Source: Arenicola marina (lineage: Eukaryota > Annelida > Polychaeta > Arenicolidae). From it: a DNA stretch of 64,000 bases. The position numbers and the translations under genes are program-made. Position 1 is the stretch's first letter. The number at the start of each line of letters is the position of its first letter. Of this stretch, positions 1 to 64,000 are shown piece by piece. Below the pieces are notes generated by a model. The model was not told where the DNA came from and made no database searches. It saw only the letters and a list, made by a program, of their open reading frames with translations. The DNA lies in assembly GCA_964019135.1 (NCBI GenBank), contig OZ025263.1, positions 19,259,123 through 19,323,122 of the forward strand, in the 5' to 3' direction.

Positions 1-86
1 GGTGGTGCGTTGGTTGTAGTGCTTATCACACAACTGACTCCCAAGGTAATCAAGGGCAGTAAAACTGACCAAACGGATGCCTCCAT
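1..86 (-). CDS. 5' end of a second mucin-like secreted/membrane protein gene (partial)
   Basis: On the minus strand an ATG at 84-86 in good initiation context (ACCAACATGG) opens a frame that runs off the left edge. It reads MEASVWSVLLPLITLGVSC, then VISTTTNAPP: a short N-region, a hydrophobic core of about 12 residues and small residues suited to signal peptidase, followed at once by Thr/Pro-rich sequence as in mucins. Seen: start context, hydrophobic stretch, Thr run. Inferred: a secreted or type I membrane mucin, possibly a tandem paralogue of the large mucin gene to the right. Alternative: an internal exon starting at 102 after TCCCTTCAG, which is open in another frame (VELNQHGGIRLVSF...). 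The signal-peptide reading is preferred because hydrophobic core and Thr-rich start come together. Only 28 complete codons are visible. Confidence 0.5.
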   Translation of the reverse strand, partial: MEASVWSVLLPLITLGVSCVISTTTNAP

Positions 87-344
87 GTTGGTTGAGCTCC
101 ACCTGAAGGGACGAGAACAGTAGAACACATGTGTTAATGATGTTTGTATTATTATTTGCACGTTTTTCTGTCCTAACATGTTTGCATCAAGTGTAGAGTT
201 CACGCACACTGAAAACAAGGGAACAAAATACAAAATATCAGGGGACATCAGTACTTAGCGATTTACTTATATTATCGAATGTCTGGTCTGAAATGAGTTA
301 ATTAATGACATAATGAGTTAGTAGATAATAAGTGAACTTATTAT

Positions 345-765
345 TCCCAATATTAAAGTATATATTGGACTCGAGTGTATGTGGCATTTTACAAGCTAGC
401 ACGTCATAACTTCCCCTATTTATGCTAAAAGTACATATTTGACTCAAAGTGGGTATGCCATTTTGTGAGTTAGTACGCTATAATTACACCCATTATGGCC
501 AATACCAAATTATATGTATATGATTCGGGTCAATGTGACATTTTATAAGTTAGGACGCGAACACCATGTCTATAATCGCCAATATCAAAGTATATATTTG
601 ACTTGGGGTGCGTGTTACATTTGGTGAGTTGGCACCTAATAACTATGCATCTTTTCGTTATATTTAAGTATAGATTTGATTTGGGTGCATGTGACATTAG
701 ATCAGTTAGTACGCAATAAGTATGCCTAATATCGCCAATATCAAACTATATATTTGACTAGAACA
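345..765. repeat. Degenerate tandem repeat, unit about 75-83 bp, about 6 copies
   Basis: Units share the order: TATATTTGACT(T/C)GGGTG, ATGTGACATTTTA, AGTTAGTACGC, ATAACTATGCC, TATCGCCAATATCAAA. Starts recur near 361, 436, 519, 593, 670 and 749. The copies have diverged, so this is an old AT-rich minisatellite or satellite remnant. It lies about 250 bp upstream of the start codon of the left-edge gene. Confidence 0.7.
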
Positions 766-3700
766 TTTTCTAGAACTCATAGAAAGTTGTGTTATGCTGC
801 GTTTGTGGACACAAGGGGTAATCTGGGCCAGGAAACCGTCCTGGACGACGAAGGAGGAATGGATGAAACATGCCTAGATTAGGTGAACGGGTTCGGAGCC
901 AGACGTTTTGAAACAAAGGCAAACCATCATCGTATGTTTCCTTAGTGATACAAGAGGGAGTAGTTAGTTATGATCCTTCGAATGGCGTTCGAAGACTTAA
1001 AATAGCTAAAGACGTTAAAGAAATTCACAGCGGAGCTAATGTTGGGACTAGGATTGAATTGAAAAATGGAAAGACAAACCCATGTCCTTTTTCTCATGTG
1101 AATGTGGTGACTAGCGCACGAAAAGGGCAAACCAGTTAGGGCGGGGGCTGGGTGGTGGGGGGATGTGGGGCATGGCCTTGAAAGTTGCAGGGAGCTTCGG
1201 TGCTCGACCCCAAGATATAATTCAAGCAAGGTGCAATGCAGATGGAGCCCCCATGGGGGGGACACTAATACACACGTCTGGTGGGGGGGTTCGGCGGGTG
1301 CCCCTTGATGCCTGGGAGAGTGGACATTTGTGATGAAAAAGATACCCGTATAGAACGGACAATTGTGACGAGAGAAGATAGATCATATTTTAAAACTTGC
1401 GACCGCGTGTGTGTAGGTGTAGGTGCGTGGGGGCGGGGGGGGGGGGGGGCAGGGGGGTGCAGTCATAGTGCGGGTTTTTTATGGAAAAAATAACAAATGG
1501 AGCGGGTCTGCATGGAGCGGCGACAGTGGAACAAAGCCAGTGAAATATCCTTTCCGAGCGGATTTTGGAGGTGAAAAGTGTGGGCTTTACCACGGAAGCA
1601 TGTCAAACTCAGCGTTGTTTTAAGTGCCCCACCCCCCTCCCCCGGGAGATGACGCCTCGGCAAATGTAAATATAGCGTTCTGCTGACGTCACTGCTCTGA
1701 TCAGGCGCATTTTACGAAAATAAACGGTTAACTACGGGGCATACGCTGGCTTGCTCAGCCCCAACCTGATCAAACGCATTCGCAGAACTCGTCACACATG
1801 CGACATAGCCACCCCACCCCGACTGCTCACCCAGAGTTTCTGTAGCCTGGTTTCGCGGCCCCAACTTCGCTTGTATGATTGTACCAGCTTAGCGTTTCTG
1901 GGGTTCTCGCTTAGTGAGGTGCTGCCACCTTGTGGGGTCTCTTGGAGACAGGGGCATACGTGTTCTACTCCTAGACAGAGAATAATTTCGAGTGATTATA
2001 GGTGGAACAGGTGGAATAGGTGATAAACAGGTGCTTATCAACGGATCGGACCACACTCGGCTAATATGTTTCATCTCATCATTTCCCCAACATCAACGTC
2101 CTCCAAGTGTCCTCCGGCACCGGTGTGTGAATAAGATCCTTCATTATACGAGGGGCCCGTTGTGGACCCATTATAATGTTCCCACTAAGCTGGTGTTTAG
2201 ATCGAGTAGCTCGGGCTGGGACATGTTGTATTTTTTATTTCGAAATTCAGCTTTCAAATTTGCCCCCGCCCTGCCTGGGTCCCCGTTTTCCTTGAGCTGG
2301 TCACCACATTCCAATGAGAAATGCGAAATGGGTTTGTTTTTTCCATTTTTCCTGTGCGTTTTATAAAACGAAATGGGCGACGTCAATATGTACCTTAGCC
2401 ATTACCCATTTGAAACAGGTAAACGAAAAGAAGTCAACATGCTGCTTTTTCTATTTCCCATCTGCAATGGGAAATGAAAGGCAGGTATATACACGGCCCC
2501 ATACACGGTCCGACCGAGAATTGGGATTTTGATCTGTTAAGTTGGTCGATGTGTTTCTGTGTTTTGATCCCGGAATACTAGGCCCGGGCAACCAGATCAT
2601 CGGGGTTTTCTGAACGTGTGATTCCGCCCGACCTGGCTGCCGTAGTCGCAATAGTGGTACTATAAGTTATAAGTTATATATTGCTCAAACAATATGCGGT
2701 TTTACATAAACCTATTAATAATCGAAATAACTTTATTTCAATTTCGATAATACTTTATTGGCGTGAATATGCCACGTCACATTCCTTCGTAGTGCGAGGC
2801 TTATATATTATTTTCTCATTATATATAGCATGTCACGACTGTGATACAAATATGGTAAGTTGTTCAGCATCGACAAGATATGCAAATGCAATGTCGTCAT
2901 ATATAATATAAAAGAGCGAATAAAAGAAACAGCATGAAGAAACTCCTATGGTGACCTCAAGCAATCCTGAGATGGTGTCATCAATTTGTACAAATTGTTT
3001 ATGTTGGCTCAAATAGCTCATACGTTTAAGTGTAAAACCATTCACATGATATTAACTCTAGTTATGTCATATGATTCATGATTTATAGGGTAGGTCAAAT
3101 TGATTCGTTACAGGAAATTGACATTATGTATTTAGCAACGTTTGGCCAATTGATTCAAGTTATGTGGAATACTTCGGTCCGAAGCAATACTGACGATTGG
3201 CAAGGCCGGCCAAATAGATATAGGCCGTCAGGTCAAATATATATTCTTGACCGTTGGCAAAAACGAATGGTTCAGTGTTAGCGTAAAAACAGCAATTATT
3301 TCTCGTTTTATCATCCGCAATATTAATGATCACTTCATTGCTTGGGACAAAGCTGTTTAACTAAATTCTGTTTAACAAATCTATTTAATCAAAATCCACA
3401 AAGCGGTCATGAGATAAATTTGACGAAGGTAATAATATCGACATTACCGAATCTGGAGAGCGGATGCAATATCCCCTCAGTCTCGCAGCAATTGAATGTC
3501 TGGCATGAGTGAAAACACGACGCCTGCACAAAAGCCGGTTAAATTCTTTTCAAACGCCCGTCCCCGGCGGAGATGAAAAGAGACCCGCCCCTCTTTATTG
3601 CCTCTCGCCATGTTCACGTGTTGCGTAATTTGGACGTGACCAGCCTAGGGAGAGCTCCATCCACAGCTAATAAACCGTTAGTTAAAGATCCCTGGTTGTC

Positions 3701-3793
3701 TCGTGGTCGCCGATGCCACCCACGGGAGTTGGCCAGGTGCCGCCAGAAGTGCACATAAACATAATGACTGCTACGATGACGTCTTCCATAGAG
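766..3793. other. Intergenic sequence, no gene recognised
   Basis: Short ORFs occur on both strands, but none shows a recognisable domain, splice pattern or codon bias. A G-tract lies at 1435-1450 (part of a family of G/C tracts in this window), and 1720-2000 is somewhat richer in GC. Nothing else is supported. Confidence 0.5.
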
Positions 3794-4434
3794 CAGGTGC
3801 GTAGGCGTGGTGGGCAGGTGCGTGGGCGTGGTGGGCGGGTGCGTGGGCGTGGTGGGCGGGTGCGTGGGCGTGGTGGGCGGGTGCGTGGGCGTGGTGGGCA
3901 GGTGCATGGGCGTGGTGGGCGGGTGCGTGGGCGTGGTGGGCAGGTGCGTGGGCGTGGTGGGCAGGTGCGTGGGCGTAGTGGGCGGGTGCGTGGGCGTGGT
4001 GGGCGGGTGCGTGGGCGTGGTGGGCGGGTGCGTGGGCGTGGTGGGCAGGTGCGTGGGCGTGGTGGGCGGGTGCGTGGGCGTGGTGGGCAGGTGCGTGGGC
4101 GTGGTGGGCAGGTGCGTGGGCGTGGTGGGCGGGTGCGTGGGCGTGGTGGGCGGGTGCGTGGGCGTGGTGGGCGGGTGCGTGGGCGTGGTGGGCGGGTGCG
4201 TGGGCGTGGTGGGCAGGTGCGTGGGCGTGGTGGGCAGGTGCGTGGGCGTAGTGGGCGGGTGCGTGGGCGTGGTGGGCGGGTGCGTGGGCGTGGCGGGCGG
4301 GTGCGTGGGCGTGGTGGGCAGGTGCGTGGGCGTGGTGGGCGGGTGCGTGGGCGTGGTGGGCGGGTGCGTGGGCGTGGTGGGCGGGTGCGTGGGCGTGGTG
4401 GGCGGGTGCGTGGGCGTGGTGGGCGGGTGCGTAA
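3794..4434. repeat. 21-bp GC-rich minisatellite, about 30 copies
   Basis: Tandem copies of GTGGGCGTGGTGGGCGGGTGC, with A/G variation in GGGCAGG versus GGGCGGG and rare changes in GTGGT. Because 21 is a multiple of 3, all frames can stay open and generate artificial long ORFs of (VRGRGGR)n or (THPPTTP)n type. Strongly G-rich on the plus strand, so a candidate for non-B structure. No gene evidence. Confidence 0.95.
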
Positions 4435-7400
4435 GTGTTATTGGTGTCGGTTTAGCAACGAAATGTGACTCGTTAGCGACCGTAAAAGGAGAAAGTGGCA
4501 CTTCACAAGCCTTGTTCATATGCATCTCATGCTTACCGATTTTAACTTATAGGCGTATCCCAATATGGATAGCCTATTCGTTGGCTCTGAACGTCCGTTT
4601 AACGAGCACAATTGGTCAATGGTTTAAAACTGTGACAATTGCTCTTGCAAAGCTTCTTATGTAAATGGTTATAGGAACATTAAAATGTCGCATAAATTCT
4701 GCTATAACTGTTCATACAATATTTTTCCCGTCAGCAACATTTAAACCATTCAGGTAGAAATCAGATGTTGAAGTGCTTATTGCATAAAGACAGCACTGTA
4801 AGATGCAATGATTGAAATAAAATAGGGCATGCAAGTGAACCTTTTTTTATGTATGCGATATAACGACGTTATATGTTGCCGGGTAGTCTGAGCGGTTTTC
4901 GGCATTGAGTTTATTTATGTTAATTTTGTGCGGGGTTTCGCGGGCTTCCGGTGCGCCAGATTCCGGTGGTCCTCAGAGCATCACTTGCTGCTGAGGATCC
5001 ACAGAGAACACACGTACCTTAAGATTTAGTCATCCGGAAACAGCTTTTTACCCGTTCAGACCACTCGGCCACAACTCCCGGTGAGCACCTTAAATGCCAT
5101 GCTTTACTGTTAATTGTTCTATGGTTACTGTGTGTAATCCCATGGTTATCTACTGTGTAAGTTTTTATGTATGTATCAGACTGATCAGACTTAGTTCTGG
5201 ACCGGATAGAATGGGGTGCGTGGTGAACACGTGGTAGGGCCGCCATTACGGTTTTCCGAATTTATATTTCGTGGTGCAGTCTCTTATGGTAGCTTAAAGG
5301 CTGGAGTTTATTTCTATTTCTATATTCTGGAATCAAGTATTATTCCACCTATAACCTTACTGAGAATCTATTTACTTTAAGCTATTTGTGGGTACATATT
5401 TAGTTGTTTTGTCAGACATGTGTTTGAGTTGTAGAATGTGAATTAATTGATTGTGAGCAGCGAATATGGTGGTTTATTATAATAAGGGTGATCTTTAGCC
5501 ACATATATATGTCTTACGGTTTTACTGGTTGGCAGTATTTACAGCCCCCAGGTATAAAACCTATATATTATTAATCTCAGTTATATTGGGTATATTTTAT
5601 ACAGCAATTAGAATTTGCAATGCCCAGTTTGGATTTTGTGGGGTTCTCCCAGGGTGTAAATAATATTGGATTGTTTACACATGTAAGCTGTGCACACTGG
5701 GTTTTGATTCATATAACCTCAGGTGCCGCAGTTATTTGTTATAGAATTTAATGCCAAATGGTGGTTAATCCCATTATTTGTGTCTTGATTGTAAACCGGT
5801 ATAAACTGGTTGCCGGTTACAATGAGCCTTTCAGTCCATATACCATGGACAGAGTAAATTACCTCACTCGGGTCTGACTTGCTGTTGTGAATGGATTCAT
5901 TACATATATTGCTGTTGGGCGAACAACATGTGGAGATTTATATATAATTATTTATATATGGTTTAACCATGATACTGATAGATTATTGACTACTTTATGG
6001 ATTTGGGGTTATATCCCGGTGCTGCCCAATGATGGGGATCCTACAAAGTTTCACGTGTCTGGATTTGATGCATTTTCTAAGGAATGCAGCCAATTTGTAG
6101 CGCCTAGCGATTAAGTCGGTCGACATAGTGGGTAGTCACAGCACTTTTCTGCTAAAGGCAGTATTGTTTATTGCTATCGGTCTCTGTCTTCAGGCATATT
6201 ATCTTATATATACCAGCTATGTGTAGAATAGAGTTTTATTTGAATCTAGTTGGTTAAATTACAGTTTGGGAAGTGGCTCGAATGTGATAGCATTCCGTCA
6301 TGACGCCCCATGTAGGGTTGTCATGTCCTGTTATGTTAGTGTTCCGTCATAATGTCCCATGTATATGGGTAGTTTAATTAATATTTGTCAGCGATGTTAC
6401 TCGGAGCCAATGTTTAAAGCAATATATTCCGTAATTTTTTGTATTACCAGCCTCTTTTCCATGTCAAATAAGTATAATCTGTCTTGAATTTAAATCCTGA
6501 GAGCCTGCGGGCTATCCGGAGAGAAGCATTTTGGTCAACGGAGCAGAAGTTGGTGGCCGGCTTTATATCCCTGCGCGCCTGTCCGCAGTTCGCTATTTTG
6601 TGTGTGATGTCGACCGCGGCTCGCTATCACGTCCGCGCGCGATAGAAATAAACCGCGCAGTTTTATGTTGATATGTTTGTTTTACAGACTCAGAGAGATA
6701 TAAAACATATGCATCATAAATGTTGACATACTTTTAGTCTTGATTCTAAATTGTAACAAATCTAAGATGGCGCATGTAAGCATATTGCTTTAAATGTAAC
6801 TTTTACTATTTTTATATTTTAATATTACAGGTTTGCTTCTGATCCGAAATAAAGTAATTCAGTGCCACTTTGCTGGGTTGTGTGAGTGGTGTACATCCAT
6901 GAAGGCCGCGCGGCGTGAGGGCCGCGCGATCTCCCCACCCTTACATGGGGGTGGAGGGGGCTGGGGGGGGGGGGGCAAGCGCCGATGCGTCGCGGCTGTA
7001 GGCGAGGTGTGAATTGCGTCTGCAGGATAGAAGACTTAATTGTTTCAAGTACCTGCTCTCTAGAACTGGGACCTTTGTCTAGACTAGACGTGAAGCTGCA
7101 AAGCTGATAACAACCATCCCCCCACCTCCGCTACGCATCCCGCCGCCCCACCCCTATCCTTCGTCCACACCACCCCCAAACACCCGCGCAGCCCTCATGG
7201 CACGCGGCCCTTATGCCTGACATCCGTGTGAGTCGATACAGAGAACAGCCAGAACAACACCCCCTCCACCCCGTAACATATATATGCGACCTAAAGTTTT
7301 CCCTGCGCAGCTCACTCGCTCTATGCTTGACGAATCAGAAGGCGGCCATCCTAGTCACGATTCGGTACGTGGAACCAGGCAAACTGCGCGGTGGGCGTGG

Positions 7401-8954
7401 AGAGAAAAAGATGGGTCCCTTCTGGACATGTATGCAACTGTTAGGTGCAATAGGCACCTGTTAATTATCTAGTTATAATATATTGATGGAATACACTTTG
7501 AACTGTTTCCGTATCAAAAACTGCGGTCAGTAAACTTGGCGTACTGCAGCCAGCTGAATACCCGGTATTTGCGCTGGCCTGACAGTTTTGCCGACGGCCG
7601 CATAACAGATAAACAAGCCGAAAAACAACATAATTAGCGGAAACGGTAGGCAATCGTTCAATGTAGGCAATTGATGAAGAGATGTCCAATGTTTGTTAGC
7701 ATCATACTACTGACGCACATGGATGGTTTTATAAGCAGATATGATTTAGCCCCTTGAGTTCGACAATTCTTCTTCTTCTTCTTGTTTTGTCCAAATCAAG
7801 ATATCAATCATCAAGGCGTATATTATAACCAAGCATTATTTAAATAAAGCTTTGAAATTGAATAAACACTTATAAAAAGTAAAACATTGTTAGTTATATT
7901 AACTTAAATATTGTACGGGCCTTTAAATAAATCCTGAATCATGTTCTTTGTATTTAGCAAATATTTGATATCAAATAATTTGTACCTCATTTTGTCTGAG
8001 ATATGTTACACATACATATAGATCTAAGCTTATGACAAATAAATATTTATGGTACATATTTTTTTATCTCTGATTAATTCGGTTTCAATTTGTCAATTTT
8101 TTTGTTTTTTGTGCGACACACAAGATTTATTAACAAAGTTTTGGTGCTCTTGTCATAACCGTAGTAAAAAGTAGGAGAAGGAACTAATTGGCGGTAACTT
8201 GAAAATGTTTTTTCAAAATACACATGAAAACTATGAATGTAAAAGAACTGAAGTAATTTAGAAATATATTGTTAACACAATACATATTTAGCATTGTTCT
8301 TTCGAACTTTGCCTATTTGAATTCTAGTTGCACTGATGATTGAAAAACGGAAATTTTGACCGTGATGGCTGTCCATACTTTTCACCCCATCAATCTGGGT
8401 CAGTGTTAACATTGGTGAATCATCTAACTATTGTGCGCCAAGTTTACTGATCGTGGCCAGTATTATGGCAAATTACAAGTTCAAAGTTTCAACTACCGAT
8501 ATATTGACACTAACAAGTTAACAGCTCTTTATTTAAGACGCACGAAAGACGAATTAACAACGCAATGGCGCGGTATCCATTGTTACGCAGGGGTCGAATC
8601 AGGCTGCGCACTGAACAAAAGGCACGCGTTCGTTTGTTTGTCTCCAAACTGCCAGGCCGGAAGTAGATCCCGCGAGAACTAATATGCCCTATTATCAAAG
8701 TATGGGATGTTACGTCACAGAATCAGATGATGGGGTGGCGGTCGCCTGAGATCAGTAAACTGAGCAGCAGACCAGTGGCGGATTTAACGAACGCAGTTTA
8801 GCTGACTACGGGACTAACGGCTAATGTTACCATGTAAATGTCGACTAAGCCCCGTAGCCGGCTAAATTATGTACGTGAAATAGGCTACAGGAGGTCATGG
8901 GCTCCTACATCAGAGCCTGGTTTCATTCAACCCCATCATCCCCGCCCAGGCTGG
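4435..8954. other. Intergenic sequence with tRNA-like A-box remnants; no gene recognised
   Basis: Mostly AT-rich unique sequence. A minus-strand A-box-like stretch (GTGGCCGAGTGGTCTGAACG, near 5056-5075) and a plus-strand one (GGTAGTCTGAGCGG, near 4881) resemble tRNA-derived SINE heads, but no B box at proper spacing is evident. A G-tract is at 6962-6975. An AATAAA lies at 6849-6854, with no ORF to support a 3' end. The ORFs near 7213-7472 show no domain. Confidence 0.4.
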
Positions 8955-8984
8955 CCCATTGTCGCATGCCAGGGCGGAAGAATG

Positions 8985-10090
8985 CAACATCGCGTGTAAC
9001 AGATACATAACGTGTAACAGATACATAGCGTATAACAGATACATAGCGTGTAACAGATACATAGTGTGTAACAGATACATACCATGTAACAGATATATAG
9101 CTTGTAATAGTTACATAGCTTGGAATAGCTACATAGCTTGGAATAGCTACATAGCTTGGAATAGCTACATAGCTTGGATTAACTACATAGCTTGTAATGA
9201 CTACATAGCTTGGAATAGCTACATAGCTTGGAATAGCTACATAGCTTGGAAAAGCTACATAGCTTGTAATGGCTACAGAGCTTGGAATAGCTACAGAGCT
9301 TGGAATAGCTACATAGCTTAGAATATCTACATAGCTTGGAATAGCTACATATCTTGCAATAGCTACATAGTTTGCAATAGCTACATAACTTGCAATAACT
9401 ACATAGCTTGCAATAGCTATGTAGCTTGTAATAGCCGCAGAGCTGGTAACAACTACATAGCTACATAGCTTATAATAGCTTCATGGCTTGGAATAGCTAC
9501 ATAGCTCGAAATAGCTGCATAGCTTGAATTAAGTACATAATTTGTGATTTCTACATAGCTTGTAATAGCTACATAGTTGTCATAACTACATAGCGTGTAA
9601 TAACTATATAGCTTGTAATAGCTACAAAGCCTACAACAGCAACATAGCTTGAAATAGCTATATCTTGCAATAAATGCACAGCTTGGAATAGCTACATAGC
9701 TTGGAATAGCTACATAGTTTGGAATAGCTACATAATTTGGAATAGCCACATAGCTTGGAATAACTGTTTAGCTTGTAATAGCTACATAGCTTGTAATAGC
9801 TACATAGTTGTCACAACTACATAGCTTGCAATAGCTAGATACTTTGTCAGAACAACATACCTTGTAATAGCTACATAACTTGGAATAACTACATATCTTG
9901 TAATAACTACATAGCTTGCAATAGCTACATAGCTTGCAATAGCTACATAGCTTGCCATAGCTACATAACTTGTTACAGCTACATAACTTGTTACAGCTAC
10001 CTAGCTTTTAATAGCTACCTAGCTTGTCATAGCTACCTAGCTTGTTATAGCTACCTAGCTTGTAATAGCTACCTAGCTTGTAATAGCTAC
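8985..10090. repeat. 18-bp minisatellite, about 60 copies, moderately degenerate
   Basis: Units of the type AATAGCTACATAGCTTGG repeat head to tail. The first copies are a distinct subfamily (TGTAACAGATACATAGCG), the middle copies use TTGGAATAGCTACATAGC, and the last copies use TACCTAGCTTG. This left-to-right change of variants is typical of a minisatellite growing by local duplication. ORFs across it are artefacts of the period. Confidence 0.93.
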
Positions 10091-13042
10091 GTTATCTACC
10101 AGGCGATGGGAGCAACACTAGGAGACAATACATCATTGAGATTGACTTGGGAGACAGTGACAGTGATGTTGTGTTCAAATATATCGCATTCAACGCTTTG
10201 CAATGAAATGTAAAACAAGGATCTCCGGACACAATGACATAGGATTACATGAGACATGCTTCATGTGCATGTGACAGGGCGCGAACGCGCGCCTTGCCCC
10301 ATTATATCCCATGGAAAGAAAACTGTCTAAATGTGTACCGGCCCTGGTTCGGAGACTTAAGGTCGAAAAAGTACGTCAGACATGTGATTACTCCCCGTTG
10401 GGGAGGGGGTGGGGGAGGGGGGGAGGGGGGGGGGGAACCTAATACAATGCTGGGTTTGGGAGGGTTCCGCGGTCGCCCCCCCCCCCACCCCCCCCCCCCC
10501 TGGATGCATTACTGGGTAGTCCCTACCAAAGTTGTATTTGTGTTACCGGCATACAATGGCTTCACCTTATTTCCTCTGCCGTCTCACGTACACAATGCCG
10601 ACTTTGCCTGTTGGGTTGAACTCCTGAATCTTGTTCGCCGAGGTTTGTTCCAAGAGATGTGAGATGTCAGTGACGGGCTCGACAGCAACGAGTGCGCCGA
10701 CCGTATCCTGTCAACAATCCAACATCTGCCAGACATCTGCTGATATCACTTAGTTCGTGCTATGTGAGAACAACGAAGGTCAGTGCGTAGTGTCAGTCTT
10801 CATTCGGCAGAGGTGACAAGTACAGAACGCGCTAGAATAATGGAACAACCCGCACTTGAGAATTCTGTTCACCGTCGTGAAAGTGAGAGCAATCGATCAT
10901 TGTAACTGTTAGTACTAAAGTGTTAGAGTAACTATTGAGCTCATGTGAAACAATGAGATCTCTCACGAGTCCCTCTTCTGTGTCAACGGGTTCCATGTTA
11001 GACGGGGACGGGAGGGGGTGGGGGGGGGGGGGGCAAGGGGTATTTCCGTTCCTCCAGAATGAGCTTTTCAATTCACCGTAAACTGGGAATGAGGAAAATA
11101 ATTTTTCGTGAACTGGGAATGGGGTATTAGCCGACCGCCGTGATCAAGGATTTTCATTTCATTAATCGCGAACTGGGAATTGTCATTTTAAATAACCGTG
11201 AATCGGGAAATCGTCAATTTAGTATCATATATCCGCCCTTCCATTGTATGCGGGGAGTTCTTTTACTTCATCGCGATCTGGGAAGAAAGACATTTATTCT
11301 TCGTGATCTAGGAACATGACCCTCCCCCCCCCCCTTGCTCCCCATGTTAGCTCATTCGAAAAGGATTATTGTAGCAAATGGCATTGTTTCCGTATTACTC
11401 ACGACGTACATTCACTGCTATTATAAACTTTATACCCCCTCCCCCCCCCCCCCCCCACTCGCTGCCCACGTTCCGACTGTTATGGTTCAAGTGAGCAATA
11501 TTCACGTCAAGACACGCGAGCCTTTGAACACTCTTCACAACTATGAGCTACTATGTGTTTTACCTGATGCTTGCAGCGTCTCCCAGCAGTAAATAGACCG
11601 ATCCATACTTCGAAACTGAGCCCCGCCCACGCGTGAGTTCTTTTTCCTTAATCGTGAGTATATAATTGATAATCATGGCTGATGGTAGGTGCAAGTGAGA
11701 AGTCCTCATCTCGGAAACAGTAAACTTGAAAAAAGTACCATGCTGCTTCGTTTGTCAGACTTGTTTGTCCGACATGATGGTCCATCTTCCGTGTAAGAAC
11801 CCGTGAGGCGTGAGTAATACGTGAGATATGCTGAAACAATGGTTAGCCTTTGAATGGAAGCACGACCGACATGACGCACGTGGAAGAGCTTTTCTCACCA
11901 CATGATTGGATGAAAGCAACTGACGTCAATGAATGGATCGGTCTATTATGGTTATGGATGGCCAGTGAAGTACATTCGTGCACATTGTGCAACATAGCTA
12001 AGGGGTAATATACGACAGGCCATTTTTCACTCACAGGCTCGCACTAAAGTGGCAGCAGACACCAGCTTTCTTGCCGGTGAAACGCTCCTCATGGCATAAA
12101 AAATTGCAATTTCACAATAACATCTTTTCTGTTTTCACATTTCTTTAAAACCAACATAACCACATATAATTCGACTTTTCATTTGTAGCTTGCTTTTCCG
12201 CAAATAAATGTTTATGTGCGAATCGCTGGGATTCATAACGAGAGCCCAACTTATACACGGACCGCTTAGGCGCCATGATTGTTTTTAACGGTTGGTCAAA
12301 GTGACTTTTTTCGTGGGCCTGAAAGCAGGCAACTGAAGACCGCATATGATACGCGGAGTGAAGCCACTAACATTGGACACTTTGGACTTCAGAGAACTAC
12401 GGCAATGGCGGCTGAAAACAGTCCTTGCGACAGGGTGCTCCAACAGCAAAGTGTCTTGTACAAAAGTCACCGGGACTATTGCACAGATATTTTTGAATTA
12501 AAAAGGTTTTCAGTTAGGCAGGTATTCATATATAGGGGACAAACACATGACATAATTAAGCTTTTTTGTGAATTTTATGCCAACTCTCACGATCACTGGC
12601 TTTCAGCATGCTGTCCGCTCTGGCCTTTAGGCCAGCTCTGGTAAAGGGGTAAGGTTGCTATCATACGTGCATTTACCTCATCAGCTAATGTCGTTTTATC
12701 ATTTTCGGTCAATTGCCCTGTTGCTAATGTTAATTGTTGACTTTTATATACCGACGTTAAAATTTATCTGATCGTATCTTATCTCAAGTACACAACAGAC
12801 AGACTTGTGACGGCGATGCGCGAGCAGCTCTCAACGCCTTCGGAAACCAGTTACTATAATCGTTATCACTCAACCCGCCTATCCGCAATGAACTGAAACA
12901 CATATAATAATAGGTAACCCCCTGTGTGTCCGTGGGGTTCATCTTCCATGTTAGAGCCGGCGAAATGGATTATTGTGGCAAATGGTAGGCGCACGTCATA
13001 CGTGAGTTATGTTGAAAAAAAAATGGCTCGCCTAACATGGAA
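10091..13042. other. Intergenic sequence with G/C tracts; one weak candidate first exon
   Basis: Contains G-rich and C-rich tracts (10398-10437, 10477-10500, 11018-11030, 11325-11335, 11436-11456) and degenerate copies of CGTGAACTGGGAAT between 11075 and 11315. A plus-strand ATG at 12404 in context GGCAATGGCGG starts a 39-codon stretch (MAAENSPCDRVLQQQSV...) that meets a GCAG|GTATTC donor-like site near 12521. It could be a first coding exon, but no partner exon was found, so it is not annotated as a gene. Confidence 0.35.
11018..11345. mobile_element. Non-autonomous element ending in inverted G/C tracts
   Basis: The left end reads GGGGGCAAGGGGTATTTCCG and the right end reads CCCCCCCCCTTGCTCCCC, so the ends form a G-tract/C-tract inverted repeat. 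The interior has several degenerate CGTGAACTGGGAAT copies. A second, shorter copy in this window (24658-24783) carries the same end and internal motifs in inverted form. A MITE-like or foldback nature is inferred from the ends; no transposase is present. Confidence 0.4.
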
Positions 13043-13156
13043 GACCGACGTGCAGCGGTATCTGATATGAGATATCCAAACGAGCCCAGTGACTGAGGAC
13101 CAAGCCACGGGTCATCGATAACACCTCTGTGTCAATGCAATTAGGGTAATTATCAT
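13043..13156 (+). repeat. 114-bp direct repeat, left flank of the 46-bp array
   Basis: This stretch is repeated in the same orientation at 21849-21962, with about 8 mismatches by eye. Shared landmarks include TCTGATATGAGATAT, AGTGACTGAGGACCAAGCC and GGGTCATCGATAACACCTCT. The two copies bracket the entire 46-bp array. Confidence 0.9.
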
Positions 13157-13174
13157 CAGTTTGCAAATTGTTGG

Positions 13175-16100
13175 CAGATGGCGACACAGATTGACAATGA
13201 AACGTTCAGGCTCTCCGAGGCAGATGGCGACACAGAATGGCAGTGAGACGGTCAGGCTCTCCGAGGCAGATGGCGACACAGAATGGCAGTGCGACGGTCA
13301 GGCTCTCCGAGGCAGATGGCGACACAGCATGGCAGTGAGACGGTCAGGCTCTCCGAGACAGATGGCGACACAGAATGGCAGTGAGACGGTCAGGCTCTCC
13401 GAGGCAGATGGCGACACAGAATGGCAGTGAGACGGTCAGGCTCTCCGAGACAGATGGCGACACAGAATGGCAGTGAGACGGTCAGGCTCTCCGAGGCAGA
13501 TGGCGACACAGCATGGCAGTGAGACGGTCAGGCTCTCCGAGGCAGATGGCGACACAGAATGGCAGTGAGACGGTCAGGCTCTCCGAGACAGATGGCGACA
13601 CAGAATGGCAGTGAGACGGTCAGACTCTCCGAGGCAGATGGCGACACAGAATGGCAGTGAGACGGTCAGGCTCTCCGAGGCCGATGGCGACACAGAATGG
13701 CAGTGAGACGGTCAGGCTCTCCGAGGCAGATGGCGACACAGAATGGCAGTGAGACCGTCAGGCTCTCCGAGGCAGATGGCGACACAGCATGGCAGTGAGA
13801 CGGTCAGGCTCTCCGAGGCAGATGGCGACACAGAATGGCAGTGAGACGGTCAGGCTCTCCGAGGCAGATGGCGACACAGAATGGCAGTGAGACGGTCAGG
13901 CTCTCCGAGGCAGATGGCGACACGGAATGGCAGTGAGACGGTCAGGCTCTCCGAGGCAGATGGCGACACAGAATGGCAGTGAGACGGTCAGGCTCTCCGA
14001 GGCAGATGGCGACACAGCATGGCAGTGAGACGGTCAGGCTCTCCGAGGCAGATGGCGACACAGAATGGCAGTGAGACGGTCAAGCTCTCCTAGACAGATG
14101 GCGACACAGAATGGCAGTGAGACGGTCAGGCTCTCCGAGGCAGATGGCGACACAGAATGGCAGTGAGACGGTCAGGCTCTCCGAGGCAGATGGCGACACA
14201 GAATGGCAGTGAGACAGTCAGGCTCTCAGAGGCAGATGGCAGCACAGCATGGCAGTGAGACGGTCAGGCTCTCCGAGGCAGATGGCAGCACAGCATGGCA
14301 GTGAGACGGTCAGGCTCTCCGAGGCAGATGGCAGCACAGCATGGCAGTGAGACAGTCAGGCTCTCCGAGGCAGATGGCGACACAGAATGGCAGTGAGACG
14401 GTCAGGCTCTCCGAGGCAGATGGCGAAACAGAATGGCAGTGAGACGGTCAGGCTCTCCTAGACAGATGGCGACACAGAATGGCAGTGCGACGGTCAGGCT
14501 CTCCGAGGCAGATGGCGACACAGAATGGCAGTGAGACGGTCAGGCTCTCCGAGACAGATGGCGACACAGAATGGCAGTGAGACGGTCAGGCTCTCCGAGG
14601 CAGATGGCGACACAGAATGGCAGTGAGACGGTCAGGCTCTCCGAGGCAGATGGCGACACAGCATGGCAATGAGACGGTCAGGCTCTCCGAGGCAGATGGC
14701 GACACAGAATGGCAGTGAGACGGTCAGGCTCTCCGAGGCAGATGGCGACACAGAATGGCAGTGAGACGGTCAGGCTCTCCGAGGCAGATGGCGACACAGA
14801 ATGGCAGTGAGACGGTCAGGCTCTCCGAGGCAGATGGCGACACAGCATGGCAGTGAGACGGTCAGGCTCTCCGAGGCAGATGGCGACACAGCATGGCAGT
14901 GAGACGGTCAGGCTCTCCGAGGCACATGGCGACACAGAATGGCAGTGAGACGGTCAGGCTCTCCGAGGCAGATGGCGACACAGAATGGCAGTGAGACGGT
15001 CAGTCTCTCCGAGGCAGGTAGCGACACAGAATGGCAGTGAGACGGTCAGGCTCTCCGAGGCAGATGGCGACACAGAATGGCAGTGAGACGGTCAGGCTCT
15101 CCGAGGCAGATGGCGACACAGAATGGCAGTGAGACGGTCAGGCTCTCCGAGGCAGATGGCGACACAGAATGGCAGTGCGACGGTCAGGCTCTCCGAGGCA
15201 GATGGTGTCACAGAATTGCAGTGAGACGGGCAGGTACTCCGAGGCAGATGGCGGCACAGAATGGCAGTGAGACGGTCAGGCTCTCCGAGGCAGATGGCGA
15301 CACAGAATGGCAGTGAGACGGTCAGGCTCTCCTAGGCAGATGGTGACACAGAATGGCAGTGAGACGGTCAGGCTCTCCGAGGCAGATGGCGGCACAGAAT
15401 GGCAGTGAGACGGTCAGGCTCTCCGAGGCAGATGGCGACACAGAATGGCAGTGAGACGGTCAGGCTCTCCGAGGCAGATGGCGACACAGAATGGCAGTGA
15501 GACGGTCAGGCTCTCCGAAACAGATGGCGACACAGAATGGCAGTGAGACGGTCAGGCTCTCCGAGGCAGATGGTGACACAGAATGACAGTGAGACGGTCA
15601 GGTACTCCGAGGCAGATGGCGGCACAGAATAGCAGTGAGACGGTCAGGCTCTCAGAGGCAGATGGCAGCACAGCATGGCAGTGAGACGGTCAGGCTCTCC
15701 GAGGCAGATGGCAGCACAGCATGGCAGTGAGACGGTCAGGCTCTCCGAGGCAGATGGCGACACAGAATGGCAGTGAGACGGTCAGGCTCTCCGAGGCCGA
15801 TGGCGACACAGAATGGCAGTGAGACGGTCAGGCTCTCCGAGGCAGATGGCGACACAGAATGGCAGTGAGACCGTCAGGCTCTCCGAGGCAGATGGCGACA
15901 CAGCATGGCAGTGAGACGGTCAGGCTCTCCGAGGCAGATGGCGACACAGAATGGCAGTGAGACGGTCAGGCTCTCCGAGGCAGATGGCGACACAGAATGG
16001 CAGTGAGACGGTCAGGCTCTCCGAGGCAGATGGCGACACAGAATGGCAGTGAGACGGTCAGGCTCTCCGAGGCAGATGGCGACACAGAATGGCAGTGAGA

Positions 16101-19100
16101 CGGTCAGGCTCTCCGAGGCAGATGGCGACACAGCATGGCAGTGAGACGGTCAGGCTCTCCGAGGCAGATGGCGACACAGAATGGCAGTGAGACGGTCAAG
16201 CTCTCCTAGACAGATGGCGACACAGAATGGCAGTGAGACGGTCAGGCTCTCCGAGGCAGATGGCGACACAGAATGGCAGTGAGACGGTCAGGCTCTCCGA
16301 GGCAGATGGCGACACAGAATGGCAGTGAGACAGTCAGGCTCTCAGAGGCAGATGGCAGCACAGCATGGCAGTGAGACGGTCAGGCTCTCCGAGGCAGATG
16401 GCAGCACAGCATGGCAGTGAGACGGTCAGGCTCTCCGAGGCAGATGGCAGCACAGCATGGCAGTGAGACAGTCAGGCTCTCCGAGGCAGATGGCGACACA
16501 GAATGGCAGTGAGACGGTCAGGCTCTCCGAGGCAGATGGCGAAACAGAATGGCAGTGAGACGGTCAGGCTCTCCTAGACAGATGGCGACACAGAATGGCA
16601 GTGCGACGGTCAGGCTCTCCGAGGCAGATGGCGACACAGAATGGCAGTGAGACGGTCAGGCTCTCCGAGACAGATGGCGACACAGAATGGCAGTGAGACG
16701 GTCAGGCTCTCCGAGGCAGATGGCGACACAGAATGGCAGTGAGACGGTCAGGCTCTCCGAGGCAGATGGCGACACAGCATGGCAATGAGACGGTCAGGCT
16801 CTCCGAGGCAGATGGCGACACAGAATGGCAGTGAGACGGTCAGGCTCTCCGAGGCAGATGGCGACACAGAATGGCAGTGAGACGGTCAGGCTCTCCGAGG
16901 CAGATGGCGACACAGAATGGCAGTGAGACGGTCAGGCTCTCCGAGGCAGATGGCGACACAGCATGGCAGTGAGACGGTCAGGCTCTCCGAGGCAGATGGC
17001 GACACAGCATGGCAGTGAGACGGTCAGGCTCTCCGAGGCACATGGCGACACAGAATGGCAGTGAGACGGTCAGGCTCTCCGAGGCAGATGGCGACACAGA
17101 ATGGCAGTGAGACGGTCAGTCTCTCCGAGGCAGGTAGCGACACAGAATGGCAGTGAGACGGTCAGGCTCTCCGAGGCAGATGGCGGCACAGAATGGCAGT
17201 GAGACGGTCAGGCTCTCCGAGGCAGATGGCGACACAGAATGGCAGTGAGACGGTCAGGCTCTCCGAGGCAGATGGCGACACAGAATGGCAGTGCGACGGT
17301 CAGGCTCTCCGAGGCAGATGGTGTCACAGAATTGCAGTGAGACGGGCAGGTACTCCGAGGCAGATGGCGGCACAGAATGGCAGTGAGACGGTCAGGCTCT
17401 CCGAGGCAGATGGCGACACAGAATGGCAGTGAGACGGTCAGGCTCTCCGAGGCAGATGGTGACACAGAATGGCAGTGAGACGGTCAGGCTCTCCGAGGCA
17501 GATGGCGGCACAGAATGGCAGTGAGACGGTCAGGCTCTCCGAGGCAGATGGCGACACAGCATGGCAGTGAGACGGTCAGGCTCTCCGAGGCAGATGGCGA
17601 CACAGAATGGCAGTGAGACGGTCAGGCTCTCCGAAACAGATGGCGACACAGAATGGCAGTGAGACGGTCAGGCTCTCCGAGGCAGATGGTGACACAGAAT
17701 GGCAGTGAGACGGTCAGGTACTCCGAGGCAGATGGCGGCACAGAATAGCAGTGAGACGGTCAGGCTCTCCGAGGCAGATGGCGACACAGAATGGCAGTGA
17801 GACGGTCAGGCTCTCCGAGGCAGATGGCGACACAGAATGGCAGTGCGACGGTCAGGCTCTCCAAGACAGATGGCGACACAGAATGGCAGTGCGACGGTCA
17901 AGCTCTCCGAGGCAAATGGCGACACAGAATGGCATTGAGACGGTCAGGCTCTCCGAGCCAGATGGCGACACAGAATGGCAGTGCGACGGTCAGGCTCTCC
18001 GAGGCAGATGGTGACACAGAATGGCAGTGAGACGGTCAGGTACTCCGAGGCAGATGGCGGCACAGAATGGCAGTGAGACGGTCAGGCTCTCCGAGACAGA
18101 TGTCGACACAGAATGGCAGTGCGACGGTCAGGCTCTCCGAGGCAAATGGCGACACAGAATGGCATTGAGACGGTCAGGCTCTCCGAGCCAGATGGCGACA
18201 CAGAATGGCAGTGCGACGGTCAGGCTCTCCGAGGCAGATGGTGACACAGAATGGCAGTGAGACGGTCAGGTACTCCGAGGCAGATGGCGGCGCAGAATGG
18301 CAGTGAGACGGTCAGGCTCTCCGAGGCAGATGGCGACACAGAATGGCAATGAGACGGTCAGGCTCTCCGAGGCAGATGGCGCCACAGAATGGCAGTGAGA
18401 CGGTCAGCCTCTCCGAGACAGATGGCGACACAGAATGGCAGTGAGACGGTCAGGCTCTCCGAGGCAGATGGCGACACAGAATGGCAGTGAGACGGTCAGG
18501 CTCTCCGAGACAGATGGCGACACAGCATGGCAGTGAGACGGTCAGGCTCTCCGAGGTAGATGGCGACACAGCATGGCAGTGAGACGGTCAGGCTCTCCGA
18601 GGCAGATGGCGACACAGAATGGCAGTGAGACGGTCAGGCTCTCCGAGACAGATGGCGACACAGAATGGCAGTGAGACGGTCAGGCTCTCCGAGGCAGATG
18701 GCGACACAGAATGGCAGTGAGACGGTCAGGCTCTCCGAGGCAGATGGCGACACAGAATGGCAGTGAGACGGTCAGGCTCTCCGAGGCAGATGGCGACACA
18801 GAATGGTAGTGCGACGGTCAGGCTCTCCGAGGCAGATGGCGATACAGAATGGCAGTGAGACGGTCAGGCTCTCCGAGACAGATGGCGACACAGAATGGCA
18901 GTGAGACGGTCAGGCTCTCCGAGGCAGATGGCGACACAGAATGGCAGTGAGACGGTCAGGCTCTCCGAGGCAGATGGCGACACAGAATGGCAGTGAGACG
19001 GTCAGGCTCTCCGAGACAGATGGCGACACAGAATGGCAGTGAGACGGTCAGGCTCTCCGAGGCAGATGGCGACACAGAATGGCAGTGAGACGGTCAGGCT

Positions 19101-21814
19101 CTCCGAGACAGATGGCGACACAGAATGGCAGTGAGACGGTCAGGCTCTCCGAGGCAGATGGCGACACAGAATGGCAGTGAGACGGTCAGGCTCTCCGAGA
19201 CAGATGGCGACACAGAATGGCAGTGAGACGGTCAGGCTCTCCGAGGCAGATGGCGACACAGAATGGCAGTGAGACGGTCAGGCTCTCCGAGGCAGATGGC
19301 GACACAGAATGGCAGTGCGACGGTCAGGCTCTCCGAGACAGATGGCGACACAGAATGGTAGTGAGACCGTCAGGCTCTCCGAGGCAGATGGCAGCACAGC
19401 ATGGCAGTGAGACAGTCAGGCTCTCCGAGGCAGATGGCGACACAGAATGGCAGTGAGACGGTCAGGCTCTCCGAGGCAGATGGCGACACAGAATGGCAGT
19501 GAGACGGTCAGGCTCTCCGAGGCAGATGGCGACACAGAATGGCAGTGAGACGGTCAGGCTCTCCGAGACAGATGGCGGCACAGAATGGTAGTGCGACGGT
19601 CAGGCTCTCCGAGGCAGATGGCGACACAGCATGGCAGTGAGACGGTCAGGCTCTCGGAGGCAGATGGCGACACAGAATGGCAGTGAGACGGTCAGGCTCT
19701 CCGAGGCAGATGGCGACACAGAATGGCAGTGAGACGGTGAGGCTCTCCGAGACAGATGGCGACACAGAATGGCAGTGAGACGGTCAGGCTCTCCGAGGCA
19801 GATGGCGACACAGAATGGCAGTGCGACGGTCAGGCTCTCCGAGGCAGATGGCGACACAGAATGGCAGTGAGACGGTCAGGCTCTCCGAGGCAGATGGCGA
19901 CACAGCATGGCAGTGAGACGGTCAGGCTCTCCGAGGCAGATGGCGATACAGAATGGCAGTGAGACGGTCAGGCTCTCCGAGGCAGATGGCGGCACAGAAT
20001 GGCAGTTAGACGGTCAGGCTCTCCGAGGCAGATGGCGACACAGAATGGCAGTGAGACGGTCAGACTCTCCGAGGCAGATGGCGGCACAGAATGGCAGTGA
20101 GACGGTCAGACTCTCCGAGGCAGATGGCGAAACAGAATGGCAGTGCGACGGTCAGGCTCTCCGAGACAGATGGCGGCACAGAATGGCAGTGAGACGGTGA
20201 GGCTCTCCGAGGCAGATGGCGACACAGAATGGCAGTGAGACGGTCAGGCTCTCCGAGACAGATGGCGACACAGAATGGCAGTGAGACGGTCAGGCTCTCC
20301 GAGGCAGATGGCGACACAGAATGGCAGTGAGACGGTCAGGCTCTCCGAGACAGATGGCGGCACAGAATGGCAGTGAGACGGTCAGGCTCTCCGAGACAGA
20401 TGGCGACACAGAATGGCAGTGAGACGGTCAGGCTCTCCGAGGCAGATGGCGGCACAGAATGGCAGTGAGACGGTCAGGCTCTCCGAGGCAGATGGCGACA
20501 CAGAATGGCAGTGAGACGCTCAGGCTCTCCGAGGCAGATGGCGACACAGAATGGCGGTGAGACGGTCAGGCTCTCCGAGACAGATGGCGACACAGAATGG
20601 CAGTGAGACGGTCAGGCTCTCCGAGGCAGATGGCGACACAGAATGGCAGTGAGACGGTCAGGCTCTCCGAGGCAGATGGCGACACAGAATGGCAGTGAGA
20701 CGGTCAGGCTCTCCGAGGCAGATGGCGACACAGAATGGCAGTGAGACGGTCAGGCTCTCCGAGACAGATGGCAGCACAGCATGGCAGTGAGACGGTCAGG
20801 CTCTCCGAGGCAGATGGCGACACAGAATGGCAGTGAGACGGTCAGGCTCTCCGAGGCAGATGGCGACACAGAATGGCAGTGAGACGGTCAGGCTCTCCGA
20901 GGCAGATGGCGACACAGAATGGCAGTGAGACGGTCAGGCTCTCCGAGACAGATGGCGACACAGAATGGTAGTGCGACGGTCAGGCTCTCCGAGGCAGATG
21001 GCGACACAGAATGGCAGTGAGACGGTCAGGCTCTCCGAGGCAGATGGCGACACAGAATGGCAGTGAGACGGTCAGGCTCTCCGAGACAGATGGCGACACA
21101 GAATGGTAGTGCGACGGTCAGGCTCTCCGAGGCAGATGGCGACACAGAATGGCAGTGAGACGGTCAGGCTCTCCGAGGCCGATGGCGACACAGCATGGCA
21201 GTGAGACGGTCAGGCTCTCCGAGGCAGGTAGCGACACAGAATGGCAGTGAGACGGTCAGGCTCTCCGAGACAGATGGCGACACAGAATGGCAGTGAGACG
21301 GTCAGGCTCTCCGAGACAGATGGCGAAACAGAATGGCAGTGAGACGGTCAGGCTCTCCGAGGCAGGTAGCGACACAGAATGGCAGTGAGACGGTCAGGCC
21401 CTCCGACTTACTCTCAGAATGGCAGTGAGACGGTCAGGCTCTCCGAGGCAGATGGCGACACAGAATGGCAGTGAGACGGTCAGGCTCTCCGAGGCAGATG
21501 GCGACACAGCATGGCAGTGAGACGGTCAGGCTCTCCGAGGCAGGTAGCGACACAGAATGGCAGTGAGACGGTCAGGCTCTCTGAGACAGATGGCGACACA
21601 GAACGGCAGTGAGGCGGTCAGGCTCTCCGAGGCAGATGGCGACACAGAATGGCAGTGAGACCGTCAGGCTCTCCGAGGCAGATGGCGACACAGAATGGCA
21701 GTGAGACGGTCAGGCTCTCCGAGGCAGATGGCGACACAGAATGGCAGTGAGACGGTCAGGCTCTCCGAGGCAGATGGTGACACAGAATGGTAGTGAGACG
21801 GTCAGGCTCTCCGA
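13175..21814. repeat. 46-bp minisatellite array, about 187 copies, with higher-order structure
   Basis: The unit is GAGGCAGATGGCGACACAGA followed by ATGGCAGTGAGACGGTCAGG and CTCTCC. Common variants are GAGACAG for GAGGCAG, CAGCATGG for CAGAATGG, and GCGACGG for GAGACGG. Variant patterns from about 13.6-15.65 kb recur at about 15.7-17.77 kb with an offset of 2116 bp, exactly 46 units. A smaller five-unit (230 bp) duplication covers 17.9-18.26 kb. The first unit at the left edge is imperfect and the right end is interrupted by CCGACTTACTCTC (also embedded at 21403). Short ORFs are periodic artefacts (46 is not a multiple of 3). No transcript evidence is visible. Confidence 0.97.
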
Positions 21815-21848
21815 CTTACTCTCCACGAGACCCAGCGATCTCGTGGCG

Positions 21849-21962
21849 GACCAACGTGGAGCGGTGTCTGATATGAGATATTCAAACGAGACCAGTGACT
21901 GAGGACCAAGCCACGGGTCATCGATAACACCTCTGTGGCAATGCAATTAGAGTATTTATCAT
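21849..21962 (+). repeat. 114-bp direct repeat, right flank of the 46-bp array
   Basis: Same-orientation partner of 13043-13156, spaced by 8806 bp. The pair suggests either a duplication that trapped the array or terminal repeats of an element whose interior became a satellite. Confidence 0.9.
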
Positions 21963-22432
21963 AATAACCGAATTTCATGGTGACATACATTGGTACAAAA
22001 CGAATTCAGAGATTTCGTTGCGTTGAACTACAATACGGATTCAAGATATTGCTAAAATACAGTCTCGTGCTGAGACTATGGCAAAGAATAAAACGGGTAC
22101 GAAGTTGAGGGTAAAGCTCCATGTACGAGATGAGAAAAATAGGATGTATTTACGAAGGCAATTGTATAACTGCAATTAGCTTATACAAACTTTTAAATGT
22201 AATCATGATAATTCAATTACATTTATATTGAATTGACGTATTTGAAGGAAGCACTCAGCTGACCAAACACACCGCATACAATATGATTGGTTGGTTAAAA
22301 TAGGATTATTCGACCTCTGTATGTCAAATAGCGACAATGGGAAGGCGGTAGAGAGGAGCATTGTCCCGGGGGTAGCACCCCTACTCTTTGGAGAGAAACA
22401 CATGTTGTTTGTATCCTGCACCAATATAGACA

Positions 22433-22530
22433 TTTACACCGGTGGGGTTTGAACCCCACACCGACCGCGTGGGTTGGCCAAGAAGAGCACACTCGACAAC
22501 AGTTGAGTGTGCTACCTACTAGGTCAAGGG
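22433..22530 (-). mobile_element. tRNA-derived SINE-like sequence
   Basis: The minus strand carries an A-box-like GACCTAGTAGGTAGCACACT and, about 50 bp later, a B-box-like GGGGTTCAAACCCCAC. Between them lies TGTTGTCGAGTGTGCTC, which recurs in other copies in the window (near 22905 and 33395). The acceptor stem does not fold well and no CCA or intact tRNA fold is seen, so this is a SINE or tRNA pseudogene, not a functional tRNA. Confidence 0.55.
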
Positions 22531-22859
22531 TGAACACATAAATACGAATAAACTGAAGCGTTAGTCTCAACGCGGTGAGAACACGGTGAGACCAAATGAA
22601 GCATTATTCGCAGCAGAGAATAAATATATATACACACTGAAACACTATTCGCAACGAAGACAACATAACAAGGAAACATGCACGGATACTCGGAGAGGAG
22701 AACGTGAATGCAGATAGACGGGATGTTTCATTCCCAGCAGACCACAAATGCCGACTCACAAAAGGCACTATTACTGGACCGTAGTATCGCGCTATGGCTA
22801 CGGAACTCGTGAAGAATAACGAACGAGGACGGCGTCCGTGTGGTTTGGGTCAGCACCGA

Positions 22860-22970
22860 GAACTCACACTGTCTGTAGATGGGTCTCGATCCGATCCCGC
22901 AGGCATTGTGCAGGCGTAGCAAACACTCGACAACAGAGACGATCGGGTGACCTCTCTGCTATGGACCGGA
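22860..22970 (-). mobile_element. tRNA-derived SINE-like sequence, degenerate
   Basis: The minus strand shares CTCTGTTGTCGAGTGTTTGC with the copy at 22433-22530. It then has a weak B box (GGATCGAGACCC). Likely a second, older copy of the same family. Confidence 0.4.
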
Positions 22971-23090
22971 AGAATAACAATTTAGCCCATTTGAAGCAGT
23001 TTCAAAACTGAATAAACTGGTCACCACAATTTTGCTGCATTTCAATTCAATTAATTTAAATCCTTTATTAGTTTACGACATGTAAGATTG

Positions 23091-23656
23091 GCGGATCCAG
23101 CGGGGGGTGGGAGGCTACTGCGGTTATAGCCCCCCCACCCCCTGGTCAAGCCGCAGAAGCCCCCCCACCCCCACCGACAGGTTCAGCCCCCAAGAATAAA
23201 GCAGCTTATTGCTGTCCACGAGCAGCAACCTATTGCTCGAGAAGGACCAGTGCCCCCCCCCCCGCTTCCGCCGCCTATGCACTGTAATCTCGAAATTCAA
23301 GCCCCCCAGGGGCGGATCTAAGGGGGGGGGGTCGCAAGTTTTTCAGAGAGCACCCCCCTCCCGCAGTCGCAAGTTTTCAGAGAGCAACCCCCCCCCACCC
23401 CCTTGGGAACCTGAACATACACTGTCGGCTTCTCCGAGAAACCCCCCCCCCCCACGCGCCCCTGGTCGCAAGTTTTTCAGACAGCATCCTCCCCCCCGGT
23501 GACAAGTTTTCAGAGAGCAACCCCCCCTATGGCAAATTACTAGATCCGCCCCTGCCCCCCCCCCCCCCCTAAAGTCTGGATTCGCCCCTGTTGTATGCCC
23601 TGTAATCGCAAAATTCAAGCCTCCCCGCCCTCTAAAGTCTGAATCCGCCCCTATGT
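23091..23656. mobile_element. Nested hAT-like MITE cluster with G/C-rich interior
   Basis: The clearest unit is 23307-23554: CAGGGGCGGATCTA at one end and its exact inverted complement TAGATCCGCCCCTG at the other (248 bp). The interior holds four copies of a GTCGCAAGTTTTCAGAGAGC-type repeat separated by C-tracts. Outside it, GGCGGATCCAGCGGGG (23091) and two further GGATTCGCCCCTG/GAATCCGCCCCTA-like ends (23568-23655) plus duplicated TATGC(A/C)CTGTAATC..AAATTCAAGCC segments show insertion of one copy into another. CAGGGGCGGATC-type ends are known from non-autonomous hAT elements in invertebrates; the assignment is by end motif only. Confidence 0.6.
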
Positions 23657-23719
23657 AAATACACGCGTGTTGTCATCAAACAAAACACGGAGAGACACAA
23701 AACGTTTTGCAAAACGTAT

Positions 23720-24145
23720 TCACACACGTAGTTTCATGGCTGCGTCGATAAATTTACCGACCGCAAATAGTGTCGCAGGGTGATCGCTCGATAACAGGTC
23801 ATCTAAGCCTTTTCGTCCCTCCCCACTAAGGGATAAACCCAAACCCATTATTTCGGCTTTAAGCATTTTTCTGTGACTAGTGAATTTTTCGCAGTTTAAC
23901 ATGAAATGAATCTCATTTTCCACACTCCCCGAGGTACACTTTTTACATGCGCGTTCTGTCGCAGGTACTGGCATTGGCTTATTATAACGGCCAAGCTCAA
24001 TTTTGAGTTGGTGGCTGGATAGTCTGAGTCTGGCAAACCACCGTTGATATTTCTTGGGCAGTCCAGCACCGAGATATGGTTCCATGGAGTAATTAGATTT
24101 TAGGGTTGCGTATGTTCGTAACATATTACCCCCTCGTTCGAGCAT
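23720..24145 (-). pseudogene. 3' fragment of a non-LTR retrotransposon reverse transcriptase ORF
   Basis: A 141-codon minus-strand ORF holds the typical post-RT C-terminus of non-LTR elements. It has RWFARLRLSSHQLKIELGRY, then a zinc-knuckle-like cluster CKKC...H....C (ACKKCTSGSVENEIHFMLNC), then a hydrophobic tail. The catalytic RT domain is missing and a stop lies a few codons upstream of the first Met, so the copy is 5'-truncated and dead, as is usual for LINE insertions. The clade is uncertain (CR1/L2-like is likely). The 3' UTR probably ends near 23660, next to the MITE cluster. Confidence 0.75.
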
Positions 24146-24282
24146 TCGACTCTTCCCTTATTCTTCTATAAATAACAAGACAAGAAAACACAAAATAAGT
24201 AGGTAAACACTGAAATCTTTAATGACTAAAAGATCCGGCATAAAGGAAATACAAAAAGAAATATTACTTTGCGAGAAAATAC

Positions 24283-24283
24283 G

Positions 24284-24318
<35 letters not shown>
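24283..24318. repeat. (AAT)n microsatellite
   Basis: About 12 perfect ATA/AAT trinucleotides in tandem. Confidence 0.95.
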
Positions 24319-24319
<1 letters not shown>

Positions 24320-24657
24320 CAGAGCTGAGGTTTAATATGCTATAAATAACGCCAATGTGTAATACAAAATATTGGAATATATCATGCATAACACAAGTAT
24401 GTCATGTGAATATCGCAACTAGGTAGGTTAGAAGACAAACTTGTAATATGAATATCTCAAATATTGTAAATTGTCATGTTAAATACCATAAACATTGTAA
24501 CACAGATGTCAGTTATTTCGGACGGAAGCGAGCGGTACGGTCGGCCAGTTAGAATGAAGATTGTAATACAAATTATTACGAGTTGATTGATGGTCGTGTT
24601 AACTAGTAAAATACCTCCACGTTTCACCTTCCGTGAAGCTATATATTGCATCACATA

Positions 24658-24783
24658 GGGGGGGGGGGGGGCAGGGGGGGTCGTGTTCCCAGATAACGAA
24701 AAATAAATTTCTTTATTCCCAGTTCACGGTGAAATGAAAAGCCCAATCCCGAGGAACGCAAATACCCCTTGCCCCCCCCCACC
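24658..24783. mobile_element. Short G/C-tract-ended inverted element
   Basis: Starts with a G-tract and GCAGGGGGG and ends with AAATACCCCTTGCCCCCCCC. It contains ATTCCCAGTTCACGG, the reverse complement of the CGTGAACTGGGAAT motif found in 11018-11345. It is the inverted, shorter counterpart of that element. Confidence 0.4.
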
Positions 24784-25467
24784 ACACCCGCACATAGGAT
24801 ACACAAGTATATCATAACCATAAAGTCATTTAGGTGGTATTGTCAAGCGACGCAGGGCAACTGAAGGTCACCATAAACGCCACGACATATGACGTGCCCG
24901 GCGAGTGGCTCACAAGACTGGGACAGTTTGCGATTTGCTGGCCAGGCAGCCAGTAGTTGCTAGACTATAAATATTTCACTACCGAGGCTGTAACCAAAGA
25001 AGCAAATGGATATTTGTACGATCGCCACATATGTGAGAATTAAATTTAAATTCAAGTCGTAATTATAGTAATAGCGTGAGTTTTGCAGAGCGCTGGGTAT
25101 TTTATTGGCCCTTCATCTCTCTCTATCGGCCTTCGGTTACGGGCAGATAATGACATTGGACGGGCTGCTACAGCTTGATGTCGGACCAATTTTCTCTGTT
25201 AACTCGCGCTATTGTTATATTGCTTTCCGTTGAGCGTAAAGCACAGGCAATGAAATCCAATTTCAGGTCAGATCTGAAGGTAAAGGACATCCAAAGCTAG
25301 TTGCTAGACACGCGGACTCTTCAATCTTGGTGACATTTCCCGACGGTAATCCAGCCTGGCCCATCACAACACCCGCGGAACAATTAGATCTCTACCTTTG
25401 GCAACGTCTGAAAATTGATAAAAAAAATTAAGATTGTGGTCTTGGCTAGTATGGTTGTTTTCCGTTA
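24784..25467. other. Presumed 3' UTR/downstream sequence of the mucin gene
   Basis: No coding signal. It lies directly downstream (minus strand) of the stop codon at 25468-25470. No unambiguous canonical polyadenylation signal was identified. Confidence 0.3.
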
Positions 25468-26027
25468 TTAAGGCGAAATTACATTATTCCTTAAACAATC
25501 ATTTTTACAATTGTAGCAAGGATGTAAAAATAAACCACATGCTTTGCAAATAATATGTTTACTGTTAGCCAATTGATTATCTGGTACGCCAGAGAGGTTT
25601 ACCTTGGATTGAGTTTCCGCATTCACGGACGCCTGAGGAGTGGGAGTGGGTGAGTGCAGTTGAGGGCCTTTGGCGATCGCTGGGGTGAGGGCATCAGGAA
25701 CCTTGGTAACAGGAGGGACGGGCGAATCCCGGCTCTTGACAACGGCAGGGATGAGGGAATCCGGAGCCTTGGCAATCGCAGGGATGAGGGAATCCGAGGT
25801 CTTGGCAACGGCAGGGGTGACGAAGTCCGGAGCGATGATCTTTATGTCGGACAGGTTCTGCGACCTCATGGACGAGGATTCGAGGGACACAATGGAAGCT
25901 GTCAAATCTATGAGGAAACGGCGTTTGCCTCCCTGTGACTTCTTTGCCCACAAAGCGACTGGGATGATGATGGCTGCCATGACAACCACGATCCCGACTA
26001 TCACTGCTATCATCCACATCTGGAAAC
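25468..26027 (-). CDS. Exon 29: transmembrane helix and cytoplasmic tail, stop
   Basis: Enters in phase 1 after TTTCACTTAAAG. It encodes GFQ, then MWMIAVIVGIVVVMAAIIIP plus VALWAKK: a single 22-24-residue hydrophobic helix followed by basic stop-transfer residues (KKSQGGKRR). The tail has five related 11-residue repeats (e.g. AKAPDSLIPAI, VKSRDSPVPPV, TKVPDALTPAI) and ends with a Cys cluster CKACGLFLHPCYNCKNDC close to the TAA at 25468-25470. The acceptor AAAG was chosen because it keeps phase 1; CAG nine bases later would not. A frame-shifted ORF on the same strand lacks the TM helix. Confidence 0.85.
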
Positions 26028-29000
26028 CTTTAAGTGAAATTATTAATAGCATGTTGAGCTTTGAAGATGAGAAAGATACTGCTGTATTCAAGGCCTCATC
26101 GAGGAGGTAATACAAATTTCTTCACTTGATTAATGAACAAAAACTAGTTTTTTATTCGAGTGTAGAATCTATTTACGGGAATTATTGTACGCTCACAAAG
26201 GCTTAATTAGATACTACTCTCAAAATTAGTTATTCAAAAATTATTCAAGACTTCAACTTTGGGTTGGTATGTATATAACGGAGCAAAAATCACTTACCTC
26301 CTGTCGGTGTAAATATCTGAGCAAATATCACTTACCTCCTGCCGGTGTAACGAGAACGTCACCCACAGGATGATGGGTGATGACGGAAATTGACCTATCA
26401 GATCCAGATTTGACCCCACAGATCCAGATTGACCCTTAAGATACAGATTTGACCCTTAAGACACAGATTTGACCCCTTAGATCCAGATTTGACCCCTTAG
26501 ATCAAGATTTGACTCCTTAAATCCAGATTTGACCCCAAATATATAGATTCGACCTCTCAGATCAGGTTTGAATCCTCAGATTCAGATTTGACCCCATAGA
26601 TCAGGATTTCAACCCTTAGATCCATATTTTGCCCCACAGATTCAGACTGACCCCTCAGATCCAGGAGACACACACAAACAGGGACTCAACCCAACGCCAC
26701 ACCCATCCATGCCAACGCACACGCACACACACAGATTTGAGCGATACTCGACCCTGAAAGGCGACATGGCTTCCACAAGTTGAACAAAGCCTACTGCGGC
26801 ATCAAATGTGTAGCCTCATAGAGTCCCATGTTAAAGTTTGACCAAAGGCCTAATTCGATTCCATTGCAAATTGGCATACGGTGAGAAATCCCGAAGAACA
26901 AAATGTGTATTTTTTTTCAAAGCGCTATGTCATAGCTCTCAAGCTGTCGCTATAGTAAGAATTCTCTCAATTATTGGCCCCATCTACCATTGGTAAAGGA
27001 AAAAAAAATGACCTTTGACCTACATGCCCTTTTAACGAAATTGACCGAACCGTGTGAGATACCTATCGATTGGTAAAGACTTACAGAGCGCAAACACACA
27101 GACAGACACAGCACAGACTGATATATGACGGAAATCAAAAAGTCATAATATTTAGCAAATATATATTTATTATATACTAGGAAAGATCACTTACCTCCTG
27201 CACGTATAAATATCCGAGCAAAGATAACTTACCTTCTGTCGGTCTTTGTTCGGCTACGACTAAAATGCATAGAAATCCGTAATTATTGACAAAATCTGCT
27301 ATGATAAGTACATTGCATCAAAGACCTTGCTATGATCATAGTAAGGTCTTTGATTGCATTATGAACCACTGTTAGAGGCAACGAGATGACATGAGAGCGG
27401 AAAGCATAAGAGGCGTCTGATGGTCATTGTTACGCAACTGAATAAAAACGAAATTGGATATGAAAATCAATCGAATTTCGTATCTGATGTATTTTAATTG
27501 AAGACGACGGTGTCACGTTTTTGGTTCAACTTCATGATATTACGCAACTGAATGAAAACGAAATTATATACGAAAATCAATCAAATTTCGTATCTGATGT
27601 ATTTTAATTGAAGACGACGGTGTCACGTTTTTGGTTCAACTTCATGAGATTACGCAACTGAATAAATCCAAAATTGGATATGAAAATCTGTATTTTAATT
27701 GAAGACGACGGTGTTACGTTTTTGGTTCAACTTCATGAGATTGATAACCTGTTAACGTTATTGTGAATAAACTGCTGTGAAATCAATAAATATGGACAAC
27801 TTGGCTGCGTTCAAAAACCGTCTCGCCACAATCATTAATTGATCAGTAACACCGAAGAACATTCCTCAGCGGAAACAATTGTTTTGTATTACCTCATTCT
27901 AATTTCGAGCTGGAAGGGTTTGGGTGCAAATGGCACCCATTCTAATTGATACCACAGCCGATCGGTTGGTATTATGAATACACGCAAAGTATTAACTTTG
28001 AATAAACGGATGTTGAAATACCAACCATCGATGTAAATCGTGTTCTTATCAATCCTAGTTTCATGGCTGCTTAGCAGAACATCCGTGATGTGCTGAGAGC
28101 TCCTCTCCTGTGACAGTGACAAGGTGAAGGTCACACCGATTGGGGCGTCAGGGGGAGATCTCGCGCCCCGGCGGGATCTCGCCTCACCCGTGGCATCAGC
28201 ATCTACGGGACTGTTACCACGTGACATGACCTTTATTTGGATTTACCACACAGTTGCTACAATTCTTAATTCTCTGTTAGATATTATACCCTAAAAAACC
28301 ATTTCGCGGGACATCTTTAACGATACAGCCATTGTCACATTCGGCATATAGACATTGGAAGCTATTCAAGCATGTATGGTCAATTTAGCTACATCAGTCA
28401 TTCGATTAATATACCGATGAAAGCCATGAATGTGACTACATTGGCGTACAGATGACGCACAAGAAAATCTTTTAAATATTATTTAAAACATAATTGCCTT
28501 GCTAAATTTGCTCAATGGACCTAATGCAATCGCTTACTGGAAAGCAAATTCCGCAAACATGACGACAATGCTCTTGAAGTCACTATGACAGCCAAATACC
28601 TTCCACATCTGTAAAGATATTTGAAACGATACGAGGTTTATCAGTTTAACAAGCGAATGCGAAGAATATTCTCAGGAGTAATAAAATCCATATACATCTA
28701 ACAATATTGTTAAACTTCATACAGGGTACTTTCAATTCTATTTTATGTGTGTGCTAAATTCATCTTTAGGGCATGTTTTTATAGTTATCTATCAAGATCT
28801 GAATGTGGCAACGTGTGAATCTTTTGATCGTGATACTAAACTCGATGCTTGGATCGTGAAATATATATGTGATTGTGGTGTGATCGTGAATCCGTGAATT
28901 ACATGCCATACAACATGATGAGACAATATCCAATAGCGCACACGAAACAAATAAACAATGTGTATTTAAAAGAAATATGTATGAGAAAATTATAAGAAAC

Positions 29001-32000
29001 AGTTCCACAAGTCGGGCTGACACAAACATACCGACACAACATTTACGGCTGACGCAATTAATGTTCGTGTAAAGAGAAATAGGAGTGATATACGGCAAGC
29101 CGTTACTTTTTGTGAAAAGTAATACTTCTTAATGAACAAGACTTTGAGCAATAGAAACTGGTGTCATGCAATGATCAAGGATATCTAATTCCTCGTTCAA
29201 CAAGCTGCATCTTGCGGTAGAAAAGCATTTAACATTATGATACAATTAGCTTGGCAGTGGCGACCTCGCAGCTTGGTGGAGCGCCACCATACGGCGGAGA
29301 TTGTTTGCAACACATGCAGAGGCATCACGTAGCAGACGGCCGAGTTCCGTATCACGGTCGAACGCCGCGTACAATTTTGGTCACTCTGAACTTGTTATGG
29401 AACGACATTGGTCTCATCGAACTCTTTCCATTTGTTGTGTGCATATCCACTAAATCATAATCTCTAATTTGAAGATAGAAGCACAATCTATAAAATGTAA
29501 AATAAAAAGTAAAGGATAATGCTCACGCATTGATACTTACTGGTTATCTCTACGTATTTCATAAAAATCGTCGTTCAGAATTTAATATTGTCAAGCGGGA
29601 CTGCTCGCGATCGCGGTTTACCATACCTAACTTCCGGTTTAAAATTCTACGTGTTCTTGACCAATCCGCTAAGTTCAAATCCTTATTTGTCGCAAACTGT
29701 GTGATCGCGATCGAGAGTCATACGGAACGCACCCAGGACACGCAAACCAACACATTTACCGATGTGGTGACGTTGGCCTTCAGGGTCTTCAACGCTGTTG
29801 ATTGGTTGTTAGCCTCTTTGTCACTGTGGCCAATGAGCCACGTGAAGCTCACTAAATAGTCGAAGGTCGTGGCACTGACGACGAAGTTAAGTGGACAATC
29901 TGGAAAAGATAATCACCAGTTTGATGACACATTTCTCATACACCTGACCACACATACATTTGCGTTGCTCCTCACGAGGAGTCTCAGTATACCTGTATTA
30001 AGGCAACTTACTATTTATTATCATTACTTTAAAGTTGCATATCGAGCCCCCCCCCCCCCCCACCAACTAAAACCTGATATCACCCTGATTGTCCGTGATA
30101 TCAATTTACCACAGTTGTTCTACTTAGTGGTAAACGTCATCAGTTGTTGTGCTCTGCGATGCGCTGTTATAAATAGCAGTGCCGGGACAGAATTCTGTGG
30201 TATCCCGGGATAGACACGTTTGCCATGTCACAGCCGGCGATGTTTATTAGCTTTCTGAATTTATAGACTGAAACAATCGAGTTTTCTGCAAATTGTGATA
30301 TATATGTCGCCTGTGCTTAGTTTTGGCGGGAACGAGCTCGATATGCAAATTTAAGGCGAAATATATATATCTTTATTCGTACACGGAGTACAGATGGCAG
30401 TCACAGAGAACAAAAAAAGAGCAAAAAAGAAATTCAGAGAACAAAAAAACAGAACAAAAAGAAATTCAGAGGAACGTAAAAAAAAACACACGCACACAAA
30501 ACCGGTTTAGGTCTGTGCTACTCAGTGCATAAATACTCGATGATGTCAGTTATGCCTTCATTGTCGTCAGAACCTGCATTTTGTGCCCTTAATTGCAAAA
30601 ATTATTTTATGGCTCTGACACGCATTAAATCTTCTTCCGTGGCGCGATCACAATGATTTAAGACGTGCTTCCTTAAGCGGCTGGATGATAAAGCACTAAA
30701 ATTGTAATTACTGATAAGATATTTGTCACATATAAAATTCACACTCTTACTTCCATTGGATTTGCTTCCCTTTAAGGATAACCGTGCACAGAAATTCGTG
30801 CAAGGGTTCTTACTTACCAGCATACTTTTTACGAAAACAATAAATCTATTGTAAAGTTGCACTTCAACAGCCAGGTCATTACACATAATTGGAAGAAATT
30901 TAGAGTGAATTCGATAAGGTAAATCAAATAGTCTGCGTATCACCTTCCGCCAGGCTATATAAAACGATTGACATGCCGTGGACGAGAAATCCCATAATTG
31001 GCACCCATAAGCCGACATACATAAAACCTTGAATAAATCATATTTGACGTTATGCGCCACATGTTTAAACTGAGCAATAAAGACGCTTACTTTGCGATAG
31101 AATGCGTTGAGGATGTTATGGACACCTCCATCGTCTTTAGTAGAGTTGACGGGATTACCCAAATGTACAGCCGTTTTTTGGGATATTAACAGCATGCCCT
31201 CAAAAGCTATTTTTGTATTTGAAAGATCAACGCTACTAAATATCAACAGTTGACTCTTCTTGGGATTGAATTTAATATCATATTAGACATGTATATCATG
31301 TTTTCAGCTAAATGTAAATCTATCTTGATCAAATTGATTACGCATTTTCATGTTTTCAGTATGCTTTGTTGGAGCATATATATATTATAAATATCACTTC
31401 ATATATGGTAACATGCAGGATAAAAGTGCATTAAAATACTGCTCATATGGAATATGGGCAGTGGAGTGGGGGGAGGGGGGTTTAGCGCAACTTATCGCAT
31501 AAGTTGCGATAACAATTTGGAAATACAATTTGCACCCAAAAACGGCATCCTTCTTCACAGAGGGGTGGGGGACGGGAGTGGGGGGAGGGTCTGAACACAT
31601 GTGGACGGTATAAAAACCGTTTATTGGTTGTTTAAGTCATACACAATATTATATCAAAGTTAGTTTTTAAAATATCATAAGAAAACTCGTAACCTAAAAA
31701 GCATTCATGGCGCATTATTTAATGAAGGCACTAAATGCAGAAGTCAGGCCTACTTACCAGTAGAATCACCGTATCTGGGCGCTGCAAATAACATAATATC
31801 GTAACGAAAGGCGTTCACTTTGAATTTAACTCTAATATTGATTTGACTTTTACTCTATCACTCGTAGTCCCATAGACGCCTTCATGTAAATAATAGACCA
31901 GAAATTTTATTGCCACTGGAGCTTCTACAGTAAACAATGATGTTGGTAATGATGACGCAGGGCGTACTGCCATCAGATATAATATCAGCGTACCCGTTGT

Positions 32001-35000
32001 TTGTTTGTGCATCTATAACGGGCCGCCTTATTAACTGACAGGCACATACAACCCACAACCTCGGATAATACAGGAATAAGCATTACATAACGTTGACACC
32101 TAGGTTTGCATCTGACTGATTGCAATGGGAGTCCGCACTACTCATATAATTCTGAAATTCCGCAACGCGTCTTGCGCAAAGCTGCCATCTGGTGGATCAG
32201 CCAAGAGTTATCACCTTTATATGGGAGCATATGACACATGTGCATCATGGACCGAATAACTCCATCGCTTTTTATGTGGTACGGAATTCGACAAGGACAT
32301 AAACATGCCAATAGCCCAGACTTTGTCGATGATGCAACACGACAAATCAAACTATAAATATTAGATAAATGTAAACTGACCTGGTATTGCTGCAAAAAGA
32401 AGACAACAGAGAAGAAAGAAATACATCATTGCATATAAATATGTGTGATTAATGTTATTGTTGGCCATATCGGCTCTGAAAATGTCAAACATAAATTGCG
32501 TGTTATAAGCAACGAGTATTTACTTACTTACGCGTTGTTAATACATTGAATCTTTTTATAATTAATATTTTTGAATTTATTAGTTTAATCGCGTTGCATA
32601 TGACACAGGATATAAGGTGTGGGTTGTATTGAAGTAATAAGATGTGGTCATGAATGCCGAACCTGAACAGATCGATAAACCTATTTTCACGGCATGATGA
32701 CGCCATCGTGGCGTTACCATGAGTTACTCACGTGTTTCGCACAGCGCTCCCATCCAGTTCCCAGAACACTCGCACAGGAAGCTGTTGACGCGGTCCACAC
32801 ACAGACCGGAATTCATACAGGGATCGCTAACACACTCGTTGATGTCTGAAAGCCGTCGTAATAATGGTGGGGTAGTGATGGTGATGACATCGGTTTAAAT
32901 GGGGAAGAATCTGGCAAATTTCTTTACAGTTACATTTTCAATAATATGATACACGTTACCCGGAGAAAGAGAGATAGACGAAGCTCAGCCATATAACTCT
33001 TTACCAATACGAATAAAAATTACTACAATTACTACAATAAGCCATTCCGCGGGTCGACATAGACAATGGCAGTGTGGTTTCTTGCAGTAGGTAGACCATC
33101 CGGCCTGTCAGTGACAAGAACACGACTTGAGTAAACCTACCGGTGGAGCAGTTCCTGTCTGTGTACCCTGCCAAGCACTCACAGCTGTAGTCCATATGCT
33201 GACTGGTACAGCTCGCAGCGTTCAGACACGGCAAGCTGGCACAGCTGTCGATTTCTGGTAACCATGACAATCAATCATTTATATTTTGCTATGATATATA
33301 GCCATATATTCACAGTTTCTGATATTTTCAGTAGCAGGGGTACAGCATGACTCTGTAGGTAGTGCGTTCGTCTTGTCGAGTGTGTTCTCCAAGGCCAGTT
33401 ATTCTATGCGTATCTAAGCTCAGATCCCGAACAGGTTAGGCGGTAATACCATGTGCGAAGCGTAAATTGGTGTCTTTAATGCATATGCATATATAATATC
33501 CAGTGAAAAGCTATATTCATGGAGCTACAAGCCTCTCACTCATTGACTTGGTTTATGATTGATTTTCCGTTCAGATTACTGCACCGCATACTATAAACGA
33601 ATGAAACGCTCTTGGCTACATATAGGATTTCAAACCATATGATTTATGTTATCTTCGTCAATCCCAAGAAGACAGGGTCAGCCATGCACCGTCTTAAATA
33701 ATGCAAAGATATACCAGTGGTTTTATGGGAATAGGGAGAACAATCATCAGGTTTTTCAATTGCCGCTATAAAGTAAAAAAAAAACAGCAAAAAGGCAATG
33801 GCACATTATATATATTTAGTTATGCATACCTTACCTTGACAGTGTGTTTTGTTGATGACGTCATACCCCTGCTGACAGTCACAGCGGTAGTCCCCCGGGA
33901 TGTCCGTACAGACAGTGTTAGCCCCACAGGGGGCGCTCCCGGCGCACTCGTTGATGTTCTCCGTGCAGTCATCTCCCATCCACCCTGTTGCGCATGCGCT
34001 GCAGCCGGTTTTCGGGTCGCAGGGTGTGTCGGATGTTTGACACGTGCACACCAAGGCGCAGTGCGGGCCGAAGGTCCCCTCAAGACAGGCTGGGTGGAAA
34101 GTCGTGATATTGGGCTTATTGAACATGCTTCCCAATATGGCCGACTGTGAGCATTGCCGGGAAAGTATTTCTAATTTGTTCACCTATTTCTAATTTGAGA
34201 ACCTGCGTTATGAGTTGTACAGTAAAACCTCCCTGCCCGACCACCTCCCTAACCCGATCGCCTCCCTAACTCGATCGATTTTTTCCCGTCCCGACGGTCG
34301 GCCTATACTTTACCGTTGTAATAATATTCTCTAACCCGATCACCTCCCTACTCTGTAATTCGATCGACCATTTTGTTTCTAACGCCCCATTTCATGTTCC
34401 CTAAGTCGATCGGTTGTCGGCCAGCGGAAGGATTAGTGTCACCGGCTGATTGCAATTAGCGGAACACACACACTCAGGCGATAACGCCTGTGCTGGACAG
34501 CACTCTTAAGATGTGTGAAACATGTTTGCGTATTGTTATCAGTTTTTAGTTCAATGCATTGAAGCTTTGATAATCTTGATCACAAAACTTCATACCTTTA
34601 GAACCCATACAATCGGGCGATACACCTGCGAACGGCGTGAGCTTTGATGATCTCGACCACAAAGCTCCCTCTTGTTACAGCACACACGTAAGATAGAAGT
34701 AGCGGCTATATAAGGTACGGATATTGGTCTTATGAATCATTATCTCACTGAGTGTCATGGCAGCAACACGGAAAAATGCGAAGGTGCTTCCACTTTCACG
34801 GAAGGTAGAACTCATCGGCACAAAGGAACACGAGGGACAGAGCAACTACAGTCATGTGCCATCTTAGCTAAAGCAACCGCCAAGCAAGTTTCGATAAAGA
34901 AAAATCTTCAAAAGTGATTACGTGTACATGTATATTTGAATATCAGACTTTCCAAATAAAAAAAGACTACATTGCATTGTAAAAACTAATTCTTTTATGT

Positions 35001-38000
35001 TTGTTTTTTTGCCACGAGTAAAGTATCGGAAGGATATTCTGTAACCAGACCACCTCCCTAAGTCGATCGATCAGTGGCAGTCCCGTCGTCGGTCGACTTA
35101 GAGAGGTTTTACTGTAGTTCATATTGACGTATGTTGCTTATGATTAGGGTACGCATGTTATACTTTCATGAGAATACCATTGATATAGATTCAATTGAAC
35201 AAAGGCAAGCGGGCGCTGCATAGCTGTCTCCAATATGCGTAGTATTCAAATATGAATAATAATGCATATGAACTGTTACAGTAGATACTTTAAAACTAAC
35301 TAAAATAACTAAAAACGTGTAAATACCCTCTCAGTTTGTTCATAGTTCACCACTTTCATATGTAGTCAATATCCTTCGGGTACGATCTAATGAAACAGTA
35401 AAATCCTGTTCCAGAATGCCTTTGAATATGCAACGAAAGAAAGAATTACGTGAGCGAACACAGATTTCACCGATCTAGTATCATCTAGTATAGTTAATCT
35501 ATGTGTTGGAGATACGTATCTGCACTAAATTGCATAGCTTAGATCAACATAGGACCAGTTGACTCACGTATGCAGGTGGTTCCGTCCGGCTGAAGCTTAT
35601 AACCGTCCGTGCAGTCGCATTTGTAGGCCCCGTGGGTATTTTCGCACGTGCCGTGGATGTCGTCACAGAAGATCGTGGTCGCACACTCGTCCACGTCTCA
35701 TTGAAAGTAAAGTATAAAACCGTAACACAACTAGAAAAGGAAGAGCATATATTGGAACATATGACAAGTTCCTCTTTGATAATCGAGTGAGAGAAATAAA
35801 TGCCTGAAACCGTCATCACTTGTTGTGTAGCAGGTTACCTTCACAAGTTTGTCCGTCGGTTGCCATGGTGAATCCACGGGGACAGAAGCACTGGGCGCTG
35901 GTTGCGTTACATCCGTGGCTACAGGTCAAGTCCGCGTCCTCACAAGGCGTCGTGGGGTTGCTGGACCGGTCTGACAGGACGAGGGAACCATGGCCACTTT
36001 AAGGCATCTATTACAACAGCATCAGTGTGATGTAAAGCCGTCTCTGATTGGCTGGATTAATAATCGAGCCAGTTTATCATTGCTTTCTATTTGCTTAACT
36101 CTGTGGCCAGCCCCAATTTATAAATTTAGGAAATGTGGCCATTTCCAATAAGTCTAATGTCCTAAATATGTAACCCACGACCGTATTTCTAACTGTGCCC
36201 TCTCCTCTCACTCGCTGTATTCACTCACCGTATTCACACGCCCCATCGGCTGTCAGCTTGCAGCCGTCTTGACACTCACTGTATTCACACGCCCCATTGA
36301 CTGTCAGCTTGCAGCCGTCTTGACACTCACTGTATTCACACGCCCCATTGGCTGTCAGCGTGTAGCCGTCTTGACACTCACTGTATTCACACGCCCCATT
36401 GGCTGTCAGCGTGTAGCCGTCCAGACACTCACTGTATTCACACGCCCCATTGGCTGTCAGCGTGTAGCCGTCCAGACACCCACCGTATTCACACGCCCCA
36501 TTGGCTGTTAGCGTGTAGCCGTCTTGACACTCACCGTATTCACACGCCCCATTGTCTGTCAGCGTTTAGCCGTCCAGACACTGACAACATTCACACGCCC
36601 CATTGGCTGTCAGCGTGTAGCCGTCCAGACACTCACCGTATTCACACGCCCCATTGGCTGTCAGCGTGTAGCCGTCCAGACGCACCGTATTCACACGCCC
36701 CATTGGCTGTCAGCGTGTAGCCGCTCAGACACTCACCGTATTCACACGCCCCATTGGCTGTCAGCGTGTAGCCGTCCAGACACTTACCGTATTCACACGC
36801 CCCATTGGCTGTCAACGTGTAGCCGTCCAGACACTCACTGTATTCACACGCCCCATAGGCTGGCAGCGTGTAGCCGTCCAGACACTCACTGTATTCACAC
36901 GCTCCATTGGCTGTCAGCGTGTAGCCGTCCAGACACTCACCGCATTCACAGGCCCCATCGGCTGTCAGCGTGTGGCCGTCCAGAAGCGCACCGTATTCAC
37001 ACGCCCCATTGACTGTCAGCGTGTAGCCGTCCAGACACTCACCGTATTCACACGCCCCATCGGCTGTCAGCGTGTGGCCGTCCAGAAACGCACCGTATTC
37101 ACACGCCCCATTGGCTGTCAGCGTGTAGCCGTCCAGACACTCACCGTATTCACACGCCCCATTGCCTGTCAGCGTGTAGCCGTTCAGACAGTCACCGCAT
37201 TCACACGCCCCATCGACTGTGTCAGCGTGTAGCCGTCCAGACACTCACCGTATTCACACGCCCCATTGGCTGTCAGCGTGTAGCCGTCCAGACACTCACC
37301 GTATTCACACGCCCCATTGCCTGTCAGCGTGTAGCCGTTCAGACAGTCACCGCATTCACACGCCCCATTGACTGTGTCAGCGTGTAGCCGTCCAGACACT
37401 CACCGTATTCACACGCCCCATCGGCTGTCAGCGTGTAGCCGTCCAGACAGTCACCGCATTCACACGCCCCATTGACTGTGTCAGCGTGTAGCCGTCCAGA
37501 CACTCACCGTATTCACACGCCCCATCGGCTGTCAGCGTGCAGCCGTCCAGACACTCACCGTATTCACACGCCCCATTGGCTGTCAGCGTGTAGCCGTCCA
37601 GACACTCACCGTATTCACACGCCCCATTGGCTGTCAGCGTGCAGGGGTCCAGACACTCACCGTATTCACACGCCCCATTGGCTGTCAGCGTGTAGCCGTC
37701 CAGACACTCACCGTATTCACACGCCCCATTGGCTGTCAGCGTGCAGCCGTCCAGACACTCACCGTATTCACACGCCCCATTGGCTGTCAGCGTGTAGCCG
37801 TCCAGAAACTCACCGTATTCACACGCCCCATTGGCTGTCAGCGTGCAGCCGTCCAGACACTCACCGTATTCACACGCCCCATTGGCTGTCAGCGTGTAGC
37901 CGTCCAGATACTCACCGTATTTACACGTCCCATTGGCTGTCAGCGTGTAGCCCTCCAGAAACTCACCGTATTCACACGCTCCATCGGCTGTCAGCGTGCA

Positions 38001-41000
38001 GCCGTCCAGACACTCACCGTATTCACACGCCCCATCGGCTGTCAGCGTGTAGCCGTCCAGACTCTCACCGTATTCACACGCCGCATCGGCTGTCAGCGTG
38101 TAGCCGTCCAGACACTCACCGTATTCACACGCTCCATCGGCTGTCAGCGTGCAGCCGTCCAGACACTCACCGTATTCACACGCACCATCGGCTGTCAGCG
38201 TGTAGCCGTCCAGACACTCACCGTATTCACACGCCCCATTGGCTGTCAGCGTGTAGCCGTCCAGACACTCACCGTATTCACAGGCCCCATTGGCTGTCAG
38301 CGTGTAGCCGTCCAGACACTCACCGTATTCACACGCCCCATTGGCTGTCAGCGTGTAGCCGTCCAGACACTTACCATATTCACACGCCTCATTGGCTGTC
38401 AGTGTGTAGCCGTCCAGACACTTACCATATTCACACGCCCCATTGGCTGTCAGCGTGTAGCCGTCCAGACACTTACCATATTCACACGCCCCATTGGCTG
38501 TCAGCGTGTAGCCGTCCAGACACTTACCATATTCACACGCCCCATTGGCTGTCAGTGTGTAGCCGTCCAGACACTCACACTCGTGCGTGCCCTCTAAGTT
38601 CTTACAGAGGTGACCACAATTGACGCGGCCTTCCGCGCACTCGTCGATATCTAAAACACGAATCAGTTATAAGTACACCCGTAATTGAAAGTGCAACGAT
38701 AAATCCAAGATTTTTCTAAAGAGGGAGGGTCAGTTTTGAACATGCTGAATGGGGTAAACTCTGTCAAGGACGCGTTGTGGGTTTTATGTGGTGGCGGGGG
38801 GGGGCGCCCCTCTCGGAGAAGTTAGATGGTTGGGGTGGGTGTCATCTGTTACGGTTTACGAAAAGCATAGCGTAGGATAATGAATGGCATCATCAGAACT
38901 GACCTTCACAAGACTGGGCGTTGGTTATTCGGTAACCAATGTGACAAGCGCAGTCATAACTCCCGGGAGTGTTGAGGCAGTCTTGACTGCAGCCCTGGGA
39001 TCCGCCCCCATCGCACTCATCCACATCTGTAATTAACATTAAGCCATAATGTTTATTGCAGGCCTCTGGAAAGTTGATCAGGAGTATATCTTTAAAATAC
39101 GCGCACGGATCGACAAGCCACTCTGTCATTGTTTTGTTTGTCAAGGGTTTATTTACACAGCGTGTGCTCAAATTGTCGAACTTTCAATAAAGTCGTTGCG
39201 TTGTGTTGAACATATTACTCAGTGGTACAACGAATCAAACTATGTAAATTCATATTTATTTATTTTAGTATACTGAAATAAAAAAATTGCATTCACATTT
39301 AACAACTTTGCTTAAATTGGAAGCTACGTGCAACACGTCACAGATATGTGTGTAGTCCAGCAACACGTCACATATATGTGTGTAGTCCAGCAACACGTCA
39401 CAGATATGTGTGTAATCCGGCAACACGTCACAGATATGTGTGTAGTCCAACGGTTCATTGCACCATTTCAGGGATGCTGAGGAGGCAGTTAATTTTAGCG
39501 ATAATGAATTTGACGCTAGTGATGAGAATAAATAGTTCCTGCACTAAGGCCATACAACGTAACAACATAAAATCCTGACCTTATTTTGGTTGGAAAATAA
39601 CTCTTGGAATAGCTTTAATTAGCTTTATGTCATTGCCATAAGTTGCAAATAACAGTTGACATTTGTGACATTTGAAATGTCACAATTATGAGATAAAGTA
39701 TCGCATCAAGTTTAAGTCCAAATATCACGATATTCATGATGACAAAGAGTGGACGCATATTTGAATAGGTTTACAATCTAATTGGCAGTGTGTCATTGGA
39801 AATTAAGTTTAAGATTATTGTTTGTATTTTTTCCTCCTATACTTTTGAACTGGCTGCCCCCTCACCGATGCAGTCCTTGTCAATAGGGTCCAGCTCAAAG
39901 CCTTCGGGACACCCGGAGCACGTGACGGCGGCGTTGAGGGTCTCCTCCTGCTCTGGGGTCAGGTCTGTGCAGTCGAAACCCTCGCAGGGGTTGTCCAGAC
40001 AACCGTCGTAATCCTCTTCACAGTGAGCGCCTGGAATAGGTGACGCGTGTGGCACTTATTACACTCTGGGTGACATTTATATGGTGGTTCTGATTTTGGA
40101 TTTACAGGAGACATTATCAGTGCCCATTAGAAAGTCGTTTCATTCTAAGGATAATGGTCCACACGGTTGCGAGAATATTACTGACATGCTTAATTAAGAC
40201 GCTTTTCGTATAAAGTCATTAACGCATCCAATATATCCAAGGTTTGTTTCTGCCCATATCCTAATTTACGGTAATAAATATTTCTGCACGGAGTTTTCTA
40301 ATGTTAAAACCTTTGGTGATGTCGTTCTTTAATTTCATTTACATGTAAGTTCCACATGTAAACATTACTCTCACCTCATATATGCAGTTAATGTGCAGAG
40401 GCGGATAGACGATTTGGGAAAAACAGAGCAGGTTAAGTTTGAGTTGATTAAACTGGACTTCCGCTCGTTGGAGGGGCGCGGGGGGGGGGGGGCGTCTTTT
40501 GCGCCCCTAAACTTGACACTCACGGAACGGGGCTGGCTGATGGCGGGTGGAGGGTGAGGTAGGAGTAGGTCTGAGGGTTAACCACTGACGCCCCTCCGCC
40601 TCTGGTGTCACCATAACAACATCAGTAGTGGCGACAAGAAAGAGTGACAAGCTTGATGCCACGTCGTCACCGTGACTGTACATGGGGAGTGATTCCACAG
40701 TCCTATGTCCCACTCCACACCACGAAGCAAGTGGCGCTGACACGGGTCACGGGTACCTACCTGTCCGCCCAGTGCTACAGTTGCAGGCCACGATCCTGAA
40801 GTTGTCTGTCGAGTTATGCGGTTGGTTGTCGGCCAGCTGGTCAAAGATACATTGACCGCCATTGGTGCAGTTACAGAGTCGGATTCTCGGGGTCAAGGCC
40901 GCTGACATCCCGCCTCTCGCGTCCTGGGCATTAAATCTATTGGTAGCCATTGTAGCAACCAATTGTAGTGTAAACTGTTTTATCAAGGTTATAACAATAG

Positions 41001-44000
41001 AACTGTGTTTTTTATAGTCACCTCAAGAGATCCTGCAATGGATAGGAGGTTGTGATGGGAAGGAGGGCAGGGCGCTAACCTCTGGTTCATTCAGACGGCT
41101 AGATTAATATATGATAAGAGCAAACGTTACTTTTAACGTCGCTATCCAAAAGTCAACAATAATCATTAGCACAAGTGCTATTGGCCGACAACAATATGAA
41201 ATAACAAATCTGGACTGTCAAAAATGATTGAAATTGCCCAATTTAAAAATGTACTTAGGTTTCACGTATTGGTAATAAAACCGTTAGAAACAGTGATATT
41301 CTCACGTGAAGGTCACTGGCTCCATAGATTCGGGAGCCCAGGTCAAGGTCAGCGTTCCGTTTTCGAAGGTGGCGCTTGTTTTCCTCGATGAGGTCATCCC
41401 GACCTTGACCTTGTCGCCGTCGGTATCCTCTACCATCACTGTGTACGTGTTGACCTGTCTGACCAACAGTTTAAAGGTGCCTTCTCCCAGCAAGGTGGGA
41501 CGAAAGTTTTCTGGACAGACACAAACACCGTTGATAGATATATCTGTCAGTATAAAGTTGGGACACTATATTTCTGTTGAAAATTCGAGATTATCTTAAC
41601 AGCGATGATAGGTCTAAAAGACATCTTAAAATTTGTTCTACATCTGACGACAAAAATGTATCCCCCCACCCAAAACCATTTTTTTTTCATTTTCTTAGTA
41701 TAGGTCCCTCGAGGGTACGCGGGACGCTAGATTTCACAGAATTCGGCCCCATAATGTTTTATGATCTTTTTTTTGCAGGCATTACTTATTTCAAAAGGTA
41801 ATCGATAACCTTAGCAAGTCCGATATATTCAAACAATAGCACCAAGCAAGGAGTAAAGATAATAAATACGTTCTGCAGTCGACCGTGGATGGATCTGAAC
41901 ACGGAAGATATAACGGCCAACTCGACTCACCCAGGTTGTCATGGTCATCCGTATTTTCTTGGTGGATTGCTTTGCTCGCAAGACCGACTGCCATATTGCC
42001 TGTACAGGAAATCAAGGCCAAATTCGGCATATGACAAACTAAGTACAGTGATGGTAAGACAGTCGCATGGACTCCTGCAGTAATGTCAGTAAACACGGAC
42101 ACTATCAGGCAAAGCACGGTCCAATGTAAATAGAAAATGAAGTGAAGGAAATAATTATATATGTTCATAGCATAGGCAAGGTGTCCAATATGGTAATAAC
42201 ATAACAAAATATACGTCTAAAATATAGAAATAATGGATGGGCATCCATGGCATCCCCCGCTTGTCCTCCCGGGCTTCTACGCCTATTAGAAGCCCTTCCT
42301 GCATGCACATATAAGGTCTACCGTAAGAACCACAAATTTCGTCTGGTCCCCAAGAATTGTTTGCGTCTTCACGTGTTCACCCTAATTTTAATAAAACTTA
42401 TATTAAAATTATGTTGGCGGCGTCATGCTTACCTTTGATGGCGGCGTCATGTTGACACTAAACTTACCTGTGATGGCGGCGTCATGCTGACAATAAGCGT
42501 ACCTGTGATGGCGGCGTCATGCTGACAATAAGCGTACCTGTAATGGCGGCGTCATGCTGACACTAAACTTACCTGTGATGGCGGCGTCATGCTGACAATA
42601 AGCGTACCTGTAATGGCGGCGTCATGCTGACACTAAACTTACCTGTGATGGCGGCGTCATGCTGACAATAAGCGTACCTGTGATGGCGGCGTCATGCTGA
42701 CAATAAGCGTACCTGTAATGGCGGCGTCATGCTGACACTAAACTTACCTGTGGTGGCGGCGTCATGCTGACACTAAACTTACCTGTGATGGCGGCGTCAT
42801 GCTGACACTAAACTTACCTGTGATGGCGGCGTCATGCTGATACTAAACGTACCTGTGATGGTGGCGTCATGCTGACACTAAACGTACCTGTGATGGTGGC
42901 GTCATGCTGACACTAAACGTACCTGTAATGGCGGCGTCATGCTGACACTAAACTTACCTGTGGTGGCGGCGTCATGCTGACACTAAACGTACCTGTGATG
43001 GCGGCGTCATGCTGACACTAAACGTACCTGTGATGGCGGCGTCATGCTGACACTAAACGTACCTGTGATGGCGGCGTCATGCTGACACTAAACGTACCTG
43101 TAATGGCGGCGTCATGCTGACACTAAACGTACCTGTGATGGCGGCGTCATGCTGACACTAAACGTACCTGTGATGGCGGCGTCATGCTGACACTAAACTT
43201 ACCTGTGATGGCGGTGTCATGCTGACACTAAGCGTACCTGTGACGGCGGCGTCATGCTGACACTAAACGTACCTGTAATGGCGGCGTCATGCTGACACTA
43301 AACTTACCTGTGGTGGCGGCGTCATGCTGACACTAAACTTACCTGTGATGGCGGTGTCATGCTGACACTAAACGTACCTGTGATGGCGGCGTCATGCTGA
43401 CACTAAACGTACCTGTGATGGCGGCGTCATGCTGATACTGAACCTACCTGTAATGGCGGCGTCATGCTGACAATAAACGTACCTGTGACGGCGGCGTCAT
43501 GCTGACACTAAACGTACCTGTAATGGCGGCGTCATGCTGACACTAAACTTACCTGTGGTGGCGGCGTCATGCTGACACTAAACTTACCTGTGATGGCGGT
43601 GTCATGCTGACACTAAACGTACCTGTGATGGCGGCGTCATGCTGACACTAAACGTACCTGTGATGGCGGCGTAATGCTGACACTAAACGTACCTGTGATG
43701 GCGGCGTCATGCTGACACTAAACGTACCTGTGATGGCGGCGTCATGCTGATACTAAACGTACCTGTGATGGCGGCGTCATGCTGACACTAAACGTACCTG
43801 TGATGGCGGCGTAATGCTGACACTAAACGTACCTGTGATGGCGGCGTCATGCTGACACTAAACGTACCTGTGATGGCGGCGTCATGCTGATACTAAACGT
43901 ACCTGTGATGGCGGCGTCATGCTGATACTAAACGTACCTGTGATGGCGGCGTCATGCTGACAGTAAACGTACCTGTGATGGCGGCGTCATGCTGATACTG

Positions 44001-47000
44001 AACCTACCTGTGATGGCGGCGTCATGCTGACACTAAACGTACCTGTGATGGCGGCGTCATGCTGATACTGAACCTACCTGTGATGGCGGCGTCATGCTGA
44101 CACTAAACGTACCTGTGATGGCGGTGTCATGCTGACACTAAACGTACCTGTGATGGCGGCGTAATGCTGACACTAAACGTACCTGTGATGGCGGCGTAAT
44201 GCTGACACTAAACGTACCTGTGATGGCGGTGTCATGCTGACACTAAACGTACCTGTGATGGCGGCGTCATGCTGACACTAAACGTACCTGTGATGGCGGC
44301 GTAATGCTGACACTAAACGTACCTGTGATGGCGGCGTCATGCTGACACTAAACGTACCTGTGATGGCGGCGTCATGCTGACACTAAACGTACCTGTGATG
44401 GCGGCGTCATGCTGATACTGAACCTACCTGTGATGGCGGCGTCATGCTGACACTAAACGTACCTGTGATGGCGGCGTCATGCTGACACTAAACGTACCTG
44501 TGATGGCGGCGTCATGCTGACACTAAACGTACCTGTGATGGCGGTGTCATGCTGACACTAAACGTACCTGTGATGGCGGCGTCATGCTGATACTGAACCT
44601 ACCTGTAATGGCGGCGTCATGCTGACACTAAACGTACCTGTGATGGCGGCGTCATGCTGACACTAAACGTACCTGTGATGGCGGTGTCATGCTGACACTA
44701 AACGTACCTGTGATGGCGGCGTCATGCTGATACTGAACCTACCTGTGATGGCGGCGTCATGCTGACACTAAACGTACCTGTGATGGCGGTGTCATGCTGA
44801 CACTAAACGTACCTGTGATGGCGGTGTCATGCTGACACTAAACGTACCTGTGATGGCGGCGTCATGCTGATACTGAACCTACCTGTAATGGCGGCGTCAT
44901 GCTGACAATAAACGTACCTGTAATGGCGGCGTCATGCTGACACTAAACGTACCTGTGATGGCGGCGTCATGCTGACACTAAACGTACCTGTGATGGCGGC
45001 GTCATGCTGACACTAAACGTACCTGTGATGGCGGCGTCATGCTGACACTAAACGTACCTGTAATGGCGGCGTCATGCTGACACTAAACGTACCTGTGATG
45101 GCGGCGTCATGCTGACACTAAACGTACCTGTAATGGCGGCGTCATTCTGACACTAAACTTACCTGTGATGGCGGCGTCATTCTGACACTAAACTTACCTG
45201 TGATGGCGGCTTGCTTACACTAAACTTACCTGTGATGGCGGCGTCATGCTGACACTAACTTACCTGTGATGGCGGCGTCATGCTGATAGTTAACTTACCT
45301 GTGATGGCGGCGTCATGCTGACAGTAAACTTACCTGTGATGGCGGCGTCATGCTGACAGTAAACGTACCTGTGATGGCGGCGTCATGCTGATACTAAACT
45401 TACCTGTGATGGCGGCGTCATGCTGACAGTAAACGTACCTGTGATGGCGGCGTCATGCTGATACTGAACGTACCTGTGATGGCGGCGTCGTACTGACACT
45501 AAACTTACCTGTGATGGCGGCGTCATGCTGACAGTAAACGTACCTGTGATGGCGGCGTCATGCTGATACTAAACTTACCTGTGATGGCGGCGTCATGCTG
45601 ACAGTAAACTTACCTGTGATGGCGGCGTCATGCTGACAGTAAACGTACCTGTGATGGCGGCGTCATGCTGATACTAAACTTACCTGTGATGGCGGCGTCA
45701 TGCTGACAGTAAACGTACCTGTGATGGCGGCGTCATGCTGATACTGAACGTACCTGTGATGGCGGCGTCGTACTGACACTAAACTTACCTGTGATGGCGG
45801 CGTCATGCTGACAGTAAACGTACCTGTGATGGCGGCGTCATGCTGATACTAAACTTACCTGTGATGGCGGCGTCATGCTGACAGTAAACGTACCTGTGAT
45901 GGCGGCGTCATGCTGATACTAAACTTACCTGTGATGGCGGCGTCATGCTGACAGTAAACGTACCTGTAATGGCGGCGTCATGCTGATACTAAACGTACCT
46001 GTGATGGCGGCGTCATGCTGACAGTAAACTTACCTGTGATGGCGGCGTCATGCTGACAGTAAACGTACCTGTGATGGCGGCGTCATGCTGATACTAAACT
46101 TACCTGTGATGGCGGCGTCATGCTGACACTAAACGTACCTGTAATGGCGGCGTCATGCTACACTAACCTTGCCTGTGATGGCGGCGTCATGCTGACACTA
46201 AACGTACCTGTGATGGCGGCGTCATGCTGACACTAAACTTGCCTGTGATGGCGGCGTCATGCTGACACTAAACGTACCTGTAATGGCGGCGTCATGCTAC
46301 ACTAACCTTGCCTGTGATGGCGGCGTCATGCTGACACTAAACGTACCTGTGATGGCGGCGTCATGCTGATACTAAACTTACCTGTGATGGCGGCGTCATG
46401 CTGACACTAAACGTACCTGTGATGGCGGCGTCATGCTGACACTAAACTTGCCTGTGATGGCGGCGTCATGCTGACACTAAACGTACCTGTAATGGCGGCG
46501 TCATGCTACACTAACCTTGCCTGTGATGGCGGCGTCATGCTGATACTAAACTTACCTGTGATGGCGGCGTCATGCTGACACTAAACGTACCTGTGATGGC
46601 GGCGTCATGCTGACACTAAACGTACCTGTGATGGCGGCGTCATGCTGACACTAAACGTACCTGTGATGGCGGCGTCATGCTGACACTAAACGTACCTGTG
46701 ATGGCGGTGTCATGCTGACACTAAACGTACCTGTGATGGCGGCGTCATGCTGACACTAAACGTACCTGTGATGGCGGCGTCATGCTGACACTAAACTTAC
46801 CTGTGATGGCGGCGTCATGCTGACACTAAACTTACCTGTGATGGCGGCGTCTTACTGACACTAAACTTGCCTGTGATGGCGGCGTCATGCTGACACTGCT
46901 TGTTGTCTCCACACTGACCCAGAACCTCCGCTGAGATCTGTAGACTGTCCGAGAAGACAGGCGTCACATGTAGATCGCGATATGTGTAGAACGACTCGCC

Positions 47001-50000
47001 GTGGAAATAGGTGAACAAGGACGCGTCAATGTTACCAAGCTTCCCTGCAGCAGTAAAACAAACCCAATATTATGACTGATTATTATGATGTGATGATATA
47101 TATGTCATTTGACTTGCATTGAGAAGGCGCATATATTCTAAGCATATTACCAGTGCTAGTTTACGATTACGGGAAGGGGGGATACGGGGTACGTACTAAG
47201 AAGTCAAGATTTGCTTTTCACTTTGGCTAGGTAAATCTGACAATTACTTGAATTAAAGGTAATATCTCTCAATTAGAGGCATAGCTTATTTGTCTTGGGC
47301 ATTTATGCAATTATTGGATATAAATGCATATTTATCTAAGATTTGTGAACTAATCAACTCGATTTCACCACATATGGAGCTAAAAACCGACCAAGGGCAA
47401 TATGTTTGTATTCGAGGTACTAACAGAGCTGGCCGAACTCGTGGAATATCTTCTCTTCCCCGGCGCCAGGTGGCAGCACTGTGCCATCCGGGGCCGTCAG
47501 GTCGTCCGCCGTGTTGTTGTTAAAGACTCCCAGGAGTCCCCGCGTCAGGCCCATGAACTCGGTGGGCGCGCCCACCACCAGATCCAACATCCGCTCCTTC
47601 AGGGTAATCGTCAGGGAGAAACCTGGCGGACAAACAGGATTAACTAATTCTATTCTCATGGCGTGTCTCCCTTAGTGAGCCAGTCCAACATCAACTATTT
47701 CAGCGTAATTGTCAGGGAGAAACCTGGACAAATGTAGAACACACGCTTGTTCGTGTCAAACTAGTGTGTTTGAAACCGTCCAATCGCAGGTCGCATGAAG
47801 ACCAGCAGTCATGGGTTAAAGGATGACAGGCTCATAGACCCTAGGAAATGTGCATGCTCCTTTCAAGATGGTCGACTGCAAGCATGTTTGATCTTCATGT
47901 TATAGCAGTAGGTTAATAAAAACATCTTTGGAGTATGAATTTGAAATTTTGATTTAGAATACTACTCATGTGGAAGAGTTGCATAGACGTTTATTTGGTC
48001 AAGTATGATGCTCCTGCAACTCGGTTGTCTTCCTAAAGAGTTTAGCAGTCAACACGCATTTGTAACTCTACTTAAGCCCGTAATCATCATATAACTCATG
48101 TTATTATATGCTGAGTCATACAGGTCAATGAAAGCGACAACTGCAGGTCGTTAGAATGTCATACCAGCGGTCAATACATGCTGGTATCAGAGGGCACGTG
48201 ATACAACGCTTGAAATAGAAAAGAAAAACTATTTCATAAATCAAAGGGTGAATTATTATCAAAATCAGCGATGACCGTGTTAGAGGTAATAACATGTCAC
48301 CTTTGTTCGTAGTCAAAACGCCTCAGATACAGGAGCAGAATGAGTAAACGTGAGGAAAAACTCCAACCAGAAAATAACTAGACCTGATTCAAACACAGCC
48401 TCCATGCTAGTGGCCGACGTTTTGGTGACAGTCATCAGGTAGTGATCAGTGGTGACGTTAACGGCGGCAGCGCGGAACTGGTCAGTCCAGTTGTTGTGGT
48501 TCACGTATAGATGTAGATCTGAGTCAAGCAAAACAGCAGCAGCCTTGAGATTAACGGGTCAACAGTAGGCCTATTGGTATTACACACAGTACTGTAATTA
48601 ATCATGATTTAATGGGTCTCACCCTTCTAGCTACATTTGCAAACAGCGAAAACACTACTAGCTAGGCCAGCAAACAAGATCATTATTGCTTCAGGTTTTG
48701 TCCGATAGTGTTTGCTTTTGTGCGTGCGTCGTGTCTTTGTGACTTTTTTTCTGGAGCAACTAAGCTTTCGTTTCACGTCATTGTTGAATGCATTATATAC
48801 CATATCCCTCGTTCATTTGTTAGGCAATAAATTACAAATATTACTCTTATTAAGATACCAAACATAACATTATTCTTGGTATGATCATGAGTATACGTAC
48901 CATGATGCAACTACCGAAACCTTACTATCGGAATAAAGAACAAGAAACAATAATATGAGCGTTGATATTGATTTCTTTGATTTTGTTCTTCCAACAAGTT
49001 CACCTGATCTGGCCGGGTCCATTTCCACTTGGACTGTGTCTGACTGGGCGTCTCGAACTGCAAAGGCGCTAAAAATGGTGGCGAGGACATCATTTCCGTT
49101 CTCATTCTGCGCCAGTCTAGTTCTCGCTTGGAGCGTGAAGTTGCCGCCTGTTGTCTCCAGCATGGTGTATTCTCCCAGTCCGTTAAAGGTGTACTCGAGG
49201 CCGTCCAGGGTGCGGATGTGAGGGTCACCGAAACCCCAGCCTGACCAGCAGGAAGAAATGATGATAAGACAAGCATCACGGGGGGGGTGGGGTGAAAGAA
49301 TGTCTAGATTTGGCGGCAAAGAGCCGTTGTCAGCTGTGTGAGACATTTGTCAAAATCCCGTGCCATGTCTGACCATTATTGCCATTCCATGATACTACGT
49401 CCAAAATCGCTCCACAATTCACTCTACCGGCTCAAAATGCTCCGCCCCCCCCACCCTCACCCCCGCCCTGGATCCGTCCTTGTAGCCTACCATTAAATCA
49501 GTGGTGCGATTCGGGGCCATATGTGCCCAACTCGCCAGCAGCAATTACTATGTCTGATTTCCTTTCCTAGCGGATACGTACTCCACCACGGTGGTCGGTA
49601 ACTCCCGCACGTGTCTATCGGACGGACGTCATAGAAGAGGCGGCAGTTGTCCGATAGATGGCAGCACCACTCCTTGGGGTCGACGTCTCTGCTGAGGTGG
49701 AGGCCTTGACCCAGTGAGCTGCGTGGGTTGGCCATCATGAGGTGTCCCCCACGGCCGTCCTCCGTCCGGATCAGCGGCGCCGACCACAGGATCCAGAACC
49801 AGGACCAGGACCGCCGCCACCCAGTGTCATAGCAACACATCTGTGCAGGGCAGTAAGTAATAAAACACTCTCCGGAATGTAGATGTTGCCCAATACTCTC
49901 TGAATACATGTAATTCAATGCGACAGCATAGAGACAAAATGCTACATAAAGACGTTTTCAGTATAACGGTATGATGTACATATAGTGTTGCAATGTAGGC

Positions 50001-53000
50001 AAGTAAGCAGTATTGTCCATGGTTCATGAGTTCAAGAACCTAGTAGGAATATGCATCGGATAGGATGATGTAAGGTAGACCGCTTCATGCATAGCGGCAT
50101 ACCTTGGACACATAGCGGCATACCTTGGACACATAGCGGCATACCTTGGACACATAGCGGCATACCTTGGACACATAGCGGCATACCTTGGACACATAGC
50201 GGCATACCTTGGACACATAGCGGCATACCTTGGACACATAGCGGCATACCTTGGACACATAGCGGCATACCTTGGACACATAGCGGCATACCTTGGACAC
50301 ATAGCGGCATACCTTGGACACATAGCGGCATACCTTGGACACATAGCGGCATACCTTGGACACATGGCGGCATACCTTGGACACATAGCGGCATACCTTG
50401 GACACATAGCGGCATACCTTGGACACATGGCGGCATACCTTGGACACATAGCGGCATACCTTGGACACATAGCGGCATACCTTGGACACATAGCGGCATA
50501 CCTTGGACACATAGCGGCATACCTTGGACACATGGTTGCGACTGTTTGCGATGAAACATTCTGTCTGGCTCGTGTCGTTTGTGGAGTGAGTGATCCAACG
50601 TCGATCCCAGGAGAGCTGACGCCGGTCGCAGGGGCACTGGGCGGTCAGCCAGTCGTTGTAGATCCAGAACGGCAGCCCATTCCCGGATCTCTCGGCCACC
50701 CACCAGTCGATGCACTTCTGGCCGTAGTCGATAGAGGGCGCGCCGGTCGACAGTGTGTAGACCCACGTGGCCATTATCCCAAAGTTCCCCACCAGACGAT
50801 CCATTCTGAACGCATTCGGTTTATTAGAGTGTGGATTGCTGTATTCAATGACGTCTGCGCCTGCGCGGGCCGTGTAGCCAATCATAGAGTCCCGGATATA
50901 GCGTTCAGAGTCCCAATTGGTGCGCGGGTAGTTGAAGAATGTAACGGATTTTTTGTAGAGACTGTCGCTTATGATTACCAACTGAACAGTGTTTGGCTGC
51001 GGGGAATAAATAGTGAAACAATAGCCATTGTTTTTGTCGTAAGAAATAAACATCACTAGCAAAGACATAAACCACATAATGAGGATCGGATAATGCAAGG
51101 AGCCTTTCTCCCTAACATAAATGCTGTAAAATCCTCAACGATTGTCTAATCATAGGGTCAAAACCTACTGAAAATGTGTGGAAGTTATGTTTATGAATCA
51201 ATAATTGTCACAAAGTAATGTCAGGATATATATACTTATTTTACAAAGTAAGCTATGGCCATAAGTACGTCATCTTCCTTTACCGGGCGCTGATCGTCGT
51301 AAACACGTGGGTAGATGTTGACCCACGTGACCACCACGACCAATGAGGCGTCGAACTGCGAGAAGCCGCTATAGCTGACGGCGTCTGCACTGGCCTTGTT
51401 CAGAACCTGCCGCGTGGTGGCGACAGTGTCGGGGTTGGAGGAGGCCAGCTGGGTGCGGTCGTACCACTGGTACCAGATCTCGGTTCCCGGTCGCAACTTG
51501 GCGTCAACCCACAGCGGGGCGAGCACCACCATCTTATCGAACCGAGCACCCCACTGGGAGGGGGGCTTCCGCGCTCTGTGGAACTCCCCCAAACTGACCA
51601 AACCATTAGCGTGAACCTGCGTAGGTTAAAGAGGAAAACATCTGCTATAAAGAATGGTTTTCACACTGTCATGGTAGAGTCAATAAATGTGAAAGCTGTA
51701 CTATTTACCACGTAAATCTTGAAGAATGCAAGTTAATCGAGACCGTAAATTATGCCTCAAGCAAGTTGTACTCGAAGACTTTATGTCGTAGTTTACTGCG
51801 TAAAATATAGTACAACTTTGACATCATTTCATATCGATATTTCTAACTATAACAGAGAACATAGTTAAATAACAAAATAGGTTCTCAAGAAATATAAATG
51901 TTGAATACGGCGGTATGACATAAGGTACCTGTTTCCCGCACGTTAGGCATGCACTATATGCGTCTGGATATTGTTGGACAATATAACGGCGCCATACAGT
52001 TTGCCATAGTAATATAGTTTCCATTATATTTTTCAAATTACTGATTGATTGATTGATTTATTTAAGATGTATCGTCATATCGCGACAATGGGAAGTGTTT
52101 TGGAAGGAACCATGTCTACGTTTTTTCCTTCCTCAACAATAAATGGAAATTGAAGAAATACGAAAGAGCACAATAGCTACAATGGAAAACTCAAAACAAC
52201 CGTAATCTGACCTGGATCCTGTTATATGAATGTCCGTTCACCCATAGCTTCGGTAACGAGAGTTTGGTGGTGTGGCAGGAGGTAGAGCTGGCGTCAGGGC
52301 TACAGATCAGCAGCAGGTCTCCCATCTCTAACCCGTAGTGGTATTCTGGTGGTATTCAACACAGGAGGCTATGAACGATCATTACAGAAGAACAGATCGT
52401 TGGCGGAAATCTGGCAACCAGTTGTTTCTATGGCCACTATTATGTTATTGTTGCCATCAGCAATTGCAAATTTAAGTATTATTTTACATTCAGACCTTTG
52501 TTCACGCTGTGGCGACGACGGCATATCACTGCCCTATACGGCATATCACTGCCCTATACGGCATATCACTGCCCTATACGACATATCACTGCCCTATACG
52601 GCATATCACTGCCCTATACGACATATCACTGCCCTATACGACATATCACTGCCCTATACGGCACATCACTGCCCTAAACGGCATATCACTGCCCTGTACG
52701 GCATATCACTGCCCTATACGGCATATCACTGCCCTATACGACATATCACCGCCCTATACGGCATATCACCGCCCTATGCGGCACATCACTGCCCTATGCG
52801 GCATATCACTGCCCTATACGGCATATCACTGCCCTATGCGGCATATCACTGCCCTATACGGCATATCACTGCCCTATACGACATATAACTGCCGTACATG
52901 GCATATCACTGCCATATACGGCCTATCACTGCCCTATACGGCATATCACTGCCCTATACGGCATATCACTGCCCTATGCGGCATATCAATTCCCTAAACG

Positions 53001-56000
53001 GCATATCACTGCCCTATACGGCCTTTCACTGCCCTATACGACATATCACTGCCCTATGCGGCATACCACTGCCATATACGACATATCACTGCCCTATACG
53101 ACATATCACTGCCCTATACGGCATATCACTGCCCTATACGGCATATCACTGCCCTATACGGCATATCACTGCCCTATGCGGCATACCACTGCCATATACG
53201 ACATATCACTGCCCTATACGACATATCACTGCCCTATACGGCATATCACTGCCCTATACGGCATATCACTGCCCTATACGGCATATCACTGCCCTATGCG
53301 GCATACCACTGCCATATACGACATATCACTGCCCTATACGACATATCACTGCCCTATGCGGCATACCACTGCCATATACGAAATATCACTGCCCTATACG
53401 ACATATCACTGCCCTATACGGCATATCACTGCCCTATACGGCATATCACTGCCCTATACGACATATCACTGCCCTATACGGCATATCACTGCCCTATACG
53501 ACATATCACTGCCCTATACGACATATCACTGCCCTATACGACATATCACTGCCTAATACGACATATCATTGCCCAATACGGCATATCACTGCCCTATACG
53601 ACATATCACTGCCCAATGCGGCATATCACTGCCCAATACGGCATATCACCGCCCTATACGGCATATCACTGCCCTATACGGCATATCACTGCCCTATACG
53701 ACATATCACTGCCCTATACGGCATATCACCGCCCTATACGGCATATCACTGCCCTATACGGCATATCACTGCCCTATACGACATATCACTGCCCTATACG
53801 GCATATCACTGCCCTATACGACATATCACTGCCCTATACGACATATCACTGCCCAATACGGCATATCACTGCCCTATACGACATATCATTGCCCAATACG
53901 GCATATCACTGCCATATATAGCATATCCCTGCCCTATATGGCCTATCACTGCCCAATACGGCATATCACTGCCATATATAGCATATCCCTGCCCTATATG
54001 GCCTATCACTGCCCTATACGGCATATCACTGCCCTATACGGCATATCACTGCCCTATACGGCATATCACTGCCCATTACTGCATATCACTGCCCTATACG
54101 ACATATCACTGCCCTATACGACATATCACTGCCCTATGCGGCATATCACTGCCCTATAGGCATATCACTGCCCTATACGGCATATCACTGCCCTATACGA
54201 CATATCACTGCCCTATGCAACATATCACTGCCCTATGCGGCATATCACTGCCCTATACGACATATCACTGCCCTATGCGGCATATCACTGCCCTATACGG
54301 CATATCACTGCCCTATACGACATATCACTGCCCTATGCGGCCTATCACTGCCCTATAGGCGTATCACTGCCCTATAGGCATATCACGGCCCTATACGGCA
54401 TACCACTGCCCTATACGACATATCACTACCCTATGCGACATATCACTGCCCTATACGGCATATCACTGCCCTATGCGACATATCACTGCCCTATGCGGCA
54501 TATCACTGCCCTATAGGCGTATCACTGCCCTATAGGCATATCACGGCCCTATACGGTATATCCCTGCCCTATGCGACATATCACTACCCTATAGGCATAT
54601 CACTGCCCTATACGGCCTTTCACTGCCCTATACGGCATATCACTGCCCTATACGGCATAACCCTGCCCTATGCGGCATATCACTGCCCTATACGGCATGT
54701 CACTGCCCTATAGGCATATCACTGCCCTGTACGGCCTTTCACTGCCCGATACGGCATATCACTGCCCTATACGGCATATCACTGTCCTATTAGCATATCA
54801 CTGCCCTATGCGGCATATCACTGCCCTATGCGGCATATCACTGCCCTATACGGCATATCACTGCCCTATACGACATATCACTGCCCTATGCGACATATCA
54901 CTGCCCTATGCGGCATATCACTGACCTATACGACATATCACTGCCCTATGCGACATATCACTGCCCTATACGGCATATCACTGCCCTATACGACATATCA
55001 CTGCCCTATGCGGCATATAACTGCCCTATAGGCATATCACTGCCCTATGCGGCATATCACTGCCCTATACGACATATCACTGCCCTATGCGGCATGTCAC
55101 TGCCCTATAGGCATATCACTGCCCTGTACGGCCTTTCACTGCCCTATACGGCATATCACTGGCCTATACGGCATATCACTGTCCTATTAGCATATCACTG
55201 CCCTATGTGGCATATCACTGCCCTATGCGGCATATCACTGCCCTATACGGCATATCACTGCCCTATACGACATATCACTGCCCTATGCGACATATCACTG
55301 CCCTATGCGCATATCACTGACCTATACGACATATCACTGCCCTATGCGACATATCACTGCCCTATACGGCATATCACTGCCCTATACGACATATCACTGC
55401 CCTATGCGGCATATAACTGCCCTATAGGCATATCACTGCCCTATGCGGCATATCACTGCCCTATACGACATATCACTGCCCTATACGACATATCACTGCC
55501 CTATGCGGCATATCACTGCCCTATAGGCGTATCACTGCCCTATAGGCATATCACGGCCCTATACGGCATATCACTGCCCTATTCGACATATCACTACCCT
55601 ATACGACACATCACTGCCCTATGCGGCATATCACTGCATTATACGGCATATCACTGCCCTATACGGCATATCACTGCCCTATACGGCATATCACTGCCCA
55701 TTACTGCATATCACTGCCCTATACGACATATCACTGCCCTATACGACATATCACTGCCCTATGCGGCATATTACTGCCCTATAGGCATATCACTGCCCTA
55801 TACGGCATATCACTGCCCTATACGACATATCACTGCCCTATGCAACATATCACTGCCCTATGCGGCATATCACTGCCCTATACGACATATCACTGCCCTA
55901 TGCGGCATATCACTGCCCTATACGGCATATCACTGCCCTATACGACATATCACTGCCCTATGCGGCCTATCACTGCCCTATAGGCGTATCACTGCCCTAT

Positions 56001-59000
56001 AGGCATATCACGGCCCTATACGGCATATCACTGCCCTATACGGCATATCACTGCCTTATGCGACATATCACTGCCCTATTCGACATATCACTGCCCTATA
56101 CGGCATATCACTGCCCTATGCGACATATCACTACCCTATAGGCATATCACTGCCCTATACGGCCTTTCACTGCCCTATACGGCATATCACTGCCCTATAC
56201 GGCATATCACTGCCCTATGCGGCATATCACTGCCCTATACGGCATGTCACTGCCCTATAGGCATATCACTGCCCTGTACGGCCTTTCACTGCCATATACG
56301 GCATATCACTGCCCTATACGGCATATCACTGTCCTATTAGCATATCACTGCCCTATGCGGCATATCACTGCCCTATGCGGCATATCACTGCCCTATACGG
56401 CATATCACTGCCCTATACGACATATCACTGCCCTATGCGACATATCACTGCCCTATGCGGCATATCACTGACCTATACGACATATCACTGCCCTATGCGA
56501 CATATCACTGCCCTATACGGCATATCACTGCCTTATGCGACATATCACTGCCCTATGCGGCATATCACTGCCCTATACGACATATCACTGCCCTATGCGG
56601 CATATCACTGCCCTATACGGCATATCACTGCCCTATACGGCATATCACTGCCCTATACGGCATATCACTGCCCTATACGACATATAACTGCCGTACATGG
56701 CATATCACTGCCATATACGGCCTATCACTGCCCTATACGACATATCACTGCCCTATGCGGCATATAACTGCCCTATAGGCATATCACTGCCCTATGCGGC
56801 ATATCACTGCCCTATACGACATATCACTGCCCTATACGACATATCACTGCCCTATGCGGCATATCACTGCCCTATACAACATATCACTGCTCTATGCGGC
56901 ATATCACTGCCCTATGCGGCATATCACTGCCCTATGCGACATATCACTGCCCTATGCGGCATATCACTGCCCTATAGGCGTATCACTGCCCTATAGGCAT
57001 ATCACGGCCCTATACGGCATATCACTGCCCTATTCGACATATCACTACCCTATACGACATATCACGGCCCTATACGGCATATCACTGCCCTATGCGACAT
57101 ATCACTGCCCTATGCGGCATATCACTGCCCAATAGGCGTATCACTGCCCTATAGGCATATCACGGCCCTGTACTGCATATCACTGCCCTATACGGCATAG
57201 CACTGCCCTATACGGCATATCACTGCCCTATACGTCTAGCACTGCCCTATGCGGCCTTTCACTGCCCTATGCGGCATATCACTGTCCTATGCGGCATATC
57301 ACTGCCCTATACGGCATATCACTGCCCTGTACGGCATAGCACTGCCCTATACGGCATATCACTGCCCTATACGTCTAGCACTGCCCTATGCGGCATATCA
57401 CTGCCCTATGCGGCATATCACTGCCCTATACGGCATATCACTACCCTATACGGCATATCACTGCCCTATACGGCATATCACTACCCTATACGGCATATCA
57501 CTGCCCTATGCGGCCTTTCACTGCCCTATGCGGCATATCACTGCCCTATACGGCATATCACTGCCCTATACGGCATATCACTACCCTATACGGCATATCA
57601 CTGCCCTATACGGCATATCACTACCCTATACGGCATATCACTGCCTATACAGCTCGCGTTCATTTCTTTCCGCGGTATAATTTCTGCCTTGTTCCTCGAG
57701 AGAAATTGATAATTTTTAAACGTTACATGTCTAGTGGGTTGACAATAACATACGCCACATTCTAGTAAGAGTTAACGTAACATGCATTTACTGCAGGGTA
57801 ATTTGGGTTATAAGTGTTTTCACACCATATACTTACGAGTGGGAATTCCAGCTGCGTAGAAGATAGAAGAAATACCATGCATGATATGCAACAGCAAACA
57901 TGTCACATAGTCGCATTGACTGTATAAGAACATATTTATCACTAAAATAGACCCACTGTCACTATAATAATGATGGTGTCAATTGAAAGCGTAAAGCAGT
58001 GTATATATATATATATGATCCTAATATTATAATTATAGTATACCAGCATACTACAGCTGAGGAACAATAACAATGAGATGAATTATGACAGCTAATACCG
58101 ACATAATTCATGACAGTTATTCACGACATTCTTTGAGGTATGTGTAGCAAGTGTTTCTTTTTACTGTTGTTATTTCAACGACAATGAATGTAAATGTTGA
58201 ATGTATGTATATATTTCTTTTTGTACTTATATTTATGACATTCTAGGCATAAAAATGGTATAATAAATAAAAGCAAAGTATTAAACAATATTATTCTGAT
58301 ATTGATTCGCTTAAAAGTCAAAAGGTGCACTGTTTGGCCTATAAAGGATCAGTGCCACACGATAAATAAGGTTTTAATCATACTGAAGATGGCTCGCATG
58401 ATGTAAGAAAGGCACGTGTTTTTAACTCGGCATAGGGGGCAAGGACCAGATAACTTGCAACAATAGGCTTTGCTGCAGACGGGGTGACACTGTGGCCCAA
58501 GCGGCCGGTGCGTGGTTCGAATCCCACCTGGGTAACGGTATATTCGAAAAGAGTAGAGGGCTGCCACCGGAGACATGGCTGCTCTCTACATTGAGCCAAG
58601 CAAACGGTTGGAATATAATCTACAGAAAACATTAAGTCATACTTAAAAACAACCAATCAAGTAAAATACCCATAGCAACTTACGCTCCACGTTGATGCTC
58701 TGGTTGTCGATGCCCCATGAAGGATTCAAGATGGCGGCATCACGAAGGGCGTCCGCGGCAACCTGGGCTTTGTTCTCCTCCGTCAGCAGCAAGGTGAAGG
58801 TCACCCGAGCCTGTGCCGACGGGTTGGCAGCCTCAACGTATTCCGTTCTGCCGTGGAAAGAAAACGCGTCATTTCATACCGAATAATGAGCTTTTTTTGT
58901 GTGCGGAATGTTGCGGAAACTATTTGGAACAGTGGTGCTATTTGTGGCGAAATCAACCTTGCGTTACACACATAAACACACAAATCCCTATGTTTGGCCA

Positions 59001-62000
59001 GTAGGTGGGAGCATACTATTATGACATTATGGGAGGGGGGGGGGTATATAAAAAGGGGTAGGCAACCAAGTATATGAGGAAGGTTGTTTTGTCGACAAAA
59101 GATTCCTGGAGCTGATGAGCATTCAAGACGGGGGGACATTATATGGTTAATATAAATTTATTGTTTGGTCGCTGTGTGTGTTACTACTGTATGTTCATAT
59201 CAATTGTACTAGCGCTGGAGGCCATAGTACGCAATAGAGTTTAAATATATTAAGAAGCACTTACGTGAAAGCAAGTTCCTTGAGGGTCACTATGGTGCCC
59301 CTGAAGACAGTGTGGCAGCCCCACACATTCCACATCTAGAAACAGGACAATTTAAGACCCAGTTACTCACGTACTTTAAAGTTTGGATACACCTACATAA
59401 CCTTAGTTGATATCATTCTCCCATGCTTACTCGCTAACCTTCCTTTCATGTTCTGGGTGAATTTTGTAGCTTCCTATCTGTCTTTTAGGGGGAAGGAAAA
59501 TTACGTAATAGAGACACACAAACGCAGGTGGTTTTATGTGTCCCTTTTCTTTGTATGTAACTTGAGGAAAACACTCAACATTCTTATTTGTTTGACTGTA
59601 GTTAAGATAGTTAAATTTGAACTAAGTGATAATGTGTTCAGTAAGACACCTATTTGTAAAAATGCGCGGCGCATTTTTGCTATCAATTTGCGCAGGGCCG
59701 CCCTGGCGAGTGTAAAAATGCATTGAGGAAGTAGGCGACAACAGAGATATCATGGAGCTCTAGCGGCGGGAGTCGAAGGCAGAGTTCCCCAATGCCAATG
59801 TCAAACACCACTTTATTCAATGTCTGATGTCATCTACAATCCATTAAACTCAATCTGTCACATTTTGCTTATGTTTACATGTACAAATGCCGCCATCTTG
59901 GAATAGCCTCTCCCGCCCCTCTCCTCCACCGCACAGTGGCCGACCCGATAGTTCAGTGGGTCAGAACGAACGCATTCAGCGCAAAGAGTGAAGGGTTACC
60001 CAGGTGACATGGCCCCGCTCTTTCCTTCTCCCATTGACGCGATATGGCTAGATGTACTGATGTACTGGGCCACTGATGTACTGGGCCACTGATGTACTGG
60101 GCCACTGATGTACTGGGCAACTGATGTACTGGGCCACTGATGTAATGGGCCACTGATGTACTGGGCTACTGATGTACTGGGCCACTGATGTACTGGGCCA
60201 CTGATGTACTGGGCCACTGATGTACTGGGCCACTGATGTACTGGGCCACTGATGTACTGGGCCACTGATGTACTGGGCTACTGATGTACTGGGCCACTGA
60301 TGTACTGGGCCACTGATGTACTGGGCCACTGATGTACTGGGCCACTGATGTACTGGGCCACTGATGTACTGGGCCACTGATCTACTCGGTCACTGATGTA
60401 CTCGGCCACTGATGTACTCGGTCACTAATGTGCTCGGCCACTAATGTACTCGGTCACTGATGTACTGGGCCACTGATGTACTGGGCCACTGATGTACTGG
60501 GCAACTGATGTACTGGGCCACTGATGTACTGGGCCACTGATGTACTCGGCGCCACTGATGTACTGGGCCACTGATGTACTGGGCCACTGATGTACTCGGC
60601 CACTGATGTACTGTGCCACTGATGTACTGGGCCACTGATGTACTGTGCCACTGATGTACTGTGCCACTGATGTACTGGGCCACTGATGTACTCATTGATT
60701 TACATCCGCCATCGAGTAGTGTTACTCCCGCCTGCCATTTACTCAATCATATATTTCTTGGGCTCTAACATCAAAGATGGACAGATTGGGGGAGCATATG
60801 TAGTTGTATCTCGACTTGTTTTTTCCTTTTTATCCAATTCTCTGCTTTAGTTTTCCTGTATGATGTGACACTTCACTAGGTCAGTTGGTAAGCAGGCTTA
60901 CCTACAGACCCAATCATCAGGTCGGGGGTTCGAACCCTGTCATATGCATCTTATGTTGGATCCAACTTCATTTTATTGACCCGCAATGATTTTTGACCCA
61001 ATTTGGTATTCATGTGCTGAAAAGCGCTCTAAATAACAACCACTTCATTTCAGTTCATTATGATACAGATATTGTGGCATATCAACATATACAACAACTA
61101 TAGGATACCCACCAAGCGGCTGACCCTATTCTTCAGCTCCAGGTAGGAATCAGAAGTGACGTCAGCGTGATCCGAGGTCAGGACCTCGTCTTGCATCCGG
61201 AAGTGACCTTTGTAGTGGACCGGCGTCGGACTAAAGACGAAATCCTCGGGACACACTGGCAACAAAAAGCCAAAGTTAGAGGGCGAAGAAATGACAAGAC
61301 GTTATTTACATCTTAAGCTGTATGTAATCCAGGCCTGGAAACTTAATGTGGGAAATGTTTCCTAGATGCCTACAACACCTCGTCGCGGAGGTTCCTTGGC
61401 CCAATGTAGCGCATATCAGCACAAATGTGACTTAAGTCACCAATTCACAGTGTCTCAGTAACCAAACGCTAATGCGAGGTTCACCCGCAACATCACTAAG
61501 AACGATTTTTATCACCCAACATCAGTCAAAATGGCGAAAATGTAAATCCTCTGCCTAAATGTTCGTCCATATGAGGGGAATTCAAACGGAGAATATTAAT
61601 TATAAAACTCACCTACATTCCGGTCAGTGGTAGTCACAGTGCCAGAGAGAGGGGCCGTAGTCCTATCTGTGGTGACTTTAGTGACATTATCAGGGATGGT
61701 AATGTCAGAGGGTTGCGGGAGCGTGGACCCTGGGTAGGAGTCAGTGACGTCATCAAATATGGTTGGGGCAGAGGGAGGTGGGGCAGTGGTCTCTGTGATT
61801 GAGTCAGTGACGTCATCAAAGATGGTGGTGACGGATAGAGGTGGGGAAGTGGTCTCTGGGATGGAGTCAGTTACGTCATCAAAGGTGGTGGTGTGAGATA
61901 GGGGTGGGGCAGTGGTCTCTGGGATGGAGTCAGTGACGCCATCAAAGATGGTCTCAGATAGGGGTGGGGAAGTGGTCTCTGAGATGGAGTCAGTGACGTC

Positions 62001-64000
62001 ATCAAAGATGGTGGTGACGGATAGAGGTGGGGAAGTGGTCTCTGGGATGGAGTCAGTTACGTCATCAAAGGTGGTGGTGTGAGATAGGGGTGGGGCAGTG
62101 GTCTCTGAAATGAAGTCAGTGACGTCATCAAAGATTGTGGTGTCAAATAGGGGTGGGGCAATGGTCTCTGGAATGAAGTCAGTTACGTCATCAAAGGTGG
62201 TGGTCTCAGATACGGGCGGGGGAGTGGGCTCTGGGATGGAGTCAGTGACGTCATCAAGTATGGTGGTGTTAGATAGGGGTGAGGCAGTGGTCTCTGAGAT
62301 GGAGTCAGTGACGTCATCAAAGAGGGTGGTGTCAGATACGGGTGGGGCAGTGGTCTTTGGGACGAAGACTGTGACGTCGTCAAAGATGGTGGTGTCGGAT
62401 AGGAGTGGGGCAGTGGTCTCTGGAATGAAGTCAGTGACGTCATCAAAGATTGTGGTGTCAGATAGGGGTGGGGCAGTGGTCTCTGGAATGAAGTCAGTTA
62501 CGTCATCAAAGGTGGTGGTCTCAGATAGGGGTGGGGAAGTGGTCTCTTGGGTGGAGTGAGTGACGTCATGAAATATGGTGGTGTTAGATAGGGGTTGGGG
62601 AGTGGCCTCTTGGATGGAGTCAGTGACGTCATCAAAGATGGTGGTGTCAGATAGGGGTGGGGCAGTGGTCTCTTGGGTGGAGTCAATGACGTCATCAAAC
62701 ATGGTGGTGTCAGATAGGGGTGGGGGAGTGGTCTGCGGAACGAAGTCAGTGACGTCATCAAAGATAGTGGTCTCAGATAAGTGTGGGAGAGTTGTCTCTT
62801 GAATGAAGTCAGTGACGTCATCAAAGATGGTGGTGTCGGATACGTGTGGGGGAGTGGTCTCTGGGATTGAGTCAGTGACGTCATCAAAGATGGTGGTCTT
62901 AGGTAGGGGTGGGGGAGTGGTCTCTGGGATGGAGTCAGTGACGCCATCAAAGATGGTCTCAGATAGGGGTGGGGAAGTGGTCTCTGAGATGGAGTCAGTG
63001 ACGTCATCAAAGATGGTGGTGACGGATAGAGGTGGGGAAGTGGTCTCTGGGATGGAGTCAGTTACGTCATCAAAGGTGGCGGTGTGAGATAGGGGTGGGG
63101 CAGTGGTCTCTGAAATGAAGTCAGTGACGTCATCAAAGATTGTGGTGTCAGATAGGGGTGGGGCAGTGGTCTCTGGAATGAAGTCAGTTACGTCATCAAA
63201 GGTGGTGGTCTCAGATACGGGCGGGGGAGTGGGCTCTGGGATAGAGTCAGTGACGTCATCAAGTATGGTGGTGTTAGATAGGGGTGAGGCAGTGGTCTCT
63301 GAGATGGAGTCAGTGACGTCATCAAAGAGGGTGGTGTCAGATACGGGTGGGGCAGTGGTCTTTGGGACGAAGACTGTGACGTCGTCAAAGATGGTGGTGC
63401 CGGATAGGAGTGGGGGAGTGGTCTCTGGAATGAAGTCAGTGACGTCATCAAAGATTGTGGTGTCAGATAGGGGTGGGGCAGTGGTCTCTGGAATCAAGTC
63501 AGTTACGTCATCAAAGGTGGTCGTCTCAGATACGGGCGGGGGAGTGGGCTCTGGGATGGAGTCCGTGACGTCATCAAGTATGGTGGTGTTAGATAGGGGT
63601 GAGGCAGTGGTCTCTGAGATGGAGTCAGTGACGTCATCAAAGAGGGTGGTGTCAGATACGGGTGGGGCAGTGGTCTTTGGGACGAAGACTGTGACGTCGT
63701 CAAAGATGGTGGTGTCGGATAGGAGTGGGGCAGTGGTCTCTGGAATGAAGTCAGTGACGTCATCAAAGATTGTGGTGTCAGATAGGGGTGGGGCAGTGGT
63801 CTCTGGAATGAAGTCAGTTACGTCATCAAAGGTGGTGGTCTCAGATAGAGGTGGGGAAGTGGTCTCTTGGGTGGAGTGAGTGACGTCATCAAACATGGTG
63901 GTGTCAGATAGGGGTGGGGGAGTGGTCTGCGGAACGAAGTCAGTGACGTCATCAAAAATAGTGGTCTCAGATAAGTGTGGGAGAGTTGTCTCTGGAATGA
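25468..64000 (-). CDS. MUC4-like transmembrane mucin (SEA-NIDO-AMOP-VWD-EGF-SEA-TM), 29 exons, 5' partial
   Basis: Predicted type I membrane mucin of the surface epithelium. Hand-built model; each exon is listed separately (61613-64000+ down to 25468-26027). All 28 junctions are phase-compatible and the total is 2416 in-frame codons with stop, which strongly supports the model. Order in window residues: Thr/Ser/Pro repeats 1-795; SEA 796-922; linker and NIDO about 923-1150; AMOP about 1170-1326; VWD with GDPH 1327-1574; beta-rich linker to 1643; nine EGF modules 1644-2086; short linkers; SEA 2098-2229; TM about 2232-2255; cytoplasmic tail to 2415. NIDO-AMOP-VWD-EGF-TM is the MUC4 core; two SEA domains and calcium-binding EGFs are extra. 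Mucins of this kind protect the cell surface and may present EGF modules to receptors. The symbol is left blank because orthology is not proven. Three introns begin inside minisatellites that contain the donor site. Confidence 0.85.
26283..26352 (-). repeat. Donor-like direct repeat, two copies, intronic
   Basis: Minus-strand unit TACACCGGCAGGAGGTAAGT, then GATATTTGCTC, present twice about 42 bp apart. Related to 27183-27245. Each copy has a near-consensus donor (GAG|GTAAGTG). Confidence 0.65.
26385..26665. repeat. Degenerate 20-21-bp tandem repeat, about 13 copies, intronic
   Basis: Copies of ATCCAGATTTGACCCCTTAG with many substitutions and small length changes. Confidence 0.85.
27183..27245 (-). 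repeat. Donor-like direct repeat, two copies, intronic
   Basis: Minus-strand copies of the type CAG(G/A)AGGTAAGT(G/T)AT followed by TTTGCTC, 36-41 bp apart. The same motif occurs twice at 26283-26352. Strong donor-like sites without a recognisable exon in front. Confidence 0.6.
27314..27358. repeat. 45-bp near-perfect palindrome
   Basis: TGCATCAAAGACCTTGCTAT is followed by GATCATAG and the inverted complement TAAGGTCTTTGATTGCA. There is essentially no loop and only one or two mismatches. Could extrude as a cruciform or be the head-to-head end of a small element. Confidence 0.85.
27431..27740. repeat. 110-bp tandem repeat, 3 copies, intronic
   Basis: Copies start at 27431, 27541 and 27651. 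Shared blocks are TACGCAACTGAAT, ATTTTAATTGAAGACGACGG and CGTTTTTGGTTCAACTTCAT. The third copy lacks the AATTTCGTATCTGATG part. Confidence 0.92.
28026..28210 (-). CDS. Exon 28: SEA domain 2, last part
   Basis: 185 nt, phase 2 in, 1 out (ATCGATG|GTTGGT). It encodes PVDADATGEARSRRGARSPP, then IGVTFTLSLSQERSSQHITD and DKNTIYID. VTFTLSLSQE matches VTFTLLLTEE of SEA1. It is 21 nt longer than its counterpart owing to a basic insert containing RSRR, a furin-like R-x-x-R site. The donor GTTGGT is weak. Confidence 0.75.
28538..28608 (-). CDS. Exon 27: SEA domain 2, middle part
   Basis: 71 nt, phase 0 in, 2 out (TTTCCA|GTAAGC), exactly the length and phases of exon 3. It encodes MWKVFGCHSDFKSIVVMF, then AEFAF. 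MW.V.GCH..F..IV...EFAF is clearly homologous to SEA1. The cleavage-loop Gly is absent (FKSIVV), so classical SEA autoproteolysis is doubtful. Confidence 0.85.
29760..29899 (-). CDS. Exon 26: SEA domain 2, first part
   Basis: 140 nt, phase 1 in, 0 out (ACATCG|GTAAAT). It encodes DCPLNFVVSATTFDYLVSFT, then DKEANNQSTALKTLKANVTT. Parallels exon 2 in length (143 nt), phases and start (C-P-x-x-F-V-x-S-x-T). Confidence 0.8.
30602..31285 (-). pseudogene. 5'-truncated CR1-like non-LTR retrotransposon RT fragment, intronic
   Basis: A minus-strand frame begins YDIKFNPKKSQLLIF (end of the RT fingers/palm block) and continues with KYDLFKVLCMSAYGCQLWDF, FYIAWRKVIRRLFDLPYRIH and SKFLPIM. The YGCQLWD....AWRK.IRR.F.LPYR.H block is typical of the C-terminal part of CR1/L2-like RT ORFs. 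A stop directly precedes it, so the copy is truncated. It sits in the intron between exons 25 and 26 in the same orientation as the gene. Confidence 0.82.
31758..31781 (-). CDS. Exon 25: 24-nt small exon
   Basis: TATTTGCAG acceptor and TACTG|GTAAGTA donor, phase 1 on both sides; encodes APRYGDST. Links the last EGF with the second SEA domain. If exons 24 and 25 are both skipped the frame is unchanged. Confidence 0.5.
32381..32389 (-). CDS. Exon 24: 9-nt microexon
   Basis: CTTTTTGCAG|CAATACCAG|GTCAGT: a strong acceptor followed 9 nt later by a good donor, phase 1 on both sides, adding P-I-P. Together with exon 25 it forms a short Pro-rich stalk. Evidence is splice sites and phase only. Confidence 0.4.
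32732..32845 (-). CDS. Exon 23: EGF module (last)
   Basis: 114 nt, phase 1 to 1 (GAAACAC|GTGAGT). It encodes DINECVSDPCMNSGLCVDRV, then NSFLCECSGNWMGALCET. DINEC start indicates calcium binding. Confidence 0.92.
33141..33254 (-). CDS. Exon 22: EGF module
   Basis: 114 nt, phase 1 to 1. It encodes EIDSCASLPCLNAASCTSQH, then MDYSCECLAGYTDRNCST. Six Cys with canonical EGF spacing. Confidence 0.92.
33335..33440 (+). mobile_element. tRNA-derived SINE-like sequence, intronic
   Basis: GACTCTGTAGGTAGTGCGTT (A-box-like), then TTGTCGAGTGTGTTCTCCAA and a poor B box (CTCAGATCCCGAAC). It shares the TGTCGAGTGTG core with the copies at 22433-22530 and 22860-22970. Confidence 0.5.
33835..34089 (-). CDS. Exon 21: laminin-type-like EGF plus calcium-binding EGF
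   Basis: 255 nt, phase 1 to 1. It encodes PCLEGTFGPHCALVCTCQTS, CDPKTGCSACATGWMGDDCT, then NINECAGSAPCGANTVCTDI and PGDYRCDCQQGYDVINKTHC. The first part has the dense Cys spacing of laminin-like/MEGF EGFs; the second is a clear cbEGF (NINEC). Acceptor TTTCCACCCAG. Confidence 0.9.
34220..35114 (+). mobile_element. Pogo/Tigger-like DNA transposon remnant, intronic
   Basis: Ends CAGTAAAACCTCCCT and AGGTTTTACTG are inverted repeats, and the element is flanked by TA on both sides, the target duplication of Tc1/mariner-pogo elements. Both subterminal regions carry several CCTCCCTAA(C/G)(C/T)CGATCG-type motifs. At 895 bp it is far shorter than an autonomous element. A plus-strand 36-codon fragment at 34757-34867 (see separate entry) fits a transposase N-terminus. 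Confidence 0.75.
34757..34867 (+). pseudogene. Transposase N-terminal remnant (pogo/Tigger-like)
   Basis: ATG-initiated frame MAATRKNAKVLPLSRKVELI, then GTKEHEGQSNYSHVPS and a stop. Basic start plus L-x-L-x-x-K-V-E-L-I resembles the first helix of the CENP-B-type/psq helix-turn-helix of pogo transposases. The remaining transposase is deleted. Confidence 0.45.
35568..35696 (-). CDS. Exon 20: calcium-binding EGF module
   Basis: 129 nt, phase 1 to 1. It encodes DVDECATTIFCDDIHGTCEN, then THGAYKCDCTDGYKLQPDGT and TC. Acceptor TTTCAATGAG, donor ATAC|GTGAGT. Confidence 0.9.
35839..35970 (-). CDS. Exon 19: EGF-like module
   Basis: 132 nt, phase 1 to 1. It encodes DRSSNPTTPCEDADLTCSHG, then CNATSAQCFCPRGFTMATDG and QTCE. 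Acceptor GTCCTGTCAG, donor GAAG|GTAACC. Confidence 0.88.
36218..38576. repeat. 51-bp minisatellite spanning the exon 18 donor site, about 46 copies
   Basis: Minus-strand unit: TGTCTGGACGGCTACACGCT, GACAGCCAATGGGGCGTGTG, then AATACG|GTGAG. The five copies nearest the exon have GTAAGT donors; most others have GTGAGT. A TGTGTCAG variant with 2 extra bases (near 37217, 37375 and 37478) breaks the 17-codon frame. Some units have GAAACGC or GACGCAC instead of GACACTC, which destroys the donor. Copies carry EGF-like coding sequence by origin, not necessarily by function. Confidence 0.95.
38528..38650 (-). CDS. Exon 18: calcium-binding EGF module; donor lies in a 51-bp minisatellite
   Basis: 123 nt, phase 1 to 1 with the first donor (GAATATG|GTAAGT). 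It encodes DIDECAEGRVNCGHLCKNLE, then CECLDGYTLTANGACEYG. The final Cys-Cys segment is the exonic part of a 51-bp tandem repeat. From here the minus-strand frame stays open through about 22 further units, to a 2-base insertion near 37487, so longer forms ending at later donors would also be in frame (repeats of CLDGYTLTANGACEYGE). Confidence 0.85.
38904..39026 (-). CDS. Exon 17: calcium-binding EGF module
   Basis: 123 nt, phase 1 to 1. It encodes DVDECDGGGSQGCSQDCLNT, then PGSYDCACHIGYRITNAQSC. DVDEC start and SYxCxCxxGY are the cbEGF consensus. Confidence 0.92.
39329..39450. repeat. 30-bp tandem repeat, 4 copies, intronic
   Basis: Unit CAACACGTCACAGATATGTG followed by TGTAGTCCAG, four nearly identical copies. 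Too few to show drift; no splice site is involved. Confidence 0.9.
39866..40030 (-). CDS. Exon 16: EGF-like module 2
   Basis: 165 nt, phase 1 to 1. It encodes GAHCEEDYDGCLDNPCEGFD, then TCSGCPEGFELDPIDKDCI. The first residues close the previous EGF (G-x-x-C); the rest is an EGF with an inserted acidic stretch (TPEQEETLNAA). Confidence 0.82.
40761..40936 (-). CDS. Exon 15: EGF-like module 1
   Basis: 176 nt, phase 2 in, 1 out (GGACAG|GTAGGT). It encodes TFNAQDARGGMSAALTPRIR, then LCNCTNGGQCIFD and VACNCSTGRTG. C-x-C-x3-GGxC and CxC patterns are EGF-like. The acceptor CCAATAG is weak but is the one that gives the needed phase. Confidence 0.75.
41306..41510 (-). CDS. Exon 14: beta-rich linker after VWD
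   Basis: 205 nt, phase 1 in, 2 out (TTCAC|GTGAGA). It encodes ENFRPTLLGEGTFKLLVRQ, then NTYTVMVEDTDGDKVKV and FENGTLTLTWAPESMEP. Alternating hydrophobic strands; corresponds in position to the segment between VWD and the first EGF of MUC4. No named domain assigned. Confidence 0.8.
42414..46895. repeat. 35-bp minisatellite spanning the exon 13 donor site, about 128 copies
   Basis: Minus-strand unit: CAGCATGACGCCGCCATCAC, then AG|GTACGTTTAGTGT. Variants mostly fall in the donor (GTACGT, GTAAGT, GTAGGT, GCAAGT) and in TGACAC/TGATAC/TGACAG on the plus strand. A few units are shortened (e.g. near 46160, 46290, 46510). The array occupies about 4.5 kb of the intron between exons 13 and 14 and overlaps the end of exon 13. 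Confidence 0.97.
46871..47044 (-). CDS. Exon 13: end of VWD region; donor lies in a 35-bp minisatellite
   Basis: 174 nt, phase 1 to 1. It encodes WKLGNIDASLFTYFHGESFY, then DLHVTPVFSD and GQCGDNKQCQHDAAIT. The last 22-25 bases (CAGCATGACGCCGCCATCACAG) are the exonic half of the 35-bp repeat. The exon-proximal donor is GC (ACAG|GCAAGT), whereas most other units have GT (GTACGT or GTAAGT). Because the unit is not a multiple of 3, use of the next donor would shift the frame, and read-through meets a stop at 46815. Confidence 0.8.
47425..47622 (-). CDS. Exon 12: VWD domain, C-terminal part
   Basis: 198 nt, phase 1 to 1. It encodes GFSLTITLKERMLDLVV, then GLTRGLLGVFNNNTADDLTA and PDGTVL. TRGLLGVFNNN.ADDL..PDG is a hallmark of MUC4/SUSD2-type VWD domains. 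Confidence 0.92.
48384..48518 (-). CDS. Exon 11: VWD domain, continued
   Basis: 135 nt, phase 1 to 1. It encodes DLHLYVNHNNWTDQFRAAAV, then NVTTDHYLMTVTKTSATSME and AVFES. Two N-glycosylation sequons (NWT, NVT). The donor TCAG|GTCTAG is weaker than the others. Confidence 0.82.
49004..49240 (-). CDS. Exon 10: VWD domain start with GDPH motif
   Basis: 237 nt, phase 1 to 1 (CTGGTCAG acceptor; GATCAG|GTGAAC donor). It encodes GWGFGDPHIRTLDGLEYTFN, GLGEYTML, NFTLQARTRLAQ, then IFSAFAVRD. GDPH (codons 49218-49229) is the Asp-Pro autocleavage motif known from gel-forming mucins, MUC4 and RGM proteins. The GLGEY and QARTR features are those of MUC4-type VWD. Confidence 0.92.
49582..49840 (-). CDS. 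Exon 9: second half of AMOP
   Basis: 259 nt, phase 0 in, 1 out (TGGTGGA|GTACGT). It encodes MCCYDTGWRRSW, GGHLMMANPRSS, then DVDPKEWCCHLSDNCRLFYD and VRPIDTCGSYRPP. The CCY, GG-H, P-x-x-CC...C..Y..RP..C..Y.PP spacing is the AMOP signature of MUC4-type proteins. AMOP is an extracellular Cys-rich adhesion-associated domain. Confidence 0.92.
50092..50536. repeat. 21-bp minisatellite spanning the exon 8 donor site, 21 copies
   Basis: Minus-strand unit GTGTCCAAG|GTATGCCGCTA(T), almost invariant (three units have CAT for TAT). The exon-proximal copy provides the last 10-12 exon bases; the rest is in the intron by the simplest model. Each unit holds the same donor AAG|GTATGC. The unit is 7 codons with no stop, so all 21 donors are frame-equivalent. 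Confidence 0.95.
50523..50996 (-). CDS. Exon 8: end of NIDO and first half of AMOP
   Basis: 474 nt, phase 0 to 0 (TTCCCCGCAG acceptor; donor TCCAAG|GTATGC). It encodes NTVQLVIISD..., MIGYTARAGADVIEY and GNFGIMATWVYTL (last NIDO strands), then AMOP Cys motifs KCIDWWVAERSGNG and TAQCPCDRRQLSWDRRW. The exon ends NRNHVSK-like (SRNHVSK) exactly inside the first unit of a 21-bp minisatellite; each later unit repeats the donor. Using a later donor would add VCRYVSK units in frame. Confidence 0.88.
51284..51616 (-). CDS. Exon 7: NIDO domain
   Basis: 333 nt, phase 0 to 0 (CCTACGCAG acceptor, CCCG|GTAAAG donor). It encodes VHANGLVSLGEF, then MVVLAPLWVDAKLRPGTEIW and later FDASLVVVVTWVNIYP. These match the NIDO pattern of NG-L-I-S-F, a D/A-P-(F/L)-W-(A/V)-D strand, and a late V-V-x-T-W strand. 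Extracellular; NIDO precedes AMOP in MUC4 and related proteins. Confidence 0.9.
52212..52345 (-). CDS. Exon 6: start of NIDO region
   Basis: 134 nt, phase 1 in, 0 out (ATCCAG|GTCAGA). It encodes QYHYGLEMGDLLLICSPDAS, then SLPKLWVNGHSYNRIQ. The last part continues into VHANGLVSLGE of the next exon, the typical entry strand of nidogen-like (NIDO) domains. The acceptor CACCACCAG has a weak pyrimidine tract; an alternative acceptor lies 18 nt downstream. Confidence 0.7.
52518..57645. repeat. 20-bp minisatellite in intron, about 255 copies, with higher-order blocks
   Basis: The unit is CATATCACTGCCCTATACGG with variants GACATATC, TATGCGG and a 19-bp form (CCTATAGGCATATCACTG). It fills most of the intron between exons 5 and 6. 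Blocks around 54.67-54.92 kb recur at 56.22-56.47 kb (offset about 1547 bp), including the rare unit CCTATTAGCATATCACTG at 54787, 55190 and 56334. Long plus-strand ORFs, one of 486 codons, are periodic artefacts. Confidence 0.97.
57837..57851 (-). CDS. Exon 5: 15-nt microexon
   Basis: TACGCAG|CTGGAATTCCCACTC|GTAAGTATA: both splice sites look strong and phase 1 is kept on both sides, adding P-G-I-P-T. It forms a short Pro-rich hinge between SEA1 and NIDO. Inferred only from splice sites and phase; the model is still in frame if it is skipped. Confidence 0.5.
58470..58545 (+). mobile_element. tRNA-like SINE head remnant
   Basis: GTGGCCCAAGCGG (A-box-like) followed very closely by GTGGTTCGAATCCCAC (B-box-like). 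The spacing is too short for a tRNA, as if the anticodon arm were deleted. Confidence 0.45.
58684..58847 (-). CDS. Exon 4: SEA domain 1, last part
   Basis: 164 nt, phase 2 in, 1 out (GTGGAGC|GTAAGT). It encodes TEYVEAANPSAQARVTFTLL and then LTEENKAQVAADALRDAAIL, the last strand-helix segment of the SEA fold. Matches VTFTLSLSQE... of the second SEA domain. Confidence 0.85.
59265..59335 (-). CDS. Exon 3: SEA domain 1, middle part with cleavage-site region
   Basis: 71 nt, phase 0 in, 2 out (TTCAC|GTAAGT). It encodes MWNVWGCHTVFRGTIVTL and then KELAF. FRGTIVTL aligns with the FRPGSVVV autoproteolysis loop of MUC1-type SEA domains; Gly is kept and Ser is replaced by Thr. Length and phases are identical to the paralogous exon at 28538-28608. 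Confidence 0.85.
60050..60692. repeat. 16-bp minisatellite in intron, about 40 copies
   Basis: Tandem CCACTGATGTACTGGG with variants GTACTCGG, GGGCAACT and GTACTGTG. It lies in the intron between SEA1 exons a and b. Periodic ORFs on the minus strand are artefacts. Confidence 0.95.
60870..60955 (+). mobile_element. tRNA-like SINE remnant in intron
   Basis: TAGGTCAGTTGGTAAGC resembles an A box and GGGGGTTCGAACCC a B box about 45 bp later. The T-stem and acceptor stem do not pair well, so a working tRNA is unlikely. Confidence 0.45.
61113..61255 (-). CDS. Exon 2: SEA domain 1, first part
   Basis: Acceptor TTGCCAG, donor TTG|GTGGGT; phase 1 in, 0 out; 143 nt. It encodes CPEDFVFSPTPVHYKGHFRM and then a helix with YLELKNRVSRL, the beta-alpha start of a SEA fold. 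The same start (C-P-x-x-F-V-x-S-x-T) occurs in the second SEA domain at 29760-29899. Confidence 0.85.
61613..64000 (-). CDS. Exon 1 (numbering within window): mucin Thr/Ser/Pro repeat domain, 5' partial
   Basis: Open from the window edge to the donor AATGTAG|GTGAGT, phase 1. About 38 tandem units of 63 bp encode a 21-residue repeat of type TTIFDDVTDSIPETTAPPLSD. The many Thr, Ser and Pro positions suit dense O-glycosylation. The conserved acidic FDDVTD core is unusual for a mucin repeat. Units have hardly diverged and show block duplications (315 bp and 1005 bp offsets). There are no stop codons or frameshifts over 2.4 kb, so coding constraint is maintained. The tail (TKVTTDRTTAPLSGTVTTTDRN) leaves the strict period. 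The signal peptide must lie beyond 64000. Confidence 0.93.

What the first reader, a model, noticed from the sequence alone, without database searches (positions are those of the whole stretch)
36218..50536. Three unrelated minisatellites in one gene each straddle a 5' splice site
In the MUC4-like gene the introns after exons 8, 13 and 18 begin inside tandem arrays with units of 21, 35 and 51 bp. The units share no sequence, but all have the same anatomy: the end of the exon, the donor GT/GC and the first intron bases. Roughly 195 potential donor sites follow three exons. Three independent cases with the same phase of array relative to the splice site argue against chance and point to a mechanism that seeds or tolerates repeats at donors, such as buffering by equivalent donors, replication slippage at the junction or DNA repair linked to transcription. 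From memory, splice-junction minisatellites have been described in amphioxus; I cannot verify this here.
Basis: partly seen in the sequence, partly recalled or inferred. Interest (0 to 1): 0.9.

Follow-up and report, generated by a model that had tools for sequence, protein, structure and literature searches.

The report
Splice-donor minisatellites ("mirages") in one gene
Three places in one mucin-like animal gene carry long tandem arrays that copied the end of an exon together with its splice signal; this is real and resembles the 'mirage' repeats described in amphioxus genes, but here it seems to be in a different group of animals, probably an annelid worm.

Summary
In a minus-strand MUC4-like gene, three unrelated arrays (21, 35, 51 bp units; 21, 128, 46 copies) begin inside an exon and run on into its intron. 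All 195 copies carry a donor dinucleotide (189 GT, 6 GC). A 21-exon model without a stop in 1174 codons, and homologues lacking array-like insertions at these junctions, place the exon ends at the first copies.

The kind is known: amphioxus 'mirages' and the human IFI6 minisatellite. The window is very probably not amphioxus: its protein is nearest siboglinid annelids (38-43% identity; amphioxus about 30%), and a tree puts it among spiralians.

Most likely, small duplications across three donors grew into the introns and are tolerated because the original donor stays at the exon edge. The donor excess is unlikely by chance (P about 0.001-0.002) but post hoc. I found no sign that the extra donors are conserved, or that the 51-bp array is under coding constraint. 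In the 35-bp array only the first donor, a GC site, keeps the frame open, although 116 of 127 rivals are predicted to pair better with U1, many only slightly. That is the testable part.

The parts
50090..50533 (-). 21-bp array, 21 copies; unit ATGTGTCCAAG|GTATGCCGCT; first 11 bp are the end of exon 8
50523..50996 (-). exon 8 (NIDO2), donor AAG|GTATGCCG, phase 0
   Evidence: alignment of homologues
49582..49840 (-). exon 9, joins at phase 0 (SK|MCCYD)
42430..46897 (-). 35-bp array, 128 copies; first 27 bp are the end of exon 13; first donor GC, copies 2-3 GTAAGT, commonest donor GTACGT (74 copies with CAG|GTACGTTT)
46871..47044 (-). exon 13 (VWD4/C8-3 region), donor CAG|GCAAGTTT, phase 1
41931..41999 (-). 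exon 14, joins at phase 1 (AAITG|NMAVG)
36222..38578 (-). 51-bp array, 46 copies; first unit is the last 51 bp of exon 19 and opens with exonic GTGAGTG, the 7-mer found in at least 27 of the 46 donors
38528..38650 (-). exon 19 (EGF_CA), donor ATG|GTAAGTGT, phase 1
35839..35970 (-). exon 20, joins at phase 1 (GACEY|DRSSN)
35568..61676 (-). 21-exon part of the MUC4-like gene (end of PTS, SEA-like, NIDO, VWD, C8-3_MUC4, EGF), 1174 codons without a stop
61613..63999 (-). open PTS-type coding repeat (about 63-bp units) upstream in the same gene; the array ends about 67 bp before its donor, so it is not a junction array

Best explanation
These are three independent 'mirage' minisatellites. At each site a short tandem duplication copied the end of the exon with its donor. 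Slippage or unequal exchange then multiplied the unit into the intron. The exon-edge copy still works as the donor, so the surplus copies are removed as intron sequence and the arrays are nearly neutral passengers. Shown: the anatomy, exon origin of the 35- and 51-bp units, frame and homology support for the first donor, lack of donor-specific conservation. Inferred: the duplication step, and that splicing picks the first donor, perhaps because it is transcribed and bound first.
For: Arrays start 11, 27 and 51 bases inside exons and every unit carries the donor (195 of 195). The exonic parts of the 35- and 51-bp units encode sequence conserved in other animals (CxxDxAITG; EGF CxDGYTL), so those units came from the exon. 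First donors give 1174 codons without a stop over 20 introns. In 22 homologues that I picked from the 120 listed, none shows repeated units at these junctions: at the 35-bp junction 21 of 22 read on without insertion (one ends in a gap); at the 21-bp junction some carry extra residues that are not array-like (most in Dimorphilus); at the 51-bp junction 14 of 22 have residues after it and 8 end in gaps. Donor 9-mers vary no less than the rest of the unit: 5.56 v 3.85 variants per position (35 bp, 122 of 127 units used) and 3.00 v 1.50 (51 bp, 41 of 45). The open part of the 51-bp array shows no coding constraint: 26 of 36 codon differences nonsynonymous, 0.72 v 0.69 expected. Published amphioxus mirages have the same anatomy and apparently normal splicing.
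Against: No RNA data. Homologues are predicted proteins, so gene callers may have skipped repeats. In the 35-bp array the first donor is a GC site and 116 of the 127 others have stronger predicted U1 pairing, so use of the first donor is not what pairing strength predicts; but for the 74 commonest the difference is only 0.5 kcal/mol. In human IFI6 downstream repeat units are used as donors (PMC4526556 passage).
Confidence: 0.75

Rival explanations
1. Functional multi-donor arrays: downstream copies are used, adding 7 or 17 residues per unit (21 and 51 bp) or making frameshifted, decayed mRNA (35 bp) that tunes expression.
For: All 21 donors of the 21-bp array and 21 of 46 of the 51-bp array are frame-preserving and stop-free; copies 2-3 of the 35-bp array have better predicted U1 pairing than copy 1. 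Human IFI6 uses downstream repeat units as donors (passage in PMC4526556).
Against: No donor-specific conservation in the 35- and 51-bp arrays, no coding constraint in the 51-bp array, no repeated units at the junctions of 22 picked homologues; 127 of 128 donors of the 35-bp array shift the frame or meet a stop.
Confidence: 0.15
2. Chance: a window rich in tandem arrays, in which three of six happened to fall on donors of one gene.
For: Arrays are dense in this window (TRF reports 36 rows, some overlapping), and the case was selected because of the pattern.
Against: P about 0.001 to 0.002 for donors and 0.009 for either junction under random seeding.
Confidence: 0.1
3. A donor-linked mutational mechanism (compatible with the best explanation): donor-like motifs in the exon pair with the true donor during replication slippage or repair and seed the duplication.
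For: In the 51-bp array the exonic edge is GTGAGTG, the 7-mer of at least 27 of its 46 donors. Two short repeats in the window, at 26270-26350 and about 27179-27243, hold a second GTAAGT-bearing unit.
Against: Only 3 bp (ATG) are shared at the ends of the 21-bp array and no clear homology is seen at the 35-bp array; the first four donors of the 51-bp array are GTAAGTG, one base off the exonic motif. One good case in three is weak, and no chance level was computed.
Confidence: 0.25
4. The arrays are assembly artefacts.
For: Copy numbers of long arrays are hard to assemble; no reads were available.
Against: Copies in the 35- and 51-bp arrays differ by substitutions and small indels. The 21-bp array has only two unit types, so its copy number is less sure.
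Confidence: 0.03

Closest known systems
Amphioxus 'mirages' (Adh3, globins BflGb6 and BflGb9, TnC, PGBD5)
   Same: Tandem repeats across an exon-intron boundary, many units with splice signals, units of 10-160 bp, splicing reported as regular (passages of PMC3087553 and PMC3902484).
   Different: Both 5' and 3' boundaries there; BflGb6 has 6 and 3 units in two haplotypes. Here three donor arrays lie in one gene with 21, 128 and 46 copies, in a probable spiralian.
Human IFI6 (6-16) minisatellite, Turri et al. 1995
   Same: A minisatellite that provides multiple splice donors (title seen in reference lists; passage in a citing paper; the paper itself is not held).
   Different: Downstream units are reported as used there, giving three mRNAs; here only frame and homology evidence exists and it favours the first donor.
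Earthworm metallothionein first-intron minisatellites (PMC12783039)
   Same: An annelid gene with intron minisatellites (passages).
   Different: Described as lying within the first intron, mean monomers 178 and 181 bp; the passages read do not describe them as crossing a donor.

Membership tests
Mirage minisatellite | Tandem repeat spans an exon-intron boundary | tested here: met
   Modelled exon ends 50523, 46871, 38528 lie inside the arrays
Mirage minisatellite | Repeat units carry the splice signal | tested here: met
   195 of 195 copies have GT (189) or GC (6)
Mirage minisatellite | mRNA splicing is not disturbed | not testable with these tools
   No RNA; frame and homologues agree with the first donor
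Mirage minisatellite | Length instability between alleles or cells | not testable with these tools
   One haplotype only
Mirage minisatellite | Found in amphioxus (where the name was coined; not part of the definition) | tested here: not met
   Protein nearest to siboglinid annelids; amphioxus hits 29-31% identical; tree of 25 rows
Multi-donor minisatellite of the IFI6 type | Several repeat units used as donors | not testable with these tools
   Needs RNA; possible by frame for the 21- and 51-bp arrays, not for the 35-bp array
MUC4-like gene | NIDO, VWD, C8-3_MUC4 and EGF domains | tested here: met
   Pfam hits above curated cut-offs
MUC4-like gene | AMOP domain | tested here: inconclusive
   No Pfam hit up to E = 1, though the region aligns to homologues
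MUC4-like gene | SEA domain | tested here: inconclusive
   SEA at E = 0.18, 12.4 bits against a cut-off of 26.4

The most novel reading that the evidence does not exclude
Donor-straddling minisatellites are not an amphioxus oddity but the product of a general mutational process at transcribed 5' splice sites, seen here three times in one spiralian gene; and the spliceosome commits to the exon-proximal donor, even a weaker GC site, against up to 127 near-identical rivals downstream, which implies a first-transcribed-first-bound rule rather than a strength rule.
Probability: 0.3. Interest if true: 0.75.

Novelty: new member of a known kind. Interest (0 to 1): 0.5.

Why it matters
The three arrays are a natural experiment in splice-site choice: 21, 128 and 46 nearly identical donors in a row behind one exon. 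The 35-bp array is the sharpest case, since only its first donor keeps the reading frame open. If transcripts use it, rules based on donor strength or nearness to the intron are insufficient. A probable annelid example would also mean that mirages arise more widely in animals, which bears on how donors duplicate and how introns are gained.

Tried and rejected
Coding array: the first 21 units of the 51-bp array are open in the exon frame, but codon differences fit neutrality, so exonisation was not favoured; the 21-bp array is open throughout and too uniform to test. Donor conservation by selection: not seen in the 35- and 51-bp arrays. Array peptides in homologues: none at these junctions in 22 picked proteins; a repeat scan of the 121 proteins then fetched listed 11 with tandem peptides, whose positions I did not compare with the three junctions. 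Amphioxus origin: judged very unlikely. Species from mobile-element reading frames: one search gave one hit (39%, unnamed jgi contig) and one hit (82%, unnamed lgn contig), neither informative. tRNA and Rfam scans: 0 hits. Donor-like strength of other arrays' units: the three junction arrays hold the strongest sense-strand donors among the arrays of this gene. Recursive splicing was considered for the 35-bp unit (CAG|GTAAGT could act as acceptor and donor at once); the 51-bp unit lacks an AG before its GT, so it cannot be general, and it was not pursued. I do not claim that such arrays are unreported outside chordates: nine paper searches were run, most listed papers were not opened, and in the passages opened (five papers) the cases at splice donors were amphioxus genes and human IFI6.

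Full report
What was checked. Tandem Repeats Finder gives arrays at 50090-50533 (21 bp, 21.1 copies, 99% matches), 42430-46897 (35 bp, 127.9 copies, 93%) and 36222-38578 (51 bp, 46.1 copies, 92%). The gene is on the minus strand. From open frames and splice signals I built 21 exons between 61676 and 35568. After moving one acceptor 13 bases upstream to keep phase, they read 1174 codons with no stop. Pfam finds NIDO, VWD, C8-3_MUC4, EGF_CA, cEGF and FXa_inhibition above their cut-offs. AMOP is not found up to E = 1 and SEA only at E = 0.18. 'MUC4-like' is therefore fair.

The junctions. Exons 8, 13 and 19 end at 50523, 46871 and 38528, so their last 11, 27 and 51 bases belong to the arrays. A walk through each array found 21, 128 and 46 donors: 195 in all, 189 GT and 6 GC, none lost. 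Next-exon phases agree with these donors. I aligned 22 homologues, picked from the 120 listed. None shows repeated units at the junctions NHVSK|MCCYD, AAITG|NMAVG and GACEY|DRSSN. At the second, 21 of 22 read on without insertion and one ends in a gap. At the first, some carry extra residues that do not resemble the array (most in Dimorphilus). At the third, 14 of 22 have residues after the junction and 8 end in gaps. These are predicted proteins, so gene callers may have skipped repeats. The exonic parts of the 35- and 51-bp units encode protein sequence conserved in other animals, so those arrays grew from the exon; the 21-bp unit's residues are not conserved.

What the copies can do. In the 21-bp array all 21 donors keep the frame with no stop. 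In the 51-bp array 21 of 46 do, 11 keep the frame but meet a stop, and 14 shift the frame. In the 35-bp array only the first of 128 does; 42 keep the frame but meet a stop and 85 shift it. That first donor is CAG|GCAAGTTT (U1 duplex -7.4 kcal/mol). Of the other 127, 116 are predicted to pair better: 30 are CAG|GTAAGTTT (-12.1), copies 2 and 3 among them, but 74 are CAG|GTACGTTT, only 0.5 kcal/mol better. In the 51-bp array 24 donors are at most 0.3 kcal/mol better than the first; in the 21-bp array all are equal. U1 duplex energy is a crude proxy for donor strength.

Selection. Counting only full-length units (122 of 127 and 41 of 45 inter-donor units), the nine donor positions are not more conserved than the rest: 5.56 v 3.85 variants per position (35 bp) and 3.00 v 1.50 (51 bp). 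The GT itself is not unusually constant: 16 of 35 and 10 of 51 dinucleotides, GT included, are at least as constant. Among 21 in-frame 51-bp units, 26 of 36 codon differences are nonsynonymous (0.72; neutral expectation 0.69). The 21-bp array has only two unit types and is probably young. Neighbouring 51-bp units are somewhat more alike than distant ones (0.937 at separation 1, 0.894 at 40), as local turnover would give; the 35-bp array shows no such decline (0.942 at 1, 0.944 at 100).

Chance. With each array reduced to one unit and six seeds placed at random in 13,060 bases with 20 donors, three or more donors are straddled with P = 0.0010; with wholly exonic seeds barred 0.0021; for donors or acceptors 0.0090. 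The six arrays are those of TRF between 35568 and 61613 without the two-copy row 58081-58129; the coding PTS array lay outside the test. In my model the other three (60056-60692, 52518-57650 and 39330-39449) are purely intronic. The test is post hoc and does not prove a donor-directed process.

Origin of the seeds. The 51-bp array opens with exonic GTGAGTG (TGT GAG TGT, Cys-Glu-Cys of the EGF domain), the 7-mer of at least 27 of its 46 donors, though its first four donors are GTAAGTG. Pairing of an exonic look-alike with the true donor could have made the first duplication. The ends of the 21-bp array share only ATG, and the 35-bp array shows no clear homology at its ends. This is suggestive in one of three.

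Organism. Of 2233 homologues (best 120 listed) the top nine are Ridgeia or Lamellibrachia (siboglinid annelids), at 38-43% identity; the amphioxus entries in the list are at 29-31%. In a 25-row tree of proteins that I picked, the window protein groups with five siboglinid proteins (93/92, just short of the program's mark for a firm branch) inside a spiralian set of 15 (100/100); the root is the midpoint and many branches are long. Species is unknown; an annelid is likely and amphioxus very unlikely.

Known kind. 'Mirages' were named for tandem repeats spanning exon-intron boundaries in amphioxus Adh3 and were then reported in globin genes, TnC and PGBD5, at 5' and 3' boundaries, apparently without disturbing splicing (passages of PMC3087553 and PMC3902484; the Adh3 and TnC papers were not seen). 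In human IFI6 a minisatellite provides several donors and three mRNAs (passage of PMC4526556; the 1995 paper is not held). The finding is a new member of this kind, notable for three arrays in one gene, high copy number and a probable spiralian host.

Verdict. Observation confirmed. Most likely passengers: junction duplications that grew into introns and are tolerated because the original donor stays at the exon edge. What remains open, and worth an experiment, is how the first donor is chosen in the 35-bp array. No RNA and no genome-wide scan were available.

Noticed in passing
window 26270-26350 and about 27179-27243 (minus strand): Two places 0.9 kb apart share a segment (83% identical over 65 bp), each with two copies of a unit holding GAGGTAAGT or GAAGGTAAGT; they look like short donor-bearing tandem duplications upstream of a possible transmembrane exon of the same gene.
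   Followed up: partly
window 13173-21814: A 46-bp array of 188 copies flanked on both sides by a 114-bp sequence 93% identical in direct orientation, as if inside a mobile element or a duplicated block.
   Followed up: partly
window 57837-57851: Apparent 15-bp micro-exon (cag|CTGGAATTCCCACTC|gtaagt) placed between the SEA-like and NIDO exons; it keeps the phase.
   Followed up: no
P0007 (Ridgeia piscesae): The predicted protein holds a duplicated GEVNTLLLTTY segment, near the position that corresponds by eye to exons 14-15 here; possibly a tandem duplication in the tubeworm gene.
   Followed up: no
window 23723-24157 and 30605-31282 (minus strand): Reading frames that look by eye like pieces of retrotransposons; the first has an 82% identical relative on an unnamed contig, the second a 39% one.
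   Followed up: partly
window 61613-63999: Open coding array of about 63-bp units (TTxFDDVTDSIPETTxPPLS), a PTS-type mucin repeat that runs off the window edge.
   Followed up: no
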